DNA of 52,452 bases from Natrinema gari JCM 14663 (GTDB lineage: Archaea > Halobacteriota > Halobacteria > Halobacteriales > Natrialbaceae): the NCBI RefSeq assembly GCF_000337175.1, contig NZ_AOIJ01000061.1, forward strand, positions 98,198 to 150,649. Direction: 5' to 3'. The translations under genes and the position numbers were made by a program. Positions 1 through 52,452 of this stretch are shown here, in pieces (the first letter of the stretch is position 1; each line of letters begins with the position of its first letter). The notes beneath the pieces are model-generated. The model ran no database searches. It was given only the letters and a program-made list of their open reading frames with translations, and was not told where the DNA came from.

Positions 1-19
1 AGATGTGTATAAGAGACAG
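1..19. other. Nextera/Tn5 mosaic-end adapter (library artefact)
   Basis: The first 19 bases, AGATGTGTATAAGAGACAG, are exactly the Tn5 mosaic-end sequence used in Nextera library preparation. Genomic sequence begins at base 20. This is residual adapter at a contig end, not biology. The peptide MCIRDR that it encodes in frame 3 is a known contaminant signature in databases. Confidence 0.97.
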
Positions 20-23
20 GCCC

Positions 24-356
24 CTAGCCGTCACTTTTCTCGACCTCGAGCGAAACGTCGTCGCGATCGATGCCGATCCGCGCGAACTGCGTTCGGACGT
101 GCTCTTTGGCACCCTCGAGAGCCTGTTCGCGGGTGTCGAAACCGCGTGGCATGGGGGACTCGAACGCGAGGTTGACCTCGCGACCGTCGACGAGTTGCGT
201 CGTCCCGCCGCTGTCGACTTCGTAAAACTCGTCGCAGACCCAGACGTACGCGGCGTCTTCGTCGGGTGCACCGCTGAACGTGGGGGCTCGCTCACCCCGT
301 TCGTACAGCGTCCCAGTGAGTTCCGTCCCGCCCGCACGACCGCGTACCATAAGCAT
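24..356 (-). CDS. small conserved haloarchaeal protein (DUF7113-like)
   Basis: This encodes 110 residues and is complete: the TAG stop lies only a few bases inside the adapter boundary. The protein is acidic and soluble, with no membrane segment. A central stretch with YVWVCDEFYEV suggests a beta-rich fold, and EQALEGAKEHVRTQF near residue 80 looks like an amphipathic helix. It resembles a haloarchaeal family I recall as DUF7113; that name is from memory and unchecked. No catalytic motif is visible. A second small open frame ends three bases upstream on the same strand, so the two may be co-transcribed. Confidence 0.8.
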   Translation of the reverse strand: MLMVRGRAGGTELTGTLYERGERAPTFSGAPDEDAAYVWVCDEFYEVDSGGTTQLVDGREVNLAFESPMPRGFDTREQALEGAKEHVRTQFARIGIDRDDVSLEVEKSDG

Positions 357-359
357 ACG

Positions 360-578
360 CTATCGTACGTCTCGCGGACGCAAAAATGCCGTGGCATCGG
401 TCAGCGAACGGCAATACCGGACTCGATCAGTGCCGACGGGTGTGTCCTCTACCCACCCCGTCTCTCTATCGGCCGCGGGGCTATCGATCAGCCACACGAA
501 CGGGTTGTCCTCGTGCACTATCTCGCCGTCGAACGTGACATTCAACCACTCTGCACTGCGGAAGACGACAACAGACAC
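360..578 (-). CDS. possible small hypothetical protein
   Basis: This is a 72-residue open frame, acidic enough to be haloarchaeal, that begins with ATG and stops three bases before the start of the next gene on the same strand. No domain or motif is recognised. The tight spacing suggests an operon with the DUF7113-like gene, but a chance open frame in GC-rich DNA cannot be excluded. Confidence 0.4.
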   Translation of the reverse strand: MSVVVFRSAEWLNVTFDGEIVHEDNPFVWLIDSPAADRETGWVEDTPVGTDRVRYCRSLTDATAFLRPRDVR

Positions 579-779
579 GATCTTGCTGGTCTCGCTCGGT
601 CATTATCAACTGGCGGGAAAGTGCGATTTCTTGTTGCTATTTCCAATACTAACCCTCCTTCTTTGTCGATTACAAGCACGTCAGCGCGTTACGAAGTGAT
701 TATCGGAGTCACGATTTCGTTTCCCGCCCAAATCGTTTTGGAACCGATCTTATCCCCATTGCAGAGGTTGGTCTGTGTA

Positions 780-1400
780 ATGAGTTCGGACGCTCATCTC
801 GGCGGCAGCATGCCCGACCCACTCGAAACCGTTCCGACGGAGTGTTACGAGATTCTTCGCCATCCTCGTCGCCTTCGCGTTCTCGAGGTGCTCGGTTGTC
901 GACAGACGCGACTTGCCCTGTCTGAACTGACGACGGCACTGATCGAGGACTCGACGGGCTCGAACGGCCGGACACGACATGACGTTCGGACTACGCTCGT
1001 TCACAATCACCTCCCACGACTCGAGGACTACGGCATCGTCGACTGGACCGACGACGGCGTCGCATTGGTCGACGAACCGCCGGTCCACCCCGCCGATCTC
1101 TCCGTGCTGCTCGACCTCTGTGAGAGCGAGAACGCCCAAACCCTGCTCGAGACGCTCGTCGACCCCGTTCGGATGCGACTGCTCTCCGTTCTCGAGGCGG
1201 GCGATCGACCGCTCTCGCTCGAGCACCTCGCCGAGCGACTCAGTGCTTGCGAGAGCGGGCCGTTCGCCGACGTCGAGCGCGCGACGGTAGCGCTCCACCA
1301 CTCCCACCTGCCCGCGATGGCCGACATCGGCGTCATCAGCTACGAGCAGGAGTCCCGTCTCGTCACGCGCTACGATCAGGTCGTCTCGATCGACGAGTAG
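780..1400 (+). CDS. tandem winged-helix protein (two DUF7344-type domains)
   Basis: The predicted protein has 206 residues. It holds two copies of the same winged-helix module. The first, about residues 25-95, has EILRHPRRLRVLEVLG followed by a recognition-helix region ending in LVHNHLPRLEDYGIVDW. The second, about 115-200, has LVDPVRMRLLSVLEAG followed by LHHSHLPAMADIGVISY. The pattern H-x(2)-LP-x-(L/M)-x-D-x-G-(I/V) is typical of haloarchaeal DUF7344 regulators, which usually carry one copy, so this is a duplication. It probably binds DNA. ATG at 780 is chosen; ATG at 810 (MPDPLE) would lose only ten residues and is equally plausible. The open frame continues upstream into the adapter, but that part lacks protein character. 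Confidence 0.85.
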   Translation: MSSDAHLGGSMPDPLETVPTECYEILRHPRRLRVLEVLGCRQTRLALSELTTALIEDSTGSNGRTRHDVRTTLVHNHLPRLEDYGIVDWTDDGVALVDEPPVHPADLSVLLDLCESENAQTLLETLVDPVRMRLLSVLEAGDRPLSLEHLAERLSACESGPFADVERATVALHHSHLPAMADIGVISYEQESRLVTRYDQVVSIDE

Positions 1401-1568
1401 CCATCGACCACATCCGGCCGCCGTCCGCCGATGCGATCCGCGCTCAGTGCACCACCGTCCGGTTCGGCTGTCCCCACTGGCGGCCATCGCGCGACCGGCG
1501 GCTGGTGAGCGTCCGCCACATCGACAAACGGTAAGAGCGTCCCGTCCGTCAGTGGGAGACAGCACGAC

Positions 1569-2363
1569 ATGGCCGCCGCAAGACCCGACGACGACACTCG
1601 CCTCCGCGCCGAGTCAGCGTCCGACAGCTACCGCACCGTCGTTCGCGGCGGTCTCGCCGTCTTGCTCGGTTTCGTCCTTTCAATCGCGCTCATCGCAGGG
1701 ACGGCCGCTGCGATCGATCAGGTCGCGATCGTCTCGCCGGACCGAACGCAGATCGAGGCCGCACCCGGCGAGACGGTCGAGATCGACGTGACCCTCCGGA
1801 GCCAGGGTGGTCACGGCGGGAGCGGCATCGACGCGGTGACGCTGGTCGCCCAGTACCATCCCGACTATCTCGAGATCGAGGGCGTCGACCGCGGGTCGTG
1901 GCTCGACGGGTCCGATACGACGATTCGCACCGCCGAGGCGCTCGCGGACGAGCGGGGCACCGCGATCCTCGAGCAGCGTCGCGAGCCGGCCGGCGACGGT
2001 GCGACCGGCGCGGGGACGATCGCGACGCTGACCGTCCGGGTCGCCGAGGACGCGCCAGCCGGGACGACGACGCTCTCGTTCGACGAGACCGAGGTCGAGA
2101 CCACCGGGGACTGGCCGATCGCCGTCGTCGACGACGCCGCGACGATCGCGATCGACGGCGGCACCGACCCACTCGAGTCGTTCGATCATCCCGATCCCGA
2201 CGAACTGGCGCGGGAGCCACCCTCTTCGAACGAGAGCGGGAACGAATCGGCGGCGACCGACGGCAGCGAGCCGGTACCGGGATTTACGGCCGGGCTCGCG
2301 ATCGCAGCCGTCACGCTGGGGACAGCGCTTTTGGCAGTCGCTGCTGACCGTCGCGGGCGATAA
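1569..2363 (+). CDS. secreted cohesin-like surface protein with PGF-CTERM tail
   Basis: The protein has 264 residues. A hydrophobic segment at about 24-47 serves as signal or anchor. A beta-sandwich of about 50-195 follows, with DRTQIEAAPGETVEIDV, then VAQYHPDYLEI and a later TLTVRV strand. This order matches cohesin/type-III-dockerin-binding domains. An acidic Ser/Asn-rich linker leads to PVPGF at 235-239, a hydrophobic helix and RRGR. That tripartite end is the PGF-CTERM signal processed by archaeosortase ArtA, which lipid-anchors proteins to the haloarchaeal surface. The PGFT variant differs from the common PGFG. Haloarchaeal genomes do encode cohesin and dockerin modules of unclear role; no dockerin partner is seen here. 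Confidence 0.8.
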   Translation: MAAARPDDDTRLRAESASDSYRTVVRGGLAVLLGFVLSIALIAGTAAAIDQVAIVSPDRTQIEAAPGETVEIDVTLRSQGGHGGSGIDAVTLVAQYHPDYLEIEGVDRGSWLDGSDTTIRTAEALADERGTAILEQRREPAGDGATGAGTIATLTVRVAEDAPAGTTTLSFDETEVETTGDWPIAVVDDAATIAIDGGTDPLESFDHPDPDELAREPPSSNESGNESAATDGSEPVPGFTAGLAIAAVTLGTALLAVAADRRGR

Positions 2364-2419
2364 ACAGTCCGTCCGACCGGAGGGAAACGCGTTTGTGGGA
2401 TGGGCCGGATGGAGTTGGT

Positions 2420-4303
2420 ATGAGCGATCTGGGCGATTTCGGCGATTTCGATGCCGACGCCGGCACTGAAGACGGCTCGGCGGCCGACGCGGCGGGCTCG
2501 TCGCCGTCGTCTTCGGGTTCCGAGGGGACGACGACCGACGGGGTAACGGATGATTTCGACGCGACGACTGTCGAGCCCAGCGGCGAGGACGCCGGTATCG
2601 GAACGATCTGTGTCTCTCAGGGGCTGCGGGTCGCCGAGGACGGGGACGAGACCACCCTCCGGGCCTACGTCACCCGCGGCAACCGGTCGTCGGTCCGTAT
2701 CGGGAGCTACCTGCTCGCGCCCTATCCCGACGGCGAGACGCTGTTCTGTCGCATCACCGGCCTCGAGTACGCCCAGCAGTATCACGCCGACGACGCGACG
2801 GAGATTCACGCTCGACGGGCGATGCGAACCGACGAGATCGACGAGGCCGATTACAAGTTCGTCGCCGAACTCGAGCCCGTGGCCGTTCTCTACGAGGACA
2901 GCGCGGAGCGAAACGCCGCGAGCGACCGGACGCAGTCCGACGACGGCGGCGAGTTGAAACGGCGGATGACCGACCGCGTGCCGAAACCGCAGACGGTGAT
3001 CCGGCAGGCCGACGACACCGAGGAGATCAAGACCGGACTGAAGATTCCGGACGACGGGGTCTTTCTGGGCCATCTCTCGGTCGGCGGCGAGAAGGTCCGG
3101 ACCGCCGCGTCGCCGCCGACGATCGATTACCGGCTAAAAGACGACTACGACGCGGGCGATCCACTCGTCTTCCGCCACTCGCTGATCGCCGGCGGGACGG
3201 GGTCGGGGAAGACCCACGGCGCGAAGAACATCCTCCGTCAGTATCTCGCCACGGAGCGAACCTATCCGATGGCCGACGGCCGCGAGGTCAGCCCCGCTGT
3301 CGTCCAGTTCGACCCGCAGGACGAGTACGCCCAGATGCACGACGACAACCCCGACCTGGACGGGGAGTTCGCGCGCCGCCTCGAGCGCGAGGGGATCGCC
3401 TACGGCGGCCACGACGATACGACCGCCTTCATCCCGAAAGTGGGGTCAGCGTCGTACGCTGCGGGCCATCACCGCGCGGAACAGGTCGAGTTCACGATCC
3501 CCTTCTCGATGGTCCACGACAACCCGTGGCTGGTCGCGGGCAGCGGGTTGAACGACAACCAGTACGGCGCGCTCACGACTGTGCTCCTGCCGCGGTTCCG
3601 AAAGCAGTACGGCAACGGTGGAACGTACGAGGAGTTCACGACGTTTCTCGACGATCCGGCCCTGCGCGAGGAACTCGACGAGTCGGGGCGGGTCCACGAG
3701 GCGACCTTCGACGCCGTTCGGCGGCGCGTGCTCGGCTTCGGCCACGTCTTCGACCAGGACGCGCGCCCGATCACCGACCTCGTCCACGACTTCGTCCGCC
3801 CCGGCGGGCTGACAGTGGTACCGACCTATCACATCACCGATAGCAGAGCGACCGAGACGATCGTCCTCGCGGTCTCCTCGCTGCTCATCGATCAGAAACT
3901 CTCGAACGATCCGGACTACGACCGCATCAAGGAGACGCCGCTCGTGCTGGGGATGGACGAGGCCCACAACTTCCTGACCGACGCCGATTCGGTTCAGGCC
4001 GGGAAGGTCATCACGAAATTCACCGAGGCCGCCAAGCAGGGCCGCAAGGAACGGCTCGGCCTCTTTCTCATCACGCAGGACCCACAGGACATCCACGACG
4101 CCGTCTTCAAACAAATCAACACCACCGTCGTCCTCAACCTCGGCGACGAGGACGCCATCAAGAGCGTGAACATCCCCAGCAACCTCGAGTCCAAAGTTCC
4201 CTACATGGAGAAAGGACAGATGGTCGTCTACTCGCCCGACAACTCCGAGCCGGTCGAACTGATCGGTCTGCCGACGTGTCTGACTCGCCACGGGCGGGAC
4301 TGA
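2420..4303 (+). CDS. HerA/FtsK-type P-loop ATPase (DUF87)
   Basis: The protein has 627 residues. The N-terminus (1-55) is low-complexity Asp/Ser/Gly. A HAS-barrel-like beta domain follows at about 60-150, then the ATPase core. Walker A GGTGSGKT is at 258-265. Walker B is the hydrophobic run VLGMDEAHNF near 511. RLGLFLITQDPQDI and a C-terminal arginine-rich end complete the RecA-like fold. HerA-like ATPases form hexamers and translocate DNA, often with NurA in end resection. No nurA or other nuclease lies nearby: the next gene is a convergent hydrolase. This looks like the long DUF87 ATPase common in haloarchaea rather than a defence HerA. ATG 2420 (MSDLGDFGDF) is preferred over an ATG 27 bases upstream because the upstream residues lack protein character. 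Confidence 0.9.
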   Translation: MSDLGDFGDFDADAGTEDGSAADAAGSSPSSSGSEGTTTDGVTDDFDATTVEPSGEDAGIGTICVSQGLRVAEDGDETTLRAYVTRGNRSSVRIGSYLLAPYPDGETLFCRITGLEYAQQYHADDATEIHARRAMRTDEIDEADYKFVAELEPVAVLYEDSAERNAASDRTQSDDGGELKRRMTDRVPKPQTVIRQADDTEEIKTGLKIPDDGVFLGHLSVGGEKVRTAASPPTIDYRLKDDYDAGDPLVFRHSLIAGGTGSGKTHGAKNILRQYLATERTYPMADGREVSPAVVQFDPQDEYAQMHDDNPDLDGEFARRLEREGIAYGGHDDTTAFIPKVGSASYAAGHHRAEQVEFTIPFSMVHDNPWLVAGSGLNDNQYGALTTVLLPRFRKQYGNGGTYEEFTTFLDDPALREELDESGRVHEATFDAVRRRVLGFGHVFDQDARPITDLVHDFVRPGGLTVVPTYHITDSRATETIVLAVSSLLIDQKLSNDPDYDRIKETPLVLGMDEAHNFLTDADSVQAGKVITKFTEAAKQGRKERLGLFLITQDPQDIHDAVFKQINTTVVLNLGDEDAIKSVNIPSNLESKVPYMEKGQMVVYSPDNSEPVELIGLPTCLTRHGRD

Positions 4304-4319
4304 GCCCCGATTCCATCCG

Positions 4320-4934
4320 TCAGGTTGCCTCGCACAGCGCCCGCTCGAAGAACGAGCGCACCGTCGCCGCGATCTCGTCGTGTTTCCCGAGGAAGAAGTG
4401 ATCGCCGGCCAGTGCGGTCGTCTCGTCGCCGCGGTCTCGCGCGCGGTCGACCACCGGTTCCCAGTCGGCAGTCGTATCGCGCTCGCCGTAGAGGACGCAC
4501 ACCGGGACCTCGAGAGCAGCGAGCGCCGCGGCGGCGTCGAGGTCACCCTCGAGCCGTGCCGTCGGAGCGAGGGCGGCGACGGCGTCGGGGGGTGTCGCTG
4601 CCGACGCGAGCAGGCTCTCGGACGCGCCGAAACTGTAGCCGAAGACGCCGACCGGAAGCGAATCGGTTCCGTCGTACTCGTCGCGAGCCCACCGGATGGC
4701 GTTGCGAACGTCCGCCCGTTCGCCGTGGCCCTCGTCCCACGATCCGTAATCGAAGCGCAGGCAGGCGATATCGGCCGCGACCAGGGCGTCGCTGACGGCA
4801 ACGAGTCGGGGATCGCTTCTCGAGCCGCCGTGTTGGGGATGCGGCGGGCAGGCGACGACGACGGCCGCTGGGTCACCGTCCGGTTCCGAGAGCGTCCCGC
4901 GAACGTCGCGTCCGCCGGGGAGGAGCACTGTCAT
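4320..4934 (-). CDS. alpha/beta hydrolase, dienelactone-hydrolase-like
   Basis: The protein has 204 residues. It has the alpha/beta-hydrolase order: VVVACPPHPQHGG supplies the oxyanion region near residue 30, GYSFGAS near 105 is the nucleophile elbow with its serine, VCVLYGERDTTADWE near 150 carries the acid, and LAGDHFFLGKHDEI supplies the catalytic histidine near 182. The HPQHGG motif is typical of a small cytosolic hydrolase family of uncertain substrate. It converges on the HerA-like gene with a 16-base gap and has no partner on its own strand. Confidence 0.88.
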   Translation of the reverse strand: MTVLLPGGRDVRGTLSEPDGDPAAVVVACPPHPQHGGSRSDPRLVAVSDALVAADIACLRFDYGSWDEGHGERADVRNAIRWARDEYDGTDSLPVGVFGYSFGASESLLASAATPPDAVAALAPTARLEGDLDAAAALAALEVPVCVLYGERDTTADWEPVVDRARDRGDETTALAGDHFFLGKHDEIAATVRSFFERALCEAT

Positions 4935-5087
4935 AGCGGACGTTGCCGACGGCCGATAATGAAAGTCCGCGTGTGACGGGCCGTTCGAACCGGCAGCGAT
5001 CCCACCTCGGCGGCGAAACGGAGGGCGGCTGCGTCAGCGGGGATGTTGACGGCAGTGGGACGGGCGGTCGAAGCGGTGAGTGCAGGT

Positions 5088-6602
5088 CTAGTCGGCGACG
5101 CTGACCGTGAAGCCGTCGTCACCGTCGCTGACTGTGACGTTCCTGCTCACGACGAACGAGCGCGTGACCGTCTCGGTCTCGAGATCGACGGTCAGCGTCA
5201 CCGAGGTCGTCTCGGCCGTCGGCGGGGCCACCTCGATGGTCGCCGTCGCCGGGCCGTCACCGGTCGCGTCCGTGACGGTGGCGGCCAGTTCGTCGGGTTC
5301 GTCGAACTGGGTTTGGACGGTGTAACTCGCCGCGTCGTCGCTGACGACGAGGTCCGCGATCAGTTCGCGATCGGCGGCGGACAACGAGTCAGTCTCATCG
5401 GTCACAGTGACATCGACGCCGTCTATCTCCGGGAGGCGACGGGTGACCGTGACCGACTCCGCGTCGAGATCGACCACCGCGACCACGTGGGGCAGTCGGC
5501 CGTCGGTCGGCGTGACGCGAACGGTCGCGGTGTCAGCGGGTGTGAACGTATCGGTGTCCGTGTCGAACTCCCGATCCCGGCTGACGCGCATCTCGACCGC
5601 GTCGAACCCGTCGAAGTGTGTGCTGATTTCGTCGGTCGCCCAGACGCGTTGGGCGACCGTCTCGAGGTCGCGTTCCGAGAGCGAATCGCGGTCCCCGCGG
5701 AGGGAGACGGTCACATCGTCGAGTTCAACGGTCGTTTCGGTCTCGGTTACCGGCTGGGTCTCGATCCCGACTTTGTCCGTCGAATCGTCGGCCATCGTCA
5801 CGTTGTCGACCGAAATCGATTCGCTTTGGTTTCCGTGGAGCACGTACGTGCCGTTCCGGTCGGGGTCCGCGTTGCCGGAGACGGAGCCGCTCTCGTGGAC
5901 CGTGAGTGCGCCGGAAACGCGCCGGTCGGCGACGGTTTCGGTCGCGAGATCGACGGTCGCGCGGGCCGCGGGCGAGTCGCCGTCGGGCCCGGTGAGGGCG
6001 ACCGTAACGCGGTCGCCCTCGCGGTCAACGACGGACGCGTCGACGGTAGCCGGTTCGTCGAGCAGCGTCTTGATCTCCCACTCGAGATCGGGGTCGTCGA
6101 GGAGGATCGTCCCGAGCCGGTCGCGTTCGTCGTCGGTCAGCCGATGGGACTCGTCGTCGAACTCGAGATCGACATCGTCGATCGAGTGCAACCCCTTCTC
6201 GAGCGTGACCGTTTCCGCGTCTAGGTCGACCGTCACGAACGCGTACGGGAGCCGCTCGTCGGCGGGCGAGACCTGGACTCGAACCGCATCGTCGGCGGGG
6301 ACGAACTCGTCGGCGTCCTCGTCGTAGACCGTGCGCTCGGAGACCCCGAACGTCAGGGCGTCGGGCTCGTCGAAGTAGCTGCGCACGTTCTCGTTTTCCC
6401 AAATGAGGTGTGGGAGTCGCTCGCGTTCGTCGGCGGTCAGCGCGTCTTGGTCGCCGAGTAGTTCGACGTCAGTATCGTCGAGCTGTGCATGTCGTGTGTC
6501 GTCCGTGCCCGGCTCACCCGTGACGACGAGGACCCCCGCTGCGAGGGCCACGGTCGTCGCGAGTGCGAGCACGTACATCGCGTACTTGTAATCTCGTTTC
6601 AT
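5088..6602 (-). CDS. membrane-anchored protein with four PepSY-like repeats
   Basis: The protein has 504 residues. An N-terminal hydrophobic segment (about 8-28) after KRDYK acts as a signal anchor, with the rest outside. The remainder contains four related units, at about 54-136, 155-229, 307-389 and 407-482. Each starts with L(T/S)-x(2)-(D/E)-R-x(2)-(L/I), has an aspartate-rich middle, and ends in a strand V-D-L-(D/E/A)-x-E-(T/S)-V-T. This helix-then-sheet pattern ending in a DxxxETV-like turn recalls PepSY domains; the family assignment is inference. Units 1-2 and 3-4 form a larger duplication of about 190 residues. ATG 6602 is chosen because it directly precedes the anchor. It is divergent from 6841-7506, which carries one copy of the same unit. 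Confidence 0.78.
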   Translation of the reverse strand: MKRDYKYAMYVLALATTVALAAGVLVVTGEPGTDDTRHAQLDDTDVELLGDQDALTADERERLPHLIWENENVRSYFDEPDALTFGVSERTVYDEDADEFVPADDAVRVQVSPADERLPYAFVTVDLDAETVTLEKGLHSIDDVDLEFDDESHRLTDDERDRLGTILLDDPDLEWEIKTLLDEPATVDASVVDREGDRVTVALTGPDGDSPAARATVDLATETVADRRVSGALTVHESGSVSGNADPDRNGTYVLHGNQSESISVDNVTMADDSTDKVGIETQPVTETETTVELDDVTVSLRGDRDSLSERDLETVAQRVWATDEISTHFDGFDAVEMRVSRDREFDTDTDTFTPADTATVRVTPTDGRLPHVVAVVDLDAESVTVTRRLPEIDGVDVTVTDETDSLSAADRELIADLVVSDDAASYTVQTQFDEPDELAATVTDATGDGPATATIEVAPPTAETTSVTLTVDLETETVTRSFVVSRNVTVSDGDDGFTVSVAD

Positions 6603-6840
6603 AGGGACCACGTTCGTGGGCGGCGATCCGAGCACCCCGATCGGGGCCGCACATCCGTCTCGGCCCGGGGCATCGGATCGCTCCGGTCGACCGTTAGGAG
6701 AAAGCCCCTTTCAAACCCCGTTGGAAACGGCCGCGAAACGCGTTCCGAACGCGTTTCACGCGTGTTTCAGTCTCGTTTCAGTCGTTCCAAACGATCTCGA
6801 ACCGGAGTCTTCATACTTCGGTACACGTGTCACCGGGACG

Positions 6841-7506
6841 ATGGTCGCCGTCGATCCGGCTCGAGTCGTCCTGGTCTCGTCCCTGCTCGTCCTCGGACTC
6901 AGCGTCGCCGCGTTCGCGAACGTCGCCGGCATCACGTCGGCGGTGACGACCGACACTGCCGGGACGTTCGCGGTCGACGACGGAGCGCTGACGTTTGCGC
7001 GGAGCGACGGGACGGAGACGACGATCGTGACCGACGTCCGCGACCTCGAGCGCATCGAGATCGCCGACGGGAACGGCGGGATCTCCGTGACGACGACGCC
7101 CCGTGACACCCCGACGTTGAGCGAGCATCACCGGCAACTCGCGAAGCGAACCGTCCTCTCGAACGAGACGATCGCCGATCGCTTGGAAACGACCGGTGGG
7201 GCGACCCTCACCGTACTGCCGATTCGGGCGGGCGAACTCCCACGCGATCGGGCCGCATTGGCCGCGATCGATCCCGAACGGGACCGGCGAGCGCGGACGG
7301 GCGGCGTCGGTGAACCCGCGTTCGAGACGCGGTCGAACGGCTCGAACGGCGCGGTCATGGTCGCTCGGAACGCGTCGGCGATCCGCACCGATCGTGCGCT
7401 CGTGATCGTCGAGCCCGTCGGGACAAACGCGGCGTATCGGACCGTGATCGATCTCGAGTCGGAGTCCGTCGACCGCATGCTCCGGCTGGAGGTCGTCGCG
7501 GAGTGA
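6841..7506 (+). CDS. membrane-anchored protein with a single PepSY-like unit
   Basis: The protein has 221 residues. ATG 6841 is chosen because a strong hydrophobic helix (about 8-30, VVLVSSLLVLGLSVAAFANV) follows immediately; the frame is open upstream but not protein-like. The exported part contains TLSEHHRQLAKRTVLSNETI near 92-111 and VIDLESESVDRMLRL near the C-terminus, the same start and end signatures as the four repeats in the divergent neighbour at 5088-6602. Asn-X-Ser/Thr sites fit a surface location. The role is unknown. The shared 238-base intergenic region suggests joint control of the pair. Confidence 0.72.
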   Translation: MVAVDPARVVLVSSLLVLGLSVAAFANVAGITSAVTTDTAGTFAVDDGALTFARSDGTETTIVTDVRDLERIEIADGNGGISVTTTPRDTPTLSEHHRQLAKRTVLSNETIADRLETTGGATLTVLPIRAGELPRDRAALAAIDPERDRRARTGGVGEPAFETRSNGSNGAVMVARNASAIRTDRALVIVEPVGTNAAYRTVIDLESESVDRMLRLEVVAE

Positions 7507-7577
7507 GACGCCTCGAGACGCGTCCGAGGCGACCACGCACCGTCTCCGGGCGGTCCGCGCGACGACAAACCGATGAT

Positions 7578-7585
7578 ACTTAAAT
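7578..7585 (+). promoter_or_regulatory. TATA-like box for a leaderless transcript
   Basis: ACTTAAAT lies 22 bases before the ATG at 7608, the spacing of a haloarchaeal TATA box when transcription starts at or just before the start codon. It is the only AT-rich octamer in a GC-rich gap. Confidence 0.5.
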
Positions 7586-7607
7586 GCAGACACCTCGTCG
7601 TTGATCC

Positions 7608-8153
7608 ATGTTCCCCCGAGCCCTCCGCGATACGCGATTCATCACGGCGACCGTCCTCGTCGCGGCGACGGTCGTCCTCGTCGGACAGCTCCTGAACCCG
7701 CCACAGCTCGTGGTCGCTGCGAGCGGCCCCGGTGGCGACGTGACCACGGTCGGCAGCTACTTCACGTATCGGGACGTTGGCATCATCGCCGTGGCCGCGT
7801 GTCTCCTCGGCGCGAGCGGGACGGCCCTGCTACTGGACCGCCGATCCGACTCGAGTGCCGATCCCGACCGGTCGCGGGTCGCGACCGACGGGAGTTCGGA
7901 CGGCCGGGGAAGCGACGACCTCCTCGAGACACGGCGACAGGAGTGGGAGGAGCAAGCCGACGAGTTGGGGACCACGGAACGCGTCGTCTACGAGGCGGTC
8001 CTCGACGCCGACGGCGTCCGACCGCAACGGGAGATCGTCGACGAAACCGACCTCTCGAAAGCGACCGTCAGCAGGACCCTCGATAGCCTCGAGAGCAAGG
8101 CGCTCGTCGAACGGAAGCGACGCGGAACCGGGAACGTCGTCATGCTCCTGTGA
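7608..8153 (+). CDS. membrane-tethered MarR-like winged-helix regulator
   Basis: The protein has 181 residues. Two membrane helices lie at about 11-35 and 53-75 (ITATVLVAATVVLVGQLL and VGIIAVAACLLGASGTALLL). An acidic linker follows, then a C-terminal winged helix at about 115-181, with ERVVYEAVLDADGVRPQREI, the recognition helix LSKATVSRTLDSLESKALVE and the wing KRRGTGNVVML. This matches the DUF7343/MarR-type helix-turn-helix found at the end of many haloarchaeal membrane proteins. It probably senses an envelope signal and acts directly on DNA. Its neighbours are two exported repeat proteins upstream and PspA downstream, so regulation of envelope stress genes is a reasonable inference. Confidence 0.85.
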   Translation: MFPRALRDTRFITATVLVAATVVLVGQLLNPPQLVVAASGPGGDVTTVGSYFTYRDVGIIAVAACLLGASGTALLLDRRSDSSADPDRSRVATDGSSDGRGSDDLLETRRQEWEEQADELGTTERVVYEAVLDADGVRPQREIVDETDLSKATVSRTLDSLESKALVERKRRGTGNVVMLL

Positions 8154-8188
8154 GCGACGCGGGGAGCCCGACTGTTGCCGAAGTGATG

Positions 8189-8195
8189 TTTTTAA
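8189..8195 (+). promoter_or_regulatory. TATA-like box upstream of pspA
   Basis: TTTTTAA at 8189-8195 ends 25 bases before the pspA ATG at 8221. This fits a separate leaderless promoter, so pspA need not depend on the upstream regulator gene for transcription. Confidence 0.55.
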
Positions 8196-8220
8196 GGCCG
8201 GGGAACGATACGTAGCGAGT

Positions 8221-9057
8221 ATGGGCATCCTCTCTCGGGCCTCCTACGTTATCCGATCGAAGCTCAACTCGGTGCTCAACCGGGCCGAGGATCCGACCGA
8301 AACGCTGGACTACTCCTACGAGCAGATGCGCGACCAACTCCAGCAGGTCAAGCGGGGTATCGCCGATCTCACGACGCAAAAAAAACGTCTCGAGATGCAG
8401 AAACGGCGGCTCGAGGAGAACGTCGAGAAACACAACGATCAGGCACGAACTGCCGTCCAACAGGACCGCGAGGACCTGGCGCGACGCGCCTTAGAGAAGA
8501 AGAAGACGAAGATGAACCAGATCGACGACCTCGAGCGCCAGATTTCGGACCTCCAGAACCAGCAAGACCGGCTGATCGAACAGAAGAACGAACTCCAGAG
8601 CCGCATCGAGGAGTTCCGGACCAAAAAGGAGACGATGAAAGCCCGCCACGAGGCGGCGAAGGCCAGTTCCACCGTTTCGGAGGCGATGACGGCGACCGGC
8701 GAGGAGTTCGAGGACGTCGGCCGCGCCATCGAGCGCGCCGAGGAACAGACCGAGGACATGGAGGCTCGCGCCGCCGCCATGGACGAACTCCACGAGTCCG
8801 GCGCGTTCGACGACGTGCTCTCGGACAAGGACAACATCGATCGCGAACTCGAGCAGCTCTCGACCGACAGCGGCGTCGAGGCCGAACTCGAGACGCTCAA
8901 GTCCGATGTCGGGGCCGACACGGAGGCGGCGTCCGGCGGGGACGCCGAGGCCGACGCGACGGCCGAGGTCGACGAGGACGAACTTACCGACCTCGAGAAC
9001 GGCGATCAGGACGAAGTCGAGGCCGAACTGGCGGAGCTACAGGACGAAGAGAACTAA
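8221..9057 (+). CDS. pspA: PspA/IM30 family membrane-remodelling protein
   Basis: The protein has 278 residues. It starts MGILSRASYVIRSKLN, the amphipathic helix alpha-0 of PspA/Vipp1, followed by AEDPTETLDYSYEQM, which is the conserved hinge. A long coiled coil runs from about residue 35 to 150, very rich in Gln, Lys and Glu. The C-terminal 40 residues are acidic and low in complexity. PspA proteins form ESCRT-III-like filaments on damaged membranes; haloarchaeal homologues rise under salt and membrane stress. ATG 8221 gives the canonical N-terminus. The gene sits directly behind a membrane-tethered regulator. Confidence 0.93.
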   Translation: MGILSRASYVIRSKLNSVLNRAEDPTETLDYSYEQMRDQLQQVKRGIADLTTQKKRLEMQKRRLEENVEKHNDQARTAVQQDREDLARRALEKKKTKMNQIDDLERQISDLQNQQDRLIEQKNELQSRIEEFRTKKETMKARHEAAKASSTVSEAMTATGEEFEDVGRAIERAEEQTEDMEARAAAMDELHESGAFDDVLSDKDNIDRELEQLSTDSGVEAELETLKSDVGADTEAASGGDAEADATAEVDEDELTDLENGDQDEVEAELAELQDEEN

Positions 9058-9274
9058 CTCGAGCGGAGCCGAACTGCTGGGAGAGCGAACGCCCGATCTA
9101 GCAGTGGCTGCAGGACGGACGGGAGCGCGACGGCGGCCGGACTATTGTCATTCGTCCCTCAGTTCAATCGCAGTCGGAGGCCCGTGTACTGACGCGGGGG
9201 GAACGACACGCCCGCCGGTAAGCGGTCCGAATGGAGGAGAAACGGTTACCACCGTTCATGATGAAGTATCCGGT

Positions 9275-9622
9275 ATGAGTGACGAGTCACCGGTCGCGTC
9301 CATCTCGTTGACCGCCCAGGTCGTCCTGCTCGGCGTCGCCGAACTCACCCGCGAGGGCGAGACGCCGGTCCAGACCCACGACCTCCGCCGGCATTGCCAG
9401 CAGCAACTGCCCGCGGTCGACACGGAGGTCGTCGGAACGCTCACCGAAGCCGACGTGATTCGGTCGCTCTACCGACTCGAGGACGAGGACTTCGTCGAGG
9501 AGATCGATCCGGCCGAGACGTCGCCGACCGGCAAGGGACGACCAGCGTACACGCTCGCCATGAGCGTCGAGACCGTCTACGACGAGGTCGCGGATGAACT
9601 CCGCGACGAGGCGGCCGACTGA
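9275..9622 (+). CDS. winged-helix protein
   Basis: The protein has 115 residues, acidic and soluble. The segment SISLTAQVVLLGVAELTREG begins a winged helix; VIRSLYRLEDEDFVEEID near residue 65-80 is the third helix and first wing strand, and SPTGKGRPAYTLAM forms the wing. The G-K-G-R-P-A-Y-x-L wing motif is typical of haloarchaeal PadR-like or DUF7342-like regulators. ATG 9275 is chosen because MSDESPV is a standard haloarchaeal start and the upstream open frame has no coding character. It lies 217 bases behind pspA on the same strand, so it may be part of the same functional group, but a separate promoter is likely. Confidence 0.8.
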   Translation: MSDESPVASISLTAQVVLLGVAELTREGETPVQTHDLRRHCQQQLPAVDTEVVGTLTEADVIRSLYRLEDEDFVEEIDPAETSPTGKGRPAYTLAMSVETVYDEVADELRDEAAD

Positions 9623-9681
9623 CCGCCCTCTCCGGCCGGCGCTCACGCCGTCCGTAGTCGGACGGCCGGCGCTTGCACCGC

Positions 9682-10182
9682 TCACGACGGGGTTCCCAGC
9701 ACGGTGATATCGTAGCCGGCGATGTTCGATGGCGACTCGAGGACGATGACCTGAAACGCCCACGCCGAGTCCCCGTCGAGGTCGCCGGTGCTGGCGAGGT
9801 AGCGCCCGAGGAGGGTGCCGGCGTCGTCGTAGACGCGCGTTCGTACTTCGACGAATTGGAGTCGATCGGCTCCCGTATTCGCAACCGTTCCTTGGATCGT
9901 CGAGCCCAGATAGCCGTCCTCGACGACGAACTCGTGGGTGCGTAGCTCGAGGGGATCGAGCGACGTCACCGAGTTGGTGGGTTGTTGCTGTGCGAGTGCC
10001 GCCGCCGTTGACATCTGGGTCGCGTTCCTGCTGGTGGCGTTACTGACGGTGACGCGTCCCTCCTCGTAGGTCGGCTGGCCGCCGAGGCCGTCGCTGCCGA
10101 GACAGCCGGCAGCCGCGGCCGTGAGTCCGGTCCCGAGCGATGCGAGTACCCGCCGTCGGCCCGTCGGGTCCGATCGGGTCAT
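9682..10182 (-). CDS. Tat-exported lipoprotein with FxLYD-like domain
   Basis: The protein has 166 residues. RRRVLASLGTGLTAAAAGC is a Tat signal with a lipobox; the cysteine near residue 27 would be lipid-modified. The exported domain (about 85-166) has YLGSTIQGTVANTGADRLQF followed by VRTRVYDDAGTLLG and the final VLES strand, which is the FxLYD beta-sandwich pattern seen in many haloarchaeal lipoproteins. The ligand is unknown. A 217-base gap separates it from the divergent membrane-protein pair. Confidence 0.88.
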   Translation of the reverse strand: MTRSDPTGRRRVLASLGTGLTAAAAGCLGSDGLGGQPTYEEGRVTVSNATSRNATQMSTAAALAQQQPTNSVTSLDPLELRTHEFVVEDGYLGSTIQGTVANTGADRLQFVEVRTRVYDDAGTLLGRYLASTGDLDGDSAWAFQVIVLESPSNIAGYDITVLGTPS

Positions 10183-10399
10183 CGCCGGCGGACGGTCGGC
10201 CGTACGTCGATTCCTTCACTAACCATATCCCGGATCGACACCGCGGATACATTTCAGTGTAGGCCTTGAAACGACCGTTCGTCCCTGACGGATCGCTCGA
10301 GTCAGTCGCGTCGGTGGGGGCGGCGTCGATCGCTCCGTGCCGCTGGGAACGGTGTGTGCAACGCAGGCCCTTATTGTCGGGTCGGTGGACGGTACCGCC

Positions 10400-11449
10400 A
10401 TGGGTTCCGCCGAGACCGACGACACGCTCGAGTCCTATGGGGCCGACGTGGGCGGGCAGACAGGGCCATTGGCACGGTTCCACGAGTGGTTCCTAGTTCG
10501 GGGCAACCGATTGGCCGTCACGGCACTGCTCTCAACTGGCATCCTCGCGTTGCTCGTCGCCCTCCACGAACTCGGCGTCATCGAGTTCGTCGATCCGAGC
10601 CCCGTCACGCGCGTCGCAAGCGGCATGATCGCGGGCACGTTCTCGCTCGTGACGCTGGTCGTCTCCGTCAACCAACTCATCCTCTCCCAGGAGTTCGGTG
10701 CGGTGGGGAAAGCAGGCGACCGGTTCGAAAGCGTCGTGGCGTTTCGCGAGGCCGTGGCGGACGAGGCGGCCGTGCCCGCGACACCGACCGCGCCCACGAG
10801 GGTGCTCGAGCTGATCATCGAATCGATCCGGCACGACGCCGTCGAACTCGCGGCCATCGTCGCCGATCACGATGCCGAGGTCCGCGACCCGGTCGTCAGG
10901 TACACCAACGACGTCCAGGAGCGGGCCGACCGAGTCGACAACACGCTCGAGAAGTCGGCGTTCGGGACGTTCTCGGCCGTGTCGGCGGCGATCAACTACG
11001 ACGAGGCCTGGCAGCTGTACGTCGCGACCCATCTGCGCAACGCCCACGACGATTCGCTGTCGCCGGCTGCAACGGACCAGTTCGACGAACTGATCGACGA
11101 TCTGAAACTGTTCAGCGTGGCCCGGGAGCAGTTCAAGACGACGTACCTGCAGCGGGAGCTCACCCGGTTCTCACAGCTCACGATCTACTGTGGGGTGCCG
11201 TCGATCCTGTCGGCGATCCTCGTCGGGCTCCTCTACGCCGACGTCGCCGGCCCGAACGTCAGTGCGGCCGCGCTCCCCTACGTCGTGAGCGCGTTGATCG
11301 TCGTCGTCCTCTTGCCGCTGGCGCTGCTCGTCTCCTACATCCTCCGGACCGCGACCGTCACGCGCCGCACCGTGTCGGTCGGTCCGATGATTCCGCAAAA
11401 GGACCCCGACAAAGGCCCCTTCGACGTGACCTACGGGGAGGAACGGTAG
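10400..11449 (+). CDS. four-helix membrane protein, paralogue A
   Basis: The protein has 349 residues. Membrane helices lie at about 38-60, 72-95, 258-280 and 288-315, with a large soluble region of about 160 residues between the pairs. The second helix ends in VSVNQLILSQEFGAVG, and the start of the third is preceded by LFSVAREQFKTTYLQREL. Both motifs recur in the next gene. ATG 10400 is selected over an in-frame ATG 63 bases upstream because MGSAETDD has normal haloarchaeal character. The overall layout suggests a small channel or a membrane-domain organiser, but no transport motif is seen. No function can be named. Confidence 0.85.
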   Translation: MGSAETDDTLESYGADVGGQTGPLARFHEWFLVRGNRLAVTALLSTGILALLVALHELGVIEFVDPSPVTRVASGMIAGTFSLVTLVVSVNQLILSQEFGAVGKAGDRFESVVAFREAVADEAAVPATPTAPTRVLELIIESIRHDAVELAAIVADHDAEVRDPVVRYTNDVQERADRVDNTLEKSAFGTFSAVSAAINYDEAWQLYVATHLRNAHDDSLSPAATDQFDELIDDLKLFSVAREQFKTTYLQRELTRFSQLTIYCGVPSILSAILVGLLYADVAGPNVSAAALPYVVSALIVVVLLPLALLVSYILRTATVTRRTVSVGPMIPQKDPDKGPFDVTYGEER

Positions 11450-11538
11450 CCGCTCCCGGTCGGCGAGTCTCACCTTTCGGTCTGCCCGCACCCCGCGTGG
11501 GTATTTTACCCGTCGTTGTCATCCGTGTTTCACACGCA

Positions 11539-12567
11539 ATGAGCGAATCGGACTCGAGCGGCGTGTTGAGTCAACGGCCCGGCGTCGGCGGGCTGCGGCT
11601 GTGGGTGTTGCTCCGGATGGGGCGGTGGCTGTTCACGGCGGTCGTGTTGGTGGCCGTCTTCGCCGTGCTGGTCCTCGCCAGTCGACTTGGACTGACGCCC
11701 CTGCGCATCATCGTCGTGCAACACAACGGTACGTTCTGGATCTTCTCGGCGTTCATCGGCGCGATCATCACGGGGACATCGATCGTCGTCACGATCAACC
11801 AACTGGTGCTGTCCCAGGAACTCGGCGCGGTCGGCGACCAGCGAGAACGCATGCAGGCTGCCATGGCGTTTCGCAGCGATACCGAGACCGCCCTTGACGA
11901 CGAGGAGATCACCCCGCCGGAACCCGCGGCCTTCCTCTACGAACTCGTCGACGGTATCGAACGGGAAGCAAACGAGTTCGAGTCGACGGTGGCGGCCGAT
12001 CACGGCGACGAGATTCAGGCGACCGTCGCCGACTACGTGGCGGACGTCACCGAAAACGCACGGGTCGTCAAGGGCGACCTCGAGAACGCACAGTTCGGTT
12101 CGTTCGACGTGGTCTGGAACGCGCTCAACTTCAACTACTCCCGGAAGATCCACGACGCGCGGACGATCCGCGCCGACTACAGCGACGAACTGTCGGACGA
12201 GGCCGACGACGAGATCGACGACATAATCGAGGTACTGACGTTGTTCGGGCCGGCCCGCGAGCACTTCAAGACGCTGTACTTCCAGTGGGAACTGATCAAC
12301 CTCTCGCGGGCGCTCCTCTATATTTCCGTGCCCGCGCTGGCGGTGATGGGAGTCCTGATGATGTACATCGACGGCAGCACGTTCTCCGGGACGGTGCTGG
12401 GTATCGACACCCTCGTCTGGTTGACGAGCGCGGGGTTCGTCGTCGGCCTCGCGCCTTTCGTCGTCTTCATGGCTTTTATCCTCCGGATTGCGACCGTCGC
12501 CAAGCGGACCCTCGCCATGGGACCCTTTATCCTCCGGGAGTCCGAACGCGACGAGGATCTCGGCTGA
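11539..12567 (+). CDS. four-helix membrane protein, paralogue B
   Basis: The protein has 342 residues and the same layout as its upstream neighbour: two N-terminal helices, a soluble middle, two C-terminal helices. Shared motifs are INQLVLSQELGAVG after the second helix, FGSFDVVWNALNF in the middle, and LFGPAREHFKTLYFQWEL before the third helix. The tail RIATVAKRTLAMGPFI parallels RTATVTRRTVSVGPMI in the first copy. The two are clearly a tandem duplication that has diverged, probably to form a hetero-oligomer. ATG 11539 follows an 89-base gap. Confidence 0.85.
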   Translation: MSESDSSGVLSQRPGVGGLRLWVLLRMGRWLFTAVVLVAVFAVLVLASRLGLTPLRIIVVQHNGTFWIFSAFIGAIITGTSIVVTINQLVLSQELGAVGDQRERMQAAMAFRSDTETALDDEEITPPEPAAFLYELVDGIEREANEFESTVAADHGDEIQATVADYVADVTENARVVKGDLENAQFGSFDVVWNALNFNYSRKIHDARTIRADYSDELSDEADDEIDDIIEVLTLFGPAREHFKTLYFQWELINLSRALLYISVPALAVMGVLMMYIDGSTFSGTVLGIDTLVWLTSAGFVVGLAPFVVFMAFILRIATVAKRTLAMGPFILRESERDEDLG

Positions 12568-12738
12568 GTCGGCCGCCGTCGCCGGCGTCCGGTCGCTTCC
12601 TGCAGTGGCTGTTTCCGAGGCAGTGTGGACTCGTCCAGTCGGCCGACGAACACGACGATTCTGACTCGCTCGAGCGGCCGTCGGGACGACGATCGGCGAT
12701 CCCCGCCATTGGTCTGCCTGCGGCGGCTACCGACGGCC

Positions 12739-12962
12739 GTGATCGTCGTCATCTGCGGACCGCCGGGTGCGGGCAAGACCACGATTACGGCCCGCGTCCG
12801 CGCTCGACTCGCGGAACGCGGCGTTCGAGTCCGGACGGGTCACTCGGACGACTTCTCGAGGCGGATCTACGAGCGACTGGCAGAGCGGGTCGCCGACGCG
12901 CCCGACCGCGGTCACGCTGGCCGACGGGACGTTTTACCGGCGGAAGTGGCGGACGACGGGAC
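12739..12962 (+). pseudogene. broken P-loop kinase (adenylyl-sulfate-kinase-like)
   Basis: From a GTG at 12739 the frame reads VIVVICGPPGAGKTT, a Walker A P-loop, then RTGHSDDFSRRIYERL, as in small haloarchaeal AAA/kinase proteins. About 50 codons later, between roughly 12,890 and 12,920, the match moves to another frame: LADGTFYRRKW, the expected continuation in that family. It then stops matching about 75 codons in, whereas the family runs to about 160-180 residues. So there is one frameshift and a missing C-terminal half. The kinase would be inactive. Confidence 0.65.
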
Positions 12963-13100
12963 CTGCACAGCCGTCAGCGACACAGGAACACCACCCCGAC
13001 GGAGCAAACGGCATCAGCCGTGAGCGAGTAGGGTCGAGAGGAAGGTACGGGGAGAGTGCGCTACGTTTAGGTACCTTGAGGGGCCGTATTCGACTACTAG

Positions 13101-13382
13101 ATGCCAATTCAGCGTCGGATGCAGTTTGTGCATGGGCAGATCGCATGGATGATCGCGACAGTCCTTGTGCTCACACTGTTGAACGCGCTGTCCTACGAGT
13201 TGGTTTTCGTCCTCTCACTCATCGGATTCCTGATTATCACGGAGCTAACGGCCCCATTCAACGTCACACCGACATGGCGACGTCGGCTCCGTTGGCTTAT
13301 TCTGCTCGGCCTCGCCGGCTTCGCAGTCATCGTGGTGCGACGGATTCTCGACATTCTGCCACCGGAGGTAATTCCGGCATGA
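13101..13382 (+). CDS. small two-to-three-helix membrane protein of the MoxR operon
   Basis: The protein has 93 residues, with hydrophobic segments at about 13-50 (probably two helices split by YELV) and 66-83. The loop between carries RRRLRW, likely cytosolic. It heads an operon with a DUF4350 protein and a MoxR ATPase, 46 bases before the former. In haloarchaea a short membrane protein commonly leads this cluster (DUF7269-like from memory, unchecked). A weak TATA-like TTTAGGTA lies about 27 bases upstream. Confidence 0.78.
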   Translation: MPIQRRMQFVHGQIAWMIATVLVLTLLNALSYELVFVLSLIGFLIITELTAPFNVTPTWRRRLRWLILLGLAGFAVIVVRRILDILPPEVIPA

Positions 13383-13428
13383 GTCTCACTCATGCACTCC
13401 GTCTCACCCGAGCCACGAAGGTGATCCA

Positions 13429-14538
13429 ATGAGCCGGCTTGGCGACGGCAGAATCGACTGGCCGCGAATCCTGTTGCTCGCACTTACCATCACCGTACTC
13501 GTCACACTAGGCACCGTGGCCGCGACGTCGTCGACTGCATTCGGCCCGTACAATCCATCTTGGGATGGATCGTCTGACTTCCGGCAGGATGCTGCGGATG
13601 ATCCCACAGTCGAGAGTCATCTATCGAGTGACACCGCCCGGTACGATGAACTGTCGGCCAACGAGACGGTCACATTTGTTATCGCGCCAGACGAACCCTA
13701 TGAGAGAGAGGACGCTGAACGGGTCAGGGATTTCGTCACTCAAGGTGGCATGCTAGTCGTCCTCGGGAGCACCGGTGAGCCAGGAAACGAACTGCTGGCT
13801 GAGATCGGTGCCGAGGCACGGATTGACGGGCAACTTCTCCGTGACGAACGTCACCACTTCCGGGGGCCAACGATGCCGGTCGCGACGAGCGTTGAGAACC
13901 ATACGCTCACGACGGATATTAATCAGCTGTCGCTCAACTACGGAACTGCGGTCGAACCAGGAAACGCAACAGTGATAGTAGCGACCAGCGACTTCGCATA
14001 CCTCGGCCCTGAGGATGACGAGCTAGACAATCAGGACGAACTCAGATCATATCCGGTCGCCACCGTCGAAAACGTCAGCAAGGGCAAGGTGGTCGTCGTC
14101 GGTGACCCAAGCATCACGATCAACGCAATGTACGGTGAACCGGACAATGCCGCGTTCGTGCGCGGTTTGTATGCTGATGCCGATCATGTGATCTTCGACC
14201 GCTCGCATGGTTCCGGAGTCCCTCCGTTGGCCGCTGTGCTGCTGGTGATCCGGCGCTCACCATTGTTACAGCTACTCGTAGGTACTGTTGGGATCGGATT
14301 TGTCGCAGCACTCTCTCGGATTCGGGTCACGTCTCCACTCGAGACGGTGCAGTCCTGGTTGCCTGCGCGGTTCCAGTCCGCCAGGAATCGCAATCGTGGA
14401 ACGAACGGTCCTGGACTTTCAACTGCCGAACGCGCCGACCTCCTCCGCAGACGGCACCCCGACTGGGATAGGGAGCAGATCCAGCGCGTGATAACAGCGC
14501 TTAACCATCCCGGTTCGGAAGATGAGACAGACGAATGA
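13429..14538 (+). CDS. DUF4350 domain membrane protein
   Basis: The protein has 369 residues. A membrane helix at about 12-34 is followed by an extracytoplasmic domain of about 230 residues with VTFVIAPDEPYEREDAERVRDF and GGMLVVLGSTGEPGN, the GATase-like fold of DUF4350, and GKVVVVGDPSITIN near 228-241. A second helix at about 270-298 leads to a basic cytosolic tail ending in a short helix RADLLRRRHPDWDREQ. DUF4350 proteins are regularly encoded beside MoxR and DUF58 genes and are thought to work with them in envelope-associated complexes. The 3' end overlaps the moxR start by four bases (ATGA), which shows translational coupling. Confidence 0.9.
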   Translation: MSRLGDGRIDWPRILLLALTITVLVTLGTVAATSSTAFGPYNPSWDGSSDFRQDAADDPTVESHLSSDTARYDELSANETVTFVIAPDEPYEREDAERVRDFVTQGGMLVVLGSTGEPGNELLAEIGAEARIDGQLLRDERHHFRGPTMPVATSVENHTLTTDINQLSLNYGTAVEPGNATVIVATSDFAYLGPEDDELDNQDELRSYPVATVENVSKGKVVVVGDPSITINAMYGEPDNAAFVRGLYADADHVIFDRSHGSGVPPLAAVLLVIRRSPLLQLLVGTVGIGFVAALSRIRVTSPLETVQSWLPARFQSARNRNRGTNGPGLSTAERADLLRRRHPDWDREQIQRVITALNHPGSEDETDE

Positions 14539-15572
14539 GCGGTACCACTGATTTGGCCGACGGGACGAGCGGCGATCCCGAAGCCATCTATGACTCGCTT
14601 CGCAGGGAGATCGACCGCGTTCTCATCGGCAATGACGAGGCCGTCGAGTATTTGGCGGTCGCGTTACTGACCCGTGGACATCTCCTGCTTGAGGGGGTCC
14701 CAGGTATCGCTAAGACGACGCTTGCGAACCTTTTCGCGCGGACGACTGGCCTGGAATACAACCGGGTTCAGATGACGCCCGACACCCTCCCGGCCGATAT
14801 TACGGGCACGCACATCTATCGACAGGGTGCAGGAACGTTCGAACTCCAGCGCGGCCCCGTCTTCGCAAACCTCGTGGTTGCTGACGAAATCAATCGCGCG
14901 ACGCCGAAAACCCAGAGCGCATTGCTCGAGGCGATGGAAGAGCGTCGCGTGACCATCGAGGGTGAAACGCTTTCGTTGCCGGATCCGTTTATCGTTGTCG
15001 CGACCCAGAACCCGATTGAGGCCGAAGGGGTGTTCCAACTCCCAGAAGCGCAGCGTGACCGCTTCCAATTTAAGCTGACACTCGATCTGCTGGAGCGAAC
15101 GGACGAACGAGAGTTGCTCGACCGATTCGATGACAATCCGGAACTCGGTCCTGACGATGTCGAGCAAGTCATCGAGCCACAGAAACTCGTCGATGCACGC
15201 CAGACCGTTCAAGCAGTCCACGTCGCACCGGCTGTCAAGGAGTACGTGCTTGATCTCGTTGCTGCGACGCGATCGCATGCTGATGTCGAACACGGTGCCT
15301 CACCGCGTGCGACGCTGGCATTTCTCAACGGTGCCAAGGCACGCGCCGCTATCCGTGGCCGCGACTATGCAATTCCCGATGACGTAAAGACGATGGCTAA
15401 ACCGGTACTGCGTCATCGGCTCGTGTTGAGTACCAGTGCCGATCTGAGCGATGTCGATCCCGATGCTATCGTCGCAGAGATCGTCGATACGGTCGAACCG
15501 CCGGGAGCGGAGACGAAGCAGGCATTCGAACCAGCCGCAGCAAGCGACAGCGACGAGACGGATCTCGAGTAA
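14535..15572 (+). CDS. MoxR family AAA+ ATPase
   Basis: The protein has 345 residues, normal for the family. Walker A GVPGIAKT is at 54-61, and Walker B LVVADEINRATPKTQ at 113-127 is the MoxR signature. ATQNPIEAEGVFQLPEAQRDRF near 158-180 holds sensor 1 and the arginine finger. The C-terminal lid follows, with SPRATLAFLNGAKARA near 257-272. MoxR ATPases act as chaperones that help assemble or activate partner proteins bearing VWA or DUF58 domains. The partner DUF58 gene is present on the opposite strand (17167-18726). It is co-translated with DUF4350. Confidence 0.95.
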   Translation: MSGTTDLADGTSGDPEAIYDSLRREIDRVLIGNDEAVEYLAVALLTRGHLLLEGVPGIAKTTLANLFARTTGLEYNRVQMTPDTLPADITGTHIYRQGAGTFELQRGPVFANLVVADEINRATPKTQSALLEAMEERRVTIEGETLSLPDPFIVVATQNPIEAEGVFQLPEAQRDRFQFKLTLDLLERTDERELLDRFDDNPELGPDDVEQVIEPQKLVDARQTVQAVHVAPAVKEYVLDLVAATRSHADVEHGASPRATLAFLNGAKARAAIRGRDYAIPDDVKTMAKPVLRHRLVLSTSADLSDVDPDAIVAEIVDTVEPPGAETKQAFEPAAASDSDETDLE

Positions 15573-15674
15573 ACTGCTTCGGATCAAGTCCGTTGGATCC
15601 ATCTCGAAAGTTCCGTGAGCGAGACTCACTCCAACGTGAGTTCATCTCTCGTTGTCGTTCTCGGCTGCCGTGTT

Positions 15675-16589
15675 TCACTTCTCAGTGAGAGCAGTCTCGT
15701 CCGAAACTTCTTCCGTACTCTCCTGCCACCGGCAGGTGACTAGCCAGTCTGCTCGTTCAGTGGCGGGTGTGACCTCGAGTCGGATTGGCCGCTCGAGCCC
15801 CGTGACGAGCCCGACTGCGAGAAATGAGACGATCGGATGGTCAAAGCGGTCAAGATTGCCGAACGCGCTATCGTCGATGGCGACGGTGATGCGGTTGGAG
15901 GCGACATCGATGTCTGGCTCGGCACCGCCTGCGAGTTCGAACTGCTCGACGAGGCCGTCAGCGAGCTGGGTTGCAAGCGGCGTCGGCGTAGTCGCAAACT
16001 CGTCGGTCAGCGTCCGCTCGAATTCTTCGAGCAGCGGTGCGCCAGTGGGCGCAAGAACAAGTCCACGGTGTTCAGAGTCCGTCAGGATCGGCCCCTCACG
16101 GTTGTCAAGCGTGGGCAGTTCATCGGTCATCCGCTGGGGGACATATAAGCGCACACCCGCGGCGTCGTCAGGGAGGTAGACGCAATCGTTGCTCAGGCCG
16201 AGTTCTCCGGCGATTGCGGCCTCGTTGGCTGCCATCGCAGCATAGATCCGTTCACCGACATCCGCAGCGACAAACGACCCTGGTGTCAAGTAGTAGGTGA
16301 GTACCCCACCAAACAGACCCACGGAAGCGAGTGCGAAAAGTACCTCCCGGCCATCAGGCAAGAGGACTGCGGCGAGGGCCGCACAGGTACCAACGAGGGC
16401 TAGTCCCGCTGCAGTGCGACGGTATTGCGAGTGCTTGGTGCGAGCATACTCGGCCCGTAACCGCTCGTTTTCCGCCTCTAGAAGTTCCGTCCGCGCCGCG
16501 AGTTCGAGCCGGTTAGTGTCCACCTCGTCTGCTCGGTCAGCATCCGAGTCGGTCGTCGTCTCGCTCAGATCAACATCACTCGTATTCAT
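15675..16589 (-). CDS. membrane protein of the DUF58 operon
   Basis: The protein has 304 residues. An N-terminal acidic region contains a coiled coil (ELLEAENERLRAEYARTKHS, about 34-53). Two close membrane helices follow at about 60-77 and 82-100. The remaining 200 residues are soluble, with YLPDDAAGVRLYVPQRM and an alternating sheet/helix pattern; no catalytic motif is visible. Its ATG overlaps the end of the upstream gene by four bases, so it is the last gene of a three-gene operon behind DUF58. I do not recognise a named family with confidence. Confidence 0.85.
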   Translation of the reverse strand: MNTSDVDLSETTTDSDADRADEVDTNRLELAARTELLEAENERLRAEYARTKHSQYRRTAAGLALVGTCAALAAVLLPDGREVLFALASVGLFGGVLTYYLTPGSFVAADVGERIYAAMAANEAAIAGELGLSNDCVYLPDDAAGVRLYVPQRMTDELPTLDNREGPILTDSEHRGLVLAPTGAPLLEEFERTLTDEFATTPTPLATQLADGLVEQFELAGGAEPDIDVASNRITVAIDDSAFGNLDRFDHPIVSFLAVGLVTGLERPIRLEVTPATERADWLVTCRWQESTEEVSDETALTEK

Positions 16590-17170
16590 ATGTCAGTGGT
16601 GGGTTCAGTCGTCGGGTTGGCGGTCGTCTCGGTATTCGTCTCGGTGGTTGACTCGTCGGTCTGATCAGTGTCGATCTGGCGTGCCTGCTTTCCGTCTTCG
16701 TGATCTGGAACCAGTCCGAGTCGAACACGCTCGAGTCGGTGGAGACCATACGAGGCGCTTGTGAGGAGAACGATCACCGTTGCAGCGGCCATATAGATCG
16801 GCTGTGAGTCGACGACGAGCCACGCAGCGCCCGCCAGCGTGAGTGCGCTCGTGATCGCGACGAGCGTGATGCGACCTGGGCTCTCAGTCCACGCGATTGG
16901 CGCGAGGAGGACGGCAATGAACGTGGCTTCGACGATGACGAACGGGAGTGGATCGATCCCGTCCGGGAAGGATACGACGAGCGCAACGTGACCGGCTGCA
17001 AGCGCGTATGGCATCCCAAGCAGGTAACCAACGAGTGCCGTCGCGATCCCTGCGAGCGCGCCAAGTGGGCCAGCGACGGCACCGAACGCAACGACGATCG
17101 CAGCGAGAGAGATGACGGTTGCCCAGTCGCGTCCAGTCGCGGCCGGGACCGTATTGATTCGGGCGGTCAC
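16586..17170 (-). CDS. polytopic membrane protein of the DUF58 operon
   Basis: The protein has 194 residues with about five to six hydrophobic helices between 15 and 145, for example TVISLAAIVVAFGAVAGPLG and ITLVAITSALTLAGAAWLVV. The tail of about 40 residues is cytosolic and rich in Thr and Glu. It overlaps both neighbours by four bases (17167-17170 and 16586-16589), so translation of all three is coupled. This small membrane component is a common companion of haloarchaeal DUF58 genes; its role is unknown. Confidence 0.85.
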   Translation of the reverse strand: MTARINTVPAATGRDWATVISLAAIVVAFGAVAGPLGALAGIATALVGYLLGMPYALAAGHVALVVSFPDGIDPLPFVIVEATFIAVLLAPIAWTESPGRITLVAITSALTLAGAAWLVVDSQPIYMAAATVIVLLTSASYGLHRLERVRLGLVPDHEDGKQARQIDTDQTDESTTETNTETTANPTTEPTTDI

Positions 17171-18726
17171 GCATGCCCACCTCTCGAGCGGCCTGCCTCA
17201 ATGATAGCCGAGAGTCGGTCGGTTGGCCCGACTTCGAGGACGGTCACGTTATCTAACCGGGCAAGTTCTCGCCGGAATTCCTCAAATTCGACGTAGCGGT
17301 CATAGGCCTGCTCGATATCCGTCAGTCCATCCGGTTCGTAGAGGACCGAGGGTGCGAGCAAAACCAAGACCTCGTTTCCGCCTTCTCGTGCAAGCAAGAC
17401 CGTCTCGCGGAGCTCTGCTGGCCGTGAATCATCAGTACAGATAACAGTCCAAATGGAACCCTGTGCGTCCGTCACACTCTTGTGGACTGCGCCGTACAGT
17501 GGATCCTCGGCGATCCGTTCCTGATATCTTTGTCGATCGGAATAGAACGGACGCAGTGTCCGTGCAAACGTCTCATCCGTTCCTTCGAGGTCGGAGAACG
17601 ACCGCTGGGCGTCCGTTGGGGTGGTATTCCGTCGCAGAATCGAGCCGCTGTTGTTGCCTGCGTTGCCCGTTCTCGATTGTGTGTTCGAGGACCGCGACGC
17701 GACTGATTCAGTTGCGGTAGTTTTCGGTTGGTTCATCGTCGTAGTACCCAGCTGGTTAGAGACGGTCATCGTGGCGGGCGTGTCCGCCGCTGTTGTTGGC
17801 TCGAGAGCGAGCAGTCGACGGCGGATTGGCCTGTAATTGACGGTCGTCGATGCTAGTCCACGATAGTTGGTAATTCCACCATCGCCAACCGTCACAAGCC
17901 CGAGCGGATTGGTGAGTCGACGGGCGTTTCCTGCGATGACGAGGACCACCTCGCGGAGAGCTTCAAGTTTTGTTTCACTTTGTCGCCCCATCGCAAGTGA
18001 ACTTCGGTGGTCGACGACCAGCAGGGTCCGGCGGTCACTCTCGGCCTCGTACTCGCGGACGTACGGCGTCGTGTGCCGCGCCGTTGCTTTCCAATCGATC
18101 CGTTTCCCTGTATCGCCGGGGAGGTATTCGCGGAGTTCAACCGGCTCGATTCCCGTTCCGATTCGTCCAGATTCGTGAGGGCCGTACGACGCGGCAATCC
18201 GGTCACCACCCTCGCCGACATGAATCGACTGGGGACTGGGTGGTTCGACGGTCACTGTTGGTGTCGAACCAACCGTAATCGTCTCTCGGAACAGCCCATC
18301 TGTCGCCGTCACGGTCACTGCGTCGAACGTATGGCGACCGGCGACAGGCCACGTAACCGTCCGTGTTCGGTTTGCCTGTTCGATGGCTGACTCAAGTGAA
18401 AGCATAAACGGTCTAGTTGCGGTCGCTGTGACCGGTAGCCCAGCAGTGATCTCGAGTGTCAGTTCCGTCGTGGCTTCTCGCGTCGCGGTGAGCGTGACTG
18501 GGATCTCGTCTTCAGTCTGGACGGCCAGACGGGCAGGAGACTGCACGACCGACAGCGACTCCACTGCTCGCTCGAGGTCACGGGTGAAGCGATACTGGTA
18601 GGCCAGCAGCCACGCGCCGATGAGAGCCGACCCGACAAGCACGAGTGGACGTGCAAACACTACTGCGAGGATGGCGAGCACAACAGCGAGTGCAGCGGCC
18701 GTCCATCCCTGGCGCGTGGGATACAT
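17167..18726 (-). CDS. DUF58 domain membrane protein
   Basis: The protein has 519 residues. Two membrane helices lie at about 8-25 and 28-44. A beta-rich domain of about 55-165 follows, then the DUF58 signature REYLPGDTGKRIDW at 199-212. A VWA-like segment carries LLVVDHRSSLAMG just after it. The end has WTVICTDDSRPAELRE and VLVLLAPSVL. DUF58 proteins are the usual targets of MoxR chaperones. ATG 18726 is chosen because MYPTRQGWTAA directly precedes the first membrane helix; an in-frame ATG 210 bases upstream would add an uncharacteristic leader. It heads the minus-strand operon and is divergent from the 696-residue surface protein at 18900. Confidence 0.92.
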   Translation of the reverse strand: MYPTRQGWTAAALAVVLAILAVVFARPLVLVGSALIGAWLLAYQYRFTRDLERAVESLSVVQSPARLAVQTEDEIPVTLTATREATTELTLEITAGLPVTATATRPFMLSLESAIEQANRTRTVTWPVAGRHTFDAVTVTATDGLFRETITVGSTPTVTVEPPSPQSIHVGEGGDRIAASYGPHESGRIGTGIEPVELREYLPGDTGKRIDWKATARHTTPYVREYEAESDRRTLLVVDHRSSLAMGRQSETKLEALREVVLVIAGNARRLTNPLGLVTVGDGGITNYRGLASTTVNYRPIRRRLLALEPTTAADTPATMTVSNQLGTTTMNQPKTTATESVASRSSNTQSRTGNAGNNSGSILRRNTTPTDAQRSFSDLEGTDETFARTLRPFYSDRQRYQERIAEDPLYGAVHKSVTDAQGSIWTVICTDDSRPAELRETVLLAREGGNEVLVLLAPSVLYEPDGLTDIEQAYDRYVEFEEFRRELARLDNVTVLEVGPTDRLSAIIEAGRSRGGHA

Positions 18727-18899
18727 GTCTGGACAGATTTCCGTGACCGTGTTCAATGTACTGATTGCCAACAGGCGAGACGATCCGGAAACGAAGTGGA
18801 GGCGGAGATACGTGTCCCCCGGTGCGTGGACAGTCGGTTGTGGCGAGTATCGTCGCTCGAGAGAATACCTTATTGGGATGCACTGAAAACCCCGCAGAT

Positions 18900-20990
18900 G
18901 TGAATCCTGTCGGTAGTCGTTCGTTCGCCGTTGCACTCTTGATCACCGTCCTGGTGGTTACCAGTGGGATGGTCATGGCGAATCCGGCGAGTGCGGCGGA
19001 CAGCGATACCGGTCATCGCGTCACAGTCCAGCAAAACAACACCGATGAAAAGCGAAATGAGACGACCCCGCATCGGAATCCCGACACCTACTCCGAAGAC
19101 GGTGACCTCAATAGCGTCGAAGGGTGGCTGGCGGATCGGCTGTCGACCCAGCTCGGTGACGGGGCAATCCACCTGAGCGAGGGCGAATACGAACTCGCGA
19201 AAGACTCCGTCGGTGAGGACTATCACGAGCGGCTGGGGCAATACGTCGATGTCGCGGGCGAGACTGACGGTGAGGGTTACGAAGACGAATTCGAAGAAGC
19301 TGGCGAAAAGCAGTCTCGGTTCTCCGAGACCGTGCAGGAGTATCGGGAGACGAAAAACGAGTACGAAGCGGCCCGTGAGGCAGGAAATGAAGAGCGAGCA
19401 CGTGAGCGCGCACGTGAACTCGAGACACTCGCCAACGAGGTCGAGTCCCTCGGTGGCTCCGTTCGTGAGAGCTACGACAAGATCGAAAATCGGACGAATG
19501 CCGATCTTGCAGAGGCGAACACGGCAGTCAAGAACCTTACTGAAACGATCCAGACCGAACAGACAGCCGTTCGCGAACAGTCGTTTGTGGAAACAGAGCT
19601 GACGCTGACGCCCGAACGTGAGACGATCTCGTTCCATGACCCACTGGTCGCGGCGGGTGAACTACGAACAGCAAACGGAACTCCCATCGCGAACAAAGAG
19701 ATTAGACTCGGTGTCGGAACCCACACCGAGCGGGTCACAACGGATGCAGCGGGCACGTTCACGCTCGAGTATCGACCGACCGACGAACAACTATCGAGCG
19801 ACGAATTTACCGTCCAGTACGTGCCCAAGACACAATCGGTGTATCTGGGTGATGAGACCAACGTTAGTGTCTCGATCGAGCAGGCTGAACCGACCGTCGC
19901 CCTGAACGAGGTTAGTCGTGAGGTGTCGTACAGCGATGAGGCAGCCGTCGCCGGCGAGTTGACGGTTGATGGCATTCCCGTCGACGATGTTACCCTTGCT
20001 GTGGTCCTCGAGGAGGAGCAAATTGGAACGGTTACCGTCACGGACGGTGTATTCAACGGAACGGCGACGGTTCCAGCGTCGATCCCCGACGGAGAGGCTG
20101 AACTGGACGTCCGACTGCCGTTCGATGATCAGGCTCTCGCCGCGACGACTAATACAACGACTGTGATTGTCCGCGAGACCCAAAGCGAACTCTCAGTTGA
20201 GGGAGAGTTGGCTGACAATCAGGAGATAACGGTCAACGGGACGCTCAGCACTGGTGGTGGCGACGGTGTCGAAGGCCAAACCGTACGACTTCGAGTCGAT
20301 GGAACAGCCGTTGGCACCGTCACGACTGGGGCCGGTGGGTCGTTCGGAGGGACGGTTTCGATTCCGGATTCAGTTAGCGGGAATGATGTGACGGTTACGA
20401 CGGTCTACGAGGGACGTAACACTAATCTCGCACCAGCGACCGCTGAAACGGTCGTTATGATCGGCGAGGCGGGAGCGCAGTTGCCGACATCAATCTGGCT
20501 CGCTGGCGGCTTTCTCGTGCTAATCGCAGCCGGTCTTGGTTTCTGGTGGTACCGTCGTTCCGTGGTAGCGTCCACATCGGACAGTCCAGCAGGTAACCGA
20601 CAGTCGACATTGGACGGGACAACCGCCGCTGAGAAGCCGGCGGACCCGTCGCCTGAGACCGTCACACCACTGCTCGAACGAGCACATGAGCAGCTCACAA
20701 ACGGACGATCTGACGACGCGACACGAACGAGCTATGCAGCCGTTCGCCGGGCACTGGCAGCACAAATCGATACACAGGATGCGATGACACATTGGGAATT
20801 TTATCGAACCTATCGCAACGAAGGGTCGACAGACGCCGAATTGCTCCAGGAGATCACGCAAGGATACGAACGTGCCGCATTCGGTCGCGAGAGTGTTTCG
20901 ACAGACGAGGCGTCGGGTATTCTCGAGCGAGCACGGACGTTGTGTGGCAGCAACGAGTCGACGAGTGATAGCGCGCTTGCCGACGACTAA
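18900..20990 (+). CDS. large exported Ig-like/coiled-coil membrane protein of the MoxR cluster
   Basis: The protein has 696 residues if GTG 18900 is used, which places a signal peptide (FAVALLITVLVVTSGMVMA, then ANPASAA) at the very N-terminus. Residues 75-220 are helical and charged, with a coiled coil around ERARERARELETLANEVESL. Three or four Ig-like or carboxypeptidase-regulatory-like sheets follow (about 235-520); the phrases GELRTANGTPIANKEIRLG and GTLSTGGGDGVEGQTVRLR are two of them. A membrane helix near 525-550 ends in WWYRRS. The cytosolic tail has a DUF4129-like helical motif, AHEQLTNGRSDDATRTSYAA and AFGRESVS. DUF4129 tails occur in MoxR/DUF58 clusters, which supports membership in this system. 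Confidence 0.85.
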   Translation: MNPVGSRSFAVALLITVLVVTSGMVMANPASAADSDTGHRVTVQQNNTDEKRNETTPHRNPDTYSEDGDLNSVEGWLADRLSTQLGDGAIHLSEGEYELAKDSVGEDYHERLGQYVDVAGETDGEGYEDEFEEAGEKQSRFSETVQEYRETKNEYEAAREAGNEERARERARELETLANEVESLGGSVRESYDKIENRTNADLAEANTAVKNLTETIQTEQTAVREQSFVETELTLTPERETISFHDPLVAAGELRTANGTPIANKEIRLGVGTHTERVTTDAAGTFTLEYRPTDEQLSSDEFTVQYVPKTQSVYLGDETNVSVSIEQAEPTVALNEVSREVSYSDEAAVAGELTVDGIPVDDVTLAVVLEEEQIGTVTVTDGVFNGTATVPASIPDGEAELDVRLPFDDQALAATTNTTTVIVRETQSELSVEGELADNQEITVNGTLSTGGGDGVEGQTVRLRVDGTAVGTVTTGAGGSFGGTVSIPDSVSGNDVTVTTVYEGRNTNLAPATAETVVMIGEAGAQLPTSIWLAGGFLVLIAAGLGFWWYRRSVVASTSDSPAGNRQSTLDGTTAAEKPADPSPETVTPLLERAHEQLTNGRSDDATRTSYAAVRRALAAQIDTQDAMTHWEFYRTYRNEGSTDAELLQEITQGYERAAFGRESVSTDEASGILERARTLCGSNESTSDSALADD

Positions 20991-21164
20991 CGAACTGCTC
21001 GCAGCATCTCTGTTCAGTTACTGACCCTCTCGAGTAGCACTGTTGACGGAGACACCAACTGTGGGATCATAAGAGATGGGACATATTTCAATGGGATACT
21101 GTTGACGGCGCTCGCGCATACCTTTCGGTTTGTTTTTACCCCTGTTATCAATACTATGGGTTGA

Positions 21165-22280
21165 ATGGTCGCGTTCCGATCGTTGTGGCTGTTGCTCCCA
21201 CGGCGAGTCAGACAACTACCTGCTGATCTTGCTGCTGTGGTGGCGCTCGTTATTGCAACTAACATTGCTGTACTGGTTCCTGTAATTCGGGAGACGCCAC
21301 TCCGGGTTCCGATCGGTCTCGCGTTCGTTCTCTTTGTTCCTGGATATGCGTTTATCGCCGCGCTGTTTCCCGAGGCCGACGAGACGCCTGCGTCGGCCAC
21401 CGAATCGACACCACCAGACGGCCGGACGATAGTCGACGACTCGGATCCGGATGGATGGGACGACTCGATCCCCTCGCGGCCGGGAATCGATGGCATTGAG
21501 CGCGTAGCACTCTCGTTCGGCCTCAGTATTGCAATTGTGCCTCTGATCGGCCTCGTGTTGAATTTCACACCTTGGGGAATTCGTCTAGTCCCGATCGTAG
21601 TGTCGGTCAGCGTCTTCACGCTCGGTTCGACAGTCGTGGCAGCAGAACGCCGACGGGAACTGCCGGTCGACGAGCGGTTTCAGGTCCCCTACCGAGAGTG
21701 GTACATTGCTGGACGCACAGAGTTGCTCGAACCGGATACGCGTGCAGATGCTGCACTGAATGTTCTGCTGGCAATATCCGTCGTGCTCGCGGTCGGGAGC
21801 GTGGGGTATGCGGTGATGGGTCCGGCCGATGGCGAGCAATTCTCGGCGATCTATCTGTTAACGGAGGACGATGACGGTGAATTAGTCGCTGACGATTATC
21901 CGACCGAGTTCATCCAGGGGGAGAGCCAAGAGTTGATCGTCGGGATCGACAACCACGAACATAAAACGACGGAGTACACGGTGGTTGTCCTCGAGCAGGA
22001 TGTCGAGGTAGTTGAGAACGAGACAGCTACCAGTGACGGTGACACTAATACGACGGTTAACAAAACAGTCGTTCGGGACCAGCGCGAACTCGATCGATTT
22101 AGCACCACGATTGCACACAACGAGAGTTGGACCCACGAGTACACGCTCGAGCCGACGATGACCGGTGAGAGCCAGCGGATCGTCTGGCTACTCTTCCCTG
22201 ATGGCGACGTACCAGCCGAGCCCGCGATGGGCGATACGGAGTACGCTGTTCACCTCTGGGTTAGCGTGTCCGACTCGTGA
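21165..22280 (+). CDS. DUF1616 family membrane protein
   Basis: The protein has 371 residues. Four membrane helices lie in the first 220 residues: about 20-40, 46-68, 112-132 and 137-155, with another near 205-225. RVPIGLAFVLFVPGYAFIAALFP is the DUF1616 signature: a helix with LFVPGY. The C-terminal 130 residues form an extracytoplasmic beta-sandwich with QELIVGIDNHEHKTTEYTVV and paired strands rich in Glu and Thr. DUF1616 proteins are common in haloarchaea near surface-glycan or S-layer genes. Function is unproven. Confidence 0.9.
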   Translation: MVAFRSLWLLLPRRVRQLPADLAAVVALVIATNIAVLVPVIRETPLRVPIGLAFVLFVPGYAFIAALFPEADETPASATESTPPDGRTIVDDSDPDGWDDSIPSRPGIDGIERVALSFGLSIAIVPLIGLVLNFTPWGIRLVPIVVSVSVFTLGSTVVAAERRRELPVDERFQVPYREWYIAGRTELLEPDTRADAALNVLLAISVVLAVGSVGYAVMGPADGEQFSAIYLLTEDDDGELVADDYPTEFIQGESQELIVGIDNHEHKTTEYTVVVLEQDVEVVENETATSDGDTNTTVNKTVVRDQRELDRFSTTIAHNESWTHEYTLEPTMTGESQRIVWLLFPDGDVPAEPAMGDTEYAVHLWVSVSDS

Positions 22281-22483
22281 ACGCGCGGGTCTCACTAGCT
22301 AACTGTCTTTTTCGAACTCTTCTTCTCGGGCAACACTACTCGCTCTAAAAGGGGATGATCACGGAGCGAGACGACGCGACAACGGCGTCGGTATCGACGA
22401 TGTTTTCGGAAGTGACATCAAGTGAAGACAATCCCCACAATCGTCGATACGGGATATACTGGAGTGCTGGCGAATAATGTAGT

Positions 22484-23740
22484 TTAATTAAATAATTCCA
22501 GTGGAGGTGTGCGACTAATCCGCCAACCAGCAGTAGCTGCAGCAATCGTTCCAACGATCACGGCGATTCCGAGACCGCTTCCGTAAATCCACGGTGCAGT
22601 TTGGAGAAGGCCTTCAAACCCGACAACCGCCTCTGCAAGTCGGTTGAAAACACTAACAGCAGGCAGCGTGAGTAGTATTCCAATTCCTCCTCCAACGAAC
22701 CCGATGATGAGCCCCTGTCCGATCACAGTTGAAACAAGGAGTGATCGTGAGATCCCTTGAGCCGTGAGAGCTGCAAACGTTTGGCGTTGTTGGTGAATGA
22801 CAAGCGAAAGCAGTGATATCGTTAGTGCGATGCCAGACCCGATCGCTAACAAGACGAGTGCCCCTGCAGCTGCCAGTAGCAGCACTTGTTCTTGTAAGAC
22901 AGCGGATAGCTGTTCTTGATTCGTTCGAATTTCGTATTCAGGGTACGATTGTTCCAGGTCCTGCTGAACCGTACTGACGCTTGCACCGTCCTCGACAGTG
23001 ATTGTGATGAACGTCGCTGGCTCAGTTTGAGTCGTACCCGTGACTTGGTGCAGTTCACTGAGTGGCATCGTTACCGTTGGCGTTCCAAGCATTCGCTCGA
23101 AAGTTGGTGAAATCCCGACGATTGTGAACTGATTTTCCCTCGCAGCAGCCAGTGATCCGCCAATATTGACTGTCTCTCCAATAGAAACGTTTAGCGTCTC
23201 AGCTGTTTCTTTATCAATCACCACCTCTCGAGTCATCTCTCCCTCATATGTCCCATTCGCGTAATGGGGGTCTCCCTGAATTCCCTTTCCCTCTGTCATT
23301 TGAACGACTGGGCCTCCCTGTGGGACACCTGTTGCGACGAACGTATGGAATTCGGCACTACGATTCGTACTCACATATACGGTATCGAACGCTAATGGGA
23401 AAGCATGTCTGACGCCCTCATGTGCGTTCATTTCGGCGGAGAGATTTCGAGAGTTGTACAACGTGTTTTCGAACCCACCGCCGCCTGCAGACGTTATTCG
23501 GGTTTCACCTGACGTGACCCATAGGTCACGATCAGCAGCATCAAATCCTTGCTGGCCGGTTTCAAGAACTCCAATTCCTGCACTGGCAAGTAACGTCATT
23601 GAGAGGACCGCTAATGCGACACCGATGATCGCCAACGTAAGTCGGAGTTTGTGTTGTCGGAATTGAGCAACAGTGAGACTCCCCGCAGCACGCAGGCGAA
23701 TAACGCCTCGACTCACCCAACTGTAAAGTCGTCTAAACAC
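22484..23740 (-). CDS. FtsX/MacB-type ABC transporter permease 2
   Basis: The protein has 418 residues and starts with GTG, overlapping the TAG of the upstream permease by one base. The first helix lies at about 33-55 (LRLTLAIIGVALAVLSMTLL). An exported MacB-PCD-like domain of about 220 residues follows. Three C-terminal helices lie at about 284-312, 333-360 and 382-405. This is the FtsX topology of LolCDE and MacB systems, which extract or move lipoproteins and other surface material rather than import nutrients. It is paired with a second permease and an ATPase. Confidence 0.9.
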   Translation of the reverse strand: MFRRLYSWVSRGVIRLRAAGSLTVAQFRQHKLRLTLAIIGVALAVLSMTLLASAGIGVLETGQQGFDAADRDLWVTSGETRITSAGGGGFENTLYNSRNLSAEMNAHEGVRHAFPLAFDTVYVSTNRSAEFHTFVATGVPQGGPVVQMTEGKGIQGDPHYANGTYEGEMTREVVIDKETAETLNVSIGETVNIGGSLAAARENQFTIVGISPTFERMLGTPTVTMPLSELHQVTGTTQTEPATFITITVEDGASVSTVQQDLEQSYPEYEIRTNQEQLSAVLQEQVLLLAAAGALVLLAIGSGIALTISLLSLVIHQQRQTFAALTAQGISRSLLVSTVIGQGLIIGFVGGGIGILLTLPAVSVFNRLAEAVVGFEGLLQTAPWIYGSGLGIAVIVGTIAAATAGWRISRTPPLELFN

Positions 23741-24954
23741 TACGGCACACCTCCTGAAACACGGCGAGCTGTCAGTAACAGGACTGGCAGTGAGAGTAGG
23801 CCCACTACCAGTGCGACACCGATTCCATAGATAATGAAGACGGGATGTGAGGTCGCTATCGGCTCAGTCGTTATTGTTCGGACTGCAACAATATTTATCA
23901 ATCGGATCCCTGCTAGACCACCAATAGTTCCGATCATCCCACCAAGTCCCGTCAGTACAACGGTCTGTGTTCCTACAAGCTGTAACTGACTTCTGACCGA
24001 GAGCCCCATTGCAGAGAGAACCGCTAATTGCTGCTGATCTGCAACGATCTCAAGCCCTGCTGTTGTGACAACAAACAGCGTCCCGATAGAGAGCGATACC
24101 ACAAGTGCAGTAAACGCGAGTGCCAATGACAGATCCGATTCAGCCACTTTATTTGCCGTCAGTTCACCACGTGTTTGGACAGATGACCGTGGATAAACCC
24201 CTTCGAGCTTATTTTTCATGGCTGGCGAGTTCGTACTGACAACGAATTGATCCGCTTGGTCATATTCCGCAGCGCCAGTTATCCTTTGTAACTCGCTTAG
24301 CTGGACAAGTGCTGTCGGCATATCGCCTGTCGAACTCGACTGGTTATCGATAGCCGTAACCGTGAACGTATTGTTTCCCGCAACTGTGACTGCGTCTCCT
24401 GATGCGGCGGTAAGAATGTCTGCTGCACTCTCTGAAAGTACCACCTCTCCTGTCCACTTACCGTTGTACTCACCAGTCACGTAGTAGGGATCCTGTGGTG
24501 TAAGCAGGTCAGAGTTGACTCCAACAACGCGATCTAGTTCGGGCGTATTTATAATTCCAACAACAAGGACATACTCAGCCGTGTTGCTTGATTCGATTCG
24601 GAGAACTTGAGCTAATACTGGTGTCGTTGCATCTACTCCATCGTAGTGACGGATACGATCGTTCGTCTCATGGACCGAGCTAAACTGTATATTATCGGTT
24701 GCGATTAACGGTGATTCTGGACTGTCTGTCTCAGGAACGATCCAATAATCAATATCATCGTCATAGACGGTGGTACTCGTTGCGAGGCCGACACCAAGTC
24801 CAGTGATCATAATCAGTAGCGCGATAGCAACGGCAACACCGAGAACACTAAACCGACTCCGTTGCTTCGCTGTATCGGTTGCACGTGATGCTGTACGACG
24901 AATCCCGACAGCAATTAGCCCAATCCACTGGGTAAGTAATTGCCGAATTTTCAT
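23740..24954 (-). CDS. FtsX/MacB-type ABC transporter permease 1
   Basis: The protein has 404 residues with the same layout as the next gene: one N-terminal helix at about 35-58, an exported MacB-PCD-like domain, and three C-terminal helices (about 275-300, 320-345, 370-393). VLSAMGLSVRSQLQLVGTQ between helices two and three is the FtsX signature loop. ATG overlaps the stop of the ATPase gene by four bases. The two permeases presumably form a heterodimer. Confidence 0.9.
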   Translation of the reverse strand: MKIRQLLTQWIGLIAVGIRRTASRATDTAKQRSRFSVLGVAVAIALLIMITGLGVGLATSTTVYDDDIDYWIVPETDSPESPLIATDNIQFSSVHETNDRIRHYDGVDATTPVLAQVLRIESSNTAEYVLVVGIINTPELDRVVGVNSDLLTPQDPYYVTGEYNGKWTGEVVLSESAADILTAASGDAVTVAGNNTFTVTAIDNQSSSTGDMPTALVQLSELQRITGAAEYDQADQFVVSTNSPAMKNKLEGVYPRSSVQTRGELTANKVAESDLSLALAFTALVVSLSIGTLFVVTTAGLEIVADQQQLAVLSAMGLSVRSQLQLVGTQTVVLTGLGGMIGTIGGLAGIRLINIVAVRTITTEPIATSHPVFIIYGIGVALVVGLLSLPVLLLTARRVSGGVP

Positions 24955-25724
24955 CGATTGACTTCTTGTGTTTGGCGAGTAGTGATCGCGCCGTCTCGAA
25001 GCCGAATTACCCGATCACAGATTTCGAGCGTCTCCTGATCGTGTGATGCAAGAACGATCGTTCGATTCTCAGCAACCTGTTTGAACTCCTCGAGTATCTT
25101 TTGTCCAGTTGCCGTGTCTAGTTCGCCGGTTGGTTCGTCAGCGATCACGAGTGCTGGATCCGTGATAAGCGCACGGGCGATTGCAACGCGTTGTTGTTCT
25201 CCACCGCTGAGTTCACCGGGTCGATGCGTGATCCGATCTCCGAGTCCGATTCGCTCAAGTAATTCCGTGGCCCGCTTTCGGCGTTCGCGTTTGGGAACCC
25301 CGAGTTCAACGAGTGGAAGCGCAACATTTGCACGAGCAGAGAGCGAATCGAGTAGATGGAACCGCTGGAACACGATCCCAATATTCTCGAGTCGATGCCG
25401 GGTTCGTTCACGAGCGGACAGTGCTGCAAGATCGGTCTCACGAAACGAAACTGTCCCTGCAGTCGGCTGTTCTAATCCGGATAAGAGATGCAACAGTGTC
25501 GATTTCCCACTCCCACTTGACCCTGCGAGACCAACAATTTCGCCGGGAGCGATCTCGAGTGAGACTGAGTCAACTGCATGGACTGCCGGTGGCTCCGATC
25601 GGCCTACTATTCGACCAATCAATCCTGGTTCCGACCCTCGCTTGTAGACTTTTGTCACGTCCCTCGCTGTGACGATCGGTGAAGAAGAATCACTGTCGAC
25701 GCTTGCGGTAGCGGCCCCGGCCAT
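24951..25724 (-). CDS. ABC transporter ATP-binding protein (LolD/MacB type)
   Basis: The protein has 257 residues. Walker A GSSGSGKST is at 68-76, the Q-loop NIGIVFQRFHLLD follows, then signature LSGGEQQRVAIARAL, Walker B LVIADEPTGELD and the H-loop VLASHDQ. DEPTGELD and the Q-loop FHLLD are typical of the LolD/MacB branch. It heads a three-gene operon with overlapping starts and stops. The first 25 residues are a haloarchaeal extension. AT-rich sequence at about 25,740-25,765 may be its promoter. Confidence 0.95.
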   Translation of the reverse strand: MAGAATASVDSDSSSPIVTARDVTKVYKRGSEPGLIGRIVGRSEPPAVHAVDSVSLEIAPGEIVGLAGSSGSGKSTLLHLLSGLEQPTAGTVSFRETDLAALSARERTRHRLENIGIVFQRFHLLDSLSARANVALPLVELGVPKRERRKRATELLERIGLGDRITHRPGELSGGEQQRVAIARALITDPALVIADEPTGELDTATGQKILEEFKQVAENRTIVLASHDQETLEICDRVIRLRDGAITTRQTQEVNR

Positions 25725-25821
25725 ACAGGTGAGAGATCTCTATAGCAAATTAACAGTTCCGTTATCGTGAGTAAGTGGACTCTCGGTTTACTTTTGCGGA
25801 AAGAAAACCGTGCGCTGTGAG

Positions 25822-27537
25822 TTAGGTTTGTCGGCGAGACAAGAGCAATGCAACTGATAAGAGGGCAGCAATAGCGACGCCCACACCAAATCCGGGGATG
25901 GGGAAGCCGCCGTCATCCTCTGGCTCGTCAGGCTGATCGGGACCGTCGGGTTCAGTTTCCGTATCTTTTTCAACAGTTAGGGTCGCTGTTGCAGTATCAG
26001 TCTCACCGGCTTCAGTTCTGACCGTGAGTTCGACTGGGTATTCGCCAGGCTCGTTGAATGTCCTGGTAACGGTTTTCCCTTCAAACGTCCCGTTATTTAT
26101 TTTCCACTCGTAATCGACGCTGTCCTGGGTTTCATCTGTCGACTTCGTAGCCGAGAAAGTAACTGTCTCGTTGACTGTGGCCGGGTTAGGATCAATGGCA
26201 ATCGCAGCGTTTGGCTGCTGCTGCTCGGACTCGTTCCCGTCGGAAGTATCCCCATCAGGTTCATCGACGAAACCACCGTCGCCACCGCCACCACCGCCAC
26301 CATCGTCATCGCCGCTGGTATAGTCTTCAATCGTCACCGTGCCGGTGTTCACTTGGAATGCATCACTCGAGGACCCGGTTGCGATGTGGACCCAGCGGTA
26401 GTCACCTTCCGTCCAATTCTGATACGTTTCTACGGTAACAGCTGTTTCAGGACTCGCTTTCACTGCAGTGGTAGAGGCATTGAGCGTTGTTTCTCCGGTA
26501 ACGTCTGTTTCGATCCCATCGACGTTGCCTTCGTTTGCGATGAAACTCACAACATCTCCGAACTGAGTTAAGCCTGTCCCGGTCTGCTCTCCGATTCTTT
26601 GGTTGAATACCGAGACGTTATCTTCGATGTTTTGTATCCCGTTGAACTCCTTAATTTCGTGCTTGATAGTCACGTTCTCACCGGAAAGGTCTGTACTTAG
26701 CTGTTCGGAGATGTTGACGGTCATCTGACTCGTGGTGAATGTGGACTTGTCATAGACGGCAACAGCGTGTGACGTGTCGCCCTCTAACTCGGTCGCATTG
26801 ACATCAAAGGTCACCTCATCACTAGGTTCTGGCGACGTAGGCGAGACTGTGACATCCGATGGGGAATCCTGCGCAGCGAGTTGTTCGACACCGAGAACTG
26901 TTGTCTCACCACTGATTTCGAGATCGCCGTTAGACGTGCTAAGATTACCGCCTGTTGCAAGCACGTACACGTAGTGTCCGGGTTTGTCCGGCGTGACGGT
27001 TAGCTCTTGATCTCCGCTCAGAGTGATGCGCTTGTCGGTAAATGAAGCGTTCTGGTTGAGATTATCGATGTTTTCGTTCGAGAGTTCACTAAGAAGTTCG
27101 CGGCCAGTCGTCGGTGTCGCACTCGCTTCTTCCTCGAGATGCGCAGTCAGAAGTTGCGCATCGTCGGTCGGGATATTACTCGTATCAACGCCGTCTCCGA
27201 AGGAAAGTGTTACCTCATTCCCAGTCTGGAAGACAGCAAGTGTAGGACGATTTAGATCACCTGACGATACGTCACCACGTGGGGTCTGTGCATCAAGCAC
27301 GAGATTGTCGACGGTTACTGCACCGCTCGCACTCGAATCCGTCCGTAGCGAGAGTACTGACCGATCCCAGACACTCATATTCTCGGTGACATCGACGTAT
27401 GAGTCGTCCGTCCCGTCGCTCGCTGCTAGCGAGTGGGCTGGTGTAGCTGTCCCACTTGTGGCTCCCACAACCCCTGCGATCGGGCTGAGAAGGATCACGG
27501 CACTGAACAATAGTGTGATGACTGGCCGACGTTTCAT
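25822..27537 (-). CDS. secreted PKD-domain protein with PGF-CTERM anchor
   Basis: The protein has 571 residues. A Sec signal peptide ends near residue 26 (SPIAGVVGA). A beta-rich region follows to about 410, then a linker with a run of seven glycines. The PKD domain of about 445-520 has VNETVTFSATKSTDETQD, VDYEWKINNGTF and FNEPGEYPVELTV. An acidic Pro/Asp/Glu linker leads to PIPGFGVGVAIAALLSVALL and RRQT, a full PGF-CTERM signal for archaeosortase processing. Several N-X-S/T sites suggest glycosylation. It lies downstream of the ABC operon on the same strand, 97 bases away from the ATPase gene start, so it is separate and upstream in transcription order. Confidence 0.88.
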   Translation of the reverse strand: MKRRPVITLLFSAVILLSPIAGVVGATSGTATPAHSLAASDGTDDSYVDVTENMSVWDRSVLSLRTDSSASGAVTVDNLVLDAQTPRGDVSSGDLNRPTLAVFQTGNEVTLSFGDGVDTSNIPTDDAQLLTAHLEEEASATPTTGRELLSELSNENIDNLNQNASFTDKRITLSGDQELTVTPDKPGHYVYVLATGGNLSTSNGDLEISGETTVLGVEQLAAQDSPSDVTVSPTSPEPSDEVTFDVNATELEGDTSHAVAVYDKSTFTTSQMTVNISEQLSTDLSGENVTIKHEIKEFNGIQNIEDNVSVFNQRIGEQTGTGLTQFGDVVSFIANEGNVDGIETDVTGETTLNASTTAVKASPETAVTVETYQNWTEGDYRWVHIATGSSSDAFQVNTGTVTIEDYTSGDDDGGGGGGGDGGFVDEPDGDTSDGNESEQQQPNAAIAIDPNPATVNETVTFSATKSTDETQDSVDYEWKINNGTFEGKTVTRTFNEPGEYPVELTVRTEAGETDTATATLTVEKDTETEPDGPDQPDEPEDDGGFPIPGFGVGVAIAALLSVALLLSRRQT

Positions 27538-27693
27538 ATCTTGTGAAGATAAACTCCACCGCTTTAACTCTTTTCAGGAGAACGTTCTCTTCTTCAGGTG
27601 TCACCGTACGGTACGGCACAGCTGAGTATGCGTGGGTACTCCGATTGACCTTCCCCGTGACCTGAAGACACAGATCTGTGCTGTCAGACCTTG

Positions 27694-28836
27694 TCAACGC
27701 GCCTTTTGACGATATCCAACGAGAAGGAGTGCAAAGACAGTTACCACGGGGAAGAAGCCTAAGTTCCCAACCGAGTCAGTATCCGTCTTCGTCGACTCAT
27801 TAGCTGCCTCAGACTCGTTGTTTGGATTGAGAACCTGATCCTGATCAGGAGTCTCTTGTCCGCTCTCGTTGTTGGAATTGGTCTCGTTCTCACTCACGGT
27901 GTCCGAATCCGAACTGGACGTTTCACTCTCGTTAGGGTCATCTTCGTCTCCCGAATCATCGATCACGGATTCATTTGACTGATCAGCGCTGCTGTTAGAC
28001 GTATTGTTCTCTTCTTCGGCTGCGCTGTCGTCTGGCGGAGCAACTCCACCACCGCCACCGCCGCCGCTACCGGTTCCATCATCTTCGTCGGTGTCATCGG
28101 CTGTTACTGAGATCGTCTCACCATTATCGATCGCGACAATGGTCGGGTATCCCTGTGCTTCCTCGTTACCCTTTACGGCACCGTAGACGTGGTACTCTCC
28201 TTCACCGACATCACTGAGATCGATAGTCGTACTATACGTTCCGTCGCCCTCAGAATCCAACTCGATATCCTTTCCTTCGTCGTTAGCTTCGTTCCAGATC
28301 GCGACATTGACAGCGTCTACCTCCGTTGCCGCATCCGTCGACTCGATCGATGCAGTAATCCTGATTTCCTCATCGACTGTTGCAGATGACGGATGCTCGA
28401 CTGAGAGGTCGAATTCCTCGACAACTACGGGATACACTGCTTGCCGACCTTGGCCTCGAGGCTCCAAGGATAGCATGTACGTTCCAGGCTCAAGCGTGCT
28501 TGTATCGAGTGCATCGTCTTCGGTCCCAATCGCAACACTGGCTTTGTCCGCCGTCCAGACATCACTATACTCAGCTTTTTCGTCTGTATTGTAGAGATAG
28601 AGCGTATACTGCTCTTGGGAGGTCACTTCGACCTCGATCGGCTCGCCCGGCTTGATAACACCGACACCGTCAACCGGATACTCTGTTCCTTCGATCTCGA
28701 TTGTTTCTTCAGGGGTCGAAATCGAATCGGCGACCTCGAGATCGTAGTCCGACTCCGATGCTACTGGAACGGCAAGCGAGACAACAGCAAGGATGAGTAG
28801 ACAAACACTGACGACTTGAAGGGTACTTGTCCGCAT
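27694..28836 (-). CDS. secreted beta-domain protein with poly-Gly linker and C-terminal anchor
   Basis: The protein has 380 residues. A Sec signal runs to about residue 28 (VSLAVPVASE). Two beta-sandwich domains follow, about 30-140 and 145-250; the second has ITASIESTDAATEVDAVNVA and reads like an Ig-like fold. GSGGGGGGGVAPPDD starts a linker of more than 100 residues that is nearly all Asp, Glu, Ser and Asn with repeated N-E-S sites. The end is a hydrophobic helix (LGFFPVVTVFALLLVGY) and RQKAR. It lacks the PGF tripeptide, so the anchor is either another sorting signal or a plain membrane helix. ATG 28836 is chosen because it starts the signal peptide. Confidence 0.85.
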   Translation of the reverse strand: MRTSTLQVVSVCLLILAVVSLAVPVASESDYDLEVADSISTPEETIEIEGTEYPVDGVGVIKPGEPIEVEVTSQEQYTLYLYNTDEKAEYSDVWTADKASVAIGTEDDALDTSTLEPGTYMLSLEPRGQGRQAVYPVVVEEFDLSVEHPSSATVDEEIRITASIESTDAATEVDAVNVAIWNEANDEGKDIELDSEGDGTYSTTIDLSDVGEGEYHVYGAVKGNEEAQGYPTIVAIDNGETISVTADDTDEDDGTGSGGGGGGGVAPPDDSAAEEENNTSNSSADQSNESVIDDSGDEDDPNESETSSSDSDTVSENETNSNNESGQETPDQDQVLNPNNESEAANESTKTDTDSVGNLGFFPVVTVFALLLVGYRQKAR

Positions 28837-28919
28837 GGATGCACATTGAGAAACTATGAATAAAATCTTTCCGCTGTTGTAAGGGGTCGAGTACGTGGGT
28901 GTGGCAGGATCTCGAGGCG

Positions 28920-29546
28920 GCGTCGATGGTCGGCCAGAACAACAGCCGACTCTTTCTGTGGACGAACAACAGTTCCTGTTGACCCGTCTGTGGCTCCTCT
29001 CAGAACTCGAGGACCGCGAGCAGCTAGCCGCTGTCCTCGAGGTCGTGTATACGAACGGAGAGCGTTCTATCACCAGTCCGTCGACGTGCTCCAAGCAGAT
29101 GGGCAGGACGAGCGAGCACGGGAGGTCGTCGAGGACCGACTAGAAGAGTTTCCACACGCTGTCGACGTCCCTCGGCTGGCAGCCGAATTGTGTCAGGGAC
29201 GCGACGATGAGCGCTATCGAGGTTCGAGCTGTACGTCCGTGATGGCGACCTCGAGAACGCCTTCGAGAAGGTTATGGAGAGCGATAATCTCGAGACGCGT
29301 CGGCGGTATCGAGAGCCCGTCGCCGAGGTCGATTCAGAAGCGTACTTCGAGGCGTATCGGGACTTACTGGAAGCGTATCCGGCGGCCGATACCGGACGCG
29401 ATCACTACAAGACCAGTATCGAATATTTGCAAGAGATAGCGGAATTCGGGTTCGGCACGGAGCCGGAAGCGTTCGTTGAGCATCTCCGTGAGAAACACTC
29501 GAACCGGCCGGCGTTTCTCGACGAACTCGAACCGGCCGGATATTGA
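28920..29546 (+). pseudogene. broken C-terminus of a SWIM-zinc-finger-type protein
   Basis: Three consecutive frames encode parts of one helical-repeat protein. First SVDEQQFLLTRLWLLSELED; then, after a shift near 29,050, SVDVLQADGQDERAREVVED and RLAAELCQGRDDERYR; then, after another near 29,220, FELYVRDGDLENAFEKVMES and FVEHLREKHSNRPAFLDELE to a TGA at 29546. The pattern matches my memory of the C-terminal half of haloarchaeal SWIM-zinc-finger proteins. The zinc finger itself is absent. No start or promoter is seen. At least two frameshifts plus a missing N-terminus make it non-functional. Confidence 0.6.
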
Positions 29547-29681
29547 GTCTCTCCGCTACTGTTGTCCGGAATCCGTCTTGATCTTGATTCAGCGAGAGAA
29601 TCCCGCCTCCCGTGGGTGACAAGTGCATCGACGCCCTGTCGGAATCAAGGAGCGAACAGGACCGCGCGGGGGAGAAAGTCA

Positions 29682-30092
29682 CTAGTAGGGATCGTACGTA
29701 GCGACGGGAATGACTTCCTGGACGTCATCCCTCCAGAACTGCTTCTCCGCCGTCGCGAACCATCCCCCATGTTCTTGAGCAGAGGCAGCGATCAGTGCAT
29801 CGAGTTGATCGACTGGTACTCCTCGATCCTGGAGTTCTTCTTGTAAGTCGTATGCCTCCATCGCAGTCTCATCTGTCGTCTCGAGGATCTCCATTGAAGC
29901 GTTCACAGCCCTGGTGATTTCGTCCGGAGAAGCATCGATATACCCGTAGAGGCTACCCATGAGAGACTCAAAGAGGACGACAGAGGAGACTCCCCACCGG
30001 TCCTGCTAGTACTCCTCGAGGAACGCCCTTGCGTCATCTTCACCACTCAGGTAGTCACTCAACAGATTGATATCGAAGACGAGCAGCGTCAC
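29682..30092 (-). pseudogene. vapC: vapC PIN-domain toxin with in-frame TAG
   Basis: A GTG at 30092 overlaps the stop of the antitoxin-like gene. The frame reads TLLVFDINLLSDYLSGEDD, the start of a PIN domain with its first aspartate, then codon 29 is TAG (30006-30008). Reading on in the same frame gives QDRWGVSSVVLFESLMGS with the PIN glutamate, and VDQLDALIAASAQE with the later aspartates, to a TAG at 29682. Apart from that single nonsense codon the gene is full length (about 136 codons). An internal ATG at 29960 would only make the C-terminal 92 residues, without the first active-site residues. Confidence 0.8.
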
Positions 30093-30490
30093 TGCTCCAA
30101 CTCCTCGATGTGATCGTCCATCCGACTGCGCATCTGCTCCCGGATCTCATCCATTCCTTCGTTATCCATGCTCGATGCGATCCCAAATCCAGCCCACTTA
30201 TCATGCGACGTGAGACGGATGATGACGTCGTTATAACTCTCATCATCGCCTTTGAAGAGATCTAAGCGGGACTTAGCCTCGTCCGAATGTGCCAACAAGC
30301 CGTTACTCTTATCGTGAGACGGACTTGGCGTTACTTTCTGTCGAATGTTCTCTGCACTGTTCGCGTCCGCCTTCGCGACGGTATCGCACACCTCACAGAC
30401 GTACAACCCATGTTCGACGCGCTGATTGCCGTCTTTCGTCCCAGAGACGGAACACGTCTTCGAACTGTCGCGTTCGGATTCTACGCTCAA
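30089..30490 (-). pseudogene. TnpB transposase tail fused in frame to a VapB antitoxin body
   Basis: The 133-codon frame has two unrelated halves. Codons 9-64 are the zinc-ribbon end of an IS1341-type TnpB: SSKTCSVSGTKDGNQRVEHG, YVCEVCDTVA, then ENIRQKVTPSPS and the typical DKSNG. One zinc cysteine is replaced (CSVS instead of the usual CSVC). From about codon 69 the sequence is SDEAKSRLDLFKGDDESYND and SRMDDHIEELEQ, the body of a haloarchaeal VapB-type antitoxin (DUF7557-like) lacking its first few residues. The join lies near 30,280-30,298. The stop overlaps the vapC GTG, as in an intact vapBC pair. A TnpB element probably inserted in or beside vapB and then decayed. Any product would start inside TnpB. 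Confidence 0.75.
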
Positions 30491-30600
30491 TCGGCACTCT
30501 CGGTCTTCACCTGCTCATCGTCTCGCCACGACCCCCATACCTCCCGATACTCGTGAGTGCGTCTCCTACAAGGCCCCGAACAGGAATTACGTGATAGGAT

Positions 30601-30621
30601 TCCACACCGTCAGGGTGTGGA
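30601..30621. repeat. IS200/IS605-like terminal hairpin relic
   Basis: TCCACACC at 30601-30608 pairs perfectly with GGTGTGGA at 30614-30621 around a five-base loop (GTCAG). Such short subterminal hairpins mark ends of IS200/IS605 and IS1341-type elements. It lies about 110 bases from the TnpB relic and 16 bases from the end of the next vapC gene, so it is probably the surviving end of that element. Confidence 0.5.
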
Positions 30622-30636
30622 GGGACTCAAACCGAA

Positions 30637-31044
30637 TCACCGGTAGCTTTCGTGGGTAACTCCGTGGATATTTCCGAAGTGGCTATCGCCAGCAAGGACA
30701 GGTTCATTACGCTCCAAAGCAGTCGCTGCGATTGCTGCGTCTCCTTTCCCGATATCAGGTCCCTCGCCTTCGTCCGCATCGGCCATCTGCTCACCGAGTA
30801 GCCGTCCAGCGCGACGGGAGATACTCGGGGTCATATCCACGACCGGGTAGGAGTCAAGCACGGCTTCTACCTTTTGGCGCTCCTCGAAGGTGTTTGCAAC
30901 CTTCCCGACACCGATGTAGAACTCCAGAACGGTCACCGAGGGAATCACCAGCGGAACGCTCTCAGTTTCGAGTTCCTGTACTTTCTTGGCGGCAGGTTCG
31001 ACATCATCGATAACGTCCACGATGAAGCTCGTATCAACGATCAT
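30637..31044 (-). CDS. vapC: VapC-type PIN-domain toxin
   Basis: The protein has 135 residues, full family length. MIVDTSFIVDVIDD provides the first PIN aspartate, VTVLEFYIGV the glutamate, and DIGKGDAAIAATALERNEPV and LAGDSHFGNI the remaining acidic residues. VapC toxins are magnesium-dependent RNases that cut tRNA or rRNA. ATG overlaps the antitoxin stop by three bases (ATGA). The toxin frame looks intact, yet the cognate antitoxin gene upstream carries a frameshift. Confidence 0.9.
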   Translation of the reverse strand: MIVDTSFIVDVIDDVEPAAKKVQELETESVPLVIPSVTVLEFYIGVGKVANTFEERQKVEAVLDSYPVVDMTPSISRRAGRLLGEQMADADEGEGPDIGKGDAAIAATALERNEPVLAGDSHFGNIHGVTHESYR

Positions 31045-31272
31045 TCGAAGCGCTCTGCGACCTCACGGACCTCATCACGGTCCGCCTGATCAGCGGCCGC
31101 GATGGCGTCCCGCATCTCGCTCACCTGGTCGTCGTCGAACACATCGCGGAGATCGCGGAGTGACCGCCCACCGATGAGTCGGTCCACGGCGTCGCTGAAC
31201 GACTTGTCATCACGCTTATTCGCTTTGATGCGTTCGTACTACGTCATCTTCGAGACGAATCTGATGCGACAT
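31041..31272 (-). pseudogene. vapB: vapB antitoxin with one-base frameshift
   Basis: ATG at 31272 starts MSHQIRLEDDV, then the frame runs to a stop after seven more codons. The expected family sequence continues in another frame as ERIKANKRDDKSFSDAVDRL and IGGRSLRDLRDVF to a TGA at 31041-31043 that overlaps the vapC start. A single inserted G in GTAGTACGAACGC (expected GTATACGAACGC) explains the shift. The antitoxin would lose its DNA-binding/C-terminal link, unless an internal ATG supplies a short C-terminal piece that still binds VapC, or the base is a sequencing error. Confidence 0.75.
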
Positions 31273-31452
31273 CCTTGTTGACAGCGTTGACACCCTACGA
31301 GAATCAATGTTCGGGTGCAGTCTGAGCTGCGTTGAGGCTTTGTCTATCGCGTCAATCATTGGGTCACACTTGGGGCACTTTCATAGCTCCACCGAGCTTG
31401 TAAGCGTCGAGAAAGGAATCAACAGTGCTCGTAGTGCTTGATTCGACCGCGC

Positions 31453-31878
31453 CTACGAGATCAGGTGGACATAGTCGTCGAGGGCGAGGGCGAACTCTCG
31501 AGTCGTGGGTAACTCGAGCCAAGAATAGGTGAACTCGGCGCCCTGTTCCTCCCCATCACCAGTCACCACGTGCATCCACGTGTCGCGATCGATGTCGACC
31601 TCTGCATGGAAGAAATGCCGATGGTAGCGTTTGGGAGGGGTGCGCCGGCGTGTCCAGACATCGCTCGTCAGGCGTTCGACGTTCTGAAGTGTTGTGAGGC
31701 CACTTTCTTCCCGGACTTCACGCTCGAGTGCATCCCATGGCGATTCGCCAGGCTCGATCGTCCCTTTCGGGACCTGGAGTCCATCGTGGCCGGGTCCCTC
31801 GAACACGAGCAACTCGCGGTCATTCCGAGTGAGATACGCACAGACCTTGGGGACACAGGGCACTGCCGAGGTGTGCAT
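31453..31878 (-). CDS. NUDIX hydrolase
   Basis: The protein has 141 residues. The NUDIX box is GTIEPGESPWDALEREVREE, ending SG, which matches G-x5-E-x7-REU-x-EE-x-G and would bind the catalytic metal. The N-terminal strand VCAYLTRNDRELLVFEG and the YSWLELP strand complete the fold. The substrate is not predictable; length and the PKG-T-I-E-P-G start resemble ADP-ribose or diadenosine-type hydrolases. It appears intact amid broken genes and has its own TATA-like box. Confidence 0.88.
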   Translation of the reverse strand: MHTSAVPCVPKVCAYLTRNDRELLVFEGPGHDGLQVPKGTIEPGESPWDALEREVREESGLTTLQNVERLTSDVWTRRRTPPKRYHRHFFHAEVDIDRDTWMHVVTGDGEEQGAEFTYSWLELPTTREFALALDDYVHLIS

Positions 31879-31898
31879 GTGGTATATTTTCTCGAGTT

Positions 31899-31909
31899 AT
31901 AGTATAAAA
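31899..31909 (-). promoter_or_regulatory. TATA-like box upstream of NUDIX gene
   Basis: On the minus strand TTTTATACTATA ends about 21 bases before the ATG at 31878, fitting a leaderless promoter. It supports the idea that this is a live gene inside a decaying region. Confidence 0.5.
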
Positions 31910-32125
31910 CTATGTGGGTGTGGTACACGTGTGTTGTGAGATCAGCTTGCCTTGAAGTCGCGACTGTGACGCTGACTTGAGGATTCGTCTCGTACTCCGC
32001 GACGATGTCAGCGGTGGCGTCCACCGATGGGTGGGCCGGTTCTTGCTGTGTCAGCAGCCCTGCTCCGTAGCAAGCCTATATAGCACTTTGCTCACAACAT
32101 AGCAACCCACATATACATCGTACAA

Positions 32126-32338
32126 ATGACTAATTTCCAACAGGTGTCCAAACAACATCCAACAGAGCAGACGTCGGTCCCAACTGCGAGCGCCACGGCA
32201 CGATTCACACCGACAAACCGTGGTTGCCAACCGTCTCTGTGGCCTGTGGCACCCTCTGCTGACGACAGTGCCACCCCGGTGCTGCCTCGTCCGTACGGGA
32301 CATCGTCAATGAAGCGAGTAAGAGTTCCTATTGTGTGA
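32126..32338 (+). CDS. possible small hypothetical protein
   Basis: This open frame of 70 residues starts ATG ACT AAT TTC. It is rich in Thr, Ser and Pro. A TATA-like CATATACAT sits about 11-17 bases upstream, and its stop overlaps the region where the next winged-helix frame begins. No domain is recognised. It may be a remnant. Confidence 0.3.
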   Translation: MTNFQQVSKQHPTEQTSVPTASATARFTPTNRGCQPSLWPVAPSADDSATPVLPRPYGTSSMKRVRVPIV

Positions 32339-32612
32339 CTCTTGTCCCCGTTCGAAGCCGAATCCCCGCGTAGAGTTCCTCGAGTTTCTCACAGAACACG
32401 GCCTCGTGATGCCGACGAAGTCACTCTATCGGAACTTGAATCGGCACGGGCACGAGATCGGCTACTCAACTGTTCACCAACGGTTTGGAGAACTCGAGAC
32501 CGACGGATTAATCGAAAGAATCGACGACAGAGGTTACTATCAGGAGAGTTTAAACGGAGAAACATACCACGATGGTGAGCTCGTACTGAACGATCTCGAG
32601 CAGGACGACTAA
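32331..32612 (+). CDS. winged-helix protein, N-terminus uncertain
   Basis: The frame of 93 codons would begin with TTG. VEFLEFLTEHGLVMPTKSLY, IGYSTVHQRFGELETDGLIE and RIDDRGYY form a winged helix of the kind found in haloarchaeal phage-like or PadR-like repressors. The first ten residues (CDSCPRSKPNP) do not fit the family, which usually starts just before EFLTEHG. The real start may be lost, making this a fragment, or an unusual upstream start is used. Confidence 0.5.
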   Translation: MCDSCPRSKPNPRVEFLEFLTEHGLVMPTKSLYRNLNRHGHEIGYSTVHQRFGELETDGLIERIDDRGYYQESLNGETYHDGELVLNDLEQDD

Positions 32613-32811
32613 CAGTTTCTTTAGCTTACTATCGGACTCTGCGAGCAACCAGAAAGCCCCCGACATGCTCGAGGGCTGCGATTCGCTGTGCGCTTCACTC
32701 ACTCCGTTCGTTCCAGTGCTTGCGTCGTCTCGCACCTCGAGCGCGTCGCCCCTTTTAGTCTCACCCGACGGTGGACTGCTCAGGCTACCACTGAAAGAGG
32801 GGACCTCGTTA

Positions 32812-33399
32812 CTACCAGTCTCCTGTGATTGCTCGACGGTAACACTGTTCTGCCTGTTCAGCAACGGCGTCCCAATCGTATCGTTGGGCTCGACTCGTCG
32901 GCTCCGTGTTTGGTCGTTCGCCAGTAAGTGCGCACTCGAGACCGTCGGCTACGTCGTCGACCGTTGGTGCAGCGAGGAAGCCGAGCATCATCACTCGGTC
33001 GGCATGGTTCAGGTTTCGGGCCTGTCGCTCGAGAGCGTCGCGTTCTGGGCCATCACCGATGATACCCAACGTGATGTTCGGCATGGTTTCGGCGATACGG
33101 TCGAATCCCCCCAAGAGGAAGTCGACGTTCTTGTGCTCGATAAGTCGTCCTGCATAGAGGATGTCAAACCCGTCTTCGGCAGGCTGGGTCGTTTCGATTT
33201 ACTCGATGTCGATTCCGTTCGGGACGATTTCGATTTCGTCTCGCGTCGGACCGATCTCTGTGAGGCGGTCGGCAGTGACGCTCGAGATAGCGATGTCGGA
33301 GTTCTGGCAGCAGTATAGGTGATCGGGCAGACGGCGCGGAACTGGTTCTGCTGGGATCCGGAACAGAAGCAACCGCGTGCCCCGTTCAACGACGGCTAT
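32812..33399 (-). pseudogene. broken GT4 glycosyltransferase
   Basis: Reading the minus strand from about 33399 gives VVERGTRLLLFRIPAEPVPR, then LYCCQNSDIAISSVTADRL and EIVPNGIDIE, followed by an in-frame TAA. The same frame goes on with GFDILYAGRLIEHKNVDFLL and NITLGIIGDGPERDALE, the classic GT4 nucleotide-sugar-binding half. After MMLGFLAAPTVDDVADGLEC the expected E-x7-E region is deleted and the frame ends at DWDAVAEQAEQCYRRAITGD with a stop at 32812. So it has a nonsense codon, a missing N-terminal half and an internal deletion. It shows that the glycan locus once reached further left. Confidence 0.8.
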
Positions 33400-33727
33400 G
33401 CAGGGAAGTGAAGTGGGTTCGGGATTCGGTTTCGTGGGACAACCGAGTCAGTGGACGGTTCGGCGACGTGATGGAGGCGTTGAACGGAACCGTGAACGGC
33501 CACGTCGATCCGTCGTGGTACTGGAGGACGACAGACCACGTCGAAGCCGTAGAGCCACGTCCGTTGTACCCGATGGTGATCGGTGCCCCACGCAGACTTC
33601 CAGCCTGACGACGGGTCGCTTATGCTCGTTGATTTGGACGACGTGATCGACGTTCGGGACGACGGGACGGTATGATGACCCGAGAGACGTGGGACATCAT
33701 TCAGTCACTCGACGGATACGCGGAGGT
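33400..33727 (+). other. unrecognised coding remnants
   Basis: Between the broken GT4 gene and 33.7 kb, plus-strand frames hold short protein-like pieces: KWVRDSVSWDNRVSGRFGDV and YPMVIGAP in one frame, then PHADFQPDDGSLMLVDLDDV in the next, ending at a TGA near 33,676. They read like parts of one acidic haloarchaeal protein with a frameshift, but I cannot name the family. No start or promoter is evident. Confidence 0.35.
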
Positions 33728-33919
33728 TCACGGTCGATGACCGGTGCACACGTCTTCGTGAAGGTGCGGATTCCCGGCGACATCGATGGGCGGGAGATTA
33801 TGGAGGTTTCGTTCCATCTCTGTGGCCTCGCGCATTACTGCATCCAGATCGACCCAAAGAACGATTCCGCTAGCGGTGACGAGTAAAACCGTCGCCAGAA
33901 GCACCCACATTATTGACAC
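33728..33919 (-). CDS. possible small membrane protein
   Basis: This open frame of 63 codons begins MSIMWVLLATVLLVTASGIV, a credible membrane helix, followed by a charged tail. No family is recognised. It lies in the decayed region and may be the start of a truncated gene. Confidence 0.25.
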   Translation of the reverse strand: MSIMWVLLATVLLVTASGIVLWVDLDAVMREATEMERNLHNLPPIDVAGNPHLHEDVCTGHRP

Positions 33920-34047
33920 CTGTTCTCAGATATTAAAACAGGAGGAGGGGAGAGGTTATCAAATTTACCACTGAGGATAGAATTTGGCCAAGGAGCTTCG
34001 AGTTAGATGATGCATGTTTTATTGTCTTCGCAAGGAGGATGAGGCAT

Positions 34048-34575
34048 ATGGACGTATTGACTCACCTCTCTTCCAATCACGGTTGCTTATTCAGTTCCGC
34101 CAGAAATCTTTCCCTCACGATTGTATTTTGCGCTTGCAATGTTTGCGGTCCTCCCTGACTTCGATAAGTTACTCGCCATACCGAGATTGCTTCATTCGGT
34201 CTTTGCAGTCGGCGTAATCGGTTCGGCCGCTTTCGTCCTTGAACGTCGACTTGCTAGCACTAGATCATATGCAAATGTTGTGATCATTTTTCTGGCCAGT
34301 CATCTTCTACTGGATTTCCTTGACGGTGGCCCTGGTATGTTTCTGTATCCGCTTATCGAAACAGGCGTCGGATTGGAGTACCCCTCACAGATCGTGTTTG
34401 GTGACGCTGTTCAAAATGTCGCCGTCCGCAATCCGCTTCCCCATCTTCAACCGATGCTACTAATTCGAGCCGAATAGCGTACTCACTGGTGAATGGCTAC
34501 GGAATACTGTCGGCACTCGTGTTTGTGACTATGTATCTCGGGATTCATTCCCGACACAGCTACATGGATCGATAG
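34048..34575 (+). pseudogene. broken membrane-bound metal-dependent hydrolase (YdjM/DUF457-like)
   Basis: The ATG at 34048 starts MDVLTHL. After a shift near 34,065 the match continues LPITVAYSVPPEIFPSRLYF and FAVLPDFDKLLAIPRLLHSV, with SHLLLDFLDGGPGMFLYPLI, the His/Asp pattern of DUF457 membrane hydrolases. Near 34,450 a second shift moves it to RIAYSLVNGYGILSALVFV and LGIHSRHSYMDR, ending at TAG 34573-34575. So two frameshifts interrupt an otherwise full-length gene of about 175 codons. Confidence 0.75.
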
Positions 34576-34577
34576 AT

Positions 34578-34908
34578 ATGGAAACAAACATCTCACATAC
34601 TGTCCTACTTGCGGTGCTGTGCTTGCCGACAAGCAGATCGAAGGGCGGACACGTCGATACTGTCAGTAGTGTGAAAACCAGATTTGCCGAAATCCCAAGC
34701 CGTGCGTGAGGGTCGTCGTTGATGAGAGCGATCTGTTGCTCGTGAAGCGCACGCAACCCCCGGTGTTGGTACGTGGAGTGTCCCTGCAGGGTTTCTGGAG
34801 TATTACGAGGCTTCGGTGCTGTCCGAGAACTCGAAGAAGAGACCAGTGTAACGGCTTCAGAGGAAGAATTGGAACTGTTTGATACTGCGTCATCCTTCTT
34901 GAGCTAAG
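34578..34908 (+). pseudogene. broken zinc-ribbon NUDIX hydrolase
   Basis: One frame gives YCPTCGAVLADKQIEGRTRR and YCQ, then an in-frame TAG, then CENQICRNPKPCVRVVVDES: a four-cysteine zinc ribbon leading into a NUDIX domain. A second frame supplies VGTWSVPAGFLEYYEA, and a third AVRELEEETSVTASEEELEL, which is the NUDIX box in pieces. At least one stop and two shifts are needed, so it is inactive. The order ribbon-then-NUDIX is that of NudC-like and other haloarchaeal NUDIX proteins. Confidence 0.75.
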
Positions 34909-35052
34909 CCAAGAGTTGCGATTTCGTTCCCTGTGGATACTGGGTGAGGGTTATCTGAAATATTTCGGGAACGAATTCTGCTGTGATGCAACCCTAAGTA
35001 GAGTACATGACCGAAGGTTTAGTGTTCAGGCCTACGAACCTGTGGTCAACTG

Positions 35053-35949
35053 ATGAATGACGCTCGTGTCGTATCGATTGTTCTTAATTGGAATAATTAT
35101 TCGGATTCGAGAGACTGCATCGAATCTCTCAAAGGTATCTCCTACGGAAACCACGACATCGTCGTTGTAGATAACGGCTCTGAGGACGACTCACTGGAGA
35201 ATTTGCAAGACGACTTCCCTGACGCTGAGTTCGTCCCTTTAGACCGGAATCGAGGATTCTCCGGTGGTATGAACGCTGGAATCTCTTGGGCCCTGGAACG
35301 GGATGCAGATTATGTATGGATCTTAAACAACGATGTCATCGTCAAAGACGACCGTATTCTGGACAAACTCCTCCATTACTTCGACGGTCATAGTGTTGGG
35401 GGAGTGACGCCACAGATTCTGGAATATCCAGACACAGACTCTGCTTGGTTTACCATGGGGGAGGTCGATAGACAGTCTGGCCACTCTATCCATCATCAAT
35501 CTCTCCCCGAGGAATTTGGTGAACCCATCGAAAACGACTATATTCCTTTTTGTTGTTCCCTCTTTTCGACAAGAGTATTTGGGGAATATGGTTATTTGCC
35601 CGGCAAATATTTCATTTACCGGGAAGACGTAGCGTTCTCGTACCAACTTGACGAGGACTATCGCTTACTGACTATCCCTGAATGTACGGTATATCATAAA
35701 AGTAGCAGCAGTGGAGGTGGTGACCTGAACCAGACCTTGTCATATTATACGGCCCGAAACCGATGGCTCTTGTTCCACGAGTATTCGGGCGATATGTCCT
35801 TCTCTCGTTTTTTGTGGCAGTATCTCAAGTGGGGTCTTAGCAGGTGTGGGATGATGGTTAAACGGGCTAAACTTGAGTCCTTGTCCGCTTTCGCACATGG
35901 GACGGTAGATGGAATATTAAATAAGACAGGGAAGGGACGATATCCATGA
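35053..35949 (+). CDS. family 2 glycosyltransferase
   Basis: The protein has 298 residues. VSIVLNWNNYSDSRDCIESL and IVVVDNGSEDDSLENL form the nucleotide-binding half of a GT-A fold; WILNNDVIVKDD carries the DxD-equivalent (NND), and KYFIYREDVAFSYQL has the ED pair of the acceptor/base region. SYYTARNRWLLFHEY near residue 230 is typical of rhamnosyl- and related transferases acting on lipid-linked glycans. It heads a five-gene plus-strand operon; its stop overlaps the next ATG by four bases. Confidence 0.92.
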   Translation: MNDARVVSIVLNWNNYSDSRDCIESLKGISYGNHDIVVVDNGSEDDSLENLQDDFPDAEFVPLDRNRGFSGGMNAGISWALERDADYVWILNNDVIVKDDRILDKLLHYFDGHSVGGVTPQILEYPDTDSAWFTMGEVDRQSGHSIHHQSLPEEFGEPIENDYIPFCCSLFSTRVFGEYGYLPGKYFIYREDVAFSYQLDEDYRLLTIPECTVYHKSSSSGGGDLNQTLSYYTARNRWLLFHEYSGDMSFSRFLWQYLKWGLSRCGMMVKRAKLESLSAFAHGTVDGILNKTGKGRYP

Positions 35950-36884
35950 ACGGAAAACAGAGCTTTATCAATATGTTGGAGAAAGCTAAAATCGGCCTCG
36001 CTAACCCCGAACTATTCGGGAGGGCGATAAACAGACTGTACTATACGAGATTAAACAGTAGAGACTACAACACGGCTGGTGAGAACTTTATCGAAAGAGA
36101 CTGGGACAATCTCGTCATTCTAGACGGTTGTCGATACGATACGTTTGAAGAAGAGAGTACGTTGCCTGGGGAACTTTCAACTGTAATTTCTCGGGGTTCA
36201 ATGACGGTGGAGTTTCTCGAAGGTAATATTACCGACGAATCGATGCTGGATACCGTCTATATTACTGGAAACGGCCAATTCTACCACAACTCCGAGGATC
36301 TGAGCGCATCGTTCTACGAGGTCGAAAACGTTTGGTCTGATTCGAGATTCTGGAACGAAGAGAACCACACAGTTCTACCCGAAACAATGGCAGAACGGGG
36401 CCTAGAAGCGGCCGAACAGTACCCGAACAAACGCCTCATCGTCCACTTTATACAGCCACACTACCCATTCGTTGACTCGGAAATCGAGATCGACGACGCC
36501 TTTGATCCGGAGACGCCTGGGTTTTGGATGCGACTGCTACGGGGTAAGGTCGATGTGGACGAAGACGACGTCCGGGAGGCATATCAGAATAATTTGCGAC
36601 TGGCGCTACCGCATGTCGAGACACTCCTCACGGAACTACCTGGGAAAACCGTTGTTACGTCCGACCATGGGAACATGCTCGGTGAGAAAGTGCCTCCGAT
36701 CCCAGTTCGTGACTGGGGTCACCCCCGTGGGATCTACACTGAGGAATTAGTCAAAGTCCCCTGGCTTGAGTATCAAAACGGGGAGCGAAAAGAAATCTCT
36801 GCTGGCTCGTCGGCCCACGAAGGCGCCGAAATAGACGACGAAGATGTCGAAGCTCACCTCAAAGAACTCGGCTACCTTTCCTGA
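35946..36884 (+). CDS. alkaline-phosphatase-fold enzyme, short form 1
   Basis: The protein has 312 residues, with no signal peptide. RDWDNLVILDGCRYDTFEEE near 51-70 provides the first metal aspartate, and a conserved threonine in SMTVEFLEGN near 92 sits where the superfamily nucleophile is expected. RLIVHFIQPHYPF and KTVVTSDHGNMLGE supply the other metal ligands (D-H-G). No C-x-P-x-R sulfatase motif is present. VEAHLKELGYL at the end is shared with related enzymes here. It sits between two glycosyltransferase genes, so I infer transfer or removal of a phosphate- or sulfate-linked group on a glycan. Its stop is one base before the next start. Confidence 0.85.
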   Translation: MNGKQSFINMLEKAKIGLANPELFGRAINRLYYTRLNSRDYNTAGENFIERDWDNLVILDGCRYDTFEEESTLPGELSTVISRGSMTVEFLEGNITDESMLDTVYITGNGQFYHNSEDLSASFYEVENVWSDSRFWNEENHTVLPETMAERGLEAAEQYPNKRLIVHFIQPHYPFVDSEIEIDDAFDPETPGFWMRLLRGKVDVDEDDVREAYQNNLRLALPHVETLLTELPGKTVVTSDHGNMLGEKVPPIPVRDWGHPRGIYTEELVKVPWLEYQNGERKEISAGSSAHEGAEIDDEDVEAHLKELGYLS

Positions 36885-36885
36885 T

Positions 36886-38100
36886 ATGGATATTCTTCAG
36901 GTTGTTCCAAACCGGGTCCATCCGCCAGATACTGGTGGCGACCATCGAAAGCACGGACTGATGGACGCCTTCGTGACCGCTGGTGACAACGTCATACGGT
37001 ACTGTCAAGGCGGGGATCCCTCCGATTATCTCTCGCGTGAGTTGGAAACCTGGATCGATATCGAGTCGGGGTATCGCGAGGTACGAGTCAACCATCTGTT
37101 CCATGACCTAGCGAGCGTCACAGTTCTCTTCGATTTTCCCTACGTATACCTTGGACCAACGCTAAAACGTGTGCCAACGGAGACACTGCTAAACGAACTC
37201 GAAAGGGCAGATGTCGTCTTCGTGGAAGGTCCCTGGCAAGTTTCTGCCGTGGATTCTCTTCTCGACGATGGCCTACTCGTATATTCGAGTCATAACTACG
37301 AACCAGAGCGATTCTCGACGTTTGCCTCCGGTACGTGCGTCCATCGATATTTCTACGAAAAAGTCGAAGCTGCCGAACGGGATGCGGTGTCGAGTGCCGA
37401 TCTGGTAGTCTGTACATCGGAACGTGATATGGAGATATATCGCCGTGAGTTCGAAGATGTCGATATCTACGTCGCTCCGAATGGAACATACGTCGATGAG
37501 GATCCTACGGTCAATACAGACCAGAACCAGCAGATTCGGGATGAACTCGATGTCGGTGACGACGAATCTCTTGGTCTGTTCGTCGGCAGTAAACACACGC
37601 CAAACATCGAGGCCCTTCGTCTGATTCATGACATAGCTTCGGATGTCGACTCGGAGGGGACTCATCTTGTCGCCGTCGGCACTGCCTGTGATGACGTTGA
37701 TAGACAATCTAGTAACGTCGAACAGCTGGGGTTCGTTGAGGACATCGAACCGTATTTCGAGGCGGCAGACTTTGCCGTTCACCCGATGGTATCGGGCGGC
37801 GGAACGAACATCAAGTTATTCGACTACTTCAATTGGGGTCTTCCCGTCATCTCGACGGAATTCGGGGCTCGTGGGCTCGACGTAACGGATAATCACAACA
37901 TCATCATCTCTGAGATAGAGGGGTTCCCGGAGTCGATTCGGCGACTCCATCGGCATCCCGATCTCCGAGAGGACATTGGAAATGCTGCTCGTGAATTTGT
38001 GCGGGAAAAGTACGACTGGCGCGAAATATCCCGAAAACTCCGTGAAAAAATGTTGACATATGTTAATAATTCGGAAAGGGAAGATTCTATAACTGACTAA
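36886..38100 (+). CDS. GT4-type glycosyltransferase
   Basis: The protein has 404 residues from ATG 36886, which lies one base after the stop of the previous gene. ILQVVPNRVHPPDTGGDHRK is the N-terminal donor-side loop with GG; GLFVGSKHTPNIEALRLI and DFAVHPMVSGGGTNIKLFDY form the C-terminal GT-B half, where GGGTNIKLFDYFNWGLPVIS corresponds to the nucleotide-sugar binding region. The classic E-x7-E is altered to a G-x-N-x(2)-K variant seen in many archaeal and bacterial GT4 enzymes. No membrane helix is seen, so it probably acts at the cytosolic face. Confidence 0.92.
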   Translation: MDILQVVPNRVHPPDTGGDHRKHGLMDAFVTAGDNVIRYCQGGDPSDYLSRELETWIDIESGYREVRVNHLFHDLASVTVLFDFPYVYLGPTLKRVPTETLLNELERADVVFVEGPWQVSAVDSLLDDGLLVYSSHNYEPERFSTFASGTCVHRYFYEKVEAAERDAVSSADLVVCTSERDMEIYRREFEDVDIYVAPNGTYVDEDPTVNTDQNQQIRDELDVGDDESLGLFVGSKHTPNIEALRLIHDIASDVDSEGTHLVAVGTACDDVDRQSSNVEQLGFVEDIEPYFEAADFAVHPMVSGGGTNIKLFDYFNWGLPVISTEFGARGLDVTDNHNIIISEIEGFPESIRRLHRHPDLREDIGNAAREFVREKYDWREISRKLREKMLTYVNNSEREDSITD

Positions 38101-38120
38101 GGGGTAGTTTATTCCGTAGA

Positions 38121-39455
38121 ATGACCAAGAATGTCTTACTCATCACAATCGATTCTCTGAGAAAGGACTATCTACCGTTACATGCCGACTGGTCGCATAC
38201 ACCTGCCGCGGAAGAACTCTTTCAGAAAGGCGTCTCCTTCGAATCTGCGTTTGCCACGGGACCGGCGACGGCGGTGTCGTTTCCGGGGATACTGACGGGA
38301 ACCTTACCGCTCTCCTGTGGAGGTCTCGGACCACTCGAGGAATCACGTCCTCGCTTGGCGAGTGAGATGCAGAAAGCCGGGTTCCAAACCGGTGGTTTCC
38401 AGTCGAATCCATTTCTCTCCCATCATTTCAACTACGATGTCGGCTTCGATACCTTCGAGGACTACCAGAATCCGTTGATGGGAATCGCGACGAAGATATT
38501 CCCTCGGGGTATCGAAGTAAATCACCCGAAACTCCGGCGAATAGACGAGAAAATCAACCTTACGAAGCGGATCAAGGATGTCTATCAGCTTTTCCGTGGC
38601 AAACCCCGTCCGTACGTCGGTGCAGATGTAATTACGGACGATTGTATCGACTGGATTGACGACGCCGACTCGAACTTTTTCGCCTGGGCACACTATATGG
38701 ACGTCCATCATCCCTGTTTCCCACCCGTGGAATATCGAAAGGAGTTCGACGCCGCGGACGTCACGCAAGAGGAAGTTTCGGAGTGGTATTCGGCCTTGAT
38801 TCGCTCACCGGACACCCTCAATTCCGAGGAGATAAACGACCTCGAGAGCCTCTACTGTGCTGCAATTAAATACACGGACCATCAGATCGAACGGATTCTC
38901 CGGAAACTGAAAGAGGAAGGAGAGTTCGAAGATACCCTTATTATCTACACGTCTGACCACGGTGAACTCTTCGGTGACTATGGCCTCTATGGAAAGCCCG
39001 AACGGATGTACGACGAACTCCTACAGGTACCATACATTGTTACCAATGGGCCCGAATACCTAGAATCGTCCAAGGACGAGCTGCTGAGCTTGATGGACAC
39101 GATGGGGATTATCTTCGATGCTGTGGGGATCGACCTGCCAGATTCGTACGAAGGAATTCGCCCCGGTCACGAACAGCGGGATCACATCGTCGGCGAGCAT
39201 CACGCCGAGGGGGAGACCGTGATCGGCGTTCGATCGGAAAAATGGCTGTTCGAACTCGACGAGATGCGGGACACGAAACGACTGTTCGAAATCACGGATA
39301 AGGGGATCGACGAGCGGTCGGTAAACCAAGGGGACGACTACGTCCAATCCGTCGCAGAGAAACGGCTCTCGGAACTCGACATCGAAACGGAACTGCTAGA
39401 GGAAGACCTCGAAGAAGACGTGGAGGACCGCCTCGAGGACCTCGGGTACATCTGA
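38121..39455 (+). CDS. alkaline-phosphatase-fold enzyme, long form (sulfatase-like)
   Basis: The protein has 444 residues. VLLITIDSLRKDYLPLHADW at 5-24 has the sulfatase-type N-terminus with metal aspartate. GPATAVSFPGILTG near 47-60 aligns with the C-x-P-x-R-x(4)-TG sulfatase box, but threonine replaces the cysteine and the arginine is missing, so a formylglycine sulfatase mechanism is unlikely; threonine nucleophiles are usual in phosphotransferases of this fold. LIIYTSDHGELFGDYGLYGK supplies the DHG metal site. VEDRLEDLGYI at the end matches the short forms. It may decorate glycans. Confidence 0.87.
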   Translation: MTKNVLLITIDSLRKDYLPLHADWSHTPAAEELFQKGVSFESAFATGPATAVSFPGILTGTLPLSCGGLGPLEESRPRLASEMQKAGFQTGGFQSNPFLSHHFNYDVGFDTFEDYQNPLMGIATKIFPRGIEVNHPKLRRIDEKINLTKRIKDVYQLFRGKPRPYVGADVITDDCIDWIDDADSNFFAWAHYMDVHHPCFPPVEYRKEFDAADVTQEEVSEWYSALIRSPDTLNSEEINDLESLYCAAIKYTDHQIERILRKLKEEGEFEDTLIIYTSDHGELFGDYGLYGKPERMYDELLQVPYIVTNGPEYLESSKDELLSLMDTMGIIFDAVGIDLPDSYEGIRPGHEQRDHIVGEHHAEGETVIGVRSEKWLFELDEMRDTKRLFEITDKGIDERSVNQGDDYVQSVAEKRLSELDIETELLEEDLEEDVEDRLEDLGYI

Positions 39456-39458
39456 AGG

Positions 39459-40622
39459 ATGGTCACGACGCTACAGCTACACCGGAAGAAACCGTATCCA
39501 CCGGGGAGTGGTGCGGACCGAAGGGTGTGGGAGACCGGGAAGAAATTCTCGGAATTCGGCGATACGTGGGTGGCAGCACCGTGGGAAGGTGATTTCCCCC
39601 CGGAAGAAACGGTTACGCCCGTTGATATCGGAACGACGCTACTCACTTCGAAGATTTGCCGGATCTACCTGTGGACCATCGTGACCACTGCTGAAATTGG
39701 GACCCTCAATGAGGTCCTCGTCCGCAAGAGCCGCAGCGCGGTCGAGAGGGCCGATATCGATCCGGATCTGGTGATCAGTGAGTGTCCACAACTCTCGCCT
39801 GCCGGTGCCACCATCGCTCGGAAGTCGGGCGCGGCCTTTTTGATCAACAAACACAACGCGGAGTTTCGCGTCGTCGACCAGTTCCTCGAAGGGAAACCGA
39901 TTCCAGAGTTTCTCTGCGACCGAATTGTCGACAATCACCGTGCATTCGAGCAGCGGATGATCGATCAGGCTGACGCCGTCGTCTTTATGTCTGACGAGGA
40001 CTGTGACCCCTTCGATTTGAGCGACACGGAGTATCGAATCATCCCGAACGGGACCGACTTCTCGGCCTTGGAAGCGTCGGACGATGTCCGGGAATCACTC
40101 GATGTACCTGGCTTAGATGCCTCGAAGCAATCGTGTATCTTCGTTGGTGCGTACGATTACGATCCGAATCGTGATGCGGCCGAACGAATCGCGCAGGAGT
40201 TCGCGCCTGCCTGTCCCAACGTCCAATTTTTGCTGGTCGGACGGAATCCGCCGTCGGTAGACCAGTCTAACATACTTACACCAGGATTTGTAGACGACCT
40301 TGGATCATGGCTCGCATATGCTGATATTGCACTCTGTCCACTTACAATGGGATCCGGAACGAAGCTAAAGATGTTGGACTACATGGCTGCGGGGCTACCG
40401 ATCGTTACTACTCCGGTCGGCAGTCAGGGTCTTGAAATCGAGGATGGAGAAACAGCTCTCGTTAGAAAATCTACTACGGAGATTGTTGAGGCAATTGAGC
40501 AGCTTGCTGCCTCAGAAGAACTTCGAACTCATCTCGGAGAGAATGCACAAGAACTCGGGAAACAGTATGATTGGAGTAATCTCTTCAAAGAATACGACGC
40601 ACTCATAGAGCAGATCGTTTGA
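39459..40622 (+). CDS. GT4-type glycosyltransferase
   Basis: The protein has 387 residues. PPGSGADRRVWETGKKFSEF is the N-terminal donor loop. INKHNAEFRVVDQFL, YRIIPNGTDFSALE and CIFVGAYDYDPNRDAAERI mark the linker and second Rossmann domain, and CPLTMGSGTKLKMLDYMAAG with LPIVTTPVGSQGLE the sugar-nucleotide pocket, as in family 4 transferases of the same K-variant type as the gene at 36886. It is the last gene of the operon (three-base gap from the previous stop) and converges on the next gene. Confidence 0.92.
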   Translation: MVTTLQLHRKKPYPPGSGADRRVWETGKKFSEFGDTWVAAPWEGDFPPEETVTPVDIGTTLLTSKICRIYLWTIVTTAEIGTLNEVLVRKSRSAVERADIDPDLVISECPQLSPAGATIARKSGAAFLINKHNAEFRVVDQFLEGKPIPEFLCDRIVDNHRAFEQRMIDQADAVVFMSDEDCDPFDLSDTEYRIIPNGTDFSALEASDDVRESLDVPGLDASKQSCIFVGAYDYDPNRDAAERIAQEFAPACPNVQFLLVGRNPPSVDQSNILTPGFVDDLGSWLAYADIALCPLTMGSGTKLKMLDYMAAGLPIVTTPVGSQGLEIEDGETALVRKSTTEIVEAIEQLAASEELRTHLGENAQELGKQYDWSNLFKEYDALIEQIV

Positions 40623-40643
40623 GAACCAAGAACGGTCAACTAA

Positions 40644-41615
40644 TTAGTGCCGGAGCAGTCCCTTAATAAAGCCAATCCCCCACGCCCAAAACCATATAGA
40701 AATTAATATTGCGTAGACTGGCAGCTGAGTCCAGCGATTCCGCTTCTCTGATAAATATACACTCATAGAAATGATGCCTAGGCTGCCTAAAGATAGTGTT
40801 CCGGCTAGTACCTTGAGCCAAGATCGAGACTTAACACTCCCGGCGAGAAAAGAGGCTAAGAGAAGGATTATAGAAGACGGGGCGAAATGGAACCACTCAC
40901 CCATCTCTGGATGGAGTTTCGTCGCTTGGGCCCGTCCAATGCCGTAGCGGTACCCCATCTTTGTGTACGATTTCCAGCTGGGTCGCCGATAATGAAGGAC
41001 CTCTGCCTCGGGGGTGTACAGAATCGTGTAGCCCTTCTCTCGAATCCGGTAGTCCATCTCCTCGTCGTCAACCGTGATGAGGTCGTGGTTGAATCCGCCA
41101 ACTTCTTCGATGACTTCTCGTCGATAGACGACATTACAAGTCGGATTATGGTAGATCTCCCGGGTCTCTTCGCCCTCGAATCCGTATCTAGCGCCAGCAC
41201 CGCTTAGCAGGGAGAGGACGTCGCCGACCGATTTTGCGAACGAGGTATCATCGGGGGGAGTAATGTTTGGACCACCAACAGCTGCCACCTCCCCATGGTC
41301 GTCGAAGTGACTGATGAGCGTCGAAAGCCAGTCATCAGGGACAACACAGTCGGCGTCGGTGAACGCGATGAATTCGCTGTTAGACGCTTTCACGCCGAGT
41401 TCGCGTGCGTAACTGATTGTTCCCTTGTCTTCGAAGATCACGTCGCACCCGTACGTCTCGGCGATTTCGACTGTTCGGTCGTTGGAATGCCCGTCGACGA
41501 TAATCGTATTGTAGGTGCCAACGTAATCCAGGGATTCTAACGAGTCTAAGCAGGCTTCGAGCGTGTCTTCGTCATTATACGTGGGTATGACAATTGACGT
41601 ATCGTACTCCGTCAT
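40644..41615 (-). CDS. family 2 glycosyltransferase with C-terminal membrane helices
   Basis: The protein has 323 residues. IVIPTYNDEDTLEACLDSLE and TIIVDGHSNDRTVEIAE begin a GT-A domain; FIAFTDADCVVPDDWL holds the DxD metal site, VYRREVIEEVGGFN the acceptor loop, and VDDEEMDYRIREKGYTI the ED pair. Two or three hydrophobic helices at about 233-300 tether it to the membrane. AglE/AglI-like archaeal enzymes that load dolichol phosphate glycans have this layout. It is transcribed toward the operon on the left. Confidence 0.9.
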   Translation of the reverse strand: MTEYDTSIVIPTYNDEDTLEACLDSLESLDYVGTYNTIIVDGHSNDRTVEIAETYGCDVIFEDKGTISYARELGVKASNSEFIAFTDADCVVPDDWLSTLISHFDDHGEVAAVGGPNITPPDDTSFAKSVGDVLSLLSGAGARYGFEGEETREIYHNPTCNVVYRREVIEEVGGFNHDLITVDDEEMDYRIREKGYTILYTPEAEVLHYRRPSWKSYTKMGYRYGIGRAQATKLHPEMGEWFHFAPSSIILLLASFLAGSVKSRSWLKVLAGTLSLGSLGIISMSVYLSEKRNRWTQLPVYAILISIWFWAWGIGFIKGLLRH

Positions 41616-41652
41616 CGATAGAGATCTGTGATTATGGTAGATTTGCTGCAGC

Positions 41653-41664
41653 GTATATAAAAAG
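41653..41664. promoter_or_regulatory. TATA-like element between divergent genes
   Basis: GTATATAAAAAG lies in the 118-base gap between the divergent GT2 and alkaline-phosphatase-fold genes. It reads as a TATA box for the plus-strand gene (start 41734, leader of about 40 bases) or, less well, the other way. Confidence 0.4.
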
Positions 41665-41733
41665 CTTCACTACTATTGGTGCCTGAAATTGTTCTAGCTT
41701 TACCGAGGTTTTTCAGTTACTAGAATTGTATCC

Positions 41734-42741
41734 ATGATTTTTGTTCCCATTAGGCCTGCCTCTATCCACATTCAAATAACAAGTTTAATCAGCAAAGTAG
41801 AACGACGAGGTGTAACAAGTGGTATTTCAATGGTTGTCAAGGAAATCTTCCAAAATATAGGGCGCCCACGCCTCCTCTGCCAGATGATGAATATCTCATA
41901 TTATTCGTTGAAGAAGCGACTCGGCCAGTTGCCAGAAGGAATTGATGTGATGGAGGAGGACTGGGATAACCTCATTATTCTGGATGCATGCCGATACGAT
42001 GCCTTTGTAACAGCATGGGCGAACCGGAAGACCTTGGACGGGGAATTGAAGCAAGTTCGTTCAAAGGCACCGTTTACGAACGAGTTTTTACGGGAAAACG
42101 TACATCAGCGTGATCTCACCGATACCGTCTATGTTACGTCAAGCCCCCACCTTCATAAAACGAATGACGGAGTATACCAACCGATTGAAGCTAACTTTGC
42201 AGCAGTCGACCATGTATGGAAACACGAGGATCGTTTCGACCCCGGTCTCCTCGTTGATCGGACGAAGAAAGCACTAGAGAAGTATCCTAATAAGCGAATC
42301 ATCGCCCATATGATTCCTCCTCATCAACCATATTTTGGGGAGTCTGCTGATAAACTTGAGGAGATTCTTACGTCATACGAAATTGAGAACTGGAAAGGAA
42401 TGGTCGCCAACGAGATCCCGGTGGATGATGAACTCATCTGGCGGGCATATGCAGAAAATCTTGCTGTCGCTATGAGGCACACTGAAGATTTGGTTGATGT
42501 ATTGGATGGAAAAACAGTTGTAACCGCGGATCACGGCCAGTTGCTAGGTGATCGAGAGTTCCCAATCCCAGTTAAAGGATATGGCCATCCTTCCCTGTAT
42601 GTCGACGAATTATTGAACGTACCATGGCTGGAATGCACGTATAATAAGCGACGAACGATTACAGATCAAGGGGAAAGCGATACCGAGGAGGAAGCAGAGG
42701 AAAAAGCTAAAGAAGCTTTACGTGATTTAGGATACCTATAG
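41734..42741 (+). CDS. alkaline-phosphatase-fold enzyme, short form 2
   Basis: The protein has 335 residues if ATG 41734 is used; ATG 41830 (MVVKEIFQNIG) would remove 32 less typical residues. MEEDWDNLIILDACRYDAFV and APFTNEFLRENV mirror the first short form at 35946, including the threonine. KRIIAHMIPPHQPYFGES and KTVVTADHGQLLGDREF are the same metal-site blocks (D-H-G), and ALRDLGYL ends it. About half the sequence is alike between the two by eye, so they are paralogues. It is followed by transposase relics. Confidence 0.83.
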   Translation: MIFVPIRPASIHIQITSLISKVERRGVTSGISMVVKEIFQNIGRPRLLCQMMNISYYSLKKRLGQLPEGIDVMEEDWDNLIILDACRYDAFVTAWANRKTLDGELKQVRSKAPFTNEFLRENVHQRDLTDTVYVTSSPHLHKTNDGVYQPIEANFAAVDHVWKHEDRFDPGLLVDRTKKALEKYPNKRIIAHMIPPHQPYFGESADKLEEILTSYEIENWKGMVANEIPVDDELIWRAYAENLAVAMRHTEDLVDVLDGKTVVTADHGQLLGDREFPIPVKGYGHPSLYVDELLNVPWLECTYNKRRTITDQGESDTEEEAEEKAKEALRDLGYL

Positions 42742-42823
42742 AAAGAGGGTGTCATAGAACTCTTCTCACACCGTGATAATCGTGTTTCCCGGATTATCTC
42801 CACGTTCGTAGTTGGTGATAGCG
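42742..42823 (-). repeat. transposase-end relic, copy 1
   Basis: About 82 bases match copy 2 (45175-45256) with about six differences, in the same orientation. On the minus strand it encodes LLAITNYERGDNPGNTIITV and a TGA at 42766, the same C-terminus as copy 2, followed by AAGAGTTCTATGACACCCTC, which looks like an element terminus. The protein piece seems to continue upstream to about 42,950 in degraded form. No transposase core is left. Confidence 0.65.
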
Positions 42824-43189
42824 AGCAGAACTTGGCAGACGGACTGATAGGTAGATGGACGGTGTTCAACGTTAGTGATATAGCGGGGCTCAACATTCGT
42901 GGGCGGGTTCTGCAACAGACTGGAACCCCGAAGAATTTTAACTTCCTTCATAGGTGTTGGAAGGAAAGGAACAATCCTGGCATAAATCTAAGAATAAACG
43001 GCGGTGACGGTGTGAGGTTTAGTTTCCCTGATGGGCGGTTTCAGGTATACCATGAGTCCGAGTCACAGCCGGGAATGGTCGGCATCGATGGTTATGAGGT
43101 GGTCGCAGAGGTAGTGGTCTGTTCGCCTTTGGCCTGTGCCGTGGTGACGGAAACGGAGGTGGGGTAGTTAATATAGAAATATGATATGA

Positions 43190-43345
43190 ATGGTCATTTC
43201 GTGGTAGTACCGGACTCCAGCCGTTCAGCCGCATCAGCTTTAGCCTGTCGCGGATGTAGATCGTGCTCTTGTCCAGTTCGTCAGCGAGCGAACCGGTCCT
43301 CCCACAACCGTCACCTAGGAGATCAAAAATGGTGATAGCGTTCGC
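43190..43345 (-). pseudogene. winged-helix regulator remnant
   Basis: Minus-strand reading gives ANAITIFDLLGDGCGRTGSL and ADELDKSTIYIRDRLKLMRL, NGW, the start and recognition helix of a haloarchaeal winged-helix protein. The expected RYYHE that follows appears in another frame, so there is a frameshift at about 43,210. The rest of the gap back to 42,960 shows nothing recognisable. Confidence 0.55.
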
Positions 43346-43392
43346 GAGTGCTGATAGCAAACCTTTTTTGGCTGTTCTGTGCCTGTACTGTT

Positions 43393-44988
43393 ATGGATCG
43401 ACTGTCGAAAACCGCTTATATATTGGCCTTTACCGGGCTCACAGTCGGGATTCTCTGTATTCGTTCACAATCGCCTATGATCGCTCTCACAATTTTGATC
43501 ACGTTTGGAATAATATTTGTTCGCCCCTGGGCAGGGTTGCCAACAACAGCCTTGCAACTGGTTCTTCTATATCCTGGTGCTAATACCGGCTATCTATATG
43601 GTCGCGATTCTGTTGGATTAAGTGCGATAGCTAGAGATATTTCCCACAACGGGTGGGGATTACCGCAACAAGTTGAGTTTGTCTGGGGTGATCCAACAAC
43701 TCCCATCATACACTTTTTAATAGCTGTTGGGTCCAAGGTGACTGGTCTCCGAATTTTCCCCTCTGTCGATGGAGATCCGTTATTTACAACGCTTGTTCCA
43801 ATAATAGCTGTTTGCTTAACTCTCCTGCTTATTGGGCTTCTCATTCGACATCATATATCTACCACGGATATCCCAATAGCAATTCTACCCGCTCTGCTAT
43901 GGATACCATTATTTCAGTTTTATACAGGTACTCGGCGTGGAGCATTAAGCATCGTCTTTGTAACTTTCCTTTTATTCATCATCCTCCGTATCAGGACTGA
44001 CGGCCGGGTATTGTTTGCTGCTCTCCCATTACTGCTTGTCCTCCCTGCAACTCATCACTTAGGGATGGCATTTGCACTTCTCTTAATCGCTTGTCTTGGC
44101 GCTACTATTGTGCGTATACGGCGACTCACACTCGTAGCGGGAGTGTTAGCTTCACTGTGGTTCGCTTGGATCACAACCCGTGCTGTTTTTGCGGTGGTAT
44201 TTGGGATATCGTTGCTTAGTCTGGGGTCATCTGGACCTGATATTATTGCAAATACAGAATCTAGCTTTCTTGATGTGTTAGGACCATTACTGACGCAATC
44301 AATTCTTGTCCTTTTGGCAGTCCTATTCACCTTAGTATTGACCTGGGAATGGAGAAATGGTATCCTCAATCCGGTTGATCTAGGGTTGTACTTTTATTCT
44401 GGCTTCATAGGAATCATAACAGCAATTATGTATGTTGGTGGCGGTTTAGCCTGGACACGGGCGGCAACATTTTTTGTAGTTGTGGCTGGTTGGCTACCGA
44501 TAGCACGGGCACATCAGCTTCTACCCTCTCGAAATCGACTCACTCAAATAGCATCAACAGGACTAATCTGCCTGTTAGTTTTAACTGCAGGAATCCAAGT
44601 TGAACCTCATATTGTCTCTTCTCAAGAGCCAGAATACGACAATGGTGTAGTTGACCAGCGGTTCCACGCAGAAACGTTCGCGGCTGGATACTGGGCAAGA
44701 GACCACGCCACGGGGATGCTTGTGGGAGATGCGAATACAATGGAGGTGACTGTTGCAACTTCCCAAAAAGAAGGAACCATGGCGGCTGACAAATTATTGA
44801 ATTCAGGCTTCGGCAGCAATTATATTGTCATTGTGTCTGGTCGAAACGAACACTTGGTTATGTCCTTAGTGAATGGTGAATGGTATTTAATAACCCCAGA
44901 TAAAAGTTTAGAAACAACGTATCAACAAAAAACCTCGAAGGTGTACACAAATAGTTGGATTGACGGCTATCGTAAGTTAGATGAATGA
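43393..44988 (+). CDS. polytopic membrane protein, GT-C or polymerase-like
   Basis: The protein has 531 residues. About eleven hydrophobic helices fill residues 6-410; two close ones open it (AYILAFTGLTVGILCIRSQS). GYLYGRDSVGLSAIARDI and FVWGDPTTPIIHFLIAVG lie in an early external loop that recalls GT-C enzymes, where an Asp/Glu sits in the first loop. The final 120 residues are soluble. In a glycan locus beside a flippase this could be a polymerase, ligase or GT-C transferase. ATG 43393 (MDRLSKTAYIL) is preferred to a GTG 45 bases upstream. Codon use is noticeably AT-rich. Confidence 0.82.
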   Translation: MDRLSKTAYILAFTGLTVGILCIRSQSPMIALTILITFGIIFVRPWAGLPTTALQLVLLYPGANTGYLYGRDSVGLSAIARDISHNGWGLPQQVEFVWGDPTTPIIHFLIAVGSKVTGLRIFPSVDGDPLFTTLVPIIAVCLTLLLIGLLIRHHISTTDIPIAILPALLWIPLFQFYTGTRRGALSIVFVTFLLFIILRIRTDGRVLFAALPLLLVLPATHHLGMAFALLLIACLGATIVRIRRLTLVAGVLASLWFAWITTRAVFAVVFGISLLSLGSSGPDIIANTESSFLDVLGPLLTQSILVLLAVLFTLVLTWEWRNGILNPVDLGLYFYSGFIGIITAIMYVGGGLAWTRAATFFVVVAGWLPIARAHQLLPSRNRLTQIASTGLICLLVLTAGIQVEPHIVSSQEPEYDNGVVDQRFHAETFAAGYWARDHATGMLVGDANTMEVTVATSQKEGTMAADKLLNSGFGSNYIVIVSGRNEHLVMSLVNGEWYLITPDKSLETTYQQKTSKVYTNSWIDGYRKLDE

Positions 44989-45174
44989 ATTACGACTTAT
45001 CGAAATGAGCGCTGGTTAATTCTATTCGGGTGTTTAATTGGAGTGCCGGAACACATCAATCAGACTAGTATGAGAAGGACAGCAAATACGCAAGTATCCC
45101 TTGTTTGTATTCCTGTCCTGTTGCGATCTTACGTGTCGCCGGGTCTATAGGGTACGTTCCAGATAGAGGTACTA

Positions 45175-45256
45175 AAAGAGGGTATCATAGAACTCTTCTC
45201 ATACCGTGATAATCGTGCTTCCTGGATTGTCTCCACGTTCGTAGTTGGTGATAGCG
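45175..45256 (-). repeat. transposase-end relic, copy 2
   Basis: This is the second copy of the 82-base block at 42742-42823. The minus strand reads AEVYPAQCLRLVVAITNYER and GDNPGSTIITV to a TGA at 45199-45201, then the same terminus-like AGAAGAGTTCTATG. Frames continue to about 45,290 with RTSVRAEV. It is a transposase C-terminus of the same family as copy 1. The remaining 44,989-45,403 gap is AT-rich and otherwise empty. Confidence 0.65.
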
Positions 45257-45370
45257 ACGACAAGGCGGAGACACTGAGCGGGGTACACCTCCGCTCGTAC
45301 GCTCGTGCGAAATCATAAGACTTCGAGATTGAGCGCCTCCTCGAACTTAACTCGATAGGAATATAGCAAA

Positions 45371-45381
45371 GTATTATTATT
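45371..45381 (+). promoter_or_regulatory. TATA-like box upstream of GT2
   Basis: GTATTATTATT ends 22 bases before the ATG at 45404, a leaderless-type spacing. The area is generally AT-rich, so confidence is modest. Confidence 0.4.
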
Positions 45382-45403
45382 AGGTGGGATTTCTAACGAG
45401 ATA

Positions 45404-46408
45404 ATGAACGTCTCCGTTGCCCTATGCACGTATAACGGAGAGGAATATATTGAAGAACAAATAGAATCTATTCTAGACCAAACATATGATATTAGTGAGG
45501 TAGTTGTCTTTGACGACTCATCTACTGATTCTACTATCAGTAAAATAAATAAATATGCAAACAAATACCCACAGCTATTTGAGGTACATACGAACGATGA
45601 AAATGTCGGCGTCGAAGAGAATTTTGCTAGATGCATAAAACACTGTAAAGGCGACGCAATCGCCATTAGTGATCAAGACGATATTTGGCACGAAGAGAAG
45701 ATAGAGAGAGAAGTAGAGGCACTAACTCGAGAAGAAGTTTCCTTGGTATTTCATAATTCGACTATCGTAACTAGTTCGCTTGAACAGAAAGGCGATCTTT
45801 GGTCTACCGTCCAACAGCGAGTACCGAAAAACGGGAATCAACGACATTTGATTACTGCCCTCACCAAATACAATTTTGTACAGGGATGTACAATATTATT
45901 TGATGAAAGTCTCAAAAGATATCTTGAATCCATCCCCTCACAGTGGGAATATGACTATTACATTGCCGTTGTAGCTGCCCTGACGGGGGGACTCCATGCC
46001 ATTGACGATGAATTATTACTTTACCGTCAGCATGAGCAGCAAGCGATAGGATCGCCCGAGGAGAATTCACTCGAGCGTGTGAGAAAATGGACACAGAACT
46101 CGCTGGCGAGGAACCGCCAATCATACCATGAGAAGGAAAGTCGTAAATGGAAGAATGTTCTCGATGCAATTGATCGTATCGACAGCCCATCCCCAGATAA
46201 AAATAAAATAATTGAGATGAAATGTGATTTCGAGAGACAGCGATCAGAGGTATATGATCCTGATGTGGGGATCCGGCAGCGGATCAAGACAGTTGTCGAC
46301 TGCTGGAATGAGAAGGGGTACCAAAGGTATACTGACGCCCCTTCGTTGCATTCAATAAAGGATTTATTTGCGTCTTTTCTAGTATCTGTATATTCTAATT
46401 TGAAGTAA
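45404..46408 (+). CDS. family 2 glycosyltransferase, rhamnosyltransferase-like
   Basis: The protein has 334 residues. VSVALCTYNGEEYIEEQIES and EVVVFDDSSTDSTISKI start the GT-A fold; DAIAISDQDDIWHEEKIERE carries the S-D-Q-D-D-I-W motif characteristic of WcaA/rhamnosyltransferase-type enzymes such as RfbF-like proteins. GGLHAIDDELLLYRQHEQQA follows with the Y-R-x-H block. The neighbouring dTDP-rhamnose genes fit a rhamnose donor, though specificity is inferred. The stop is two bases before the flippase ATG. Confidence 0.9.
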   Translation: MNVSVALCTYNGEEYIEEQIESILDQTYDISEVVVFDDSSTDSTISKINKYANKYPQLFEVHTNDENVGVEENFARCIKHCKGDAIAISDQDDIWHEEKIEREVEALTREEVSLVFHNSTIVTSSLEQKGDLWSTVQQRVPKNGNQRHLITALTKYNFVQGCTILFDESLKRYLESIPSQWEYDYYIAVVAALTGGLHAIDDELLLYRQHEQQAIGSPEENSLERVRKWTQNSLARNRQSYHEKESRKWKNVLDAIDRIDSPSPDKNKIIEMKCDFERQRSEVYDPDVGIRQRIKTVVDCWNEKGYQRYTDAPSLHSIKDLFASFLVSVYSNLK

Positions 46409-46410
46409 CA

Positions 46411-47829
46411 ATGAATATCTCTCGGTCTAGTTTGCGGCTGTCCATAGCCCGATTCTCGAGCAGTATTATCGCATTTGCAAGTATTACGTATTTTGCTCAG
46501 AACTTAGGTGCCTCTGCGCTGGGGACGTATTTTCTGTTCCAGACATCAACTGCTTTACTCTCTCTTTGTTCAGATGTCGGCGTAAAAGGTGCAATTGAAA
46601 AACGCATCAGCGAAGGTGAGGACCAATCGTACTATTTGACCACCGGCACAGCTATCAACAGTGTATTATTATTGGTAATATCATCAATTTTATTTCTATT
46701 TAGAGCAGAAGTTGATGATTTCCTTGGTGCAGAACTGACTCTTCTTCTAATTATAGCGCTAGTGGTCCGGGCAGCCTTTCAGTTGACGATCAGAATTCTC
46801 AATGGAGAGCTTCGCGTTGGAGAAACCGCCTCTCTCCTAGCGTTGCGTCAGGTAGTTTGGGCCTCTGTTGGAATATTGCTATACCATCTTGGTCAAGGAG
46901 TCAACTCGCTTGTATACGGACTTATCATAAGCTATGCAGCAGTTTTTGTGATCGGGTTCAACAGACGGAACACGCAATTCGGCGGTTTTTCCCTAACTCA
47001 CGGTCGATCACTGTTCGATTATTCAAAGTACCATTTCGTTTCCGTTTCCGGGTCACAGATATACAGTTGGATGGATGTTGCGATTATTGGCATTATCCTC
47101 ACACAGATGCACGTGGGAGCCTACGAATCCGCTTGGAGAGTAACTGGTGTCGTGATGCTGGTTAGTGGTTCGATTGCTACGACCATCTTTCCCCAGATCA
47201 GCAAGTGGGACGCGGAAGGAAATACCGAGAAGATCGAAGAACTGATTCCGAACGGTATCGCTTGGTCACTGCTCCTGGTTGTCCCGGCATTTTTTGGTGC
47301 ACTCCTGCTGTCCGAAGACATACTGCTGTATCTGTTTGGGGAAGAGTTCACAATCGCTTGGATAGCGTTGATTATTTTATTAGCAGACAAGATTGTTGGC
47401 GCAGTACAGAAGATAATCGGTCGTTCGCTATCCGCGATTAATCATCCAGGTCTATCAGCGCGAGCCTCCATAGTGTCTATAATATTGAATATAATTATGA
47501 ATATCATTTTCATCTATCAGTTCGGTATCGTCGGTGCTGCGGTCGCAACCTTTCTCTCATCTTCGATTGGTGATCTCTTGCATTGGTTGTATCTCTCCCG
47601 GTTCATCGACGTCAGATTCCCTACTCGGCGGTTCTCTTGGATCGTCCTTTCCTCAGTTGTGATGATACTAGTCCTGTTCGCGATAAGTCGGACGATTCTG
47701 CCAGTAACTTCCCTTTTGAACTTATTCTCCACAGTCGGTTTTGGAGCGATCATATATATGGGTATGATAATGTTGTACCGCCCTTTCCGCTCCGAGATCT
47801 TCAGTTATGTCTCCGATATCCGTGGTTGA
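46411..47829 (+). CDS. Wzx-type polysaccharide flippase
   Basis: The protein has 472 residues and about twelve to fourteen membrane helices, typical of MATE/MVF flippases. YFAQNLGASALGTYFLFQT is the conserved first loop; LADKIVGAVQKIIGRSLSAI and ARASIVSIILNIIMNIIFI lie in the C-terminal half. It would move a lipid-linked glycan across the membrane to the outside. It directly follows a GT2 gene, two bases apart, so they form one operon. Confidence 0.93.
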   Translation: MNISRSSLRLSIARFSSSIIAFASITYFAQNLGASALGTYFLFQTSTALLSLCSDVGVKGAIEKRISEGEDQSYYLTTGTAINSVLLLVISSILFLFRAEVDDFLGAELTLLLIIALVVRAAFQLTIRILNGELRVGETASLLALRQVVWASVGILLYHLGQGVNSLVYGLIISYAAVFVIGFNRRNTQFGGFSLTHGRSLFDYSKYHFVSVSGSQIYSWMDVAIIGIILTQMHVGAYESAWRVTGVVMLVSGSIATTIFPQISKWDAEGNTEKIEELIPNGIAWSLLLVVPAFFGALLLSEDILLYLFGEEFTIAWIALIILLADKIVGAVQKIIGRSLSAINHPGLSARASIVSIILNIIMNIIFIYQFGIVGAAVATFLSSSIGDLLHWLYLSRFIDVRFPTRRFSWIVLSSVVMILVLFAISRTILPVTSLLNLFSTVGFGAIIYMGMIMLYRPFRSEIFSYVSDIRG

Positions 47830-47963
47830 CTGTCTCGCTCCCCACTATTTGGCTTTCCACAATCTCTGGGCCCTAGCTGTGTGGTATTCGCACAAAATAT
47901 TTCATCAGAATAAAATATTTGGCGACACAAACCGACCAAGATTGGTGACAGTCCACTCCCAAA

Positions 47964-47970
47964 CATATAA
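47964..47970 (+). promoter_or_regulatory. TATA box upstream of the rhamnose genes
   Basis: CATATAA at 47964-47970 ends 27 bases before the ATG at 47998, so the dTDP-rhamnose block has its own leaderless-type promoter, separate from the flippase operon. Confidence 0.55.
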
Positions 47971-47997
47971 GCGAGTCCAACTCCGAATCTCGTTTAG

Positions 47998-48468
47998 ATG
48001 TCACAAGTTCATGACGTAGAAGTCCGCGATCTCCGAGTAAACGCCGACGAGCGCGGGCATCTCGTCGAAGTATTCCGTGATGACTGGGACGAATACGACC
48101 CAGAACCTTCGATGTCCTACTATTCGATGACATACCCAGGTATTACTCGTGCTTGGCACAAGCACAACAGAGGTCAGATTGATCACTTCGTTTGCCCAAA
48201 GGGACGAATCAAAGTCGGCATCTACGACGACCGTGAAGACTCCCCCACACAGGGCGAACTCGACACGTTCGTTGTCGGCGAACACGATCAGAAGGTCATC
48301 CGCATCCCGGGCGACTGCTGGCATGGCTTCAAGGCTATCGGCGACGAACCGGCGTTCCTCATCAACTTCCCAACGAACCTCTACGAATACGAGGATCCCG
48401 ATGAAGAGCGACTCCCGCACGACACAGACAAAATACCTTTAGACTGGGACGAAGAACCGAGCGGATGA
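47998..48468 (+). CDS. rfbC: dTDP-4-dehydrorhamnose 3,5-epimerase-like protein
   Basis: The protein has 156 residues, a bit short of RmlC's usual 180. NADERGHLVEVFRDDWDEYD, SYYSMTYPGITRAWHKHNRG and QIDHFVCPKGRIKVGIYDDR follow the RmlC jelly-roll order; the RAWHKHNRGQ histidine corresponds to the catalytic base of RGLHFQ. PGDCWHGFKAIGDEPAFLIN and TNLYEYEDPDEERLPHDTDK complete it. The dTDP-rhamnose genes next to it support the 3,5-epimerase role. The protein starts the block, three bases before rfbA. Confidence 0.85.
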   Translation: MSQVHDVEVRDLRVNADERGHLVEVFRDDWDEYDPEPSMSYYSMTYPGITRAWHKHNRGQIDHFVCPKGRIKVGIYDDREDSPTQGELDTFVVGEHDQKVIRIPGDCWHGFKAIGDEPAFLINFPTNLYEYEDPDEERLPHDTDKIPLDWDEEPSG

Positions 48469-48471
48469 CAG

Positions 48472-49545
48472 ATGAAAGGCGTACTTCTCTCGGGTGGGAC
48501 GGGCTCTCGGCTTCGTCCCATCACCCACACTGGTCCGAAGCAGCTTGTCCCGGTCGCAAATAAGCCAGTCCTCGAATATGCAATCGAGGATCTAAAAGAG
48601 GCCGACATCACCGAAATCGGCGTTATTCTCGGGAACAAAGGCCGCGAAGAGATCCAAGAACTTCTTGGGGATGGTTCGAAGTACGGTGTGGATATCACCT
48701 ACATCGTCCAAGGTAACCCGCTCGGACTCGCACATGCAGCTGGATGTGCCCGAGACTTCGTCGGTGACGATGACTTCGTAATGTACCTCGGAGATAACAT
48801 CCTGAAATCCGGCGTCACCGATCTCGTTGAGAATTTCGAGGCAGGTGACTACAGGGCAGGAATTGCCCTCCAAGAGGTGGATAATCCACAGGCCTTCGGC
48901 ATCGCGGATGTTGATGAGGAGGGCAACGTCACGGAGCTCATCGAGAAACCCGACGAGCCGCCGACAAATCTCGCGCTAATCGGGATGTATGTCTTCTCAC
49001 CTGCGGTCTTCAACGCCATCGACGATCTCGAACCGTCGTGGCGTGGCGAGCTCGAAATCACAGATGCTATCCAGGATCTTCTCGAAGACGACTACGAAAT
49101 CGACTCTCACGTCGTTACTGGCTGGTGGAAGGACACCGGAAAACCCGTGGATATTCTGGAAGCAAACCGTCTTGTGCTCGAAGATAAGGATCTGAACACA
49201 GCAGGCGTTGTTGAGGACGGCGCGGAGACCGACGGCCGCATCGAACTCGCGGACTCTGCAGTTATCGAAGAGGGTGCTGTTGTACGGGGACCCGTCTCCA
49301 TTGCGGCGAACACGACTATCAAGAGCGGGACGTACGTTGGTCCGTATACGTCAATTGGCGCGAACTCCACATTGGAGGATATCCACATCGAGAATAGCGT
49401 CGTCATCGGCGACTCTGAAATCACCGCCAACGGCCGTATTGCCGATAGCTTACTCGGACGCAACGCCAACGTCGAGAGCGCGGACGACCTCCTTCCAGAG
49501 GGCCGCCGACTCGTCGTCGGTGAGAACTCCCAACTCAAACTCTAA
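48472..49545 (+). CDS. rfbA: glucose-1-phosphate thymidylyltransferase, long archaeal form
   Basis: The protein has 357 residues. GGTGSRLRPITHTGPKQLVP and VANKP at 8-33 form the nucleotidyltransferase signature (G-G-x-G-x-R-L-x-P, P-K-x-L). LGDNIL holds the metal aspartate, and LIEKPDEPPTNLALIGMYVF and GWWKDTGKP the sugar-binding loop. The last 120 residues carry a left-handed beta-helix with hexad strands around AVIEEGAVVRGPVSIAANTT, as in archaeal RmlA relatives of about 355 residues. It makes dTDP-glucose, the first step. Confidence 0.93.
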   Translation: MKGVLLSGGTGSRLRPITHTGPKQLVPVANKPVLEYAIEDLKEADITEIGVILGNKGREEIQELLGDGSKYGVDITYIVQGNPLGLAHAAGCARDFVGDDDFVMYLGDNILKSGVTDLVENFEAGDYRAGIALQEVDNPQAFGIADVDEEGNVTELIEKPDEPPTNLALIGMYVFSPAVFNAIDDLEPSWRGELEITDAIQDLLEDDYEIDSHVVTGWWKDTGKPVDILEANRLVLEDKDLNTAGVVEDGAETDGRIELADSAVIEEGAVVRGPVSIAANTTIKSGTYVGPYTSIGANSTLEDIHIENSVVIGDSEITANGRIADSLLGRNANVESADDLLPEGRRLVVGENSQLKL

Positions 49546-49547
49546 CG

Positions 49548-49727
49548 ATGCGCATCATCACTCACCTCTGTCCGGCCTGTGGCACCGTCGTTGCAGCGAA
49601 TGAACTCGAAAATAACCGCGTGATGAAGTGCCCGGGACTCGGCTGTCAGGAAGTTCTCCGCTTCGAGGACCTCCCCGAGGACGCACGCGAACACTTCCTC
49701 AAAAACCGGAACCGCTACCAGACCTAA
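49548..49727 (+). CDS. 59-residue zinc-ribbon protein
   Basis: A frame of 60 codons begins at ATG 49548, two bases after the rfbA stop. HLCPACGTVV and MKCPGLGCQEVLRF give two C-x2-C/C-x4-C knuckles suited to one zinc. The end, DAREHFLKNRNRYQT, is helical and basic. Its TAA at 49725-49727 overlaps the convergent rfbD TAG (49724-49726). It is too short for usual automated thresholds but has good spacing and codon character. The role may be regulatory or structural in the locus; no family is recognised. Confidence 0.8.
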   Translation: MRIITHLCPACGTVVAANELENNRVMKCPGLGCQEVLRFEDLPEDAREHFLKNRNRYQT

Positions 49728-50614
49728 CGCAACGCACCCCAGACAGTTTCGACATCCTCGCGCAACGTTGGCTGGGGACGACCAAGCTCTGATTCCACCT
49801 TTTCAACGTCAAGGCAGCTGTGCGTCGGTCGCGTCGCATCTCGTTCTACATCGTCTATCGATCCCTCACTAAGCAATTCCTCGCTGCTGTCGATGCGATC
49901 AGCAATCACTTCCCCAAACTCGTAAGGGGTGACGCACGACGAACACGTGATATGGAAGAGACCAGTGGCATCCTGTTCAACCAGATCAAGCAGTATTTTG
50001 GCGGCCTGGCCAGCACGCGTTGGTGTCACCCATTGATCCGTGAATAGAGGTATGTCTTGATCGGACTGGAGTTGATCACGAACCCACGCCGGAAACCCCG
50101 TGAGATCGTTGCTACTGCAATGGATACCCCAAACAAACGAGAGCCGAGCCACGAGCGCGTCTGTAGTTTCTTCGATGACCGCCTGCTCGCCAGCTAGCTT
50201 CGACTCGCCGTACACCTGTACTGCATTCGTATCTGCCGACTCACTATACGGCTCACGTTCCGTCCCATCGAAGACATAGTCCGTCGAAATGTGAACGAAT
50301 TCAACGCCGTTAGCGTCACAGTGAGCGGCCAGCCCACCTGGTGCGTCGCCGTTGAGTACATAGGCTTGTTCCGGATTCGTTTCGCAGCTATCGACATCCG
50401 TCATCGCGGCACAGTTGATGACCACGTCTGGGTCGTGTTCGGTAAGGATGTCGCCAAACGAATCGTATTCTCGGAGATCGAACTGCTTGAGTGGAATGTG
50501 GAACGTCGGTTGCGTTGAGTGATAAGTACCATAAACGTCCCACCCGCGTTGTTGACTTGCACGTACGACGTTACTGCCAAGGAGACCGTTCGCACCGACG
50601 ACGAGGAGTTGCAT
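49724..50614 (-). CDS. rfbD: dTDP-4-dehydrorhamnose reductase
   Basis: The protein has 296 residues. GANGLLGSNVVRASQQRGWD is the Rossmann G-x(2)-G-x(2)-G motif. STDYVFDGTEREPYSE and QVYGESKLAGEQAVIEE hold the catalytic Tyr and Lys (Y-G-E-S-K). It reduces the 4-keto group, the last step to dTDP-L-rhamnose. It runs opposite to the other three genes, and ends at the zinc-ribbon gene. Divergent start to rfbB lies 52 bases away. Confidence 0.93.
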   Translation of the reverse strand: MQLLVVGANGLLGSNVVRASQQRGWDVYGTYHSTQPTFHIPLKQFDLREYDSFGDILTEHDPDVVINCAAMTDVDSCETNPEQAYVLNGDAPGGLAAHCDANGVEFVHISTDYVFDGTEREPYSESADTNAVQVYGESKLAGEQAVIEETTDALVARLSFVWGIHCSSNDLTGFPAWVRDQLQSDQDIPLFTDQWVTPTRAGQAAKILLDLVEQDATGLFHITCSSCVTPYEFGEVIADRIDSSEELLSEGSIDDVERDATRPTHSCLDVEKVESELGRPQPTLREDVETVWGALR

Positions 50615-50631
50615 ACCGTAGTGTTCCGACA

Positions 50632-50643
50632 GTAATGTAAATA
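50632..50643. promoter_or_regulatory. shared AT-rich promoter between rfbD and rfbB
   Basis: AGTAATGTAAAT sits in the 52-base gap between the divergent starts at 50614 and 50667. TGTAAATA (50636-50643) is 23 bases before the rfbB ATG. The opposite-strand TTTACATTAC is 18-20 bases before rfbD. Both genes could use one small control region. Confidence 0.45.
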
Positions 50644-50666
50644 GGTACTGCGAATAAGGTCATAAC

Positions 50667-51593
50667 ATGCGAATTCTCGTCACTGGCGGTGCTGGATTCA
50701 TCGGATCAAACTTCGTCCACTACGTCCTTGACGAACACGAGAACGACGAAGTGATCACACTGGACGCGTTGACGTATGCGGGTTCGAAGGATAACCTCGA
50801 TGGCGTTCTTGACGACCCACGCCACGAGTTCGTCGAAGGTGACATACGCGACCGCGATCTCGTCACGGACCTCGTTTCCGACGTCGATGCAATCGTCAAC
50901 TTCGCGGCGGAATCTCACGTAGACCGGTCAATCGAAGGTGCGAAACCCTTCGTCACGACGAACGTCCAGGGCACCCAGACCCTCCTCGACGCCGCCAACG
51001 AGGCAAATATCGAGTGCTTCCTCCAGATCTCGACCGACGAGGTGTACGGCCAGATCCTCGACGGAAAGTTCTCCGAGGACGACCCACTCAATCCCCGGAA
51101 CCCCTATTCGGCGACGAAGGCAGGTGCAGACCTCCTCGCACAGAGCTTCCAGACGACTCACGACCTTCCTGTCCTCATTACGCGGACGTGCAATAACTTC
51201 GGTCCCCGTCAGCACCCCGAGAAGCTCATCCCGAAATTCATCCAGAACGCGGCCGCCGGTGAGACCCTTCCTATCTACGGCGATGGGTCGAACGTCCGCG
51301 AGTGGATCTACGTAGAGGATAACTGCCGAGCACTCGACATGGTCCTCCGGAAGGGGGAAGTAGGAGAGATTTATAACATCGGGAGCCACGCGGAGAAGAC
51401 GAACTTTGAAGTCACCGAAGCGATTCTGGATGCCATCGGGGCAGACGATGCCCTGATCGAGTTCGTCGAGGATCGTGCCGGCCACGACCAGCGCTACGCA
51501 CTCGAAACCGAGAAAATCGAATCCCTCGGCTGGGAAACGGAATACACGTTCGAAGAGGGTCTCGAACGAACCGTCGAGTACTACTTGGACTGA
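50667..51593 (+). CDS. rfbB: dTDP-glucose 4,6-dehydratase
   Basis: The protein has 308 residues. VTGGAGFIGSNFVHYVLDEH is the NAD-binding G-x(2)-G-x(2)-G; NFAAESHVDRSIEG near 78-91 is the RmlB signature, STDEVYGQI holds the catalytic Thr-Asp-Glu, and NPYSATKAGADLL the Tyr-Lys. RTCNNFGPRQHPEKLIPKFI follows. It converts dTDP-glucose to the 4-keto-6-deoxy sugar, the second step. The stop overlaps the next ATG by one base. Confidence 0.95.
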   Translation: MRILVTGGAGFIGSNFVHYVLDEHENDEVITLDALTYAGSKDNLDGVLDDPRHEFVEGDIRDRDLVTDLVSDVDAIVNFAAESHVDRSIEGAKPFVTTNVQGTQTLLDAANEANIECFLQISTDEVYGQILDGKFSEDDPLNPRNPYSATKAGADLLAQSFQTTHDLPVLITRTCNNFGPRQHPEKLIPKFIQNAAAGETLPIYGDGSNVREWIYVEDNCRALDMVLRKGEVGEIYNIGSHAEKTNFEVTEAILDAIGADDALIEFVEDRAGHDQRYALETEKIESLGWETEYTFEEGLERTVEYYLD

Positions 51594-52045
51594 TGCCTGC
51601 CGAAGAGAAACCAATCCCGCCGTCCGAGTGGCAGGCAATCGTAGAGAACGTTCCACTCGTCTCCGTTGACATCGTCGTCGAACGTGATGGCGGTATTCTC
51701 TTGGGCAAACGCGAAAACGAACCCGCCAAAGGAGAATGGTTCGTGCCCGGTGGAACGTTATTGAAGAATGAAGCCCGGACTGAGGCTGCCCACCGCGTTG
51801 CCAAAGAAGAACTCGGAGAACCTGTCGTCATTGGCGAGTGTCTTGGAACCTACGAGCACTTTTATGATATCTCTGAGATTGAGGGTGTTGACTCGAAACA
51901 CTACGTGGCGACCGCGTATCGCTGCCATCTTGAACACGACAACCCAGATCTCTCTGGCGACGACCAATACAGCGCGCTTGATGTCTTCCAGCCGCCGTTC
52001 AACGACCTTCATCCATACGTTGAACAACATCTTGACGACCTCTAA
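51593..52045 (+). CDS. NUDIX hydrolase, GDP-mannose mannosyl-hydrolase-like
   Basis: The protein has 150 residues. VPLVSVDIVVERDGGILLGK and RENEPAKGEWFVPGGTLLKN lead into the NUDIX box: GTLLKNEARTEAAHRVAKEE, LG, with V-A-K replacing the usual R-E-U. EARTEAAHRVAKEELG and EHFYDISEIEGVDSKHYVAT fit the GDP-mannose mannosyl hydrolase branch, which acts on sugar nucleotides. It is coupled to rfbB by a one-base overlap, so it may remove unwanted sugar nucleotides during glycan synthesis. Confidence 0.88.
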   Translation: MPAEEKPIPPSEWQAIVENVPLVSVDIVVERDGGILLGKRENEPAKGEWFVPGGTLLKNEARTEAAHRVAKEELGEPVVIGECLGTYEHFYDISEIEGVDSKHYVATAYRCHLEHDNPDLSGDDQYSALDVFQPPFNDLHPYVEQHLDDL

Positions 52046-52452
52046 GACAGCGCTTGGACTACTGAGGACCGCGCTCACGAAACACCTTCCCGATTTGATC
52101 CCAGTCCGTCGAGACGTACTTCATCGTCGTTCACACAGCCCCGTGCCTGCCGTCGCCGTTTCCGAACAGTCGGGAAGAACCGACTGCGCCCAACGGAACG
52201 TAAGCAAGCCTCTCGAACTAGATGGAGCGCCTCGGACCGCTCGAGTACTGACGAGCGGGACTCGGGGGTCTGTTGCCTGACACCAGCCGTCCCCTGCGTC
52301 CGAACTTCACTGGTAACAGAGCAGGTGAACTGCACTACGGCTGTCGGTTTCGTCCTCGGCGGTAGGGGGTTTGTTATGCTGTGAGAGAGCAACTTACATG
52401 ATATGCAACAGAGGTAACATGAAGCCGCGGAGAACTTGCCGGTCGCCGCACT
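52046..52452. other. tail region without a recognised gene
   Basis: The last 407 bases hold short open frames on both strands but none with protein-like character, a credible start and a match to a family I know. Sequence is GC-rich to about 52,370 and then AT-richer. The region may contain an insertion-element remnant, but nothing specific supports that. Confidence 0.4.

Follow-up and report, generated by a model that had tools for sequence, protein, structure and literature searches.

Threonine-type alkaline phosphatase superfamily proteins interleaved with glycosyltransferases in a Natrinema gari glycan island: candidate sulfotransferases of a lipid-linked glycan

In the haloarchaeon Natrinema gari JCM 14663, three alkaline phosphatase (AP) superfamily proteins are encoded among glycosyltransferase (GT) genes, and our analysis suggests, with a probability of about 50%, that they add sulfate, in the cytosol, to a lipid-linked, rhamnose-containing glycan. 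The genes lie in a 52,452-nucleotide stretch of DNA (the window; contig NZ_AOIJ01000061.1, positions 98,198 to 150,649); the GT/AP arrangement is real, well-formed, and widespread, and the system is not exotic. In the mechanism that we propose, the three proteins would be cytosolic, metal-dependent AP-superfamily transferases employing a threonine nucleophile, which would decorate the glycan during its assembly by the neighbouring GTs on the cytosolic side of the membrane, before a flippase turns it outward. The group added would most likely be sulfate, as with Agl30 and Agl31 of Halobacterium salinarum; the metal-bound threonine would first accept a sulfo group from a donor and then pass it on to the hydroxyl of a sugar. 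The AP proteins are named below by the first coordinate of their genes, and the island is laid out as follows.

35053–35949, plus strand: GT2 glycosyltransferase, first gene of the likely operon (PF00535, E 2.5e-19)
35946–36884, plus strand: short AP-fold enzyme, 312 aa (alignment invariants, AF2 model, fold matches)
36886–38100, plus strand: GT4 glycosyltransferase; the open reading frame opens at 36844 (PF13692, E 1.4e-14)
38121–39455, plus strand: long AP-fold enzyme, 444 aa (PF00884, E 6.8e-44)
39459–40622, plus strand: GT4 glycosyltransferase (PF13692, E 2e-19)
40644–41615, minus strand: GT2 glycosyltransferase (PF00535, E 4.5e-29)
41734–42741, plus strand: third AP-fold enzyme, 335 aa (BLASTP and alignment to 35946; no Pfam match)
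43348–44988, plus strand: polytopic membrane protein, 546 aa, without Pfam or NCBIfam match
45404–46408, plus strand: GT2 glycosyltransferase (PF00535, E 8.1e-28)
46411–47829, plus strand: Wzx/MATE-type flippase (PF13440, E 2.6e-19)
47998–48468, plus strand: probable dTDP-4-dehydrorhamnose 3,5-epimerase, RmlC-like
48472–49545, plus strand: probable glucose-1-phosphate thymidylyltransferase, RmlA-like
49724–50614, minus strand: probable dTDP-4-dehydrorhamnose reductase, RmlD-like
50667–51593, plus strand: probable dTDP-glucose 4,6-dehydratase, RmlB-like
(the last four from sequence reading and synteny with an annotated Haladaptatus cluster)

The open reading frames and Pfam matches bear out the order GT2, short AP, GT4, long AP, GT4, GT2, third AP that had been proposed in an earlier, sequence-only reading of this DNA. 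All five genes between 35053 and 40622 are on the plus strand and tightly packed, neighbours overlapping or lying only a few bases apart, and thus likely form one operon; the first GT2 gene and the short AP gene overlap by 4 bases, and the ATG at 36886, just past the short AP stop codon, is the more probable start of the first GT4 gene than 36844. The third AP gene begins 118 bases past the minus-strand GT2 gene and, because it sits beyond this opposite-strand gene, is a transcription unit of its own; on both the strand and the separate unit the earlier reading was silent. Its proposal that the interleaving reflects decoration of a lipid-linked glycan is still the best reading of the locus, and the island also holds a flippase gene and dTDP-rhamnose genes. 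The gene of the 546 aa membrane protein follows the third AP gene and precedes the GT2/flippase pair; it is the sole copy among the compared loci and could encode a GT-C-type transferase or an oligosaccharide ligase of the island. The GC content of the island (35053–47829) is 48%, as against ~65% at the start of the window, as would fit a glycan locus exchanged horizontally.

All three proteins are assigned to the AP superfamily: 35946 by its structural model and invariant residues, 38121 by PF00884, and 41734 by its identity to 35946 (36% over 323 columns by BLASTP and alignment, catalytic residues in common). In 35946, which scores just below the PF00884 cut-off (23.5 versus 25 bits), the predicted active-site residues are D60, T87 at the nucleophile column, H167, H172, the pair D240-H241, and H259; in 38121 they are D11, T50 at the nucleophile column, H196, the pair D279-H280, and K292. 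None of the three reaches an NCBIfam cut-off or matches the classical PAPS sulfotransferase domains PF00685 and PF13469 in Pfam. Hydropathy revealed no transmembrane segment in any of them, the maximal values in a 19-residue window being 0.72 (35946), 1.50, and 1.31 against the usual threshold of 1.6.

The threonine that had been read at the nucleophile position holds up in alignments of relatives from haloarchaeal loci: 79 of the 80 long proteins and all 71 aligned short ones have threonine or serine there; D279 and H280 of 38121 and D60, D240, H241, and H259 of 35946 are essentially invariant in the same relatives. Conservation of the nucleophile and metal ligands argues that the proteins are most likely catalytic. 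That they instead serve the glycan pathway as non-catalytic AP-fold scaffolds or regulators is very improbable: the same residues persist even in compact relatives from IMG/VR viral contigs, at ~23–34% identity. The only observation in favor of the scaffold explanation is VNG1063H, a further AP protein of the Halobacterium cluster that encodes Agl30 and Agl31, for which no effect was detected under the conditions tested (PMC11980604). The C-terminal tails reported for the three proteins could be read directly (LKELGYLS in 35946, LEDLGYI in 38121, RDLGYL in 41734), and the LGY element is kept in 79/80 long and 70/73 short relatives. As a special signal the tail was set aside, since distant relatives encoded on viral contigs end in it too.

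None of the three proteins contains C-x-P-x-R, already reported missing, or C-x-A-x-R; with threonine in place of a formylglycine-type cysteine at the nucleophile column, the three fall outside the type I formylglycine sulfatases. The absence of this cysteine, together with threonine or serine in nearly all relatives, also weakens the explanation that the proteins are hydrolases, which would trim or edit glycan intermediates or sugar nucleotides at their sulfate or phosphodiester groups. In favor of hydrolysis are the catalytic promiscuity of AP-superfamily enzymes and, in 38121, PF00884 and similarity to the phosphodiesterase family; nonetheless, up to three or more AP proteins per biosynthetic island suit stepwise addition better than repeated removal, the Agl30/Agl31 precedent is one of transfer, and we regard hydrolysis as unlikely. 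K292 of 38121 lies twelve residues past the DH pair and is common to a 7-member clade (SH-aLRT 100 in a quick tree), with 67 other long proteins bearing histidine at this position. The D-H-(+12)-K spacing recalls phosphonate monoester hydrolases, and we take K292 to reflect the usage of these enzymes and of sulfatases, not that of EptA.

An AF2 model of 35946 (pLDDT 85.9, pTM 0.84) clearly adopts an AP fold. Its top structural match (VIA-align) is EptA (5fgn; Z 16.1, 3.1 Å over 209 residues), and other phosphoethanolamine transferases of the EptA/MCR group follow at Z ~14–16. Sulfatases and phosphonate hydrolases reach Z 14.9, within ~1–2 Z of the EptA/MCR group, with 6HHM (Z 14.8) and 5G2U (Z 14.0) among the matches. 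The modelled fold is thus slightly nearer to the threonine-type transferases but does not decide whether sulfate or phosphate is moved. The short-family profile found nothing significant among PDB sequences (best E 0.11), and the fold assignment of 38121 rests on Pfam, its AF2 model, built from 5 sequences, having a pLDDT of 47.

These matches bring forward the main alternative to sulfate transfer, in which the proteins would take phosphoethanolamine, phosphoglycerol, or a similar phospho-substituent from a phospholipid or nucleotide donor and attach it to the lipid-linked glycan, in the manner of EptA and LtaS, which act extracellularly in bacteria. Besides the fold ranking, the threonine nucleophile with a downstream histidine (H259) is EptA-like, some relatives are annotated as ‘LTA synthase family’, and canonical genes for PAPS synthesis are missing from the window genome. 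EptA and LtaS work outside the cell on lipid donors, and against the alternative stand the missing transmembrane domain of the window proteins, the narrow lead over the sulfatases, and K292 of 38121, which is unlike EptA. Of the features that define EptA/LtaS-type enzymes, a threonine nucleophile in an AP fold is present (T87 and T50, with the fold modelled for 35946 only) and the N-terminal transmembrane domain is not. The sole characterized haloarchaeal relatives, moreover, move sulfate (PMC11980604). We hold phospho-transfer to be possible but doubtful.

The precedent for sulfate comes from the aglB cluster of Hbt. salinarum, in which Zaretsky et al. (2025, PMC11980604) described VNG1056C (Agl30) and VNG1057C (Agl31) as AP-superfamily N-glycan sulfotransferases acting on sugars 3 and 4 of an N-linked tetrasaccharide. 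The evidence is genetic: deletion lowers sulfation of the tetrasaccharide, and their expression in Hfx. volcanii leads to added sulfate (PMC11980604). VNG1056C is membrane-associated, lacks an InterPro family, and has 5G2U as its best structural match, as does VNG1063H, while VNG1057C is soluble, belongs to the arylsulfatase family, and is nearest to 6HHM (PMC11980604). Both structures recur among the matches of the 35946 model. The sequence-only reading knew of no description of such decoration for these archaea, a view that the Agl30/Agl31 report does not support.

Our Halobacterium comparisons used the type strain DSM 3754 as a proxy for NRC-1; the type strain differs from NRC-1 and R1 in a GT-rich region (PMC10264941), and its proteins are not equated with VNG1056C and VNG1057C. 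The type-strain cluster (locus L141) comprises an AP, a GT2, a GT4, a long AP beside a short AP, and a GT2 gene, with three AP genes in all; the long AP is soluble, and the short AP beside it has a hydrophobic stretch near its N terminus, starting at ~residue 24. This cluster matches the published description in kind and may consist of other genes. Its AP proteins carry serine or threonine at the nucleophile column, so threonine alone is no argument against sulfate transfer. Accordingly, the earlier view that the window proteins would be phosphotransferases or phosphodiesterases rather than sulfatases stands insofar as they lack the motif cysteine of formylglycine sulfatases; its step from threonine to phospho-transfer does not stand beside Agl30 and Agl31.

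The short AP proteins of the window share 25–33% identity, and the invariant catalytic residues, with the type-strain short AP proteins. In phylogenetic trees, the former belong to a clade of 57 rows (100/99) and the latter to a separate clade of 9 rows (100/99), and the long AP of the window falls within the separate K292 clade and thus apart from both long proteins of the type-strain cluster. Given these separate clades, the function of the window proteins may differ from that of Agl30 and Agl31, and sulfate is to be read as a reasoned default for them. Three points count against it, namely the EptA/MCR proteins as nearest folds, the lack of canonical PAPS genes, and VNG1063H without a detected role. 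The chemistry nevertheless most likely belongs with the recently recognized AP-fold glycan sulfotransferases.

Relatives of the short AP were detected in 174 and of the long AP in 183 of 194 Halobacteria genomes; a phylum-wide profile search added 10 genomes with short-family members from outside the order to which N. gari belongs. Short relatives are mostly annotated as ‘hypothetical’, and a very common, unnamed haloarchaeal family now stands beside one experimentally studied case. Within 20 kb, GT genes occurred at 34 of 40 short-AP loci (Fisher p 8e-6) and at all 20 long-AP loci (p 4e-7), compared with 5 of 20 control positions, and two or more AP genes at 22/40 short-AP (p 8e-6) and 15/20 long-AP loci, compared with none of the 20 controls; these counts derive from home-made HMMs and top-scoring hits that include some near-identical genomes, and the controls are round coordinates in genomes of the same sample. 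The co-occurrence with GT genes that the sequence-only reading had put forward as a check is therefore evident, and GT/AP interleaving emerges as a general architecture of surface-glycan islands in haloarchaea. A closely similar island on a Haladaptatus plasmid runs DUF1616, FtsX, GT2, GT2, GT1, GT4, long AP (60% identical to the window long AP), and two more AP genes, and continues with flippase, rmlC-like, rmlA-like, SDR, and rfbB genes; both islands thus end in flippase and rhamnose genes.

Several further observations concern the surroundings of these families. DUF1616-like and FtsX/ABC-like genes lie upstream in the window (21165–25724), similar to the flank of the Haladaptatus island, which suggests a conserved site for surface-glycan islands. 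The same genome harbors a second AP-rich island (contig C39, 1781–10020) that encodes three PF00884-type AP proteins, a fourth, AP-like protein, and a probable flippase; in the tree, one of the AP proteins groups with the long AP of the Halobacterium cluster. Twenty IMG/VR contigs encode short-AP relatives, mostly compact (about 220–350 aa), which keep the threonine site in nearly all cases and mostly lack the LGY tail; one contig (L182) has two copies.

A sulfate-transfer reading calls attention to the donor. Among 194 Halobacteria, APS kinase (PF01583) was detected in 9 and ATP sulfurylase (PF01747) in 4; the window genome has neither. In Hbt. salinarum, PF01747 gave no match, and a 49-residue N-terminal match to PF01583 (24.9 bits) was rejected as an APS kinase. 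None of the 12 genomes searched reached the CysD (TIGR02039) cut-off, and all 12 held weak PAPS-reductase-family-like matches; a divergent sulfate-activating enzyme in haloarchaea is possible. Since Hbt. salinarum sulfates its glycans without full-length PAPS genes, their absence is no argument against sulfation. The gap instead poses a testable question, the canonical ATP sulfurylase and APS kinase genes being missing in nearly all haloarchaea sampled, the glycan-sulfating Hbt. salinarum included. We tentatively entertain a broader, speculative scenario in which haloarchaea would sulfate surface glycans through threonine/serine AP-fold transferases that use a non-canonical donor, in a chemistry without relation to the PAPS sulfotransferase fold, and in which a large repertoire that differs by clade would specify the sugar modified; the donor may be APS, a sulfolipid, or PAPS from unrecognized enzymes.

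Set against known systems, the window proteins share with EptA/MCR and LtaS the AP fold, threonine nucleophile, and metal site, as seen in 35946, and differ from them in their predicted cytosolic location. With formylglycine sulfatases and phosphonate monoester hydrolases, 38121 has PF00884 in common, with threonine replacing formylglycine. The low-salt N-glycosylation cluster Agl5–Agl15 of Hfx. volcanii resembles the window by gene content, with GTs, rhamnose genes, and a flippase in common, and includes Agl7, which takes part in the sulfation of a lipid-linked sugar (PMC3871713). The likeness to Agl30 and Agl31 lies in two AP types, lacking a recognized sulfotransferase domain, within a haloarchaeal GT cluster, and the type-strain cluster proteins end in the LGY tail as the window proteins do; unlike the Agl30/Agl31 cluster, the window cluster is a flippase/dTDP-rhamnose island.
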